Part shown: one piece after another, positions 1 through 40,221 of the stretch
How positions within the stretch are numbered: position 1 is the first letter of the stretch
Layout: each line of letters starts with the position of its first letter
Virus record (IMG/VR): IMGVR_UViG_3300032282_003758
Span: 1 to 40,221 of that record
Strand: one strand, 5' to 3'
From: a virus
DNA length: 40,221 nt
Made by a program: the position numbers and the translations under genes
Notes under the pieces: model-generated
Told to the model about the DNA's origin: nothing
What the model saw: the letters and a program-made list of their open reading frames with translations, nothing else
Database searches by the model: none

Positions 1-123
1 AAAACAACTCACTCCTAAAGGAGTGAGGAGTAGGCGACCGCCTGCGGCGTTCGCGCCGGACGACAGCCATCGAGTGATAGCCGAGGAGCGCGGAATCGAC
101 CTTGCCGCCCAACTCGCGGCCTT
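1..123. repeat. Left copy of terminal direct repeat
   Basis: The first 123 bases are identical to the last 123 bases of the window (40099-40221). A reading frame is open across the joint and makes a sensible replication protein when the two copies are merged. This is what an assembler gives for a circular or circularly permuted molecule; a real short terminal repeat is possible but less likely because the repeat lies inside a gene. Confidence 0.95.
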
Positions 124-274
124 CCTGGACTACGAGTTTGCCGCTCCGAAGACCGACTGGAGCGCGACTTTCCGCAATTGGCTGCGGAAGGCGCAGCCGA
201 CCCGCCGAGACGGCCAGCGGGCGCACCCGACCGACCTGGCCTTGGCTCGATTTCTTGGGGGAGGTGCAGCGTGA
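2..274 (+). CDS. Phage replication initiator-like protein, C-terminal part
   Basis: This is the C-terminal continuation of the gene that starts at 39767; the frame is open from base 2 with no start needed. It contains the motif AAFLDYEFAAPKTDWSATF followed by RNWLRKA. This matches the pattern near the C terminus of many phage replication proteins and DnaT-like primosomal proteins (FxDYxxAK....DWxAxWRNWxRxA). The gene ends at TGA 272-274, overlapping the GTG start of the helicase-loader gene by four bases, so the two are probably translationally coupled. A perfect stem-loop (8-27) lies within the coding sequence. Confidence 0.7.
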   Translation, partial: KQLTPKGVRSRRPPAAFAPDDSHRVIAEERGIDLAAQLAAFLDYEFAAPKTDWSATFRNWLRKAQPTRRDGQRAHPTDLALARFLGGGAA

Positions 275-672
275 CCGAGAACGAAGCGCGGCGGATCGTG
301 GCCTATGTGGCAGCCGCATGGCCTGGTCCGCCCTGGGCGGAAACCAGTATGCGGATCTGGGTAAACGAGATCCTCGACCTACCGGCCGATGCCGGGCAGG
401 AGGGCGCCAGGATGATGGTGCGGGAGACGCAAAAGTTCCCGTCCGTGGCCGAACTCCGGCATCACGCCTTTTCGTTTATGCGTCGGCAAGAAGGCGAGCG
501 CGGGCGCCAAATCCTTCTGGATGATCGCTCGGAGCAGTCCGCCGAGGAGCAAGCGGAGATTGAAGACGCCGTGACCGCCATCCTGGCGACGCTGAAAAGA
601 GGGCTGGCGGCCAAGGGGCTGGAACCGTTCCGTAGAGCGCCCCAGCGGGCCCGTAGAGGCGATAGCAGGTGA
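271..672 (+). CDS. G39P-like helicase loader/inhibitor family protein
   Basis: 133 residues from a GTG start that overlaps the TGA of the replication gene (GTGA), with GGGGGAGG a few bases upstream. The N-terminal domain reads TENEARRIVAYVAAAWPG, then WVNEILDLP, and later KFPSVAELRHHAF. This is the arrangement of the SPP1 G39P N-terminal domain: a short helical domain with a start near a E(A)xRLLxYLxAAYP-like helix and a FPPSPAEIR-like segment. In SPP1 such a protein binds the phage helicase and delivers it to the initiator-bound origin. No phage helicase gene is visible here, so the partner would be the host DnaB; that is inference. The rest of the protein is charged and helical. Confidence 0.5.
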   Translation: MTENEARRIVAYVAAAWPGPPWAETSMRIWVNEILDLPADAGQEGARMMVRETQKFPSVAELRHHAFSFMRRQEGERGRQILLDDRSEQSAEEQAEIEDAVTAILATLKRGLAAKGLEPFRRAPQRARRGDSR

Positions 673-1196
673 AGGGCAAGGCTAGGTGCCAATGCGGCAA
701 ATGCGTCCACAGGGTCAATTTGAGCCCCGAGGAGGTGGAACAGGCCGAGCAGGAGGCCCTGCGCCGATACCACACGGACAACGCGATAGGGGCCAAGGGC
801 CGGAACGCGGCGCCGGTCATCGGGGATGACGCGCTACGTCTTGACCGCTTGGGAGCCACCGGGGAGATGGCGGTCGCCGTCCTTCTAGGCGTGAAGGACT
901 GCCTTTACCAGGAGAAGAGGCCGCGGCGTGGGAGTTCGGACCTGCCGCATTTCGACGTGAAGACGAGCAGCCGGCACTACGGCGACCTGATCGTCCAACT
1001 CGATGGCCCGAAGGACCAGACCTACGTCCTGGCTACCGTCACGGATGGCGACTATCGGGTCCACGGCTGGATGCACGCCTCGGAAGCGATGCAGCCCCGG
1101 TTTCGGGCGGACCCGCTCGGTTACCGGCCGGCCTACTTCGTGCCGCAGATTTACCTGGAGCCCATCGCGACGCTCGCCTATGCCAGCGCGTGGTGA
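669..1196 (+). CDS. PD-(D/E)XK-type nuclease, zinc-binding N terminus
   Basis: 175 residues from GTG 669, which overlaps the previous stop as GTGA. Residues C7, C9, C12 and H14 form a small putative metal knuckle. The core looks like a restriction-endonuclease-like fold: GATGEMAVA with E66, D91, then FDVKT with D96 and K98 (the DxK element), followed by strands YGDLIVQLDG and TYVLATVTDG. Phage proteins of this kind act as Holliday-junction or flap endonucleases, or remain uncharacterised. Here it closes the replication operon, suggesting a role in processing replication or recombination intermediates. It is the first of three PD-(D/E)XK enzymes in this genome (the others are at 35378 and 37022). 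Confidence 0.55.
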   Translation: MKGKARCQCGKCVHRVNLSPEEVEQAEQEALRRYHTDNAIGAKGRNAAPVIGDDALRLDRLGATGEMAVAVLLGVKDCLYQEKRPRRGSSDLPHFDVKTSSRHYGDLIVQLDGPKDQTYVLATVTDGDYRVHGWMHASEAMQPRFRADPLGYRPAYFVPQIYLEPIATLAYASAW

Positions 1197-1280
1197 TAGG
1201 TGACCGGATAGTGGCAGGCCCTCCGACTCCCATGGGGGGGCCGGCTGCGAGGCCCCGTTACGGGTGGTGCCGGCGGGGCC

Positions 1281-1452
1281 GCCCTTTGCCAGCGCCCTTT
1301 GCCCCTATGCCGTTTCGGGCGCCTTTGCCCGTCGCGCCTTTGCTCGGCCCGTGGGGCGCAGGGCCCAGGGATCGTCTAGCGTCCACCCGTCCGGCGACAC
1401 GGTCCCGAGCCGAACGCCCTTTGCCGATAGGATTCCCGAGACGCCCTTTGCC
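1281..1452. repeat. Cluster of six GCC(C)TTTGC repeats
   Basis: GCCCTTTGCC occurs at 1281-1290, 1294-1303, 1416-1425 and 1443-1452, with the close variants GCCTTTGCC at 1321-1329 and GCCTTTGCT at 1336-1344. The last two full copies sit in a 14-base direct repeat (CGCCCTTTGCCGAT, 27 bases apart). Another variant is at 3308. Read on the minus strand the motif is GGCAAAGGGC, partly translated as AKG in the overlapping zinc-protein gene. The iteron-like density could be a protein-binding array or a peptide repeat. Confidence 0.55.
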
Positions 1453-1706
1453 GATGCTAGGCGTGCCGCGGCGGCAATCGTGAGGCGGTGAGGTAACGCG
1501 GGATCGGGCCACGTGACCTCAACCATCCGGCTCCCTGGACGTGCGAACCTAGAGGCGCGGCGAGCGGCATGCGTGCGCGACGGGGAACGCACCCCACGCG
1601 TTGCCGCGCCCCCGCGGGCCCCCGTGCAAACGCTACAAAGCAACGGGGCCCCACAATCGGGACAAACGGACGGTGCCCCGCAATCGCTGCAATTGTGGTT
1701 CGGCAT
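1305..1706 (-). CDS. Small zinc-ribbon protein, function unknown
   Basis: 133 residues when started at the ATG at 1706, chosen because GGGAGAAAA lies at the proper distance; an in-frame ATG at 1718 has no such site. The same GGGAGAA(A/G) arrangement precedes the gene starting at 3005. The N terminus holds three CxxC knuckles in tandem (CSDCGAPSVCPDCGAPLLC then SVC), as in rubredoxin-like zinc ribbons. A second block around WPDPALPHRLTIAAAARLA and GWTLDDPWALRP looks folded, while the C-terminal tail is basic. It converges on the nuclease gene ending at 1196. The 108 bases between them hold GC-rich sequence without a convincing T-tailed terminator. Confidence 0.6.
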   Translation of the reverse strand: MPNHNCSDCGAPSVCPDCGAPLLCSVCTGARGGAATRGVRSPSRTHAARRASRFARPGSRMVEVTWPDPALPHRLTIAAAARLASAKGVSGILSAKGVRLGTVSPDGWTLDDPWALRPTGRAKARRAKAPETA

Positions 1707-1722
1707 GTTTTCTCCCATGAAT

Positions 1723-1756
1723 ACGGGCCCCGTTCCTAGTGTGGAACGGGGCCCGT
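1723..1756 (-). other. 14-bp perfect hairpin upstream of the zinc-ribbon gene
   Basis: ACGGGCCCCGTTCC, loop TAGTGT, GGAACGGGGCCCGT. The stem is perfect and very stable, but no T-run follows on either strand, so it is not a classical terminator. On the minus strand it lies between the 57-residue gene and the start of the zinc-ribbon gene. It could be an attenuator, an mRNA-stabilising element or an operator. Confidence 0.6.
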
Positions 1757-1779
1757 GGTTTAGGCGATAGGCTGGCCGG

Positions 1780-1953
1780 CTAGTGGCCCGGGAATTCTTC
1801 TCGGATTAGCCTGATCACCATTTTGACAGCATCCACGATGGCGCCGGCTGTGGCGGTTTCGAATCCAGGCCCCGCGGCCGCATAGTCGGAAACGAGGCGT
1901 TCTAGGTGGTTTGCCCATTCGCGCCAAGCCTGGTGTGACGTGGGATCGCTCAT
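1780..1953 (-). CDS. Small hypothetical early protein (57 aa)
   Basis: ATG at 1953 to TAG at 1780, too short for many gene callers. The product begins MSDPTSHQAWREWANHLERL and continues with a plausible amphipathic helical pattern (IVDAVKMVIRLIREEFPGH at the end). It starts three bases after the stop of the gene at 1957-2220, in the same minus-strand operon, which is the main reason to believe in it. The composition is normal for a soluble helical protein. I do not recognise a family. Confidence 0.6.
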   Translation of the reverse strand: MSDPTSHQAWREWANHLERLVSDYAAAGPGFETATAGAIVDAVKMVIRLIREEFPGH

Positions 1954-1956
1954 GGT

Positions 1957-2220
1957 CTAATCATCTAGCAGCCCGATGGCGGCAGCGTCCTCTAACTCGC
2001 ACGCGAGCCCGTCCACGTCGTCGCCTAGAAGGCCCGTAAGCATATCCACGACGGCGCTAGGGGTGCGGCCCTTGCGGCAGTCCTGTCCTCCTAAAGCGAC
2101 GCATCCCATTTGCGAGAATTTTGCGCGAAGGCTCTTAAACGTGGTTCCGGCTGCCTCGGCTTCGTCGTGAATGTGATCCAGTTCCCAGGGCTCCCGGCAG
2201 TATCTGCAACGGATATCCAT
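1957..2220 (-). CDS. Conserved-looking cysteine-containing phage protein
   Basis: 87 residues. It begins MDIRCRYCREPWELDHIHDE, with a CxxC knuckle at C5/C8, and has two further cysteines near residues 40-50 (GCVALGGQDCRKG). This pattern of N-terminal RCRYCxEPWDxDxLHD followed by a GCxALG..C segment is one I recall from many phage hypothetical proteins, especially in actinobacteriophages. The cysteines probably bind one zinc ion. The C-terminal half (DMLTGLLGDDVDGLACELEDA) is acidic and helical. The start has AGGGGGCC about ten bases upstream. Function unknown. Confidence 0.7.
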   Translation of the reverse strand: MDIRCRYCREPWELDHIHDEAEAAGTTFKSLRAKFSQMGCVALGGQDCRKGRTPSAVVDMLTGLLGDDVDGLACELEDAAAIGLLDD

Positions 2221-2223
2221 TGG

Positions 2224-2514
2224 TTAGGCCCCCTTCGTGTAGCCGATGGCACGTCGTCGATGCGGCTCGTTTATGCGCGCGTCTGCGAGCAGCATGGCGT
2301 TTTCCAACGATTTAAACGTTTCGTCTGCGACCCGGTGCGCGGCAAGCGCTGCTCGACGAGCGGCTGGTGTGCGCACAACGTCATGCCATCGTGTCGCGCG
2401 CACAGCGCTTGCGTAAGCGATCTCATGCGCTTCGCTCGCTTCCACCAACGCGACCTTGTCGGCATCGGTGGCGCGCTCGTAAACCTCTGCCAATCGCGAC
2501 CCATGCTCGATCAT
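2224..2514 (-). CDS. Hypothetical helical early protein
   Basis: 96 residues if started at ATG 2514, which overlaps the TGA of the upstream gene as ATGA and has AGGTGG just upstream. An in-frame GTG at 2523 would add three residues. The product is Ala/Glu/Arg-rich and predicted fully helical (RLAEVYERATDADKVALVEA and RVADETFKSLENAMLLADA). It ends three bases before the next gene. No cysteine motif, membrane segment or recognised domain is visible. Confidence 0.65.
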   Translation of the reverse strand: MIEHGSRLAEVYERATDADKVALVEASEAHEIAYASAVRATRWHDVVRTPAARRAALAAHRVADETFKSLENAMLLADARINEPHRRRAIGYTKGA

Positions 2515-3005
2515 CGGAACCACCTAGCCAGGCGCCGGCCTTCGCGCGGGTTACATGCGGAGATGTAGGCCACGATGTCGCGCAGGAGCGAGGAATAAGG
2601 ATTTGCGACGGGCGCCCCAGTCGCCGGGTCGATGGGACACGCGTTGTCGATTCTGACGCGATGTTCATCCATGATTGCATCGGCAACTGCGCTTGCGACC
2701 GCAGCACAGACCTCGGTCTGGTAGTATTGACCGGGCACATAATCCCAACCTGCGCCGACTGACCAGGACAACCGCAAATCGGCGTCGGCGATGTCGTCGG
2801 CCGTCACGCCCCAGGTCTGCGCCCATCGAATGAGGGCGCGCGCGTCTTCTCTGTCGCGGACGATCTTGTGCCGGTCCGCGCGATAGGCATCGGGTGCGCC
2901 TTGGTAGTTGTCGCTGTTGAGGCGGATCGGTCGGTCGAGGAAGGCGCGGAGAGTCTCTAACGTGGGCGCGGTCGCCGCGTCGATGTTCGCTTGGTTCTTC
3001 AACAT
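2511..3005 (-). CDS. Hypothetical protein, first gene of the left minus-strand operon
   Basis: 164 residues from ATG 3005 (MLKNQANIDAATAPTLETL). The start is chosen by the site GGGAGAAGACA directly upstream and by the promoter at 3062-3091; the frame stays open upstream for nearly 600 bases, but that part is low-complexity shadow sequence. Visible stretches include an FLDRPIRLNSDNY segment, the pair WAQTWGVTADDIADADLRLS and GWDYVPGQYYQTEV, and a basic end (REGRRLARWFR). It looks like a soluble globular protein. I do not recognise the family. As the first gene of an early-type operon it may act on the host, but nothing in the sequence shows this. Confidence 0.65.
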   Translation of the reverse strand: MLKNQANIDAATAPTLETLRAFLDRPIRLNSDNYQGAPDAYRADRHKIVRDREDARALIRWAQTWGVTADDIADADLRLSWSVGAGWDYVPGQYYQTEVCAAVASAVADAIMDEHRVRIDNACPIDPATGAPVANPYSSLLRDIVAYISACNPREGRRLARWFR

Positions 3006-3061
3006 TGTCTTCTCCCATGGTTCGGGCGCTTGGTAGGCGCCGGGTTGGTAGTCCCAATCCG

Positions 3062-3091
3062 TTCTTACGTCACGGGCGCCGCTAGTGTCAA
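3062..3091 (-). promoter_or_regulatory. Sigma70-like promoter for the left minus-strand operon
   Basis: Read on the minus strand: TTGACA (3091-3086, perfect -35), an 18-bp spacer, and TAAGAA (3067-3062, weak -10). It would start transcription near 3055, about 50 bases before the ATG at 3005. The stretch 3006-3147 between the divergent genes holds this promoter and no other feature I can support. Confidence 0.4.
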
Positions 3092-3147
3092 GGGCACGGG
3101 CCACATTCCCGTGGCGCCCGGGCAATTTCTTGGGCACGGGTGGATAC

Positions 3148-4110
3148 ATGGGAACGGAGAGACGCGGGGGCCACGGGCCCGGGGGCGGTGGCGGTACCAG
3201 GGCAAGGGGACCGGGGGCGGATGTGGGAGCGGATAGGGGCCGGCCCCCCGCAACCTCACCAGGCCAAACGCATGGGGCCCCGGAGCCTATGCCGGGTGGG
3301 CACGGTGCCTTTGCCATTGGCCCGGAGCCTATGCCGGGCCATGGGGCCATGGGCGGGCCGGAGCCGGGGCCCGGGGCCGATCCGGCAGGCAAGCCAAGCG
3401 CCGGAGCCGGGGCCGAAGGGCCAATCGGCGCGGGGCCGAATGTCCCATCGCCCCCCCCGCGCGGAGATAGTCCCTCTTCTCTCCCCGCGGAAAAACAAAA
3501 GGACGGTTTTGGGGGCGTCGGTGCAGCCTGGCCCGAGGAGACTCGGGCTGCGGCGATTCGGGGCGTGGCGGACCTAGGCAGCATCCGCGAGGTGTCGCGG
3601 ATTTACGGAATCCCCGAGTCCACGATATCGCGATGGATGGCAGCGCCGGAGGCCCAGGGCATGGTGGATCAAATCCGGCGCACTCATGCGCGGGCTCGAT
3701 CCATCGAGGCGGGATCGCTCTGGGACCGGGCAGTTACCGAGATTCGGGACCGCTTGGACAATGGCGACCATATCGCTCTCAAGCACGGCGAGATCATTCG
3801 CAAGCCGGTCGCGGCTCGCGACTTGGCGGTGATCGCGGGCATCATGGCCGACAAGGCGTCTCAATGGCAGGAATGGGCCCAGGACTCGGTCGGCGGCGGT
3901 TCCAACGTGACGCCGGACCAGTTCCTCGACGTTCTGTCGAACATCGACACCCTTCGTGCCGAGTTGCGCCGCCGGCAGGAGTCTCGCGTCGAGATCGACG
4001 CGGAGGTGGTGCCGGAGCCCACTCGGGTGGAGCGGCCCGGGCGCAAACTGCGCTCGGACGCGGGCTCCGCAAAGGGCTCCGCGGGGGGGGATTCCCTAAA
4101 GGGGGGGTAA
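3148..4110 (+). CDS. Helix-turn-helix protein, possible small terminase subunit
   Basis: The HTH lies near residues 128-155 (WPEETRAAAIRGVADLGSIR, then IYGIPESTISRWM). It is followed by a helical domain (ARSIEAGSLWDRAVTEIRDRL and DLAVIAGIMADKASQWQEW), as in many phage small terminase subunits that bind pac or cos DNA and recruit the large subunit. The position just before the terminase genes agrees. The first 120 residues are Gly/Pro-rich and the start is uncertain: 3148 is offered because the frame further upstream overlaps a minus-strand promoter. The ATGs at 3289, 3331 and 3349 are alternatives, and no start exists between 3349 and the HTH. It could instead be a transcription regulator. 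Confidence 0.55.
   Translation: MGTERRGGHGPGGGGGTRARGPGADVGADRGRPPATSPGQTHGAPEPMPGGHGAFAIGPEPMPGHGAMGGPEPGPGADPAGKPSAGAGAEGPIGAGPNVPSPPPRGDSPSSLPAEKQKDGFGGVGAAWPEETRAAAIRGVADLGSIREVSRIYGIPESTISRWMAAPEAQGMVDQIRRTHARARSIEAGSLWDRAVTEIRDRLDNGDHIALKHGEIIRKPVAARDLAVIAGIMADKASQWQEWAQDSVGGGSNVTPDQFLDVLSNIDTLRAELRRRQESRVEIDAEVVPEPTRVERPGRKLRSDAGSAKGSAGGDSLKGG
3279..3338 (+). repeat. 18-bp direct repeat within a GC-rich low-complexity stretch
   Basis: CCCGGAGCCTATGCCGGG occurs at 3279-3296 and 3321-3338, 42 bases apart. Each copy has CCCGG and CCGGG arms, and is translated as part of two PEPMPG segments. The surrounding 3150-3440 is full of GGGCC/GGCCC blocks. As small terminase genes often contain their own packaging recognition sites, this could be one; a slippage-born peptide repeat is as likely. 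Confidence 0.5.
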
Positions 4111-4133
4111 CGGCGACCCTGTTCAAGGGGGGG
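4083..4133 (+). other. Three long G-tracts at the end of the HTH gene
   Basis: G8 at 4083-4090, G7 at 4101-4107 and G7 at 4127-4133, followed at 4217-4242 by GGGG, GGGG and GGGGGG tracts. The first two are in the last codons of the HTH gene. Such homopolymers can form quadruplexes and are also sites of sequencing error, so the frame at the 3' end of the HTH gene should be treated with care. Confidence 0.6.
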
Positions 4134-4181
4134 TGTGGCCGATTTCCAATTTCCTCAATGCCCATGGGCGTTTTGTGGCAT

Positions 4182-4210
4182 TTGAGTTGGGGGCCTATTT
4201 GACATAATAT
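4182..4210 (+). promoter_or_regulatory. Sigma70-like promoter ahead of the packaging and virion genes
   Basis: TTGAGT (4182-4187), 17-bp spacer, TAATAT (4205-4210). The stretch CTATTTGACATAATATTTTG is conspicuously AT-rich for this genome. Transcription would begin about 30 bases before the GTG at 4246. A perfect TTGACA at 4199-4204 has no matching -10 at a good distance. Confidence 0.45.
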
Positions 4211-4245
4211 TTTGCCGGGGTGGCTGTTGGGGTGGGGGGCGGTGC

Positions 4246-4755
4246 GTGAAGACGACTCCTTGGTCGATTTGTCCGCCGATCAACGAACTCCCGCCGCCAG
4301 CGACTCGCCAGCAGAAGGCTATTGCCGTCGAACTCCTCGGCGACACCCTGCTCTGGTATCAGCAGTACGGCGACCGTCCTTGCGACGTGCCCGAACTGAA
4401 CATCCGCCGTGCCATGCTGACGCAAGCCTGGAACGACCTGCACTACCCGCATCGCTATCCGGTCGTGTCTCACCTGGAGCGGTACAAGTTGCGGGCCTGG
4501 ATTCACGGCCAATACCCGAACAGCGGGGAATATCCATCTGCGCCTGGATATTCATTTGTAGAGATTTGCGATGCATTGGGGCTGAACCCGGACCTGACCC
4601 GGGCAGCCATGTTGGAGCGCAAGCCGCCGGCTCATAACTCCATCCGCGAGTACATCGTCCTCGACATGATGCACGTCAAACAGGTCGTGACTGGGGCCAG
4701 GCGTAGGGCTAAAAGAGCGCGGCGTGCCTCGGATCGACCAGCGAACCGTTGCTGA
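4246..4755 (+). CDS. Hypothetical protein preceding terminase
   Basis: 169 residues from GTG 4246 after a G-rich leader. The middle contains LNIRRAMLTQAWNDLHYP and YKLRAWIHGQYPNSGEY. The segment SFVEICDALGLNPDLTRAAM has the shape of a small helix-turn-helix and reminds me of a short domain in phage regulators and terminase-adjacent proteins that read FxxVCxALGLDPDxxR. The C terminus is strongly basic (GARRRAKRARRASDRPANRC). DNA binding is therefore likely, with a packaging-accessory or late-regulator role. The gene overlaps the terminase ATPase start by 32 bases. No firm family assignment. Confidence 0.6.
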   Translation: MKTTPWSICPPINELPPPATRQQKAIAVELLGDTLLWYQQYGDRPCDVPELNIRRAMLTQAWNDLHYPHRYPVVSHLERYKLRAWIHGQYPNSGEYPSAPGYSFVEICDALGLNPDLTRAAMLERKPPAHNSIREYIVLDMMHVKQVVTGARRRAKRARRASDRPANRC

Positions 4756-5626
4756 ATTAAGCGAGGAGGAACTTCGGAAACTCCTCGATCAGAACGCCAC
4801 TACCGCCATTGCGCTGCGTCGAAGGGGCAAGTTTGCTCTCTGGAAGCCCTTTCCGCACCAGCGTCCGGTCCTTGAGTGCGACAGGAAGATCATCCTTGCC
4901 ATCGCCGGCAACCAATGGGGCAAGACCGAACTCGGCGCCATCAAGACGGTAGCCGGGTGTACGGGCGTGCAGCCGCCCGCCCTGGGCGGTGAGATCCCGA
5001 AGGACTGGGCCGACGTGGACCGAGCGGGCCGGCGCTACCTCGCCATGGGCGAGAACTTCTCCAGCGCCATCCCGAAGACCATTCTGCCCAAACTGGAGCA
5101 GTTCATCGCCCAGGACATGATGTCCAAACCCCCGAAACGGGGCACCGGGACCAAACTCCCCGAGATATTTTACTTCAAATCGGGCGCCCAATTGCACATC
5201 ATGTCCTACGACCAGGATCCGGCGTCGTTCGAGGGCGCGGTCTGGGACGGTGTCTGGGCCGACGAGCCCCCGCCCGAAGGCATCTTCACCGCCGTTCGCC
5301 GCGGGACCATGGCCCGGCAGGGCTGGATTTTAATAACCGCGACTCCGATCAAGGAGCCGTGGATGTTCGACGCGCTAGTGGCGCCGTTGAACGACCCGGA
5401 CGCCGAAGCGCACGGCTTTAGTGCCGTTTTCCGCGGCGACATCCACGATAACTGCCGGGAATGCCACGGTGGGGCGCTTCCGCACGACGAGATCAGGGCA
5501 TTTTTGGCCGGGATTACGAACCCGGCCGAGCGGGCCGCCCGTGAGCGCGGCGAGTTTCTGGACATGGCCGGCGTGGAGTTCTGGTACGTTTCCCGTGAAA
5601 CACACGTCTGCCCTGCTCTTTGGTGA
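4724..5626 (+). CDS. Terminase large subunit, ATPase part
   Basis: 300 residues from GTG 4724. The Walker A motif is GNQWGKT at residues 62-68 and Walker B is AVWDGVWADE with D180 and E181; the coupling motif is seen in WILITATP near residues 201-208. This is the packaging motor ATPase that pumps DNA into proheads, in its GNQxGKT-type form. The ORF stops soon after GEFLDMAGVEFW and a THV segment, where complete terminases (about 450-550 residues) would pass through a linker into the nuclease domain. Here the nuclease is a separate ORF at 6064, with two small genes in between. It is thus half of a split enzyme, unless RNA or protein splicing joins the parts. Confidence 0.9.
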   Translation: MPRIDQRTVAELSEEELRKLLDQNATTAIALRRRGKFALWKPFPHQRPVLECDRKIILAIAGNQWGKTELGAIKTVAGCTGVQPPALGGEIPKDWADVDRAGRRYLAMGENFSSAIPKTILPKLEQFIAQDMMSKPPKRGTGTKLPEIFYFKSGAQLHIMSYDQDPASFEGAVWDGVWADEPPPEGIFTAVRRGTMARQGWILITATPIKEPWMFDALVAPLNDPDAEAHGFSAVFRGDIHDNCRECHGGALPHDEIRAFLAGITNPAERAARERGEFLDMAGVEFWYVSRETHVCPALW

Positions 5627-5646
5627 TGTGACATAGGCGACATGAC

Positions 5647-5892
5647 ATGGATGACCCGACGAAAGAGCAACTCCAAGACATGGAGGAGTGGGCCGGCGCC
5701 CTTGTCCAGCGGCTGGACGATTACGACCGCAAACTTGACCAGATCCGGCTCGCGCTCGCCAAGATGATCGTCGGGATGTCGGGCGTGCCCATCAAGATCG
5801 ACATCGAAAAGGATCTGGGCATTACCATCCCACGCGAAAGTCAGTTGGTTATGCCCGCTACCGTCGTCCCTGGGCCGCGCACAAACCAATGA
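5647..5892 (+). CDS. Small coiled-coil protein between the terminase halves
   Basis: 81 residues (MDDPTKEQLQDMEEWAGALV...). The first 40 residues form an acidic amphipathic helix with a possible coiled coil (LVQRLDDYDRKLDQIRLALA). The rest (VPIKIDIEKDLGITIPRES) may form strands. It begins 20 bases after the terminase ATPase stop and overlaps the next gene by ATGA. It has no endonuclease motif (HNH, GIY-YIG, LAGLIDADG), so it does not look like a homing gene that split the terminase. Function unknown. Confidence 0.65.
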   Translation: MDDPTKEQLQDMEEWAGALVQRLDDYDRKLDQIRLALAKMIVGMSGVPIKIDIEKDLGITIPRESQLVMPATVVPGPRTNQ

Positions 5893-6077
5893 CGCGCCGC
5901 AAGGTGACGCCGATCCGGCGGCCACCTGCCAGGCAGGACGTGTCAGGCGACGCCTGGCGTTCCGGCGAAACACGGCACCTCTGCGCGTTGTGCGCGAAGC
6001 CCATTCGGTGGGCCTTGGCTGTCTGCGCCTCCTGCTGGAAGGTCCATGGGGTAAACGAGCAATATGACCGACGCTAA
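5889..6077 (+). CDS. Small CxxC-CxxC zinc protein between the terminase halves
   Basis: 62 residues, very basic at the N terminus (MTRRKVTPIRRPPARQD) and with two knuckles, CALC and CASC, separated by about ten residues (HLCALCAKPIRWALAVCASC), typical of a single zinc-ribbon or treble-clef-like unit. It starts on the previous stop as ATGA and overlaps the start of the terminase nuclease gene by 14 bases, so the three ORFs appear to be read as one coupled unit. It might bind DNA or the packaging complex. It could also be a small nuclease fragment, but no catalytic HNH histidines are seen. Confidence 0.6.
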   Translation: MTRRKVTPIRRPPARQDVSGDAWRSGETRHLCALCAKPIRWALAVCASCWKVHGVNEQYDRR

Positions 6078-6786
6078 ATTGTGGCCCTGCGTCGAGGTCT
6101 GCGACCCCTCGACAAAACGCGGGATGTTCCTGATCTGGGCTGTTTTCTCGCCAGATGACCGGGTGTTCGTCGTCCGGGCCAAGCATGTGCCCGATGGCTC
6201 GTTCGACGTGATGTCCGAGGGCATCAAGTCTGAACGGACGCACCTACCCAGGCAGCCGGCCCTGGCAATCATGGACCAGCGGGGCGGCCAATTCACTTCC
6301 AACCGCGACCTAGAAAAGACGTTCTTTGACGAGTTCCACGAACGCGGTCTCCACTACGAGCCCAGCGTGGACACCCCCATGCAGAAACTCCACGACTGGC
6401 TGCGGCCGGTCTGGCGTCCAGACCTGGAACGGGCCCTGCCCAAACTCATGCTCACAGAACCCGTCGCCAACATGGCCGACGGGCCCCTTACCGCACTCGG
6501 GAGGTTCATATGGGATCCGACGCAAACGAAAGCCTGGCAGTACAAGCAGAAGTCGAAGGACTGGGTGGACTGCTTGAGGTATCTGGCGGGGTTCCCGGCG
6601 CTGACGTACCAGCGATTGCAGGGGAAAACGGACATGGAGCGGCCGGGGATAGCGGCGACCTACACCGAGCCGAGCCGCCGGCGGTTCGTCGGCGGGGACG
6701 TAGAGCAGAGGCTGCTCAACCGGGGCCTACTCCCGAATATCTCCGAGACGTACTCGGGCACCAGGCGGCGCGGCTCGGCCTTCTGA
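6064..6786 (+). CDS. Terminase large subunit, nuclease part
   Basis: 240 residues with an RNase H-like arrangement: a first acidic residue in CVEVCDPS (D14), strands GMFLIWAVFS and RVFVVRAKHV, LAIMDQRGG (D71), and SKDWVDCLRYLAGFP (D166/D169), the usual C-terminal metal-binding acidic element. This domain cuts concatemeric DNA at the start and end of packaging. It lacks an ATPase; that is the ORF at 4724. The start ATG overlaps the preceding zinc gene and has only a weak ribosome site, in keeping with coupling. The last 90 codons overlap another gene (6510-7238) in a different frame. Catalytic residues appear intact, so the split enzyme is probably functional. Confidence 0.8.
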   Translation: MTDAKLWPCVEVCDPSTKRGMFLIWAVFSPDDRVFVVRAKHVPDGSFDVMSEGIKSERTHLPRQPALAIMDQRGGQFTSNRDLEKTFFDEFHERGLHYEPSVDTPMQKLHDWLRPVWRPDLERALPKLMLTEPVANMADGPLTALGRFIWDPTQTKAWQYKQKSKDWVDCLRYLAGFPALTYQRLQGKTDMERPGIAATYTEPSRRRFVGGDVEQRLLNRGLLPNISETYSGTRRRGSAF

Positions 6787-7238
6787 TCGGCTCCTTGGAC
6801 GAACTCCTGGGGTTCGTGGGCGCGTTTATTGCGCCCGCCATCCAGGCCCAAACGGCAGCCATCGTCCAAGGCAACATGCTTCAGTTCCTGGGCGAGCGTG
6901 GCGTGTCGGTAGACCCGGATACGGGCAATATCTCGTTTTCGGAGGAGTTGCTGGAGTCCATCCGGCCGAAAGTTCCCTTGCCTCCGACTACGACGCTCTC
7001 GACCGACTTGTCCCAATTCCGCGAGCCACCGCCCGCGCCGGCACCGGAACTGGACTTGGACGTGCCGATGACTCGCAGGGAGGTGGTGGCACTTGTGCAG
7101 CGTTTGCAAAGTGGGCAAAGCCCGCCGCCGTACAGTCAAGCCCCTGCTCCGGCGTACCCTAGTTTCCGAAGCGAGGCGGTCTTGAGTGTCTTGGAAAGCC
7201 AGATCAGGGATGCTTGGAGACGACGCGGACGAGCCTAG
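6510..7238 (+). CDS. Hypothetical protein overlapping terminase nuclease and portal genes
   Basis: 242 residues from ATG 6510, which has an excellent GGGAGG site five bases upstream. The first 92 codons lie in another frame inside the terminase nuclease gene and are low in complexity. The segment from TPEYLRDVLGHQAARLGLLI on looks like an ordinary folded protein: helices with a hydrophobic stretch LLGFVGAFIAPAIQAQTAAI, then ERGVSVDPDTGNISFSEELL. A Pro-rich linker and a helical basic end follow. It overlaps the portal start by 53 bases. The lack of a later in-frame start with a ribosome site supports 6510. Role unknown; a head-assembly accessory is a guess from position. Confidence 0.6.
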   Translation: MGSDANESLAVQAEVEGLGGLLEVSGGVPGADVPAIAGENGHGAAGDSGDLHRAEPPAVRRRGRRAEAAQPGPTPEYLRDVLGHQAARLGLLIGSLDELLGFVGAFIAPAIQAQTAAIVQGNMLQFLGERGVSVDPDTGNISFSEELLESIRPKVPLPPTTTLSTDLSQFREPPPAPAPELDLDVPMTRREVVALVQRLQSGQSPPPYSQAPAPAYPSFRSEAVLSVLESQIRDAWRRRGRA

Positions 7239-9228
7239 CCTTCTTGCCGGGGAAGCCCCTGCCGTCCTGCGGCCGTTTCCGCCGTTTCCGTTCCCGCAAC
7301 TCGCGCAGCCGGGAATGGACCCCAACATGTCGGGCGTCATCGACATGGAGGGCGCGGCCAGACTGACCGACGACCAGATCGTCACCCAGGTGCTGAAGCG
7401 CCGCGACGAGTCCCGCCGGGGCCGCGAGTCCCTAGAAGGCGACTGGCGGTGGCTTGAGGCCCTCTACCGAAACCGGAATGCCGAGGCCGAAGGCAAGCAA
7501 TCCTGGCAGTCCAGCATCACGTTCCAAGAGGTATTCAACAAGATCGAGACGGCCGCGTCGCTCTTTAAGGCGGCACTCCTCGATGCGCCCGAGTGGTTCC
7601 GGTTCCAGAAACGCCTGCCTAGCGCAGACGAATCCCAGGTGCGCTTTATCCAGCGCGTCATGGAACTGGTGGTCGAGGACGCCGGGTTCATTGACGAGTA
7701 CGTGCAGGCCTTGAAAGACGCGCTTCTTCTGGGCTCCGGCTGCGTGCGCCTGTCCTGGGAGCAATGGGTCGAGACGGCACCACAACTCATCGACGTGCCG
7801 CTCTTCGATGACCCGATGCTCATGCAGTACCTGCAAGCCCAAGGGCAGCCGGTGACCCGCAAGGTCGTCTCGCCAGCGCCTCGGGTCAGGTCCGGCATCA
7901 AGGCGACGCACGTCCCGATCTGGTCCATTTACCCGGACCCTTACGCCGATCATGCCCTGTCCGGGAAGTTCATGATCGAGGAGTCGTCCATGGACGACTC
8001 GGATGTGCAGGACGGCTTTTTGTGCGGCCGGTTCCGGCCCGAGGCAAAGGGCAAACTGGGCAGTCCCGTCTTGTCGCAGTACGAACAGAGCGAACGCTAC
8101 CGGAACACGGAACTGTTCACTACCAAAGACTCGCGGCGCACTCGCCACCTGATTACCGAGTACTGGGGCGACCTGACTGACGATGACGGCAAGGTCGTCA
8201 TCAAGAACTGGCGCGTCACGGTCGGCAACGAACGCGAAATCCTGCGTATCGGCCGCAACCCGTTCTGGTCCGGGTTCTATCCGTACATCTGGACGGTGCC
8301 CGTGCGCTGGGCCGGCAGGCCCTGGGGGCGTTCGATTTCGCTTCCCGCTGCAAACAAGCAGGAGGGGTACAACAAGATCGTCAACCTGATGATCGACAAC
8401 TTCATGTACTCCGTCTTGCAGGCGTTTACCTACGACACGACGGCGGCCATGAGCGGGTCGGACATCGGCAGCATCGAGCCGGGGAAAGTCTACAAGGGCC
8501 GCGGCAGCGATTTCATCAAGCCGCTCCAGTTCAACGCGAACATCCAGCAGGGCTACCCGATCTTGAACCTGTTCTCGCAGGGCATTGATGAGGACATGCG
8601 GATCAACGAGTTTGCGGAAGGCGCACCGACCTCGCGTGGCCGCCCGACGAAGTTCGAGATCCAGCAGAAGACGGGCCGTAGTGACGCGATCATCACGAAC
8701 CTCGCCCGCGACCTAGAGCGCCACGACCTAGAGCCGGCGCTTCGGATGATGTTCGAGATGTACTGGCAGTACGGCGGCGACCTCGCGAACCCAGCCTTGA
8801 AGGAATTGGTGCAGGCGTGGGCAGGGCCGGTCGAGTTCATGTCGGACGAGATGCGTCTCAACATGCTCGCGCAGGATTTTCAGATCCAGGTAAAGGGCAT
8901 CTCGGGCGTGTTCGGCCGCGACGACCTGATCCAGAAGATGCAGCAATGCTTTCAGTTGTTGCAGTCCATCCCGGCGCCGCCGCAGACGATGGTCGCGATG
9001 GTCTACCAGATTATTCAAGCCATGGGCTTGGATCCCCAGTTCAACCTCTGGATGCCGAAGAGTCCAGAGGAATTCGTTCAGATGCAGCAACTGGCTGCAC
9101 AGAACCAGCAAATGCAGATGCAAAATGGTGGGGTGCCGCCCGCAGGCGGGCAGTCTCGGAGTGCGGGGCCCGCAGGCGGGTCATCCCCGGCACCCCCACC
9201 TCCACAGGGGCCGCCGCCCCCAGGGTGA
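7186..9228 (+). CDS. Portal protein
   Basis: 680 residues from GTG 7186 after GAGGCGG; an ATG at 7210 has no ribosome site. The protein forms the dodecameric portal vertex through which DNA is packaged and ejected. Typical podovirus portal features are seen: an N-terminal helical region (SRRGRESLEGDWRWLEALY), WQSSITFQEVFNKIETAAS, LKDALLLGSGCVRLSWEQW, an IYPDPYA segment, PAANKQEGYNKIVNLMIDNF, and SDAIITNLARDLERHDLEP. The last 100 residues are Gln/Met-rich then Gly/Pro-rich, with two CCCGCAGGCGGG repeats in the DNA. Length is in the usual range for T7/P22-like portals. Confidence 0.85.
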   Translation: MSWKARSGMLGDDADEPSLLAGEAPAVLRPFPPFPFPQLAQPGMDPNMSGVIDMEGAARLTDDQIVTQVLKRRDESRRGRESLEGDWRWLEALYRNRNAEAEGKQSWQSSITFQEVFNKIETAASLFKAALLDAPEWFRFQKRLPSADESQVRFIQRVMELVVEDAGFIDEYVQALKDALLLGSGCVRLSWEQWVETAPQLIDVPLFDDPMLMQYLQAQGQPVTRKVVSPAPRVRSGIKATHVPIWSIYPDPYADHALSGKFMIEESSMDDSDVQDGFLCGRFRPEAKGKLGSPVLSQYEQSERYRNTELFTTKDSRRTRHLITEYWGDLTDDDGKVVIKNWRVTVGNEREILRIGRNPFWSGFYPYIWTVPVRWAGRPWGRSISLPAANKQEGYNKIVNLMIDNFMYSVLQAFTYDTTAAMSGSDIGSIEPGKVYKGRGSDFIKPLQFNANIQQGYPILNLFSQGIDEDMRINEFAEGAPTSRGRPTKFEIQQKTGRSDAIITNLARDLERHDLEPALRMMFEMYWQYGGDLANPALKELVQAWAGPVEFMSDEMRLNMLAQDFQIQVKGISGVFGRDDLIQKMQQCFQLLQSIPAPPQTMVAMVYQIIQAMGLDPQFNLWMPKSPEEFVQMQQLAAQNQQMQMQNGGVPPAGGQSRSAGPAGGSSPAPPPPQGPPPPG

Positions 9229-9233
9229 CAAGC

Positions 9234-9350
9234 ATGAAGCGTATCGCCGTCATGGTCGCGTTTGCGTTTGCGGGCTGCATCGAGCCCACGGCAACGCCGA
9301 CGCCAACGCCGTCCAGCCACTACCACGTCATTCAGAGTTCGCAGCAGTAA
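9234..9350 (+). CDS. 38-residue lipoprotein
   Basis: MKRIAVMVAFAFAGCIEPTA, then Thr/Pro repeats and HYHVIQSSQQ. The N terminus has two basic residues, a hydrophobic core and a lipobox (FAGC, C15), so the mature part would be only 24 residues tethered by lipid in a membrane. AGGGTGA lies at a good distance upstream. It starts five bases after the portal stop. Rz1 outer-membrane spanins are small proline-rich lipoproteins like this, but they usually overlap an Rz gene in the lysis cassette, and this gene is far from it. A small hairpin (GCGGC AAAA GCCGC, 9353-9366) follows the stop. Confidence 0.6.
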   Translation: MKRIAVMVAFAFAGCIEPTATPTPTPSSHYHVIQSSQQ

Positions 9351-9440
9351 CCGCGGCAAAAGCCGCCTAACCGGCAGCCACGCCGCCGAAAGATGCGGAT
9401 GGAGTAGTGGCGCAAGCCCCTACAGGAAGGAGATCGGAAG

Positions 9441-9890
9441 ATGCCGAACAATCTCAAGTACAGGAACTCGGATTTCTACAACGTCGCCAATCTGGAGGCG
9501 AGCGTCGTCAAGAACTTCGCGGCGACTTTCACTACGACCGGCAACGTAGCCGCGTGGACGCCGACGACTGGCAAGAAGTTCGTCCTCAAGGGGTTTGCCA
9601 TCAACGCGGTGGTGACCACGGCGCTTGCTGGTACGGGCACTTCGCTTCACCTTGTGGACGGCACGGCAGTTGGCACCAACGGCGTCAACATTGTGTGGCC
9701 GCTTGCGGCCTTCTCTGCCACGCAGGCGGCCGGGTCGGTCCTTCGTCAGCCTACCGTCTCAATCCAGCCCTACAAGCCGGGTGGGTTCGTTGGCTCCACC
9801 GTGAGCCAGGCGCTTCGTATTGTCGCCAACGCAGACATCAGCACGGGCGTCATTGCGGTGTCCGGCGTCGTCTGGGGCGACGAGGTTTGA
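9441..9890 (+). CDS. Probable virion beta-structured protein
   Basis: 149 residues (MPNNLKYRNSDFYNVANLEA...) from an ATG with a strong AGGAAGGAGA site. The sequence is rich in Thr, Val, Ala and Gly in alternating strand-like patterns (FAATFTTTGNVAAWTPTTGK and KFVLKGFAINAVVTTALAGT), like small beta-sandwich decoration or fibre-base proteins. No signal peptide, unlike its downstream neighbours. Abundant structural protein is suggested by the strong ribosome site. Family not recognised. Confidence 0.6.
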   Translation: MPNNLKYRNSDFYNVANLEASVVKNFAATFTTTGNVAAWTPTTGKKFVLKGFAINAVVTTALAGTGTSLHLVDGTAVGTNGVNIVWPLAAFSATQAAGSVLRQPTVSIQPYKPGGFVGSTVSQALRIVANADISTGVIAVSGVVWGDEV

Positions 9891-9892
9891 TC

Positions 9893-10282
9893 GTGCGGGG
9901 ACTGATCCTGGCGGCGGGGGCTTTCCTCGCCGCCTCCCCCGCGTGGGGCCAGACCGCCAACAACCCGGCCTTCATGCGAATGCAGCAGGGCGGAAGCATC
10001 GTGTCGGGCCAAGTCACCTGCTCCACCTCAACCGAGGTTTACGCAGGCAACGGGGATGCGAGGGCCATCACCGTCAGCGCGGCGGACTCCAACGGAGTGT
10101 ACGTTTGCCTAAAGACCGGCACTACGGCGACTCCCATTCCGTGTACGGCGGCTAACGCCAGCGCGTACCTCGGTACGGCGGGCCAGTCGGTCACGTTCGA
10201 CCGCAGCGTAAAGGGTGTGTCCGTGTATTGCCTCAAGTCCGGGGGCACCAATGCGCTGGTCAACTACGCCGTCGAAAAGTAG
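9893..10282 (+). CDS. Exported cysteine-containing protein A
   Basis: 129 residues from GTG 9893, two bases after the preceding stop (a TTG at 9887 is the alternative). The N terminus MRGLILAAGAFLAASPAWG is a typical Sec signal peptide with likely cleavage before GlnThr. The mature part begins TANNPAFMRMQQGGSIVSG and has four cysteines, consistent with two disulfides in the periplasm. It is paralogous to the next gene, which has [11 protein letters not shown] at the same place. The mature protein looks all-beta. A signal peptide on a phage gene of the virion region is unexpected, because virions are assembled in the cytoplasm. Confidence 0.65.
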   Translation: MRGLILAAGAFLAASPAWGQTANNPAFMRMQQGGSIVSGQVTCSTSTEVYAGNGDARAITVSAADSNGVYVCLKTGTTATPIPCTAANASAYLGTAGQSVTFDRSVKGVSVYCLKSGGTNALVNYAVEK

Positions 10283-10673
10283 CCGCGTCCGGTTCGCCGC
10301 CCTCGCGCTCGCGCTTGTCCTGCCGGCTAGCGCATACGGGCAGGGGGCGACGAACCCGACATTCACGCGCATCCAGCAGGGTGCCACGGTCGAAGGGGCT
10401 GTGGTGACGTGCGGGACCAGTACAACGGCACTCCTCAATTGCCCGACCAGTAGCGCGTCGGCAGGTGACTACCGTGCGGTGACCTGCATAAACGACGGGT
10501 CCAATAAGGTGTTCCTCTGCCCTACGGCTGACTGCACTTGCGGCGCTTCTAGCCAGATCGTCGCTCTAGCGGCTGGTTCGGCATTCACGTTCGGGGCTAG
10601 TTCAAAGAGCCTGCGGCTGGCGTGCGTCGCGTCAGGCGGCAGCACCACGGTGCGATGTATCGCCGAAAGATAA
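10251..10673 (+). CDS. Exported cysteine-rich protein B, paralogue of A
   Basis: 140 residues from ATG 10251, overlapping the preceding gene by 32 bases; the GGGGG of CCGGGGGCACC is the nearest ribosome site. The signal peptide has an extended polar n-region, then [18 protein letters not shown] with cleavage before Gln. The mature protein starts [19 protein letters not shown], aligned with TANNPAFMRMQQGGSIVSG of the neighbour, and has eight cysteines. The even number is what one expects for disulfide-bonded exported proteins. The pair appears to have arisen by tandem duplication, followed by strong divergence. Confidence 0.65.
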
Positions 10674-12937
10674 ACCCAGACCAGTTCTGGGCCGCGGTCA
10701 TCGGTATTGCCTGCATGGCGCTGGCCCTACTGCTGGTGGCAGCGGACTTGGCCTGGCCCGCCATGCTCTCGGGCTACTCTGGCGCGGCCGGTTCGGGGGG
10801 CGGCGGCGGCACGGCGTCGAATTCGTTCACTACGATGAACGCCCCGTCCGGCACCGACCCCACAGCGTCCTCGTCCACCGACACGCTCAATTTCGCGGCC
10901 GGCGGCATCCTGTCGATCTCGGGCAACTCTTCCACCAACACGCTCACGTTCTCGGCCACCGAGGTGGATGGCTCCATTACGAACGAGGTCCAAAACCTTT
11001 TTGAGACGTTTATCGTGCCAAGCGGCACGAACCCGGTAGCCGACACCGCGACCGACTCGCTCACGTTGAGCGGCACGGCCCCGGTGACCATCGCCGGCAC
11101 GGCTTCGACCGATTCCATCGCGTTCTCCCTGGCCGACGTGACGCCCGACTGCTCCACGAACCAGTTTGTCAACGCGGTCGGGGCGAACCTCGCGCTGACT
11201 TGTGCCCAGCCCACGTTTGCTGGGTTGAGCGGCACGGCTGGCGTGGCGCAAGGCGGCACCAACATCACGGCCTACACGGCCGGCGACATCATCTACGCGA
11301 GCGGTTCGACCGCCTTGTCGCTTCTCGCAAAGCCCGCCAGCGGCACCAAGTACCTATTGGGCGGCACCACGCCGTCCTGGTCTGCGGTGGACATGGCAAA
11401 CGGCGTAAGCGGTATCCTTGGGACTGCCAACGGCGGGACGGGGACTTCGACCGGAAACGCGCCTACGGCCACGGCACTCGCCACGACGCCTGCCGCTTGC
11501 CTTGCGAACCGCTACGCCACCTCCATCGCGGCCAATGGCGACCTCACCTGCGCCCAAGTGTCGCTCTCGTCCGGTGTCACCGGCACGCTTCCGCTTGCCA
11601 ACATCACGGATGACTCCACCGCCTCTCTGTGCCTGATCTCTGGCGGCACGGGGGGCGACCCGACGTGGGGCTCATGTTCTAGCGGAACCAGCGGTCTGAC
11701 CGGAATCTCGGCCGACTCGGGTGGCAACGCAACCGGCCCGACCGTCACCATTTCCGGCACCTCGCCGCTCTCGACCTCCCGGTCCACGAACACGGTGAGC
11801 ATCGCCCTGGGCACGGTCGGCGTCGCCAAGGGCGGCACGGGGCTAACGACGTTCGCGCAGGGCGCCATCCCGTATGCCAGCGCCTTGGACACGATTTCGG
11901 GCTTGGCAAAAGACGCCAACGCCACGCGCTACCTGTCGAATACCGGCACCAGCAACAACCCGGCGTGGGCGCAGGTCAACCTTGCCAACGGCGTCACGGG
12001 CAACCTGCCGGTCGGTAATCTGAACAGCGGCACCAGCGCCTCGGCCACCACGTTCTGGCGCGGCGATGCAACGTGGGCCGTGCCGGCGGGCGCCAGCCTG
12101 ATCGACGTGCAGCGGTACACGTCCGGCAGCAACACTTGGACTGAGCCGGCTAACGCCAAGGTTGTTCATGTCTGGTGCATCGGCGGTGGTGGCGGCGGAG
12201 GAGCCGGATTCAAGGGATCCAGCGCATCTGCCGGTGGCGGTGGCGGCGGTGGGTCGGGCGGTATCGCTGAAGCATGGTTTGCCGCTGCCGATCTTACCTC
12301 TACCGTGACCGTCACGATTGGCGCGTCGGTGGCTAGCGTGGCCGGATCGTCTACTGGTGGTGCCGCTGCAAATGCTGGCACCAACGGCAACGACACTACG
12401 TTTGGCAGTTATTTAACGGCGGCCGGTGGTGGCGGTGGTGGTGCAGGAACGGCGGCTGGTGGAAATTCTGGGATTGCTGCTACCGGCAGGCCGTGGGCAG
12501 GCCGAGGTGGCGGTATCGGAAGTACGGCAGCAGGCGTCGTACCGCCTACTTGTTTCACGGGAAGCGGGGCCAATACAAATGCTTACGGCATCGGCCCCGG
12601 CGGCGGCGGCGGTGGCGGACATTCGACAAACGTCTACGCCGGATCCGATGGAGGAACGGCGTGTTCGTACAATGTGGCCGGCGGTAGCGGTGGCGCTACT
12701 TCTGGTGCGGCTGGCACCGCTGGAACCTCTGCCGCTGCCAACACAATGGCCGGCGGCGGCGGTGGTGGCGGTGGCGCCGGTGCTCCCGCTGCGACAAACG
12801 GTGGAGCCGGAGGTGCGGGTGGTGCCCCCGGAGGTGGCGGGGGTGGTGGCGGTGGATGTGTTTCCGGCGGAGCCTGCACCAGCGGAGCCGGCGGCGCCGG
12901 GGCTGCGGGCGCCTGTTTTGTCGCGAGTTTCGGATGA
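10655..12937 (+). CDS. Membrane-anchored fibre-like protein with polyglycine domain
   Basis: About 760 residues from ATG 10655, which overlaps the previous stop; a GTG at 10622 would add 11 residues. Residues 12-36 ([20 protein letters not shown]...) form one transmembrane helix. The body is a Ser/Thr/Gly-rich beta structure with repeats known from phage tail fibres: [20 protein letters not shown] and [20 protein letters not shown], followed by KYLLGG or RYLSNTGTS and then [13 protein letters not shown]-like lines. From about residue 490 ([20 protein letters not shown]) it becomes a polyglycine domain like the receptor-contacting glycine-rich adhesins of fibre tips. A membrane anchor on such a fibre is odd. 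Confidence 0.75.
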
Positions 12938-13332
12938 AGTGGTTCGTGGCCCTGATAGTCGCCGCAGCCGTCAGCCCGGCATTTGCCGCCCGGTTCGCCA
13001 TCGTGAAGCCGTCCGGCGTCGTCCAGACGGTCGTCGAGGCCAACGACGCGGCGTCCGTACTTGCACCGCCAGACCATCAGGTCGTGCCCGTGCCGGATGG
13101 AGCCCCGGCCTCGTCGGGCGCTACCTACTCGGGCGGCGTGTTCACGGCGAGACAGCCGCTGACCAGCGAGATCATCGAGCGCCGGTTGGACGCTGCCATC
13201 GACGCGAACGCCTCCTATTTGGCGCTGAACCCGCCGACGCAGGCGCAGGCGCTGGCTCAGATCAACGCGCTGACCCGGCAGGTGAACGGCCTGCTGCGGC
13301 TCCAGCGCAACCGCCTGGACGCGGTTGAATGA
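12934..13332 (+). CDS. Exported fibre-accessory protein
   Basis: 132 residues from ATG 12934, overlapping the fibre stop as [22 protein letters not shown] is a Sec signal peptide with an AFA cleavage site. The mature part contains [20 protein letters not shown] and ends with a helix, [20 protein letters not shown] then [13 protein letters not shown]. That type of C-terminal helix ([25 protein letters not shown]) is common in short proteins encoded beside phage fibres. It may serve as a chaperone or cap for the fibre just upstream, in the same compartment. Confidence 0.6.
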
Positions 13333-13380
13333 TCGCACCCCCTTGCGGGGTGGTGCGTACTTGTTCACACCCCAGCGTCG

Positions 13381-13914
13381 ATGCCTAGGGCAGCCACGCT
13401 CAAGGACTTTTTAGAAGCCGAGGAAGCGGCAAAGCAGGCCGCTCGCAACCTTCCCACCGACTGGCGGGACGGGGTTACGAAGTACCTCAAGCGCACGGAG
13501 GAGAACCTCTCCCTCCAACTGCACCGGGCAGCCGAGCATGACTACGACGGCATTTGCCGCCGTATCCAGGCCATCCGCGGCATCTGCAAACTGATCGCCG
13601 ACGCCAAGCCCGACGTTCCTGGGTCCAAGTACTCGGTGACCGGCACCTCGGTGAACCAGGACGCAGAGATCTTGTTGGCCCAGATCGTCACGCCTCCCGG
13701 GTGGGAGGACAGCATTGGGGCGCTGCTACGGCAGGCAGCAGACGCCTCAAGGGAAGCCGGGATCACCGCTGGTCCCGGCGAGGACCGCCGGCTGCATTTC
13801 GCCAAGGTCCAAGAACTTGATGCCTGCCTGGCATGGCTGCGGGAGGTCAGTACCCGCGGCCAGATTGCGCTGGAAACCCAGCGCCACGCGGCCTTGAAGG
13901 CCGTGGGGAGATAG
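13381..13914 (+). CDS. Hypothetical helical protein upstream of scaffold
   Basis: 177 residues, mostly helical and charged (TLKDFLEAEEAAKQAARNLP, HDYDGICRRIQAIRGICKLI, RLHFAKVQELDACLAWLREV). The 48 bases before it contain a weak hairpin (CACCCC..GGGGTG, 13336-13351) and no clear ribosome site. The gene ends two bases before the scaffold ATG. Position between the exported block and the scaffold suggests a head-assembly role, but no family is recognised. It appears intact. Confidence 0.6.
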   Translation: MPRAATLKDFLEAEEAAKQAARNLPTDWRDGVTKYLKRTEENLSLQLHRAAEHDYDGICRRIQAIRGICKLIADAKPDVPGSKYSVTGTSVNQDAEILLAQIVTPPGWEDSIGALLRQAADASREAGITAGPGEDRRLHFAKVQELDACLAWLREVSTRGQIALETQRHAALKAVGR

Positions 13915-13916
13915 GC

Positions 13917-14627
13917 ATGGCAGACGAGCAGCAGACACCTACCGTAGATCCGGCTATCGCGCAGTTCGTGCAGCAGCAGGCCGCGTTCAACCAGGCAGTC
14001 GGGCAGACGCTCCAGAAGTTGGAGACGACCCTCCCGAAACTCGCCTCGGCCGCTTCGGCTCCAAAGCCCCAGCCGGTCCAGCCGGCGGACTACCAAAAGG
14101 CTAACGAGGCGGCGATCAACGAGTTCGTGAACGACCCGGTGGGGTTCTCGGGCAAGTTGATCAACATCGCCACCCAGCAGGCGCTCCAGCAGGCTCGGGC
14201 CGAGCAGGAACAGAAACTCCAAGAACTGGAGATGAGGCAGTACGCCAAGCAGGTGTACGACTCGTTCTTTAACAACCCTGCCAACCAGGACGTGGCTGGG
14301 TATCAGGAGTGGATCGCCGGCCAGATCCAGCAGATGCCGGGCGACTGGCCCGTCGAGCGGAAACTGGTCGAAGCGAGCAACCACATCCGCCAGCAATTGT
14401 CCCAGCGTGACGACTGGGTTGCGCGGCAGGTGTCCGGCAACCCGAACATGGATGCGTCTGCAGCAGGCGGGCGTCCCGCGGCCCACGGCCCCGCTCTCGA
14501 TTCCGATGGCGTGCCGATGGACGAGAACTCTCTGCACACGCTCCTTTCCAGTTCCACGCAAGAGTGGAAGGCCGCACGCCGACGTGTGGCAAACCACGAC
14601 GACTACAGACGACGTGGCGGCCGGTGA
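13917..14627 (+). CDS. Probable scaffolding protein
   Basis: 236 residues, directly upstream of the major capsid gene. It is rich in Gln, Ala and Glu and strongly helical, with a long coiled-coil-like segment (LINIATQQALQQARAEQEQK then LQELEMRQYAKQVYDSFF), a disordered Pro/Ala linker, and a basic C terminus (EWKAARRRVANHDDYRRRGG). Basic helical C termini of scaffolds bind the capsid shell. The length and place fit head scaffolds of podoviruses with N4-gp56-like capsids. The protein would be needed for prohead formation and absent from mature virions. ATG 13917 is chosen, as upstream frame lies within the previous gene. Confidence 0.65.
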   Translation: MADEQQTPTVDPAIAQFVQQQAAFNQAVGQTLQKLETTLPKLASAASAPKPQPVQPADYQKANEAAINEFVNDPVGFSGKLINIATQQALQQARAEQEQKLQELEMRQYAKQVYDSFFNNPANQDVAGYQEWIAGQIQQMPGDWPVERKLVEASNHIRQQLSQRDDWVARQVSGNPNMDASAAGGRPAAHGPALDSDGVPMDENSLHTLLSSSTQEWKAARRRVANHDDYRRRGGR

Positions 14628-14681
14628 TGGGGATCACCGCTAACATGACTCCGAATCGCGCTCCGAGGTTGACCATGTAGA

Positions 14682-15680
14682 ATGGCGGGACAGGTTTGGT
14701 ACCTGAACCCTTCGGGCGGCTTCTTTGCCAACCCGAAGTTGTCGATGAACCTCCGAACGGTCGGACAGCCGCGCACGCGGTTCCGGCAGTTCACGGAAAA
14801 CCGTGACTCGTTCGGAAAGAGCATGGGTGACAAACTCGACTTCGACAAGGTGATGAACGTCCAGACGGCTGGTGGGCCGCTCACGGAAGGCGTTCCGATC
14901 CCGAAGACGCAGATCACCATCAGCCGCGGGACTTGCACGGCGACCGAGTTCGGCAACGCGATCCCGTGGACGAGCAAGTTTGAGACACTTTCCGCGTTCG
15001 ACACGAACGATCCGATCCAGGCGGCCTTGGTCAATGACAATACCAAGACCATCGACTTGGTGGTGAAGCGCAACTTCGCCAAGAGCCGCATCAAGTACAT
15101 CCCTACCGGCACGGTGGGATCGCCGACCGCGACGTGGGAAGTCTCGACCACGACCAACACGGCTGGTGAGTACGTTGCGACGACCACGGCGACCCGCGAT
15201 GTCAGCCTCTGGGATCTGAAGAACATCGTTGACGCGCTCAAGAAGGGCGTCTTCGGCACCAACGTCGCGGCCCCTGTCGCCACCTACGACGGCAAGGACT
15301 ACATCGCGATCTCGGGCGTCGATGGCGCCCGTGCGATCAAGGACGACCCCGATTTTGAGGAGGTCGTGAAGTTCGGAGACCCCGACCGTTTCTGGAACGG
15401 CGAGGTCGGCCGCATCTACTCGACGCGCCTGGTCGAAGAGACCAATTGCCTCGGCCTGCTTGGCGGGTCCGGCTACAAGGGCGAGATGTTCGTGTTCGGC
15501 GCCGAGACGGTGATGGAGATCACCGTGATCAACGACGAGATTCGGCGTTCGATTCCCGGCGATTTCGGCCGCGAGAAGGCGATGGCCTGGTACTGCCTGT
15601 GCGGCTTTGAGCCGATCTGGCCGGGCGCGAGTCTTTCCACCGAACCGATGGCAACCATCGTTCACGTCACCTCGGCCTGA
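14682..15680 (+). CDS. Major capsid protein, N4-gp56-like
   Basis: 332 residues. Typical features are the N-terminal LRTVGQPRTRFRQFTENRDS, the TEGVPIPKTQITISRGTCTA strand pattern, the ISGVDGARAIKDDPDFEEVV stretch, and the strongly diagnostic VGRIYSTRLVEETN, followed by VFGAETVMEITVINDEIRRS near the end. This family has the HK97 fold and builds the icosahedral shell. The gene follows the scaffold by 54 bases. Gene content and composition show nothing unusual, and no maturation protease was recognised nearby. Confidence 0.85.
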   Translation: MAGQVWYLNPSGGFFANPKLSMNLRTVGQPRTRFRQFTENRDSFGKSMGDKLDFDKVMNVQTAGGPLTEGVPIPKTQITISRGTCTATEFGNAIPWTSKFETLSAFDTNDPIQAALVNDNTKTIDLVVKRNFAKSRIKYIPTGTVGSPTATWEVSTTTNTAGEYVATTTATRDVSLWDLKNIVDALKKGVFGTNVAAPVATYDGKDYIAISGVDGARAIKDDPDFEEVVKFGDPDRFWNGEVGRIYSTRLVEETNCLGLLGGSGYKGEMFVFGAETVMEITVINDEIRRSIPGDFGREKAMAWYCLCGFEPIWPGASLSTEPMATIVHVTSA

Positions 15681-15704
15681 TCAGGCAAGGGATAGGAGAT
15701 AGTC

Positions 15705-16274
15705 ATGGCAGAGGCATATGGACTGCAGAACAGCATCGGCGACGCGAGCCGGTCTGGTGTTCAGAGCGGCCTGATCGCAAATTCCGGCAATTACACGACC
15801 TATGGGGTGGCCGGGATTGGGACCAGCGGCACGACCGCTGGCAAGTGCATCTACTCGATGGTGTCGGTGTGCGGAACGCTGGTCGTCAGCGAGTTCTGGG
15901 CGATTGTGGGTGTGGTCCCCACGGCGGTCGCTCCGGTGTTCCGGTTTTGGCGGCGGCCAAATGGGGCGCAGGCCAATGTGGCACCTGCGGCCGCTTCCGG
16001 CGACATCGCGATGACGCAGGCAGAGATGACCATCCCGCTTACGGCGGTTACGGGGAATGGCTACGTTGCGCGGTTCACCGCGAACAACGAGTTCAACCCG
16101 GGCGAGGCGTTTATCGTGGAACTCAAGACCGCAGACACCGGCGCTGCGGCAACGGCGGTTCTCGGGCACAACGGGTTCTACTACCGCTTCAACGTGGACT
16201 CGATTCAGTCCTCGGGTGGCGTGCCCAAGCCGAACACCAACTCGGTCGGCCGCATCTATGTGGTGACCTCCTGA
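15705..16274 (+). CDS. Probable head decoration or second capsid-associated protein
   Basis: 189 residues with a good ATAGGAGATAG ribosome site. The sequence is Gly/Ala/Thr/Val-rich with alternating strands (AEMTIPLTAVTGNGYVARFT, FNPGEAFIVELKTADTG) and an aromatic C-terminal FYYRFNVDSIQ. There is no signal peptide. Location straight after the capsid gene and the beta-sandwich look are those of capsid decoration proteins. This is a position-based inference; a vertex or neck protein is possible. Confidence 0.6.
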   Translation: MAEAYGLQNSIGDASRSGVQSGLIANSGNYTTYGVAGIGTSGTTAGKCIYSMVSVCGTLVVSEFWAIVGVVPTAVAPVFRFWRRPNGAQANVAPAAASGDIAMTQAEMTIPLTAVTGNGYVARFTANNEFNPGEAFIVELKTADTGAAATAVLGHNGFYYRFNVDSIQSSGGVPKPNTNSVGRIYVVTS

Positions 16275-16483
16275 TGCGCCGCTTTCGCGACCGTTCTGGT
16301 GGCGAATCGGGGGGCTCGTACTCCGGTTCGCATTCCGAGGAATGTGCCTACGCGCAGAGCATTTGCAGCGATGGGCGCAGCCGGCCGGTCAAGGAGGCCG
16401 AGATGGAGGGCACTTCGACTTCCATCTCGCGCCCCCAGCCGTATCCGACCGGAACGCGCTCGGAGCCTGGGCAGCACTACTGA
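16274..16483 (+). CDS. Small Ser/Gly/Arg-rich hypothetical protein
   Basis: 69 residues from ATG 16274, which shares a base with the preceding stop (TGATG). It is polar and probably disordered (RRFRDRSGGESGGSYSGSHS, SSTS-like and PQPYPTGTRSEPGQHY), with two cysteines. Such short disordered ORFs occur between head and connector genes. The only support is the coupled start and the absence of another sensible frame in this stretch. Confidence 0.45.
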   Translation: MRRFRDRSGGESGGSYSGSHSEECAYAQSICSDGRSRPVKEAEMEGTSTSISRPQPYPTGTRSEPGQHY

Positions 16484-16689
16484 TGCCAAGCCTGGAAGTC
16501 ATCATCTTCCAGCACTTGATGCGCGACAAGCAGAAGCCCCGTGAGGCGGGCAGCGGGGGAGGGGTGTTGGCCTCTCCCCCCGCCCGCCGGGCTCTAGAGA
16601 GAGGCTACCTTGGCAACTCTATCGGGACTTCAGACAATGGTTCTCGACAACCTGTCGCGGACCAACGCGCCGTCAAGCGAGCAAAGTAA
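16483..16689 (+). CDS. Doubtful small ORF spanning a hairpin
   Basis: 68 residues from ATG 16483, again sharing a base with the previous stop (TGATG). MPSLEVIIFQHLMRDKQKPR looks like a real N terminus, but the following part is encoded by a strong hairpin (16545-16588) and the last 80 bases lie in another frame inside the adaptor gene. It may be a short true peptide that lost its end, or chance. Confidence 0.25.
   Translation: MPSLEVIIFQHLMRDKQKPREAGSGGGVLASPPARRALERGYLGNSIGTSDNGSRQPVADQRAVKRAK
16545..16588 (+). terminator. Strong GC hairpin between capsid and connector genes
   Basis: GGCGGGC (16545-16551) pairs with GCCCGCC (16582-16588), and GGGGGAG (16555-16561) with CTCCCCC (16574-16580). 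The loop is 12 bases. No T-run follows, so it would be at best a partial terminator or an mRNA 3' stabiliser, useful for raising capsid over connector expression. Confidence 0.45.
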
Positions 16690-17326
16690 CGTCACCCGCT
16701 GGATCAACCAGGCCATCCGGGAGGACATCTGCGCGGCCCACTACTGGTCGAGCATGTTCTCGCGGCAGATCAATCAGATCCCGACCGCCTCAATTGGCAC
16801 GGGCTGGTTCCAAAACCCCGAGCCTACGGTTTGGAAACTGACCGCCCACATCGCCGTTCGTGACACTACGGCCGATGACTGGGACAAACTGAACGAGGTG
16901 ACGCTGACCCAAGGGCTCTATGACGAGTCCCGGGTCGCGGATGGCCGTCCTCACTCTTGGGCCAAGAGAGGGGACGGCTTTATGTTGTTTCCGGCGCCCG
17001 ACAAGGAATACCGGATCGAGGTCATTGGCTGGAAGTTTCCGGTTGCACTCTCGGCATCGACTGACACCAACGACTTCACCGACAACTACACGCGCTTGAT
17101 CGAGGCCCTGGTCACGGCGCGAGGCTGGCTGCACTACGGCGACGACCAGAAGGCGCAACTCTGGCAGGCGCTCGCCGACAAGTACATGGCGCAAGCCATC
17201 CGCAACGACAACGACAGGATGCTCCCCTATCAGTTCACGTTCGTACCGGGCGGCGAGGCCGGGAAGGCACGCCTTCCGCGCTCGTTCCGAGGCACCAAGG
17301 ACGTGGCCTATGGGTGGACGCCGTGA
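16610..17326 (+). CDS. Head-to-tail adaptor protein
   Basis: 238 residues from TTG 16610 with AGAGAGG upstream (an ATG nine codons on lies inside the first helix). LSGLQTMVLDNLSRTNAPSS then VTRWINQAIREDICAAHYWS is the N-terminal helical pattern of podovirus adaptors such as the P22 gp4 and SU10-type families, followed by RIEVIGWKFP strands and a helical end (LTDNYTRLIEALVTARGWL-like, then KYMAQAIRNDNDRM). The protein would form the ring below the portal and receive the nozzle. The nozzle-like gene follows two small ORFs later. Confidence 0.65.
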   Translation: MATLSGLQTMVLDNLSRTNAPSSEQSNVTRWINQAIREDICAAHYWSSMFSRQINQIPTASIGTGWFQNPEPTVWKLTAHIAVRDTTADDWDKLNEVTLTQGLYDESRVADGRPHSWAKRGDGFMLFPAPDKEYRIEVIGWKFPVALSASTDTNDFTDNYTRLIEALVTARGWLHYGDDQKAQLWQALADKYMAQAIRNDNDRMLPYQFTFVPGGEAGKARLPRSFRGTKDVAYGWTP

Positions 17327-17334
17327 GGTAGTCC

Positions 17335-17547
17335 ATGGCGAAGAAGGCAGACAAGGTGGAGGCGCCGTTGGTCGAAGTGGCGCCCGAGTGCCAGCACGTT
17401 CGCTGCTCGGAGATGCGCGAGGATCCCGACACCCGGGTGTTCATGGTGCGGAACTTTTGCCCCAAATGCGGCTGGGCATCGCCCTGGGTGTCGCAGCGCG
17501 AAGCCGTCCTGACCCCCATCGAGTTCCCGCTCGTCCAGGCGTTCTAG
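17335..17547 (+). CDS. Small zinc-knuckle protein
   Basis: 70 residues with GAGGTAG before the ATG. It contains CQHVRC near residues 19-24 and FCPKCGW near residue 41, giving a C-x4-C ... C-x2-C arrangement suited to one zinc ion. The context (REDPDTRVFMVRNFCPKCGW) resembles small zinc-ribbon proteins found in connector regions of phages. The gene ends in TAG followed directly by GTG of the next ORF. Confidence 0.6.
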   Translation: MAKKADKVEAPLVEVAPECQHVRCSEMREDPDTRVFMVRNFCPKCGWASPWVSQREAVLTPIEFPLVQAF

Positions 17548-17661
17548 GTGGCAAGCGCCGTCGCTATTCCTGGCTGGAACGCCGGGGTGTCCACGCCGAT
17601 TTCCGGTTGGAACGCCGGCGTCGCTACGCCTATCGCGGCGTGGGTCGAGGAAGCCTACTAG
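17548..17661 (+). CDS. 37-residue tandem-repeat peptide
   Basis: GTG directly after TAG of the previous gene, and its own TAG directly before GTG of the nozzle gene. The peptide consists almost wholly of repeats: IPGWNAGVSTP, ISGWNAGVATP and IAAW, then VEEAY. The two junctions share TAGGTGGC, so the stop codon region also gives an AGGTGG-like ribosome site. A chance gap is unlikely because the frame is filled exactly by a repeat peptide. It may be a small virion component. Confidence 0.5.
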   Translation: MASAVAIPGWNAGVSTPISGWNAGVATPIAAWVEEAY

Positions 17662-19911
17662 GTGGCCTACAAGATCGCACGTCTATTGCCGGGCCGCGGA
17701 GTCGATCTTTCCTACATCGATGACCGCGCCCTGCAAGGCAACCCGCTTCGCGGGTGCGACAACGTGCGCTTGGTGGATGGCGAGTGGTGGACCCGGGAGG
17801 GCGAGGCCACGCTTCGTGGCAATGCGCTGGAGATCCCGCCGTCGATCATCACGACCATTGACTACATGGCCGGCAACGAGGCTTTTCGCCGGCACTTCCT
17901 GATCGGGTCGGACGCAGTCATAGAGGTCAACGTAGACGACAACGGGGTGGGCGCCTCGGAAAGTTATTCCTACAGCATCCCCTACACCGAGTCGTGGACC
18001 GGCACCGTGTCGTTCACCAACGGCTCAACTACTGCAACCTACACGACAACCTCTGCCGCCGGCTCGTCGCAGTACGCGACCATGATCTACGGCCTCGATG
18101 AGGACGGTAATCAGGCGATCTACTTCACCCAGAATGCGCCAAGTACGGCTACCGGGATCTTCACGCTCAAGTCCGCCTACAAAGGGCCGACCAACGCATC
18201 GTACTCCTCGAAAGGCTTTGTCGGGCCTGACGCCAACCCGGCCCAGCGCACGATCAACAAGGCCGCATACGCCGTGTTTCGGCAGCGAACTGCCTACACC
18301 TTGGGCCAAATCTGGGGAGGCAGCGGCGGTTCCGCGACTGCGCCGTTCCACATGAACAAGAGTCCTGTCCTGGCGGCAGGCGGCGTGTACTTGATCTGGA
18401 GCCCAGGCATTAAGCCGTCTACAGGCAGGCCGGTTGGGCCGTACCTGATCCGCCTTGACGCGACCGAAACGCTGAAAGGCGAGTTTATGCGGCGCACGTC
18501 GCAGACGACGCCGGCATCGTTTACGGGGGGCAACGGCGTCTCGGCCGGGCAGGGCGGATCCCGGGTCAATTTCATGGCCGTGCATCGCGACCGGCTGATC
18601 GTCGTCCGCGAGGACGAGAATGCATCCAACGACGACCGCACGATCTGGTACTCGACGGTCGGCAACCTGATGCAATGGCACAACGGCACCGCTGGCGGAT
18701 CCCCGCCGGCTACCGAAAACAACATCAAGATCACAGAAGGGCAAGACCCGATCACGGGGTTGGCCCCCTTGGGCGACGCGCTGGTCGTTCACCGGCTGCG
18801 TTCGCAACTTCTGCTTCGGCCAACGGGCTCGGCGGCTTTTCCGCCAGGCCCTTACACTCTGTCGTACAACGACCAGGGCATCGGGTGCATCAACCAGCGC
18901 ACGCTTATCAACGTGCGCGGCATTCACATGTTTGTGTCCGAGTACGGGCCGATGCAGTTTGACGGGCAGCAATGCACGCCTCTGGACGGCTCCGTGCGTC
19001 GCGTTTCCTCGGCATTGCTCGGAACGTCCGAGTGGGCGGTGGCCGATGCCTCCGGCGTCGCGTTTCCCGACAACCTACACGCCGTCTATCACGCGAGCCG
19101 GGCGGAGGTGTGGTTTTCGCTGCCGACTCTGTCGGTTGTGTCTAGTTGGGAAAGCCTGGGCGGCGACTCTCGCTACCTGATCTACAACCTTGAAACTAGG
19201 GAAATGTCAGTTGTCCGGTATCGCTACATGTACGTTCTTGGGACGTTTCGTAGCGCAATTAGCGGACGCGAGATTATTGTCGGGGCGCGTGGGCGGGCTG
19301 GGGACGCGGCCCTTCTTCAGTTGACGCAGACCAAGAAGGTGTTCGACCGCAATTTGTCTAACCCGTTTTCAACTGCTGTCGCCGACTTGTATCCGGTAAC
19401 ATCATATGTGGAAACCAAGTGGCACAATTTCGAAAGCGAGTCCGAAAAAGAAATCATCAAAATCGAGATCGACCTGCGGTCGTATTTCCCGTCGCTTTAC
19501 GTCAACGAAAACGGCATTGGCCTTGGCGATACTGATGTCGTGACCACCGACAATGCCTTTTATTTTCTCGAAATTTACACCGATCACCGGGTCAATACGG
19601 CCTACGGTTCGACGCCTTCGGGTGGTTCATCCGTCGCCTACGACGGCGACCCAACGTACATTCAGCAGTTTCTTGTCACGCCAGCCCAATTGGGGATAGG
19701 CCACGAAGAGGGCATCCGCATGTGCCCTGCAATCACGCTGGTCCCCAAGGTGAGACTCCAGGGCAACCTGTTCAAGTTCCGGCTTCGCAATTCCGGTCCT
19801 TATGACCTTACTGGATTTACGCCGATTGGGCGTTGTTACCCGTTCCGACTGTCGCAGATCACGGTCTACTACGAGGAGCGCGAGTCGCAGCGCCGCGAGC
19901 GCCTCCCATGA
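17662..19911 (+). CDS. Tail nozzle-like beta-propeller protein
   Basis: 749 residues starting GTG right after TAG. The N terminus (ARLLPGRGVDLSYIDDRALQ GNPLRGC split here) introduces a long beta-rich protein. RVNFMAVHRDRLIVVRED, TIWYSTVGNLMQWHN, ITGLAPLGDALVVHRLRSQL, RTLINVRGIHMFVSEYGPM and HAVYHASRAEVWFSLPTL resemble blades of the propeller in P22 gp10 and T7 gp12-type nozzles (tail tubular protein B). These close the tail channel and carry spikes or fibres. The C-terminal third has sandwich-like strands. Length and place after the adaptor fit. Assignment is by pattern. Confidence 0.7.
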   Translation: MAYKIARLLPGRGVDLSYIDDRALQGNPLRGCDNVRLVDGEWWTREGEATLRGNALEIPPSIITTIDYMAGNEAFRRHFLIGSDAVIEVNVDDNGVGASESYSYSIPYTESWTGTVSFTNGSTTATYTTTSAAGSSQYATMIYGLDEDGNQAIYFTQNAPSTATGIFTLKSAYKGPTNASYSSKGFVGPDANPAQRTINKAAYAVFRQRTAYTLGQIWGGSGGSATAPFHMNKSPVLAAGGVYLIWSPGIKPSTGRPVGPYLIRLDATETLKGEFMRRTSQTTPASFTGGNGVSAGQGGSRVNFMAVHRDRLIVVREDENASNDDRTIWYSTVGNLMQWHNGTAGGSPPATENNIKITEGQDPITGLAPLGDALVVHRLRSQLLLRPTGSAAFPPGPYTLSYNDQGIGCINQRTLINVRGIHMFVSEYGPMQFDGQQCTPLDGSVRRVSSALLGTSEWAVADASGVAFPDNLHAVYHASRAEVWFSLPTLSVVSSWESLGGDSRYLIYNLETREMSVVRYRYMYVLGTFRSAISGREIIVGARGRAGDAALLQLTQTKKVFDRNLSNPFSTAVADLYPVTSYVETKWHNFESESEKEIIKIEIDLRSYFPSLYVNENGIGLGDTDVVTTDNAFYFLEIYTDHRVNTAYGSTPSGGSSVAYDGDPTYIQQFLVTPAQLGIGHEEGIRMCPAITLVPKVRLQGNLFKFRLRNSGPYDLTGFTPIGRCYPFRLSQITVYYEERESQRRERLP

Positions 19912-20297
19912 AGATCGCCGAGAACCCGCTGCCCTTGACGTTCGGCTCCCTGATGGAGTCGGTCGGGCCGGCTGGCTTGGCGGACCTCTACACCTACTTG
20001 ATGTTCATGTACCAGCCCATCCAGACCGCGGTGAACGGCGGGCTGGAGATGGACGAGAACATCGGGTCGCCCATCGCCGGGACCACCAGCGCCACGGCCC
20101 ACGCCAGCAACGTTGTATCGCACACCCTGGGCCGGATCCCGAAGTTTCTATGGGTTATGGCCGAGGCCGACCCGGCCGTAGATCAGTTCCCAATCTGCTT
20201 CTACTGGACGCCCGCCGACTACTCGGCATGGACGACTAGCCAGGCGACGTTCCGCGTGAACCAGCCCTCGATTGGCTACCGGGGGTTCATCGTATGA
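19908..20297 (+). CDS. Hypothetical virion protein between nozzle and adhesin
   Basis: 129 residues from ATG 19908 overlapping the nozzle stop as ATGA. MKIAENPLPLTFGSLMESVG, then LADLYTYLMFMYQPIQTAVN, IPKFLWVMAEADPAVDQFPI and ATFRVNQPSIGYRGFIV at the end. The second half looks like a small beta-sandwich with aromatic residues, as in fibre-linked adapters. It also overlaps the next gene as ATGA, so it is coupled to both the nozzle and the adhesin and might join them. Confidence 0.6.
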   Translation: MKIAENPLPLTFGSLMESVGPAGLADLYTYLMFMYQPIQTAVNGGLEMDENIGSPIAGTTSATAHASNVVSHTLGRIPKFLWVMAEADPAVDQFPICFYWTPADYSAWTTSQATFRVNQPSIGYRGFIV

Positions 20298-22576
20298 TGC
20301 GGCTGGCCTTGGCTATGCTGTTGGCGGCTAGCACGGCGCACGCGCAGACGCCCATAAAGTGGCGGACGACTGCCGGCGGCGAGGCCCAGACCAACCTGGC
20401 CGACTATGGTAGCATCTTGGGCGGCTACACCAACACCGTCCAATCGACCTGCGTTCACGGGACCGTGACCGGCGGTGACCGGAACAACTGTTCCGGCAGC
20501 CAGGGCACTATCTCGGGCGGGTCGCAGAACACCTTGGTGGGCAACTACGGCACCATTGCCGGCGGCCTGTCGAACAACGTCAAGACCGGCTCCAACAAGG
20601 CGACGATCTCGGGTGGTGAGTCCAACGACATCGACAATGCCGCGTATAGCACAGTCGGTGGCGGGTACAGCAACAGCATCACGGGCGGATACGCGACCAT
20701 CGCCGGAGGAGACAACGGCACGGCGTCCTCCAACCGTGCCGTCATCGGCGGCGGACACGACAACACCATCAACGCCTCGTCGGCCGGCAGCACGATTGCC
20801 GGTGGCGATACGAATGTTATCGGCACGTCGTCGGCCAACGCGACCATAGGCGGCGGCAATAACAATACCGTGAGTGCCCCTGGGTCGCTAATTGCCGGCG
20901 GCTCGGGCAGCACCATTACCTCGGCCTGTGTAAACGGCACAATTGTCGGCGGGCTAGGGCAGACGTGCGGCGGCGCTACTGGATTCATTGGTGGCGGGTG
21001 GGCTAACTCGGTTGGGACGGGCGCAGACTATGGCGCCGTTACGGGCGGACTTGGGAATTCTGTCTCCGCGGGGACTTACGGGTCAATTGGCGGCGGCAAT
21101 TCTAACAACGTCGCCGCCCAATACGGAACTATCGCTGGCGGGGACGACAATACGATCAATTCCACCGCTACGGCCTCGACGGTCGCCGGCGGCGACACCA
21201 ACGCCATCGCAAGCGGATCCACTTACGGAGTTATTGGAGGTGGATTCAGCAACGATCTTCTGACCGCGGCCGCCGATCACGCGACCATCGCCGGCGGCGA
21301 CCGGAACGAAACGTCGAGCCCCACGTCGGCCATCGGCGGCGGCACCCAGAACGTCATCGGGGCGACGGCCGATTCTAGCGTGATCGCTGGCGGCTCGGGA
21401 TCTGTGGTCGGCACCGGGGCCACTCAAAGCGTCATCGGCGGCGGCACGGCAAACGCCTGCGCTGCGAGCCTCTGCTCGATCATGGGCGGAAACGGGAACA
21501 GCGTTGCCAGCGGATCCACCGGCTGCGCGGTAGGCGGCGGCGCCGACAATGACGTGACCGGGACTTCGGCCACCTACAGCGTCATCGGCGGCGGGAACGC
21601 GAACCGCGTCAGCGGCGGGGCTGGGTTTGCCACGATTGCAGGCGGCAACGCGAACGACGTGTCGGGCAAGTGGTCTACGGTCGGGGGCGGCTACAGCAAC
21701 GCCATCGTGGCGGCCCAGTCCGTTATCGCAGGCGGCTACGACAACGACATCGCCACGGGCGCGGACAACTCCGCAGTCTGCGGCGGCACGCTGAATGGGA
21801 TTGTCGCCAACGCCACAAACGCCACCATCGCCGGCGGGAGCGACAACGACATCACATCCGCGACGGCCGACTACGGGTTCATCGGCGGCGGCCTGTCGAA
21901 CGAACTTGGGAGCGACCCCTACGCGACCATTGGCGGAGGCCAGAGCAATTTTGCCAACGGCCAGCATTCGGTGACCGCGGGTGGGTACAACAACATCGTG
22001 TCCGCTGCCGGCGACTACGGCGTCATTGGAGGCGGCGATTCTAATGGCGTGACGGCGAATTACGCCTCGGTGATTGGCGGATCCAACAATACCGCCGACA
22101 CGACCGGCAGCGTCGTCATGGGGCGATACGCCAAGAGTACCATCGTGGGCGAGCGAACGTTTGCCGCAGACCAGTTTGTGGCGGCCGGCGATCAGCAGGT
22201 GAGCGAGGTAGTCCTTAATCGCACCACGACCTCCAGCACCCAGGCGGAAATGTTTGTCCGCGCCAGTAACCGGATGGGCATTGCGTCAGGCGCGACGTGG
22301 GAATTCGTGATCCACATCGCCGCTCGGCGAACGGATACGGGCTCGGACTCTGGCGGCTATAAGTGCGAAGGCGTCATCAAGAACGCCAGCGGCACCACGT
22401 CCATCGTAGGCACGGTCACAAAGACCACATTGGCAGAGGACACCGGAGCGGCGGCCTGGGACTTCGACTGCGTCGCCGACGACACCAACGACGCGCTGGT
22501 GGCAAAGGTCACGGGTGCGGCTGGATCAACCATTCGCTGGGTCGGCTACGCCCGCCTGGTGAGAGTCAGCGCATAG
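20294..22576 (+). CDS. Exported beta-solenoid tail adhesin
   Basis: 760 residues. MMRLALAMLLAASTAHAQ is a Sec signal peptide. Residues 35-610 hold about 35 copies of a degenerate repeat, (T/V)IxGGxxNxV, spaced mostly 13-20 residues apart (TIAGGLSNNVKTGSNKATIS, VIGGGHDNTINASSAGSTIA). It resembles the YadA-type head roll of trimeric autotransporters. The C terminus (FAADQFVAAGDQQVSEVVLN, then FVIHIAARRTDTGSDSGGYK, TIRWVGYARLVRV) is a recurrent phage tail-fibre end domain. Hence a trimeric receptor-binding fibre is likely. The signal peptide is the odd part. Coupled to the preceding gene by ATGA. Confidence 0.75.
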   Translation: MMRLALAMLLAASTAHAQTPIKWRTTAGGEAQTNLADYGSILGGYTNTVQSTCVHGTVTGGDRNNCSGSQGTISGGSQNTLVGNYGTIAGGLSNNVKTGSNKATISGGESNDIDNAAYSTVGGGYSNSITGGYATIAGGDNGTASSNRAVIGGGHDNTINASSAGSTIAGGDTNVIGTSSANATIGGGNNNTVSAPGSLIAGGSGSTITSACVNGTIVGGLGQTCGGATGFIGGGWANSVGTGADYGAVTGGLGNSVSAGTYGSIGGGNSNNVAAQYGTIAGGDDNTINSTATASTVAGGDTNAIASGSTYGVIGGGFSNDLLTAAADHATIAGGDRNETSSPTSAIGGGTQNVIGATADSSVIAGGSGSVVGTGATQSVIGGGTANACAASLCSIMGGNGNSVASGSTGCAVGGGADNDVTGTSATYSVIGGGNANRVSGGAGFATIAGGNANDVSGKWSTVGGGYSNAIVAAQSVIAGGYDNDIATGADNSAVCGGTLNGIVANATNATIAGGSDNDITSATADYGFIGGGLSNELGSDPYATIGGGQSNFANGQHSVTAGGYNNIVSAAGDYGVIGGGDSNGVTANYASVIGGSNNTADTTGSVVMGRYAKSTIVGERTFAADQFVAAGDQQVSEVVLNRTTTSSTQAEMFVRASNRMGIASGATWEFVIHIAARRTDTGSDSGGYKCEGVIKNASGTTSIVGTVTKTTLAEDTGAAAWDFDCVADDTNDALVAKVTGAAGSTIRWVGYARLVRVSA

Positions 22577-22585
22577 GAGCCGAGC

Positions 22586-23392
22586 ATGTTTTTGATGAAG
22601 AACCAGGGTAGGCCGACCGACAACAACGACGCCATGAAGCAGTCGATGCAGTCCATTCAAGGAGCAATGGGCGGCGCGAGCGGCATGAGCAGCAGGGGCG
22701 GGCCGCCCCAGATGCAGAACATGATGGCGCACATGCCACAGATGTTCAGCCGCATGGGGGCGCCACAGGGGGCTCCCCAAGGTGGCATGGCCCAGCCCGC
22801 GGTCATGCCGAACATGGCGTACCTGCTTCAAGGCGGGCAGCCGCAGGCCATGGAAAAGACTGCATCTGGCGGATCGTCTGGCGACATGTCCGCGCAGATG
22901 GCCGAACGGATGAAGCGGTATCAGGCCGCTGGCGGCGGGCAGGGGATGCCCATGCAGCAGCAAATGCAGAACATGCAGTCGCAGATGGGCGGCATGGGTT
23001 CGCAAGGGTTCGGCAACATGCAAGGCAAGTTGGCCCGAACGCAGGACGCCATACTGGGAAACCCTTTTGGAAGCGCCATTCCCTACCAAATGGGCCAGTT
23101 TATGCCCCACATGGGGCAAGGCGCTCCGATGCAGAACCCCTACATGGGGCAGTCGCCCCAGGGCGCTCCGATGCAGCACCGCATGGGCAACATGTTCAAC
23201 CAGATGGGGCAGATGCCATCTACGTCGTGGAACCTAAACGGCCCGATGGGCCAGGCAATGTTCGGCACCCAGAACCAGTACAGTTACTGGCCGCAGGGGC
23301 AGATGAACCAGATGCAGAACCGAATGCAGCAGAGCGGCCCGTTTGGCCCAATGAACCCGATGCAGGCCATGGGCTACTACGGAGGGTACTGA
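22586..23392 (+). CDS. Met/Gln/Gly-rich protein, first of the ejection block
   Basis: 268 residues, of which I count 44 methionines (about 16%), together with very many Gln, Gly, Pro and Asn. The core is made of irregular repeats such as MQQQMQNMQSQMGGMGSQG and QMGQFMPHMGQGAPM. No hydrophobic core, signal peptide or membrane helix is visible. Such composition suggests a disordered, possibly phase-separating or membrane-active protein. It sits directly before two more proteins of similar but milder composition and the large ejection proteins, so it is probably a virion component carried inside the head. Start ATG 22586 follows GGAGCCGAGC. Confidence 0.6.
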   Translation: MFLMKNQGRPTDNNDAMKQSMQSIQGAMGGASGMSSRGGPPQMQNMMAHMPQMFSRMGAPQGAPQGGMAQPAVMPNMAYLLQGGQPQAMEKTASGGSSGDMSAQMAERMKRYQAAGGGQGMPMQQQMQNMQSQMGGMGSQGFGNMQGKLARTQDAILGNPFGSAIPYQMGQFMPHMGQGAPMQNPYMGQSPQGAPMQHRMGNMFNQMGQMPSTSWNLNGPMGQAMFGTQNQYSYWPQGQMNQMQNRMQQSGPFGPMNPMQAMGYYGGY

Positions 23393-23393
23393 C

Positions 23394-23849
23394 ATGTGGG
23401 ACATGGGCAACCTGTATGGCAATTCCGACACGGGTACGTTTGGCGAGACGTTCGGCGACCAGTCGCAGCCGCAGCCTGCGATGGGAATGCCGATGCAGCA
23501 GCCACGGGCGCGGGCCAACCGGCAGTTCGGAAACGGGAACCCGTTCTTCAATGCCAACGGGCAATTGCGGAATCGGTTCACGCAGCAGCCCAACATTAAT
23601 CGGTGGGCGCAGCGGCAGAACGCCGGGGCTTACGGCAACGCCGGCAACGCCTGGAATTTTTCCGGGATGCCCATGCAGCAGCAGCAATTCGGGGTTGGCA
23701 TGAACAACTACAACCAGCGGCAAATGGGTCGAGCGAACAACTATCGCCAGACGGCTTGGGCCATGGGGCAGCAAGGCAATTACGGCCAGGGGATGATGGG
23801 TCCAAACATGCCGTACATGGGCGACCAGCAGCCGCAGATGGGGTACTGA
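23394..23849 (+). CDS. Asn/Gln/Gly/Met-rich protein
   Basis: 151 residues from ATG 23394 with GGAGGG eight bases upstream, inside the end of the previous gene. It is low-complexity, rich in Asn, Gln, Gly and aromatic residues (FGNGNPFFNANGQLRNRFTQ, MPMQQQQFGVGMNNYNQRQM). The sequence resembles the prion-like type of disordered region. It shares the motif MPMQQ with the preceding protein and the run of Asn/Gly with the following one, so the three may act together or derive from one ancestor. Confidence 0.55.
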   Translation: MWDMGNLYGNSDTGTFGETFGDQSQPQPAMGMPMQQPRARANRQFGNGNPFFNANGQLRNRFTQQPNINRWAQRQNAGAYGNAGNAWNFSGMPMQQQQFGVGMNNYNQRQMGRANNYRQTAWAMGQQGNYGQGMMGPNMPYMGDQQPQMGY

Positions 23850-23852
23850 TCG

Positions 23853-25985
23853 ATGGCCGAGTCGAATCTCGCAAACAATGTCATCACGCCATGGGCGTAC
23901 TCCATGTTCCAGATGTGGAACCCTTACGCCGGCGAGATGCCGGGCGCGAGCAAGTGGGGGCCGCAATCTGGCGGACAGCCCATGCCGCCCACTAACAGCG
24001 GATTGCCATACGACACATTCAACGCCTGGAACTCGGGGGCGTCCGGCGGCGGCAGGGGGCCGTCCGGGCTGTCCAATTCGGCAGTCATGCCGAATAACGC
24101 GACTGGGTCGCCCATGGGAGGCGGTGGTGGCGGGGCTTCGGGTTCCAGCCCGTTTCTGACGCAAGACTGGATGAATGCGTACACCGGACTGATGTTCGGT
24201 GGCGGGGCCCAGGCGCCGCAGAGCCCAGAAGAGCAGTTTGCCCGGGAGGCTGCTGGTTCTAGATGGCTCGGGGCTAATCAGGACTTTGAGCAGTCCATGG
24301 GCAACTCGCGTGGCGTCGGCAACGGCATGTTGAACGCCAGCATGGGCGCGTTTGACCAGTCCGGCAATTTCATCGGCGGCAAGAACTCGGGCCTGTATGG
24401 TTCCGTGCAGCAGAACCTTGGGCAGTTGGGCAACGGTGGGGCGTGGGGCGCGTACAACAACCCCACGTCGTGGGCGAACTCTCTTCAGCCGTATGCCCAA
24501 TGGGGCACGCAGGCTGTCGGGCAGGCCGGCGGCGCTGCCATGGGGAGCCAGAATCAATGGGCTGAATCAGCGCCGGGTGCGGCCGAAGCCGCGCTCTCGG
24601 GCGTCAGCGGTACCGCTCGGGGAAATGTGAACCAATGGGCGAACGATGCCGCGGCGGCCGGGGGGCAGGCGTTTCAAGGGATTGACGGCCAGTACCGCGG
24701 GAACATGGCTGGGCCTGACAGCGTGGCCTCGGGCGCCATGGGCAACATCAACCCGCTGCTCGCAGGCCGTGAGGCGCAGACGGGCGCCATGTGGGACCAG
24801 ACGAGCGGTGGCGGCTTCGACCTCACGCAGCGCCGAGATGCGATGGGATACGACCCCAATGCGATGGCGCAGCGCGGCGTGGCCGAAACGGCTGCTCTCA
24901 ACAACGAGTACACGAAGAAGTTGATGGAGGGCATCGACGCCGAGACGAAGGCCACGCTGGGAGCCCAGACCCCCGAGGTCGCGGCTGCCATGGCGGCGGC
25001 CGGTTACGGCGAGTCCGGTGCCGGCCAGGGCGCCATGGGCAGCCTTGTGTCCTCGATCATGGGGCAGGCCAACCGCGATAAGCAGCGCGTCCTCTCTGAC
25101 CTTACCGAGTCGAACCTTGCTCGGCAGGCCGCGGCTATCGGTCAGCGCACGAACGTGGGCTCACAGGCCGCTAGCGACGTTCTCAACACCGCGAGCCAGA
25201 CCTACAACCAGGCGTCGGCGCAGCGCGAGCAGGCCCGCAACCTCGGCCTCCAGTTGGGCGCCGGCACGGCAGCGGATGCCTACCTGCAGCAGCAGGGCGC
25301 AATCAACAACATGGAAGGCTCGATCTACGGCGCGAACGCCAACCAGATCGGGGCCATGCAGCGCGACGCCTGGAACAACCGCGCCAACATGGAACAGGCA
25401 ATCTTCGGGGCCAACGCCAACAACATTGGCGCGTTGCAGCAGGGCCAATGGAACGCTCGCAGCGGGCTGAACGCCGACATTTTTGGGGCGAACGCCGGCA
25501 TGGCGAACAACATTTTTGGCGCGTCGAGCAACTTGCTTGGGCAAGGGCTTGGCGCCTACACGGATCGCGGAAACCTTGTGGCCCAGTTGGGGCAACAGGG
25601 CTTGTTCGGAGCAGAGGACGCGATGCAGCGCCGTGCCGGCATGAACGCGGACATCAACAACTCCGGGTTCAATATGCTGGCAAGCCTGTTTGGGGTGCAG
25701 AACCAGAACTACGACAGCCGCATGGCATCCATGCTGGGCCTAGGCCGGGCCGGGCAGCAGTACGATCAGGCGGGTCGCAACATGATGCTCGACACCTTGT
25801 TGATGCCCTACAAGACGGGCTTGCAGATGACGACCGGCATCAACACCTCGCCGTTCCCCAACAACTACCAAGTATCGCCTTGGGAACGCATGGGCGCGGG
25901 CGTCGCCGGCAACGTAATCGGCGGCATGTTTGGTGGCGGCGGCAGCGGGGGTGACATGGTCAACCCCTACAACCAGTTTTCTTGA
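23853..25985 (+). CDS. Large internal virion / ejection protein 1
   Basis: 710 residues. The first 330 are Gly/Asn/Gln-rich and disordered. The middle (VLSDLTESNLARQAAAIGQR, NTASQTYNQASAQREQARNL) is helical with long Ala/Gln stretches. Residues 490-600 hold repeats of the kind GANANQIGAMQRDAWNNRAN, GANANNIGALQQGQWNARSG and GANAGMANNIFGASSNLLG. This resembles internal head proteins that form the trans-envelope channel on ejection in T7- and P22-like phages. The C terminus is Gly-rich with a short hydrophobic patch. Inference from place, size and composition. Confidence 0.6.
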   Translation: MAESNLANNVITPWAYSMFQMWNPYAGEMPGASKWGPQSGGQPMPPTNSGLPYDTFNAWNSGASGGGRGPSGLSNSAVMPNNATGSPMGGGGGGASGSSPFLTQDWMNAYTGLMFGGGAQAPQSPEEQFAREAAGSRWLGANQDFEQSMGNSRGVGNGMLNASMGAFDQSGNFIGGKNSGLYGSVQQNLGQLGNGGAWGAYNNPTSWANSLQPYAQWGTQAVGQAGGAAMGSQNQWAESAPGAAEAALSGVSGTARGNVNQWANDAAAAGGQAFQGIDGQYRGNMAGPDSVASGAMGNINPLLAGREAQTGAMWDQTSGGGFDLTQRRDAMGYDPNAMAQRGVAETAALNNEYTKKLMEGIDAETKATLGAQTPEVAAAMAAAGYGESGAGQGAMGSLVSSIMGQANRDKQRVLSDLTESNLARQAAAIGQRTNVGSQAASDVLNTASQTYNQASAQREQARNLGLQLGAGTAADAYLQQQGAINNMEGSIYGANANQIGAMQRDAWNNRANMEQAIFGANANNIGALQQGQWNARSGLNADIFGANAGMANNIFGASSNLLGQGLGAYTDRGNLVAQLGQQGLFGAEDAMQRRAGMNADINNSGFNMLASLFGVQNQNYDSRMASMLGLGRAGQQYDQAGRNMMLDTLLMPYKTGLQMTTGINTSPFPNNYQVSPWERMGAGVAGNVIGGMFGGGGSGGDMVNPYNQFS

Positions 25986-25999
25986 GAGGGGGTGACAGC

Positions 26000-26044
26000 A
26001 TGAAAAAGGGTAAAGGCGGAAAGGGCGGTAAGGGCTGCAAGTGA
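26000..26044 (+). CDS. 14-residue Lys/Gly microprotein
   Basis: MKKGKGGKGGKGCK. The ATG is preceded by GAGAGGGGGTGACAGC, one of the best ribosome sites in this window, and the stop overlaps the GTG start of the acetyltransferase gene as GTGA. The peptide is wholly basic and glycine with one cysteine. It could bind DNA or acidic virion proteins, or it could be a leader whose translation drives the next gene. Its very small size is the reason for caution. Confidence 0.45.
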   Translation: MKKGKGGKGGKGCK

Positions 26045-26481
26045 TTGTTCAGTTCGCGACGCGAGACGACTTGCCTGACTTGGCCGACGCCATTACGGCG
26101 GCGTCTTCGGAACTGGCTGACCAGTACGCAACGCCGGATTCCAGCACGGCGATCTTGCGCGGGGCCACCTACGGCATCGAGCGGGGCCAGGCAGTCGTCA
26201 TCGCTCGCGACAACGCGGGCATTTGCGGTTTTGTGATTTGGGTTTGGTTCGATGGGTTATCGCCTGGGAAGGGCGTCGAGGGCCTGGGCACTTGGGTGTC
26301 TCGACTTCATCGCAGGAACGGGCTGGGCGCGGCGATGCGCGAGTTGGCAGAGAGGCGGTGTGTGGAGGCTGGGCGCGAAAGCGTCTCGGGCATCGTCGCG
26401 CTCGGAAACGATGCGGCTCTGGAGTCGGTGATGGCGGACGGGTTCGACGTGATGGGGATCGCCGTCAGGAAGGTGTTCTAG
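26041..26481 (+). CDS. GNAT-family N-acetyltransferase
   Basis: 146 residues from GTG 26041, coupled to the microprotein. The N terminus IVQFATRDDLPDLADAITAA is the usual GNAT start helix. GICGFVIWVWFDG supplies strands, TWVSRLHRRNGLGAAMRELA holds the acetyl-CoA loop (RRNGLG), and AALESVMADGFDVMGIAVRK the C-terminal helix and strand. Substrate unknown. The gene lies between ejection proteins, so it may be packaged or act on a virion or host-envelope protein; the Lys-rich microprotein just upstream is a conceivable but unproved substrate. Confidence 0.75.
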   Translation: MIVQFATRDDLPDLADAITAASSELADQYATPDSSTAILRGATYGIERGQAVVIARDNAGICGFVIWVWFDGLSPGKGVEGLGTWVSRLHRRNGLGAAMRELAERRCVEAGRESVSGIVALGNDAALESVMADGFDVMGIAVRKVF

Positions 26482-27941
26482 TGCATATCGCGGTTCCCTA
26501 CTTGGCCGACCACCCGTGGCTGCTCGACATTGCTGTCGCGATGACCGGGGCTCTTGGTTGGACGACGATCCTGATTGGATCCCTGATTGGGGCCGGCCTC
26601 TCGGCCACGGCCTCTGGGATCAAGATGGGCGTCGAGGGGGACTGGGACACCGGCCAGTTCTTCCGCGACATGGGCATCGGGCTGGGCACGGGCGGCCTCA
26701 CCGCGGGGCTCGGCAGCGCCATTGGAAGTGCGTTGGGGACCGGCGCGAGTGCGGCGTCGAGCGCCGGGGCTAACGCCGCTGCCGCTCCTGCGGCTGGCGC
26801 CACCGGGGTTAACGCCACTAGCGAGGTTGTGTCCCAGGGCGTGCAGCAGGCCGCAGCCCAGGCGCCGGCTGGCACGTTCGGGGCGACGGGCACGGCGGTA
26901 GCCAACGGCGCCGTGGCTCCAGCGGGGGCTTCCGGGTCGCTGACTGGCGCCACTTCCAGCGCCGACCTGGCCCGGTCGATTGCGAACATGGTGCCCGACG
27001 CCGTGAACGAGGCCGGGGTGAAGCCGGCACAGGAGGCTCTGACCCAAGCCGGGAATCGGCTGGCCGAGGTAAGCCCGAAACTGGCCGACATGGGCGTGCC
27101 TGGGCCGTCCTACCCGCAGTTCCAGTCGGCCACCGCGCTCGCTCGGGGTGACCTGTCGGGGGCTGCGTTCGACACAACGCGGGCGCTCGGCAACGCCCTG
27201 ACGACGGCGCCGCGGACCACCACCCAGCGCGTCCTTGGGCAGGCACTCGCGGGCACGGCGGCAGGCGGCGGGGCTGGCTACGCGCAGAACCCGCGGGATT
27301 GGAGGGGGCCAGTTTATGGGGCTCTGGCTGGTGGCGCATCGGGCGGTCTGGGGACGGGCACGTCAACGGCGATTGCGCCGGTCGCGGGCCAGCAGATCGG
27401 CAACCTGGCGGGTCGTGTCGTCGGCTCCACCGCCGGAGGGGCTATTCGCGGACTTGGCTCGGACGACCCAGGCAACGGAGCCCTTACCGGCGCTGCGAGC
27501 GGAGCGGTCGGTTCGGGGGTAGGCGGCATCATGGATTCCGGTTGGAATGCCATATCGCCCGACAGTCCGCTGATCCCGCTCAAGCAGATCGATGGGTGGC
27601 GCGGAATCCCGTATGCGCGAGACAACGATCCGGTGACTGACTTCTTGCGAACATTGGGTAGTCCGCACAACGCCTTGTCGTCCGCCTTTGATGTGACGGC
27701 GCCCGGGCCCGGCGACGACCAGTACGCGCAGGCTCTCGGCGTCGCCGGGATGCGCCAGGTGCAGAATCAGTTGAGCGGCCAAGCGTCCGGCCTTGCGTCG
27801 AGTGCAGTCGGGCAGGCTTTGAGCCGGCCGACGACGCTACTTCCGCCGCTGCCTACGAGCGGCCCAGCCATGTACTCCGCGATGCGGACCCGATATGGCG
27901 CAGGGCTACCGATATTGGCACGTTCTCTGCGGAGGTATTGA
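26481..27941 (+). CDS. Internal virion / ejection protein 2
   Basis: 486 residues from GTG 26481, sharing one base with the preceding stop. After VPYLADHPWLLDIAVAMTGA comes a hydrophobic glycine-zipper run (LIGSLIGAGLSATASG, GIGLGTGGLTAGLGSAIGSA), and similar Gly/Ala runs recur later (GAGYAQ, GGASGGLGTGTSTAIAP, GAASGAVGSGVGGIMDSG). Such repeated glycine zippers can enter membranes and are seen in podovirus ejection proteins that make a channel across the envelope. The rest is Ala-rich and helical. Operon position between the other ejection proteins supports this. Confidence 0.6.
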   Translation: MHIAVPYLADHPWLLDIAVAMTGALGWTTILIGSLIGAGLSATASGIKMGVEGDWDTGQFFRDMGIGLGTGGLTAGLGSAIGSALGTGASAASSAGANAAAAPAAGATGVNATSEVVSQGVQQAAAQAPAGTFGATGTAVANGAVAPAGASGSLTGATSSADLARSIANMVPDAVNEAGVKPAQEALTQAGNRLAEVSPKLADMGVPGPSYPQFQSATALARGDLSGAAFDTTRALGNALTTAPRTTTQRVLGQALAGTAAGGGAGYAQNPRDWRGPVYGALAGGASGGLGTGTSTAIAPVAGQQIGNLAGRVVGSTAGGAIRGLGSDDPGNGALTGAASGAVGSGVGGIMDSGWNAISPDSPLIPLKQIDGWRGIPYARDNDPVTDFLRTLGSPHNALSSAFDVTAPGPGDDQYAQALGVAGMRQVQNQLSGQASGLASSAVGQALSRPTTLLPPLPTSGPAMYSAMRTRYGAGLPILARSLRRY

Positions 27942-30430
27942 TGGCGCTGTCGGACTATTTGAGCCCGCACTTCCGCTTGTCGGAGTTTGCCAGCCACGAC
28001 GGAGCGCCGTTCACGCCCTCGGCCATCGAGAACCTTCGCAAGCAGGCGCAGTTGCTGGAGGTGATCCGTGCGGCGTCGGGCAACCGGCCGATCCGTATCA
28101 CGTCTGGCTATCGCTCGCCTGCTCACAACGTCAGGGTCGGCGGGGCGACGCACTCGCAGCATCCTCTAGGGACTGCCACCGACATGAACATTGAAGGCAT
28201 GTCCCCGCGCCAGACCACGGACTTGATCACCGGGCTGATTGCCCAAGGCCAACTGCCGTCCGGCGGGCTCGGCGTCTATAACGGCTGGGTCCATTACGAC
28301 CACCGCCCTGGCAACGCCCGATGGGCCGAAGATGGCGGCCCGGTGCCTTCATACGCCAAGCGGGCGACCACGGCGGACGAGGTCATCGGCGCCGCATCGC
28401 CGGCGTTCGAGGACACGGCCGCAGCCGCGGTGGCGATGAGCCCTGACCTCCCTGCCCCGATGCAGGCGGCAACGACCCCGCTTGCGCCGGACTTCGATCC
28501 GAAAACGCGGGAAATCGGCTCGGAGGCGACTCGGGCGATCATGTCCGACCTCCTAGCCAACGCCAAGAGTTTCAACTACGCGGACCAGGTCGCGAAGCGC
28601 GACGAGTTCTCGCGCCAGATTCTCGACGCTTACGGCAAAGACCAGGAGATGTCCGCGTCCGACATCCCGGGTGCAATCATCGGGGCCCCGTTCAACTTGC
28701 TTCGCGGCGTCATGGCTCCGGTGCGCCGGGCACTCGGCGACCCCCGCCAGTTGCAGGCCGACGCCCTGGGCGGCGACACCGGTGCTGCGCTCTTGGCTGC
28801 GGCGACGGGCGACCCGAGCGTCTTGGCGCGAGCCCAGAAAACACCCAGCGCCAGCGAGTGGCTGAAGGGCTTGGTCACGGACCAGGAACAGCGGAAGGCA
28901 GCGGCTGCGCGTCAGGCGTTGGCCGCGCTCGGGCTGTACGACAAGCGCATGGGCAAGCAGGCCGACATGTTCCTGACCGAAGCGCAGACGGCGGCGCAGA
29001 AGGCTGCGGCCCTGTCGAGCGCATCGGAGGCGTACTCTCGCTTGAGCGGGCCGTACTACGAGATGTACCGCACGCAGGCGGCGACGAAGGCCGCGGACGC
29101 GAACGCCGCACAGTCCATCGCCTCGGCAAACAAGACTGACGTGGACCGGGCGCTGGCTCCTGGGATGGCCGCCGCAGCGAACGCCGAGAACTTGGCGTCG
29201 GCAGGCAATTACGACGCGCAGGCTGCGCTTGCGCGGGAGAAGACGGGGCGGGTCGTCCCAGAGTCCGATGCCACCATTGCCAAGGACATGGCAGCGGCAA
29301 GGGCGTCGGACGCCGCTGCTGGCTTGACCGTCACCAAGGCGGACGAGATCGAAGAACGTCGGCCGTTCGTCTTGGGGAAGTTGACCCAAGAGATCTCCAA
29401 AATTGGCGCCGACAAGGCTCGCATCCTCGCCGACACCGACAACATGATCAAGGAAGGCGACAAGATCGGCGAGCAGATCAGCCTCCTCAAGTCGAAGAAC
29501 TTGCTCACCCAAGAGCAGATCGAGGTTCTCGACAAGACCGGCGGGTTGATGGAGGCGCGAGAGGCCAAGGCATGGATCGACATGCAGGCCGCCGCGCAGC
29601 GCCAGGTCGAGGACGCGCAGATGTCGGGACTCCGCGAGCAAGAACTTGCTGCCCGCATCGCCGACATCAAGACCCGTACCGAGAGCGCGTCCGCCCTCAT
29701 GGCCGCTCGGGCACAGAAGTTGCCGGGCGAACTTGGCGTCCTCCAGGGGCAGTTGGACTTGTTGAACGCTCGCGCCAAGGCGGTCGGCAACCGGGTCGTC
29801 CTCGGCACCGGCAACCCGGTCCTCGGCGAGGAGTTCCGCAGGGCAGTCATATCCAACCTGACGACCCGCACGGCCGCCATCCAGCAGGGCATGAACGGCA
29901 TGTCGCCGAAGGACGAGGCCGCGGCCCGAGATCGCGCCATCAAGACTGGGATCGAGCAGGACCAGCAGCGCGCAGCCATTCAAAAATCGATTGTAGATGG
30001 GGTCATCCCGAGAGATCCCGCTGGTGAAGCCATCGCTCAAAAACGGCTCGACATGATTGGCCTCGGGAACGACTGGGAAGCGCGTTATACTGACAACTTT
30101 GGCCCGTGGAATTCGCTGGACATTGTCCCTCGGCAGCAGCCAACCCCGATACCCACGCCGACGCCCAGCGCGGCAGAGACGCCGGCGCCCACTCCGACGC
30201 CTACGCCCACGGCTGTGCCAACTGGCAACGTCGGAGGAGCGCAGGACCAAGCGGGCTCGACGCTGACCACCGAGCAGGCCACGCACCGGAATGCGGGCGG
30301 GTTCGACCCGAACTACTACAACTCCTTGGCCGACCTCCAGATGTACTACCAGCGCGGATTGGTCCCGAGGGATGTCGCCAAAGCCATCGCCATCAAGCGC
30401 GGCTGGGCGATGCCAAGCACCCCGCAGTAA
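27941..30430 (+). CDS. Ejection protein 3 with N-terminal M15 peptidase domain
   Basis: 829 residues from ATG 27941 (a TTG just before is in frame). Residues 5-125 are a peptidase M15A-like domain: LSPHFRLSEFASHDG, ITSGYRSPAHNVRVGGA, then SQHPLGTATDM with zinc ligands H74 and D81, and WVHYDHR with H119/H122. Members cut peptide links in peptidoglycan. The remaining 700 residues are long Ala/Lys/Glu/Gln helices, ending in a Pro/Thr linker (PTPIPTPTPSAAETPAPTP) and an LADLQMYYQRGLVPRDVAKA segment. The layout fits a virion lysin that opens the wall during DNA entry, in the way T7 gp16 does with another enzyme class. Confidence 0.75.
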   Translation: MALSDYLSPHFRLSEFASHDGAPFTPSAIENLRKQAQLLEVIRAASGNRPIRITSGYRSPAHNVRVGGATHSQHPLGTATDMNIEGMSPRQTTDLITGLIAQGQLPSGGLGVYNGWVHYDHRPGNARWAEDGGPVPSYAKRATTADEVIGAASPAFEDTAAAAVAMSPDLPAPMQAATTPLAPDFDPKTREIGSEATRAIMSDLLANAKSFNYADQVAKRDEFSRQILDAYGKDQEMSASDIPGAIIGAPFNLLRGVMAPVRRALGDPRQLQADALGGDTGAALLAAATGDPSVLARAQKTPSASEWLKGLVTDQEQRKAAAARQALAALGLYDKRMGKQADMFLTEAQTAAQKAAALSSASEAYSRLSGPYYEMYRTQAATKAADANAAQSIASANKTDVDRALAPGMAAAANAENLASAGNYDAQAALAREKTGRVVPESDATIAKDMAAARASDAAAGLTVTKADEIEERRPFVLGKLTQEISKIGADKARILADTDNMIKEGDKIGEQISLLKSKNLLTQEQIEVLDKTGGLMEAREAKAWIDMQAAAQRQVEDAQMSGLREQELAARIADIKTRTESASALMAARAQKLPGELGVLQGQLDLLNARAKAVGNRVVLGTGNPVLGEEFRRAVISNLTTRTAAIQQGMNGMSPKDEAAARDRAIKTGIEQDQQRAAIQKSIVDGVIPRDPAGEAIAQKRLDMIGLGNDWEARYTDNFGPWNSLDIVPRQQPTPIPTPTPSAAETPAPTPTPTPTAVPTGNVGGAQDQAGSTLTTEQATHRNAGGFDPNYYNSLADLQMYYQRGLVPRDVAKAIAIKRGWAMPSTPQ

Positions 30431-30433
30431 CCG

Positions 30434-33277
30434 ATGGGCCTCCCATCCGTTGACGATTTGTTCGGGGATCAACCGAACACTCCACCGTCCGCAGACGACC
30501 TGTTTCCAGATCCGCCCAGCGACAACCGGCCCATCGGCACGCCGCGCCCGATCCTCCCGCAGTCCGAGGTGAACCTGACACCGCCGTCCTTCATGGACAC
30601 GGTGAACATGGGCATCGACGCAGCACACCCCGAGGCGGTGAAGAGCGTTCTATCGGCAGCCGGGAACGTGGCGCTCCAGGGCGGCCTCGGCGTCGCAGGC
30701 GGCATGGCCGGCACGGCGCTTGGTATCGGGCCAATCGCGGGAGCAGGGATTGGGTCTATCGCTGGCGACGCCATCCGGCGCTATTTCGCGGGCGAGCCCG
30801 TGGCCGACGCCGTGAGCGTGCCGAACCTTGCGCGTGCCGCGATCTACTCGACCGTAGGCATGGGCGTGCCGAAGGCTGTTGGTGCCTTGCCTGGAATTGG
30901 ATCGGCGCTTGCCGCCGTGCAGAAAGCCACGCCGATCTGGGCACAGGACGCGGCCAAGTTCGCCACCACGCTGCCTGCTATCGACGCGCTGGAAAACACC
31001 CTGGGCGGCAGGCCCGCCACCGAAGGCATTACGCCCGAGCGCGTGGCGCTGGAGGCTTCACCGGCAGCACTCCCGCCGCTCATGCAATTTGGTGCGGCCG
31101 GAGCCAGGGCAGCAGGCCGGGGCATTGGCAATTTGGTTTCCGCGGTTCGCGGCGACCCGAGCGATCCTCGGGGTATCGTCGCCAGGCTGTCATCCATTGG
31201 CGGCGCTTCGGTGGCTGACGATGCCGTGAAGGGCGTCCCCATCGATGACTACATCGACATGCTGTCGCCACGGCAGACGGGCCTGCGGCGCTCGCGGGCT
31301 GGCGCGTCGCTGATGATGACGCCCGAAATCCAGCAGCGGCAAACTCGATTGCGGTCCATGTACGAGAACCTTGCCGCCGCCGGGGAGGAAGACAGGTGGG
31401 CCGGCTGGCGGCGGTGGGGCACGGCTCCTGCCTCAACGCTCAAGTACGGCAGCCTCCGCACGGATGAAGCCGCGCAGGCTCTCGGCGAAAACATCAAACG
31501 AGCCGGGATGTACAACCGCCGGATCGGCGAGAACTTCGGGTCTGCCGCAGAAGCCGTCATGGGGCGGCTTTCGTTGGCTGACCAGTTGGAAGTCCGCGCC
31601 CTGGTCGAAGACCCTTCGTTGATCCCGACCGCCGCGCCGCATCTACAGGACGCCGCAAACCGCATGGTGCGCGTCCTCGACAAGGCTTTCGATGTCATGT
31701 CAGAGGCTGGCGTCATGGTTCAGCGACCCGACAAACTGGAGCCGGTCGCCAAACTGCCAGCCTACTGGCCGCGCCGATTTAAAGTTCCCGAGGCCGATGT
31801 TCCAGAACTTGTAGACCTGATGAACAAGCACGGCGTCTCCCAAGAGGAGGCGTTGAAGATGATGCTGAACCCTCCCCGGCCAAGCATCGGAGAGTTCGTG
31901 CAGCATCAGCGCAAGCCGATTGCCATGGCAAACATGCCGGATCGGTTGAGCCCGCTGGAGGAGGTTCGGCAGTACGTCGCCGAGATGAGTAAGCAGTCCG
32001 GCCTGGCATACGCTGGCGGCGGCAATCTCGTGAACGGAGTTGGCGATGATTTCTTCCGGCTTTCTGGCTTAATTGGCGACCAGCGCAAAGCCGCGGAGGC
32101 CGTCAACTTCTTAAAAGATACCTACAAACGCACGCCGAAGGACTTTGCGGAATTGAGCGATGCCCGCAAATACATCAGCCGGGTCAACATGCCGCTCGCG
32201 TGGGCACGTCAGCCCGGCCAGTTGTCAATGGCGCCATCGCTTTATGGCGGGCGGAATATGCTCCGGGGATCGCTGCTCCGTTCACGCGACCCTTTAGTCG
32301 GAGAATTGACGGCACTCTCTGGTGCAGGTGAAGCCGGCCTTTCTTCCACGACGAACGCGCTGCTCGGCCTCGATACCGAGTCGGTTCCAATCTCCTGGCT
32401 CCGTAACATGGAGTACCAGTTGCGGGACAAGGTCGGGGCCCCGACCGGTTACGCAAAACTGATGGAGTTGGCCGACGCTGTCGGGGCCGGCACGCGCAAC
32501 GCGGCCATGGAGCGCGAGGCTTACGAACTCGGCACCTCGCTGGACGACATCGCGCAGCACCTGTCGTGGGGCGGCGGGAAACTAGACCCTTATATCAGCC
32601 GGTCGCTGATCATGGACTCGATGCAGCGGGCGTCGGACAACGCATTCCTTCAGACCACCATGGGCGAGTTGCCCAGGGCTTTTGAGAACCCGGCCGCGCA
32701 GTTTGTGCTTCAGTACCGGCCTTTCGGAGCAGGCCAGACCATCGCGGTGAAGAACCATATCGGCAACGTGATTCGCGATGGCATCTCGGTGGCACGTCAG
32801 ACCGGAGACACGAGCCTGCTCAAGTTGGGACTCACCCGCGCTGCCAGGCTAGGCGTCTACTCCGCGCCGACCAACGCCGGCGCCTCGGTCCTCTACTCGA
32901 CGCTGGCAGGCAGGGGCCTGCCCGATGCAACCACCGTTGGCCGTGATGTCCTTGGCGGGAGCCTGGGAATCGGAGGCGACTGGGTGTCGTCGCTGCTTGG
33001 GCTTTCCGGTCACGGATCCGTAGCCGACACGATGGCGACGATCCCGGGCATTGAGACGGTCGGCAATTTGAGCGGGGAGGCATGGAAGTCGGCAGAGAAC
33101 ACCCTGTCCGGCGACTACGACGCGGCCATGCTGGGGGCTCTCCGGCTCGGCATGACGCTCGCTGCCGGGACCGATCCGACCGGGCTCACCGCTCTGGTGA
33201 ACAAGCCTCTGTCCGGCTGGCTCGGTAGCGCCCGTCGAGCGGCCGAGGACAATAACCGAGAGAGCCTGTCCTACTGA
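30434..33277 (+). CDS. Largest internal virion / ejection protein 4
   Basis: 947 residues. The start MGLPSVDDLFGDQPNTPPSA has two SxDDLF-like repeats typical of disordered N termini of ejection proteins. Residues 75-115 are a Gly/Ala-rich hydrophobic run (GGLGVAGGMAGTALGIGPIA). The long middle is helical. The C-terminal third has GSLGIGGDWVSSLLGLSG and further hydrophobic stretches. Comparable in size to the third core protein of podoviruses. It ends in TGATG, overlapping the endolysin start, so lysis genes are in the same late transcript. Confidence 0.65.
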   Translation: MGLPSVDDLFGDQPNTPPSADDLFPDPPSDNRPIGTPRPILPQSEVNLTPPSFMDTVNMGIDAAHPEAVKSVLSAAGNVALQGGLGVAGGMAGTALGIGPIAGAGIGSIAGDAIRRYFAGEPVADAVSVPNLARAAIYSTVGMGVPKAVGALPGIGSALAAVQKATPIWAQDAAKFATTLPAIDALENTLGGRPATEGITPERVALEASPAALPPLMQFGAAGARAAGRGIGNLVSAVRGDPSDPRGIVARLSSIGGASVADDAVKGVPIDDYIDMLSPRQTGLRRSRAGASLMMTPEIQQRQTRLRSMYENLAAAGEEDRWAGWRRWGTAPASTLKYGSLRTDEAAQALGENIKRAGMYNRRIGENFGSAAEAVMGRLSLADQLEVRALVEDPSLIPTAAPHLQDAANRMVRVLDKAFDVMSEAGVMVQRPDKLEPVAKLPAYWPRRFKVPEADVPELVDLMNKHGVSQEEALKMMLNPPRPSIGEFVQHQRKPIAMANMPDRLSPLEEVRQYVAEMSKQSGLAYAGGGNLVNGVGDDFFRLSGLIGDQRKAAEAVNFLKDTYKRTPKDFAELSDARKYISRVNMPLAWARQPGQLSMAPSLYGGRNMLRGSLLRSRDPLVGELTALSGAGEAGLSSTTNALLGLDTESVPISWLRNMEYQLRDKVGAPTGYAKLMELADAVGAGTRNAAMEREAYELGTSLDDIAQHLSWGGGKLDPYISRSLIMDSMQRASDNAFLQTTMGELPRAFENPAAQFVLQYRPFGAGQTIAVKNHIGNVIRDGISVARQTGDTSLLKLGLTRAARLGVYSAPTNAGASVLYSTLAGRGLPDATTVGRDVLGGSLGIGGDWVSSLLGLSGHGSVADTMATIPGIETVGNLSGEAWKSAENTLSGDYDAAMLGALRLGMTLAAGTDPTGLTALVNKPLSGWLGSARRAAEDNNRESLSY

Positions 33278-33690
33278 TGGTCAACTCCCGCAAGATCAGC
33301 GACCTCTTGCCGGTCGTCGGCAAGAAGTGTGCTGCCTTCATCGCCCAGGCCAAGGCCGCTGGGATCGAGGTCGTGATCACCAGCACCTACCGGGACCATG
33401 CATCGCAGGATGCACTTTGGGCCATCGGCCGGACCAAGCCCGGCCGGCGCGTGACCAATGCCAAGGGCGGCCAGTCGTTCCACAACTTCCGGGTGGCGTG
33501 GGATTTCGTGCCGGTCATCGCAGGCAAGGCAGTATGGAACGACCTGTCGCTGTTCCGGCGATGCGGCGAGATCGGCGAGGCGCTCGGCTGCGAGTGGGGC
33601 GGGCGTTGGAAGATGCGGGACTATCCCCACCTACAATACACGGGCGGCCTCACGCTGCGGCAGTTGCGGGCCGGTGAGGTTCCAACGTGA
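33277..33690 (+). CDS. Endolysin, L-alanyl-D-glutamate peptidase (M15C-like)
   Basis: 137 residues. The zinc site is visible as SFHNFRVAWD (H69, D76) and RDYPHLQ (catalytic D115, ligand H118), with the substrate-side segment ITSTYRDHASQDALWAIGRT. This is the compact VanY/CwlK-like peptidase fold used by T5-type and many other endolysins, which cleaves the L-Ala-D-Glu or related bond of peptidoglycan. No signal peptide or SAR segment, so it needs a holin, which is two genes downstream. Start overlaps the previous stop (TGATG). Confidence 0.85.
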   Translation: MVNSRKISDLLPVVGKKCAAFIAQAKAAGIEVVITSTYRDHASQDALWAIGRTKPGRRVTNAKGGQSFHNFRVAWDFVPVIAGKAVWNDLSLFRRCGEIGEALGCEWGGRWKMRDYPHLQYTGGLTLRQLRAGEVPT

Positions 33691-33956
33691 GCGAATACAT
33701 CTGGCAGGGCGTCCTGCTCCTGGTGCAGGCGGCCATCGGAACGGGCGTCGGCGTAGCCGTCCGCTCGCTACGCGAGATCCACGGCGATGTGGAGCGAATC
33801 AGCGGGCACCTTCAATCGCTCAACGGGCGCGTGGGCAGGACCGAGCAGAAATTGGCCGACCACGAAAACCATTGCGACGACCGTCACGACAGGCACAGGA
33901 CAGATTACATGTCGTTGCGCGACCGCGTCGACCGGGTATTTGGAGGATCGAAGTGA
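33687..33956 (+). CDS. Membrane-anchored coiled-coil lysis protein (XhlA or i-spanin-like)
   Basis: 89 residues from GTG 33687, overlapping the endolysin stop as GTGA. Residues 4-25 form one hydrophobic helix (IWQGVLLLVQAAIGTGVGVA). The rest is a charged coiled coil (VERISGHLQSLNGRVGRTEQ) with a His-rich turn HENHCDDRHDRHR and ending in FGGSK. This topology occurs in inner-membrane spanins and in haemolysin XhlA-like phage proteins. No outer-membrane partner lipoprotein overlaps it; the lipoprotein at 9234 is a distant candidate. Confidence 0.6.
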   Translation: MSEYIWQGVLLLVQAAIGTGVGVAVRSLREIHGDVERISGHLQSLNGRVGRTEQKLADHENHCDDRHDRHRTDYMSLRDRVDRVFGGSK

Positions 33957-34117
33957 ACGACCTTGACTACAAGTGGCTGCTCATCTTCATTGCACAACTC
34001 GGCGCGGGCCTTGCAATCGTGTTTGCGGCCGGCCCAGAACTTCGCGAACTGGGCATCGGCCTAATCGGCGGCGCGTTCGGCGCTGGTGTCACGGCCTCGC
34101 GGACGCTGGTAAGGTAG
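33953..34117 (+). CDS. Small holin
   Basis: 54 residues from GTG 33953 (GTGA overlap), too short for many gene callers. Two hydrophobic helices are seen: WLLIFIAQLGAGLAIVFAAG and LGIGLIGGAFGAGVTAS, joined by a short turn with PELREL. Small size, two membrane segments and the place after endolysin and coiled-coil protein all fit a class II holin, which makes lesions in the inner membrane for release of the endolysin. It is the last late gene, and its 3' end overlaps the convergent gene by 29 bases. Confidence 0.65.
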   Translation: MNDLDYKWLLIFIAQLGAGLAIVFAAGPELRELGIGLIGGAFGAGVTASRTLVR

Positions 34118-34388
34118 TCCGCAGGCCGATGCGCCCGTAGACCGAGCAAATCGAGTCGATTAATAGGCCGACGAGCGGCTCAAGCGACGCCCAGGGAACG
34201 TCGCGCACCTCGCGCACGCCGTCGAGGGCTCCGGTCCTGCGGGCGCCTTCGTAAACTGCGCCCACCAGGTCGGTGACGGCCTTGCGCTTCTGCTCGTTGC
34301 TGGCGTTGGGCACCGCGTCGAGAGCGCGAATGAACCTCGTCACGAACGGCGTCAGGTCTGCGAGCAGCACAAACACGTTGGATCCCAT
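34089..34388 (-). CDS. Hypothetical protein, last gene of the right minus-strand operon
   Basis: 99 residues from ATG 34388, with AGGAG six bases upstream; an ATG at 34394 abuts that site and is less likely. NVFVLLADLTPFVTRFIRAL, NASNEQKRKAVTDLVGAVYE and LEPLVGLLIDSICSVYGRIG are amphipathic to moderately hydrophobic helices. The end overlaps the holin gene tail to tail by 29 bases and no terminator separates the two transcripts, so antisense interference between early and late RNA is likely. Family not recognised. Confidence 0.6.
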   Translation of the reverse strand: MGSNVFVLLADLTPFVTRFIRALDAVPNASNEQKRKAVTDLVGAVYEGARRTGALDGVREVRDVPWASLEPLVGLLIDSICSVYGRIGLRTTLPASARP

Positions 34389-34400
34389 CGTCATCTCCTA

Positions 34401-34688
34401 CTACGGCCAGCGAGGCTGGGCGGGTTCTGGTTCGGTTTCGTCCGCAATCATCAGCAGGACGAGGTAGCCGGCGAGGTCCATCAGGGCATCTTCGTCGTCC
34501 CACTCGTCGTGGCCGTTCAGCAGCCGCGATAGTTTATCGTCAATTCGCACGCGCAACTGCTCTCTGGTGTCGGCTTGCGAGAAAATTCGCACCGGGTTCA
34601 GCGCGGAGTCTCCGTACCGTTCGTTCTTTCGGAGCAGCATGTCGAGCAGGTGGCCGCACTTTGACCGGATCCGGTCGGCGGTCGTCAC
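34401..34688 (-). CDS. DUF1599-like (nucleotide-modification-associated domain) protein
   Basis: 95 residues from GTG 34688, which overlaps the upstream stop (GTGA) and has GAGGAA at a good distance. LLDMLLRKNERYGDSALNPV, then RIDDKLSRLLNGHDEWDDED and LMDLAGYLVLLMIADE match the pattern I recall for DUF1599/Nmad1-type domains (KNxxYGDS ... RxxDKxxRL ... DxLxDLAGYxxL). That family appears in phages beside nucleotide metabolism genes and resembles the helical MazG/dUTPase group with acidic metal sites. Enzyme activity is not established. Confidence 0.6.
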   Translation of the reverse strand: MTTADRIRSKCGHLLDMLLRKNERYGDSALNPVRIFSQADTREQLRVRIDDKLSRLLNGHDEWDDEDALMDLAGYLVLLMIADETEPEPAQPRWP

Positions 34689-35014
34689 GGGATGTTCCTC
34701 TGGTTCCATTGGTCGCACACCCTCTTGACGTGCCGCTGCGGCATCATCGGTTGGTTCGGCAGGGGCACGTCGTCGATGGCTGCCACCACCTGCCCACTCC
34801 GTGTCCGCGCTACCAATTGCCACGTCGCGCTCGACCCTGGGATCGCTTCGACGTAGACCGCCCGGCACCTGTACAGATTGCGGCCCATAGGGCAGGGACC
34901 AGTCTGCATCATCGAGGCCACGCGCCGGTTCTTGTACCAAAGGTCGGCGGCCACGGTGTCTGGCGGAAGGAACCGCACCCGCGCAAGCAAGCAGTATGCG
35001 GCTAGGGCTGTCAC
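34685..35014 (-). CDS. Hypothetical protein with possible N-terminal membrane segment
   Basis: 109 residues from GTG 35014 (GTGA overlap with the upstream gene). It begins MTALAAYCLLARVRFLPPDT and includes LWYKNRRVASMMQTGPCPMG, CRAVYVEAIPGSSATWQLVA and VPLPNQPMMPQRHVKRVCDQ. It looks like a small alpha/beta protein with four cysteines. The operon position among recombination genes gives the only context. Not recognised. Confidence 0.55.
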   Translation of the reverse strand: MTALAAYCLLARVRFLPPDTVAADLWYKNRRVASMMQTGPCPMGRNLYRCRAVYVEAIPGSSATWQLVARTRSGQVVAAIDDVPLPNQPMMPQRHVKRVCDQWNQRNIP

Positions 35015-35184
35015 GCTGTTTCGACGTGGACCTTCTCGATGGTCGTGTCTAGGCCCGCCCCTGCGCGGACATACAGGTCTTTTTGCAGCCGCTCGGCAAG
35101 CGCCCGGGTTGCACAGATGCCCTTGATTTCAACGAGTGACGGCGCCACGTCGGCTGATCGCCGCACGACTAGCCACACGGTCAC
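35011..35184 (-). CDS. 57-residue hypothetical protein
   Basis: GTG at 35184 overlaps the stop of the upstream gene (GTGA). MTVWLVVRRSADVAPSLVEI then CATRALAERLQKDLYVRAGA and LDTTIEKVHVETA suggest a compact beta-alpha-beta fold. Its size and the tight coupling on both sides support a real gene. Small proteins reading (W)VVxR...EIKGICxTRxLAExL occur in phages, but I know no function. Confidence 0.55.
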   Translation of the reverse strand: MTVWLVVRRSADVAPSLVEIKGICATRALAERLQKDLYVRAGAGLDTTIEKVHVETA

Positions 35185-35396
35185 GTCCGCACCAGTTGAT
35201 TTAGGGGCTTGCAGCCGCGAATCGCCACGCCCGTAGGCGTGCGGCATAACTTGCCGCAGGGCGTGCCGCTGATGATGAGCGGCCGACAGCGGCGCTCGAC
35301 CGGAGCGCCGAAGGCCACGCGCACCACGCACCAAGCGACCACGCCCCAGAACGTCAGCGCCAGCAGCATCGGTAGGGTCAGTCCTCGTCGGAGCAT
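35181..35396 (-). CDS. Small single-pass membrane protein
   Basis: 71 residues from ATG 35396. LPMLLALTFWGVVAWCVVRV (residues 9-28) is a membrane helix, preceded by basic residues and followed by a cysteine-bearing soluble part (CRPLIISGTPCGKLCRTPTG). The start lies within the end of the resolvase gene (19-base overlap). An uncleaved anchor with an outside cysteine domain is likely. It could be a superinfection-exclusion or lysis-timing factor, but there is no direct evidence. Confidence 0.55.
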   Translation of the reverse strand: MLRRGLTLPMLLALTFWGVVAWCVVRVAFGAPVERRCRPLIISGTPCGKLCRTPTGVAIRGCKPLNQLVRT

Positions 35397-35719
35397 AAGC
35401 CACCTTTCTCCGCGATAAACGCCGTCAGGAACCGGATGTAGGTGCCCCACTCCATCACGACCATCGGCTGCGTGATCCCGTCGCGGGCGAGAAACAGGAG
35501 GTCGTTGCCGGCTAGCCACCGGCTAATCACGGCAAAGCCCTCGCCGTTCTTGCGCGCCTTCACTTCGCAGCGCAGCGGGCCGACCTGCACGTCGCCTTTG
35601 TAGTTCGCCATCGCGCCCGAGAGCGGGATTCTCTGTGCAGGGATGCCGCTCTCTTGGTGCCGCTGCACGACCATGCGCTCGATGCGGCTACCCTTGCGCC
35701 TGCGGCCAGCGGGCGTCAC
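35378..35719 (-). CDS. Holliday-junction resolvase, Hjc-type
   Basis: 113 residues from GTG 35719 (GTGA overlap). The archaeal/phage resolvase pattern is clear: KGSRIERMVV (E14), RIPLSGAMANYKGDVQV (D43), then CEVKARKN (E52, K54), and SRWLAGNDLLFLARDGITQP. E, D, ExK in this spacing are the catalytic residues of the PD-(D/E)XK Hjc family. The enzyme resolves four-way junctions and here sits in an operon with an exonuclease and a probable annealing protein. It is complete. Confidence 0.75.
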   Translation of the reverse strand: MTPAGRRRKGSRIERMVVQRHQESGIPAQRIPLSGAMANYKGDVQVGPLRCEVKARKNGEGFAVISRWLAGNDLLFLARDGITQPMVVMEWGTYIRFLTAFIAEKGGLCSDED

Positions 35720-36024
35720 GCGGCCACCCAGACGACGGCCTGCCGGCCGCTTCGCGTGAGACGCCGGCGGCCCGAGTCCCGCACCTGGCCGCGATTGACC
35801 AGTTCGACCCGCCTTGGCCGCTGGGTGGAGCCACCCAAGGAGAGCGCGGTCTGGATCTCTTCGTCGGTCGCGCCGTCGATGCGCTCGCGCAAATACGCAA
35901 GCACTTGCGCCCGCAACGCAGCGGCGTCTGCGATCTTATGCGCCGCTTCCACCGAGGTCGCGCTGTGGGCCTGGAACAATGGCCCCAGCGCCTCGACCCC
36001 TTGCCGCATCAACCCCCGCCCCAT
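35716..36024 (-). CDS. Winged-helix DNA-binding protein
   Basis: 102 residues from ATG 36024, six bases after AGGAGG; an adjacent ATG at 36027 is too close to it. ATSVEAAHKIADAAALRAQV is the lead-in helix, then DGATDEEIQTALSL and RPRRVELVNRGQVRDSGRRR followed by LTRSGRQAVVWVA. This is the winged-helix unit found in many phage proteins with TDEEIxxxL...RRxELVxxGLVxDSGxxRxTxSGRxAxVW. It may regulate genes or assist replication. The short 62-base gap to the upstream gene holds a hairpin. Confidence 0.65.
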   Translation of the reverse strand: MGRGLMRQGVEALGPLFQAHSATSVEAAHKIADAAALRAQVLAYLRERIDGATDEEIQTALSLGGSTQRPRRVELVNRGQVRDSGRRRLTRSGRQAVVWVAA

Positions 36025-36041
36025 CATCCACCTCCTGCACC

Positions 36042-36077
36042 GGGAGGGGCCAGCCGTCAGGGCGGCCGGCCCCTCCC
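36042..36077 (-). other. Hairpin between annealing-protein and winged-helix genes
   Basis: GGGAGGGGCC (36042-36051) pairs perfectly with GGCCCCTCCC (36068-36077), and an inner GCCG/CGGC pair is possible. No T-run follows in the minus direction, so it may reduce read-through or protect mRNA, rather than end transcription. It separates the recombination genes from the small genes downstream. Confidence 0.5.
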
Positions 36078-36086
36078 GTCCCCCTC

Positions 36087-37022
36087 TCAAATCTCGATGT
36101 CGCCGATCTCCGGCCACTCGCGCTCGTCCTCGATGACCTCGCGAATAGCGACGATTTCGTGCGAGCCGTACTTGGCCTCGTCGGAGATGACTGCGGATAC
36201 CATCACGCCATCCTTGAGCAGCGTCCCGAAGTCGTCCTTCAGCGTGGAAATCCTGACGCCTTCCTCGGTCGAGGCGCTGTGCTTTGTGAAGGAGAACGGC
36301 TTGCCGTCCTTCCTCACCCCTTCCTTCAGATCGTGCCACGCCTTCTTGATTCGGAAGGTCTGGTACTCGTCCTCTCCGAACTCCGAGGCCGTGGCCGCGG
36401 CGCGGCCCTCTGACACGCGGGAAGCCGGGTCCGGCCGAGGAGGGGAGGAGGCAGCCAGGTCCGAGAGGAAGCGGACTGGTCGCACGGCCTCCGCGGCCGG
36501 ACCCGGGTCGGCGCTGGCCGCGGGATTGGTCGCGGTGACAGCGCACGTCTCTAGTTCAGTCTCATCGAGCATCCCGAGGCCGCACACGCTCAAAATGGCG
36601 CGTCTCTTCGCCTTGGTCGATGCCTTCATGAGGGCGTTGGCGAGTGCGTCGCCTTTCAAGTTGGCGATGGGCACCGCGCCGATCTCGTCCACCGAGCGCC
36701 CGTCCGGGGTGGTTGCACGCACGGTGACCACGCGGATGCCGTCCTCGGTGCGCTGGTCCTGGATCGCGACTGCGATCTTGTGCGCTGCGGTCAACTGGTC
36801 GGTCGCGCCCTTCAATGCGTACAGCACCAGACGCCCCGACAGCGTGATATACTGGAACGGCTGCGCCCGGTAGTCGAGGCCCGCCGCGTCGCAGCGGGCC
36901 CGGTAGTACCGTAGCCGCTGTTCGGCCGACAGTTTGGAGCAGTCGCCGTCGCTGACCAGCCGCAGGATGGTCTGGTCGTCCAGGTCGTGGCGCTCGGCCA
37001 CGGCCACTTCGTTCTTTGCCAT
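36087..37022 (-). CDS. Probable single-strand annealing / recombination protein
   Basis: 311 residues from ATG 37022, which overlaps the exonuclease stop as TAATG. A domain from about residue 25 to 165 has RLRYYRARCDAAGLDYRAQP, YITLSGRLVLYALKGATDQL, VAIQDQRTEDGIRVVTVRAT and LANALMKASTKAKRRAILSV, then CGLGMLDETELE. I recall this pattern in phage proteins encoded beside YqaJ exonucleases, a pairing which in lambda (Exo/Bet) and RecE/RecT marks an exonuclease and annealing protein. A Pro/Ala-rich linker leads to a second beta-rich domain ending DIEI. The exact family (RecT, Erf, Rad52 or a new one) cannot be decided by eye. Confidence 0.6.
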   Translation of the reverse strand: MAKNEVAVAERHDLDDQTILRLVSDGDCSKLSAEQRLRYYRARCDAAGLDYRAQPFQYITLSGRLVLYALKGATDQLTAAHKIAVAIQDQRTEDGIRVVTVRATTPDGRSVDEIGAVPIANLKGDALANALMKASTKAKRRAILSVCGLGMLDETELETCAVTATNPAASADPGPAAEAVRPVRFLSDLAASSPPRPDPASRVSEGRAAATASEFGEDEYQTFRIKKAWHDLKEGVRKDGKPFSFTKHSASTEEGVRISTLKDDFGTLLKDGVMVSAVISDEAKYGSHEIVAIREVIEDEREWPEIGDIEI

Positions 37023-37918
37023 TAGTTGGCTCCCTTCCACTTCGCGATTGCGAACTTCTCGTAGGTGTAGGCGTTGACCTGCTTGGCCGGCACCGTGACG
37101 CTGCTGCGCTTGCAGGCCATGCCGCGCTCCGCGATCACGCCGATCTCTGCGTCGCCCTGGAGCGCAAGCAACTGCGCCTGGAAAGCCTTGCTCTCCTTTT
37201 CCGCGGCCGACGCGATGGCCTTCTGCTGCTGGTAGGAGTCGAACAGGACGACAGCCTCGGACGGCAGCGACACGATCTTTTTGGGCTGCGCCGGGACCAA
37301 GCGGGCCCACGTCTTGATGTCGCCTTCCGACGCCGGCGGCGGCGTCTGGCCTGTCACCACGAACCGTTCCCAGAACTCATGGAGTTCTGACAGGATCGCG
37401 TCCTCGGCGCCGGCATGGCGCTCGACGCGAGGGCAGGTGTAGTCCGAGCCGGCGATCAACGTGGGGAAATCGTCCCAGGGCGCGTTCATGACGCACATCT
37501 CGACGGCGGCCTGGATCTGGTAGTAGAGCGGCGGCTGGCCGTCCGGCCACGACGACACGGATGACGTGGCCTTGGCCTGCGCGAGTCCGGCCTGTTCCTT
37601 GCCCGACAGCACAATGGCGTCTGGCGTAGCGGCCAGGAACGGGTGCTTGTCCGATGCGTGCAGGAGTTCGTTGGGCACGACGGTCAGGTCGGTATCGAGC
37701 GCGTACCGGCGCAGGATGGCGGGCTCCAGCAGCCGGCCAAGACGCATACGCTCCGTCTCTTCGAAGGGCTCGGCCTGGCCCATCTTGTCCAGCCACACAT
37801 CGAGCCGTGAACGCCACGGGCTGTGGCCGAGGACCGACGCCGCGTCGGACGCGGTGAGGTAGCGACGCCGGGCTGCAAGCCAAGCGTCACGGTCTGCGGT
37901 CTGGATGGCGGTTGCCAT
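37022..37918 (-). CDS. YqaJ-type viral recombinase exonuclease
   Basis: 298 residues from ATG 37918 with AGGGGGG upstream. WLAARRRYLTASDAASVLGH is the standard start of the YqaJ domain, then GRLLEPAILRRYALDTDLTV (E), HPFLAATPDAIVLSGKEQAG (catalytic D), LAQAKATSSVSSWPDG (usually VEAK/LQVK; here AQAK, so the first acidic position is replaced by Q), and PLYYQIQAAVEMCVM. The family chews one strand of duplex DNA 5' to 3', feeding the annealing protein. The AQAK variant could weaken catalysis or reflect alignment ambiguity. Confidence 0.8.
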   Translation of the reverse strand: MATAIQTADRDAWLAARRRYLTASDAASVLGHSPWRSRLDVWLDKMGQAEPFEETERMRLGRLLEPAILRRYALDTDLTVVPNELLHASDKHPFLAATPDAIVLSGKEQAGLAQAKATSSVSSWPDGQPPLYYQIQAAVEMCVMNAPWDDFPTLIAGSDYTCPRVERHAGAEDAILSELHEFWERFVVTGQTPPPASEGDIKTWARLVPAQPKKIVSLPSEAVVLFDSYQQQKAIASAAEKESKAFQAQLLALQGDAEIGVIAERGMACKRSSVTVPAKQVNAYTYEKFAIAKWKGAN

Positions 37919-37919
37919 G

Positions 37920-38078
37920 TCACACCCCCCTGACCAGCGCCGCGACCGCGAGGATCGCCAGCAAGGCGCCGCCGAACGCCGCGCTGAGGACATGATGCCA
38001 CTCGTACCGCGGAGCAGCCGGGGGCTGCTCCAGCGGGACGATGTAGCCCCCGATCCGCGTGTACTGCCGGGCGCTCAC
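37920..38078 (-). CDS. 52-residue tail-anchored membrane protein
   Basis: GTG 38078 overlaps the upstream stop (GTGA). A soluble N terminus (SARQYTRIGGYIVPLEQPPA) is followed by VLSAAFGGALLAILAVAALV, one membrane helix ending in ArgGlyVal. It lies between the first gene of the operon and the exonuclease. Too short for most gene callers; the coupled start and clean hydrophobic segment support it. Function unknown. Confidence 0.55.
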   Translation of the reverse strand: MSARQYTRIGGYIVPLEQPPAAPRYEWHHVLSAAFGGALLAILAVAALVRGV

Positions 38079-38299
38079 GACGCCACCCGGGACGGCTTGT
38101 AGGTGTCGAAGTTGCTGTAGTCGGTTTCCGGCGCCTGCGCCGGATCGCCGACGAGCATAGCCTCGATCTCGGAACCGATGGCGAGGATGCAGTCGCGCAT
38201 CTCGGTTTTCGACTCGGAGTACAGATCGCCGGTGTATTTTCCGCGGATCTCGGCGCAGCGCACCAGGATCTTCATGAGCCTCTTCTCCCTGTCTCCCAT
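38075..38299 (-). CDS. First gene of the recombination operon, hypothetical
   Basis: 74 residues from ATG 38299 with a near-perfect ribosome site (AAGGAGGAATCC). The product is helical: MGDREKRLMKILVRCAEIRG, then SESKTEMRDCILAIGSEIEA, and a disordered end with NFDTYKPSRVAS. The frame is open upstream but that part carries the promoter, so this start is firm. Strong translation and first place suggest an early, abundant protein. Family not recognised. Confidence 0.65.
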   Translation of the reverse strand: MGDREKRLMKILVRCAEIRGKYTGDLYSESKTEMRDCILAIGSEIEAMLVGDPAQAPETDYSNFDTYKPSRVAS

Positions 38300-38346
38300 G
38301 GATTCCTCCTTGTCTCCGGGGTTGGTTTGTCCGGCGACTGATCCTG

Positions 38347-38375
38347 TCAATACTGTCACGGGAGAAACAAGTCAA
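38347..38375 (-). promoter_or_regulatory. Promoter of the recombination operon with an overlapping operator half-site
   Basis: On the minus strand: TTGACT (38375-38370), 17-bp spacer, TATTGA (38352-38347). The start of transcription would be near 38340, 40 bases before the ATG at 38299. TTGACAGGATCA (38350-38339) overlaps the -10 and start point and is identical to 38667-38678 in the integrase/RHH intergenic region. A second TGACAG precedes it at a 9-base period (TGACAGTATTGACAG). Confidence 0.5.
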
Positions 38376-38396
38376 GCGGCCTTGACGATTTTGGGC

Positions 38397-38425
38397 AAAA
38401 AAAGGGCGCCCGGTCAGGGGCGCCC
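38397..38425 (-). terminator. Rho-independent terminator after the RHH gene
   Basis: On the minus strand GGGCGCCC, loop CTGACC, GGGCGCCC, then seven T. The arms are themselves palindromic and the T-run is present only in the minus direction. It lies 12 bases past the RHH stop and just before the promoter of the recombination operon, so the regulator is its own transcription unit. Confidence 0.9.
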
Positions 38426-38436
38426 TGGATGTCCGG

Positions 38437-38637
38437 TCACATGGCTTGCTTGATTTTGGGCGGCCGAAGCATACGCCGCGCCTCCAGCGCCTCGCGCAGG
38501 AGGGCTCGGATGACGCGCGATCTTGGCCGGTCCTCCGACTGCGCGATGTAGTTGATTGCGTCGTTCAGATCGTCGGTGAGCCGGACGAACACGTTCGGCC
38601 CCATGGCGTTCTCGGCTTCTTGCGGCTTTCCAGGCAT
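38437..38637 (-). CDS. Ribbon-helix-helix (CopG/Arc-like) regulator
   Basis: 66 residues from ATG 38637, seven bases after GAGGG; ATG 38643 abuts that site. NVFVRLTDDLNDAINYIAQS is the beta-ribbon and first helix, and EDRPRSRVIRALLREALEAR the turn and second helix of an RHH domain, which binds DNA as a dimer through the ribbon. It is alone in its unit: a terminator follows and the integrase is divergent. The palindrome and half-sites at both neighbouring promoters make it the likely repressor of itself, the integrase and the recombination operon. It is the only phage-repressor candidate of this type I see. Confidence 0.75.
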   Translation of the reverse strand: MPGKPQEAENAMGPNVFVRLTDDLNDAINYIAQSEDRPRSRVIRALLREALEARRMLRPPKIKQAM

Positions 38638-38666
38638 AGTCATACCCTCAAGGTTAGTTGACTTCC

Positions 38667-38695
38667 TTGACAGGATCAAGTGGATCCTGTAGCGC
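38667..38695 (+). promoter_or_regulatory. Possible integrase promoter
   Basis: TTGACA (38667-38672, perfect), 17-bp spacer, TAGCGC (38690-38695, poor). The predicted start would fall at or close to the ATG at 38702, so the integrase message could be leaderless. On the opposite strand TTGATC (38679-38674), 17 bp, TAACCT (38656-38651) may serve the RHH gene. Both overlap the palindrome at 38670-38690. Confidence 0.35.
38670..38690. promoter_or_regulatory. Operator-like palindrome between RHH and integrase genes
   Basis: ACAGGATC, five bases AAGTG, GATCCTGT: a perfect 8-bp inverted repeat. Its left arm is part of TTGACAGGATCA, the 12-mer that recurs at 38339-38350 in the promoter of the recombination operon. 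RHH repressors bind short inverted or direct half-sites, so ACAGGATC is a good candidate half-site. Confidence 0.6.
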
Positions 38696-38701
38696 GGTCG
38701 C

Positions 38702-39688
38702 ATGGGCGTGCGCTCTCTTGCGGAGGTCGGGGGGGACTCGGTAGTTGCCGGGCACCGCTCCCCCCCCGTCCCGACGATGCAACTCGATCTGTTTGTCGCG
38801 CCCGAGCGCACGCTTGCGGGCTACTGCTCCCGCTGGGATGCGGCCTACAACGGCGCCCCATGGGTGTCCGACCGCACGGCGCGTCTGCGCCGAGGGCACC
38901 TGCGCCTGTACGTCCTGCCGCGCTTCGGGGCCTACGCCGTCGATCAGATCACGTCTCCGGCCGTGAACGACTGGCAGGAGGCGCTGCTGTCTCGCGGTAT
39001 ATCGGTCGGCTACGCGAAGCACGTTTCGGTGTCGTTCTCCGCAGTCTTGGCGCAGGCGTGCCGGGATGGCCTCATCCAGACCAACCCGGTGCGCGGCCTG
39101 CGGTGGCCCCGCAGGAACAGCGAGCGCCCAGACCCGTACACCGCGACCGAGGTGCGCCGGATGCTCCGCTGGTTCAAGAGATGGAAGGTTGAGTACCTGC
39201 CCTTGGTCGGGCTGGTTTGCTTGGCCGGGCTTCGGCCTTCCGAGGCCTGCGGGCTGCGCTGGTCCGACGTGGACCTTGGGGCGCGGTCGCTCAAGATCGA
39301 GCGGTCGGCCGTGGATCGGGTCGAGGGCGAGCCCAAGACCAGGCGCAGCCGGCGTCGGATCAGACTCACGCTGGAGTTGGTCGAGATCCTGCGGTCGGCC
39401 GAGCGCCGTGGGCCGTGGGTCTGCACCACCCCCGCGGGCGAGCAGGTGTCCTCCGGGTACTGGGGCGGGTTCCATTGGAGGGTTGCCTGCCAGTCGGCCG
39501 GCGTCCGGTATCGCGGGTTCTACCGGGGACGGTCGGCCTTTATGACGCAGGCGGCCCAGCGCGGGGCCAATCTGCTGGCCCTGTCCGAGTACTCCGGCAC
39601 CTCGATGCGGATGCTGGACGAGCATTACCTGCGGTGGCTCCGGGTGCAGGAGGTGCCCGGGGAGAGGAGGAGGCGTCGGCATGCGTAA
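38702..39688 (+). CDS. Tyrosine recombinase (integrase)
   Basis: 328 residues from ATG 38702; an ATG at 38777 would shorten it by 25. An N-terminal SAM-like domain (YAKHVSVSFSAVLAQACRDG, NPVRGLRWPRRN) precedes the catalytic part: GLRPSEACGLRWSDVD with R178, KTRRSRRRIRL as the beta2-beta3 lysine region, FYRGRSAFMT as box II with Y274 in place of the usual His and R277, and MLDEHYLRWL with H308 and nucleophile Y309. It would integrate the circle at a host site and implies a temperate or recently temperate phage. No attP or excisionase was recognised with confidence. The His-to-Tyr change may alter efficiency but is tolerated in some relatives. Confidence 0.8.
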   Translation: MGVRSLAEVGGDSVVAGHRSPPVPTMQLDLFVAPERTLAGYCSRWDAAYNGAPWVSDRTARLRRGHLRLYVLPRFGAYAVDQITSPAVNDWQEALLSRGISVGYAKHVSVSFSAVLAQACRDGLIQTNPVRGLRWPRRNSERPDPYTATEVRRMLRWFKRWKVEYLPLVGLVCLAGLRPSEACGLRWSDVDLGARSLKIERSAVDRVEGEPKTRRSRRRIRLTLELVEILRSAERRGPWVCTTPAGEQVSSGYWGGFHWRVACQSAGVRYRGFYRGRSAFMTQAAQRGANLLALSEYSGTSMRMLDEHYLRWLRVQEVPGERRRRRHA

Positions 39689-39709
39689 CGCATACAGCAT
39701 TTCGCCCAC

Positions 39710-39735
39710 GTTCTTGGTTGGAGACGCGCAAGAAC
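39710..39735. promoter_or_regulatory. Inverted repeat downstream of integrase
   Basis: GTTCTTG (39710-39716) and CAAGAAC (39729-39735), 12 bases between. It could be an operator covering the -35 of the replication promoter or part of an attP core. The spacer is longer than the usual 6-8 bp of a tyrosine-recombinase core. Another small palindrome (ATGCGT A ACGCAT, 39681-39693) covers the integrase stop. Confidence 0.4.
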
Positions 39736-39746
39736 ACCAATAGAAT
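39718..39746 (+). promoter_or_regulatory. Promoter of the replication operon
   Basis: TTGGAG (39718-39723), 17-bp spacer, TAGAAT (39741-39746, five of six consensus bases). The start would be near 39753, about 14 bases before the ATG pair at 39767/39770, just leaving the GGGAGG ribosome site in the leader. Confidence 0.45.
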
Positions 39747-39766
39747 CAGGCACTTATGGGAGGTGG

Positions 39767-40221
39767 ATGATGGGGACGGGTACGCGGTGGTGGATGCCCC
39801 TTCGGTTCTGTGAGTTGCACGCGACCCCCGAGTTTCGCCGGCTGTCAGAGGGCGAGCGGTGGCAGGTGGTGGAGTCGCTCTGCGACGCCTGGTTCGTCGG
39901 AGAACTGCCGCCTCAACCGGCCGGCGTGACCGACGCGGCCAGGGCGGTGGTCGAGCGCCTGTGGCCGACCTACGAGGCCGAGATCGCGAAGGCGACGGAC
40001 ATCAGCGAGAAGCGCCGGGCTGCGATCAGGAAGCGGTGGGATGCACATGAATCCCGCTTGAATGCCGACAGTAGTACCACAACAAAACACAACAAAACAA
40101 AACAACTCACTCCTAAAGGAGTGAGGAGTAGGCGACCGCCTGCGGCGTTCGCGCCGGACGACAGCCATCGAGTGATAGCCGAGGAGCGCGGAATCGACCT
40201 TGCCGCCCAACTCGCGGCCTT
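39767..40221 (+). CDS. Phage replication initiator-like protein, N-terminal part (continues at position 2)
   Basis: Joined over the redundant ends, this gene codes for 201 residues (39767-40098 plus 1-274). It starts ATGATG after a clear GGGAGGTGG ribosome site; the second ATG at 39770 is equally possible. The N-terminal part (WMPLRFCELHATPEF, then SEKRRAAIRKRW near residue 90) resembles DUF1376-type phage replication proteins, in which a KRRxAAxxRW stretch is common. A Thr/Lys/Asn/Gln-rich linker around residues 105-115 is encoded by an A/C-only tract. The family often acts as initiator or primosome component for phage DNA, working with a helicase loader, which is the next gene. The C-terminal half is described in the entry at 2-274. 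The family call is by motif, not by search. Confidence 0.7.
   Translation, partial: MMGTGTRWWMPLRFCELHATPEFRRLSEGERWQVVESLCDAWFVGELPPQPAGVTDAARAVVERLWPTYEAEIAKATDISEKRRAAIRKRWDAHESRLNADSSTTTKHNKTKQLTPKGVRSRRPPAAFAPDDSHRVIAEERGIDLAAQLAA
40076..40106 (+). other. A/C-only tract inside the replication gene, candidate origin element
   Basis: Thirty-one consecutive bases are only A or C, with AACAAAAC at 40081-40088 and again at 40091-40098. The tract is strikingly AT-rich in a GC-rich genome and is followed at once by an 8-bp perfect hairpin. In lambda the origin lies inside the initiator gene O, with AT-rich DNA next to repeats. By analogy this could be the unwinding element. It may also simply encode a polar linker. 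Confidence 0.4.
40099..40221. repeat. Right copy of terminal direct repeat
   Basis: Second copy of the 123-base repeat seen at 1-123. Removing one copy gives a 40,098-bp circle. No inverted repeats or gene-free ends typical of a phi29-like protein-primed linear genome are seen. Confidence 0.95.
40106..40125. repeat. Perfect stem-loop next to the A/C tract (same as 8-27)
   Basis: CTCACTCC, loop TAAA, GGAGTGAG: an 8-bp perfect inverted repeat with a four-base loop. The identical element at 8-27 is the other copy of the terminal repeat. It lies within the replication gene, so it is not an ordinary terminator. Its position next to the A/C-only tract makes a replication or RNA-structure role possible. 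Confidence 0.6.

Follow-up and report, generated by a model that had tools for sequence, protein, structure and literature searches.

An RHH protein as candidate repressor in the early-control region of an uncultured podovirus clade

What controls the early genes of a virus whose integrase and recombination operon run in opposite directions, with one small RHH gene between them? The original prediction, made from the window (the whole 40,221-bp virus record analysed here), was that the RHH protein represses its own gene, the integrase and the recombination operon. The window has a GC content of 64% and a 123-bp terminal repeat, which bears out the 40,098-bp circle assumed in that prediction, and it encodes endolysins, a major head protein and a portal/head-tail adaptor of T7 type (podovirus-like; phrog_332/1216). 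Judging from three relatives, the RHH protein is probably the master repressor of the recombination, integrase and replication genes. We consider it likely that the locus is an early-control (immunity-type) region of lambda-like layout, with a 68-aa RHH protein in place of CI.

The RHH gene and the phages that share it

At the right end of the window, a leftward operon (a small gene, a YqaJ exonuclease, a probable annealing protein and a resolvase-like gene) is followed by the leftward RHH gene, the rightward integrase and a replication-initiator-like gene spanning the circle join:

36087 to 37022, minus strand: probable single-strand annealing protein, 311 aa (weak Rad52/22 match, E=0.12; adjoins the exonuclease)
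37022 to 37918, minus strand: YqaJ-family (RecE-like) recombination exonuclease (PF09588, E=2e-21; phrog_434, E=1e-59)
38075 to 38299, minus strand: small first gene of the leftward operon, 74 aa, good Shine-Dalgarno
38437 to 38643, minus strand: RHH (Arc/CopG-like) gene, 68 aa, candidate repressor (PF01402, phrog_3431, model, orthologues)
38702 to 39688, plus strand: tyrosine integrase, 328 aa (PF00589, E=3e-8; phrog_1, E=4e-41)
39767 to 40221 and on across the circle join to position 274, plus strand: replication-initiator-like gene, 201 aa (phrog_1032/phrog_1408)

The assignment of the 311-aa product as a single-strand annealing protein is tentative, and family searches gave no match for the 74-aa product. 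The integrase has orthologues in the relatives G007 and L056 (39-40% identical). By eye and without formal alignment, Tyr seemingly replaces the usual motif II active-site His (YxxR for HxxR) in the integrases of the window (38702-39688), G007 (L044 3135-4121) and L056 (6921-7907). A terminator-like hairpin lies on the antisense strand within the replication-initiator gene (40106-40125, minus strand), adjoining an A/C-rich low-complexity stretch (ACAACAAAACACAACAAAACAAAACAA).

The RHH gene lies between the two sites named in the original prediction, and its product scores above the gathering cut-off of PF01402 (24.7 bits against 20.5, E=2e-5), passing the sequence-profile test. Its start is the ATG at 38643, rather than that of a longer GTG frame. 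In the structural model, helices at residues 24-37 and 41-55 (pLDDT about 90 there) follow an N-terminal extended stretch; the fold was counted as beta-alpha-alpha with this stretch not assigned as a strand in the monomer model. The best PDB matches found with Foldseek were RHH proteins, with probabilities up to 0.99 but E>0.1. The protein matches the Arc-like repressor family phrog_3431, and its resemblance to Arc-like PHROGs and to Arc structures is weak. The RHH genes of the window (38635-38643), G007 (L044 3006-3014) and L056 (6851-6859) open with ATG-NNN-ATG-CC (M-x-M-P), a doubled start codon of possible relevance to leaderless translation.

The searches that found relatives used the portal, YqaJ and replication genes. 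Nine fragments of the clade were picked up by their portal similarity (83-94%), and two of these, G007 and G009, hold the control region; the third relative with this region, L056, was found via its replication gene. In the closest relative, the portal gene (94% identity; L007 1963-3930) contains a stop codon, which points to either a contig error or a disrupted gene. The control region is known from four phages, the three relatives being incomplete records. All three keep the order leftward operon, RHH gene, intergenic A, rightward genes, with an RHH orthologue at the equivalent position that is 27-36% identical to the window protein (about 35% in G009). In G009, the replication gene directly follows intergenic A, and no integrase was found at the locus or elsewhere in its 19-kb fragment. 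Used alone as queries, the integrase and the RHH protein returned no relatives among viral contigs, nor did the RHH protein among phage records. The distant YqaJ phages (L002-L006, L050 and L051) gave no RHH_1 match.

Putative operators and predicted divergent promoters

The sites and predicted signals around the RHH gene are as follows:

38338 to 38350, minus strand: operator B, TTGACAGGATCAG, covering the -10 region of the leftward promoter of the recombination operon (diverged G009 copy, CTGGCAGGATCAG)
38347 to 38375, minus strand: P_operon (PL-like), predicted from sequence; -35 TTGACT 38370-38375, 17 bp, -10 TATTGA 38347-38352
38403 to 38426, minus strand: strong predicted intrinsic terminator after the RHH gene
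38651 to 38679, minus strand: P_rhh (PRM-like), predicted from sequence; -35 TTGATC 38674-38679, 17 bp, -10 TAACCT 38651-38656
38667 to 38679, plus strand: operator A, TTGACAGGATCAA, which also supplies both divergent -35 boxes (identical 13-mer in G009)
38667 to 38701, plus strand: P_int (PR-like), placed by eye; -35 TTGACA 38667-38672, 17 bp, weak -10 TAGCGC 38690-38695
38670 to 38690, no strand: perfect inverted repeat ACAGGATC-N5-GATCCTGT, 5 bp between arms, second arm window-specific

The prediction started from a 12-mer pair and an inverted repeat, and both are present as described: TTGACAGGATCA occurs exactly twice in the window, at 38667-38678 (plus strand) and 38339-38350 (minus strand), and the perfect arms of the repeat lie at 38670-38677 and 38683-38690. 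The palindrome had been taken to define the operator, a role that the relatives do not support. They keep the 13-mer, and the second arm is absent at operator A of G009, G007 and L056. On the sequence comparison, the unit conserved in the relatives is the 13-mer TTGACAGGATCA[A/G], not the palindrome, and the palindromy of operator A arises partly because two -35 boxes overlap. The half-site ACAGGATC, for which a scan of the circle had been proposed, has four copies in the window compared to 0.83 expected, a number reached in 1 of 100 shuffles; beyond the three half-sites, one copy lies inside the YqaJ coding sequence at 37390. Copies of the 12-mer with two mismatches (at 1823, 34661 and 37387) are at chance expectation, and those at 1823 and 37387, which fall within likely coding frames, were set aside as chance. 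LexA-type boxes (CTGT-N8-ACAG) were ruled out by eye, as their arms face the opposite way. The 21-bp palindrome had 18 viral-contig matches, many being duplicates of just one or two sequences, in contexts seemingly unrelated to the clade, and is therefore not usable as a clade signature.

Both sites had been placed on promoter elements. For operator A this holds fully, as the 13-mer provides the -35 box of the rightward promoter (TTGACA) and that of the leftward one (TTGATC); the recombination-operon site is also on a promoter, but more likely over its -10 (TTGACT-17-TATTGA) than on the -35 itself. The equivalent of P_operon in G009 (TTGACA-17-TCTGAT) likewise has the diverged operator copy overlapping its -10. 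One 13-bp element makes up both back-to-back -35 boxes, for the leftward RHH gene and for the rightward integrase or replication gene, in 4/4 phages. The leftward P_rhh reads TTGATC-17-TAGACC in G009, TTGACG-17-TATCAG in L056 and, by eye, TTGCAC-17-TAGGCG in G007, and P_int reads TTGAAT-17-TATGGC in G007 and TTGACA-18-TAGAGC in L056. P_rhh in each of the four phages, and P_int in three of them, thus shows a -35, a 17-18 bp spacer and a -10, with a start codon 6-9 nt on. The RHH ATG lies 7 nt past the -10 in the window, 8 nt in G009, 9 nt in L056 and 6 nt in G007 (by eye), and the RHH mRNA is predicted to be leaderless or nearly so in all four. The -10 to integrase ATG distance is 6 nt in the window, G007 and L056, so the integrase mRNA is also predicted to be leaderless; the rightward promoter of G009 (TTGACA-17-TATAGG) has a normal leader to the replication gene. 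A generic promoter scan of the window listed none of the operon, RHH and integrase promoters because their -10 boxes depart widely from the sigma-70 consensus, that of P_int (TAGCGC) matching it at only 2 of 6 bases. Terminator-like hairpins were seen by eye in G007, G009 and L056 at the place of the window terminator, whose position between the RHH gene and the operon promoter suggests that RHH is most likely its own transcription unit.

Conservation of the sites was examined in each phage. Intergenic A of G009 carries the exact window 13-mer, and CAGGATCA recurs in both operator regions, A and B, of the window as well as of G009. Its presence in all four regions was matched by 0 of 20,000 shuffled sets and by 0.025% of random real chunk sets. 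There are three copies in the 40,098 bp of the window and only two in 13 kb of G009, both at operators. When both phages were scanned with a matrix from their sites, the two operators were the top two places in each, a result that is circular for the operators used to build the matrix, with a large gap to the next match in the window. The G007 element, CTTGNANNGNNCAAGACGG, is found at its operon promoter and again at intergenic A, which is duplicated; L056 has [AG]CCCGTTTC[CT]CTTGACA at both operator sites. These elements differ from that of the window, yet each is common to its own A and B sites. The duplication in G007 (L044 3035-3135) is a tandem one of the whole divergent-promoter element (CCCGCTTG...CAAGACGGGGTAGTATGGCG), whose two copies are about 69 bp apart. 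The shuffling probability for A/B sharing was 0.003 in the window, 0.04 in G007, 0.0003 in L056 and 0.24 in G009 alone (Fisher p=1.4e-5 for the four phages combined). G009 alone is not significant, and its weight comes from sharing the words of the window. A regulon under one RHH protein, comprising its own gene, the integrase and the recombination operon, is well supported by this site conservation and by the phage-specific operator pairs, with the 13-mer rather than the palindrome as the likely operator. The proposed regulon also includes the replication-initiator gene downstream of int, which had not been named.

Apparent exchange of the control cassette and competing explanations

Among the four phages, the identities are 27-37% for the RHH protein, 62-64% for YqaJ and 83-94% for the portal (in G009, 62% for YqaJ and 48% for REP). 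Between G007 and L056, DNA identity is 89.6% rightward of a point 3 nt ahead of the integrase ATG; the two integrases are 95% identical and the two RHH proteins 37%. BLASTN of G007 against L056 gave no match from the integrase start through the RHH gene to the second gene of the leftward operon. The RHH gene and both operator regions changed jointly and the integrase did not, the pattern expected of an immunity cassette. It is as if the control cassette, operators and RHH gene together, had been exchanged as one.

The shared words could in principle be promoter elements (TTGACA -35 boxes), with the palindrome being two overlapping -35s and no common repressor involved, and at operator A the 13-mer is exactly the 6+1+6 bases of the two divergent -35 boxes in 4/4 phages. 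However, the same 12 bases recur at operator B, at a single leftward promoter and mostly outside its likely -35, the diverged G009 copy overlaps a -10, and neither the GGATC core nor the G007 flank CAAGACGG is part of the -35 consensus, which makes this explanation quite improbable. We give very little credence to the sites being arm-type binding sites of the integrase or an excisionase: operator A does adjoin int, but both sites persist in G009, which lacks an integrase at the locus, and those of G007 and L056 differ entirely in spite of their nearly identical integrases.

A different role for a common repressor is unlikely, although it deserves more weight than either of these. The RHH protein might time early genes in a lytic or carrier-state phage, as a CopG/ParD-like autoregulator limiting replication and recombination, with the integrase an optional passenger. 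G009 fits this, as it keeps RHH and both operators without an integrase between RHH and the replication gene, so that the circuit need not concern lysogeny; G009 is a fragment, however, and an integrase may lie elsewhere. No prophage of the clade was found among 84,980 species genomes searched with YqaJ and portal profiles on genome contigs. Against this role, the integrase is directly under the operator in three of the four phages, and G007 and L056, which seem to have exchanged the entire RHH cassette, look like a case of immunity diversification. A lysogeny switch is plausible.

Proposed circuit and comparison with known repressors

In the immunity-type circuit that we favour, the RHH gene would be transcribed leftward, from a promoter placed back-to-back with the one for the rightward integrase and replication-initiator genes. 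We infer that RHH binds the operators and that binding represses. Since operator A contains both -35 boxes, bound RHH would block both divergent promoters, shutting off the rightward operon and its own gene (autoregulation). The second operator copy lies on the -10 of the recombination promoter, and the same protein, bound to operator B, would silence that leftward unit. RHH transcription would end at its own terminator before the operon promoter, which would make the repressor a unit of its own. Low RHH levels would let all three promoters fire, giving early lytic growth; at high levels the genome would be silent, in lysogeny or delayed early expression. We also infer that the promoters start at the predicted positions and that the outcome is lysogeny.

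This layout resembles that of lambda in that a leftward repressor gene is flanked by the recombination promoter, directed leftward, and the replication promoter, directed rightward, the repressor and rightward promoters are back-to-back over one operator, and the control cassette is variable among relatives. The repressor mRNA is leaderless in both, by prediction in the window and naturally for lambda cI (PMC4965119). In contrast to lambda, the window has an RHH protein rather than an HTH, cleavable CI, no cro, an integrase placed first in the rightward operon, and one 13-bp site per promoter region instead of three. At the sequence level, the repressor gene is flanked by divergent early promoters that share its putative operators. 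In the scanned window flanks (1-7238 and 33277-40221), HTH_3, CI and Cro gave no match, and the other HTH-type matches were of homeodomain/transposase type only; the region may therefore work like a lambda immunity region without being one. The absence of a CI/Cro pair, part of the original prediction, thus holds for these flanks but less clearly for L056, where a frame in the leftward operon (4466-5092, minus strand) ends, by eye, in a Cro/CI-like HTH. It is a possible second regulator, and RHH may not be the sole switch protein there.

Arc and Mnt of phage P22 are phage-encoded RHH repressors. P22 immI is a secondary control locus, and P22 also has a CI-type repressor (c2), whereas the RHH gene of the window occupies the main early-control position. 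CopG-type plasmid copy regulators are RHH autorepressors near a replication-initiator gene, with rep in the same operon. The window RHH is a proposed autorepressor near such a gene but is divergent from it and also faces the recombination operon. In the archaeal virus SSV1, the carrier state is maintained by F55, a 55-aa RHH protein that binds a short sequence word in the early promoters and in that of its own gene (PMC9608457, PMC5569661). By description, the window protein may act like F55, being a small RHH protein with shared candidate sites at predicted early promoters and its own promoter, which it would bind; F55 differs in its archaeal host and promoters and in its tandem ATAGATAGAGT sites. 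A search of the open library, mostly at the level of titles and abstracts, turned up no tailed bacterial phage described as having an RHH protein for its main immunity repressor. LUZ100, an integrase-bearing T7-like phage, has another proposed switch protein, which is MarR-like (PMC10134795).

We tentatively propose, as a possibility, that this uncultured podovirus clade has given up the CI/Cro switch for one RHH repressor of 64-68 aa, with an operator that serves at the same time as two divergent -35 boxes, that the repressor and integrase mRNAs are leaderless or nearly so, and that exchange of a cassette of about 0.65 kb (the repressor and both operators) creates new immunity types. Annotation pipelines call a phage temperate by looking for CI-like proteins, and small RHH genes mostly end up annotated as hypothetical or antitoxin-like. 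If RHH proteins do act as master early repressors in tailed bacterial phages, as F55 does in SSV1, many phages in which no repressor has been recognised would become interpretable, and the four operator/RHH pairs would form a natural series for the evolution of RHH specificity.
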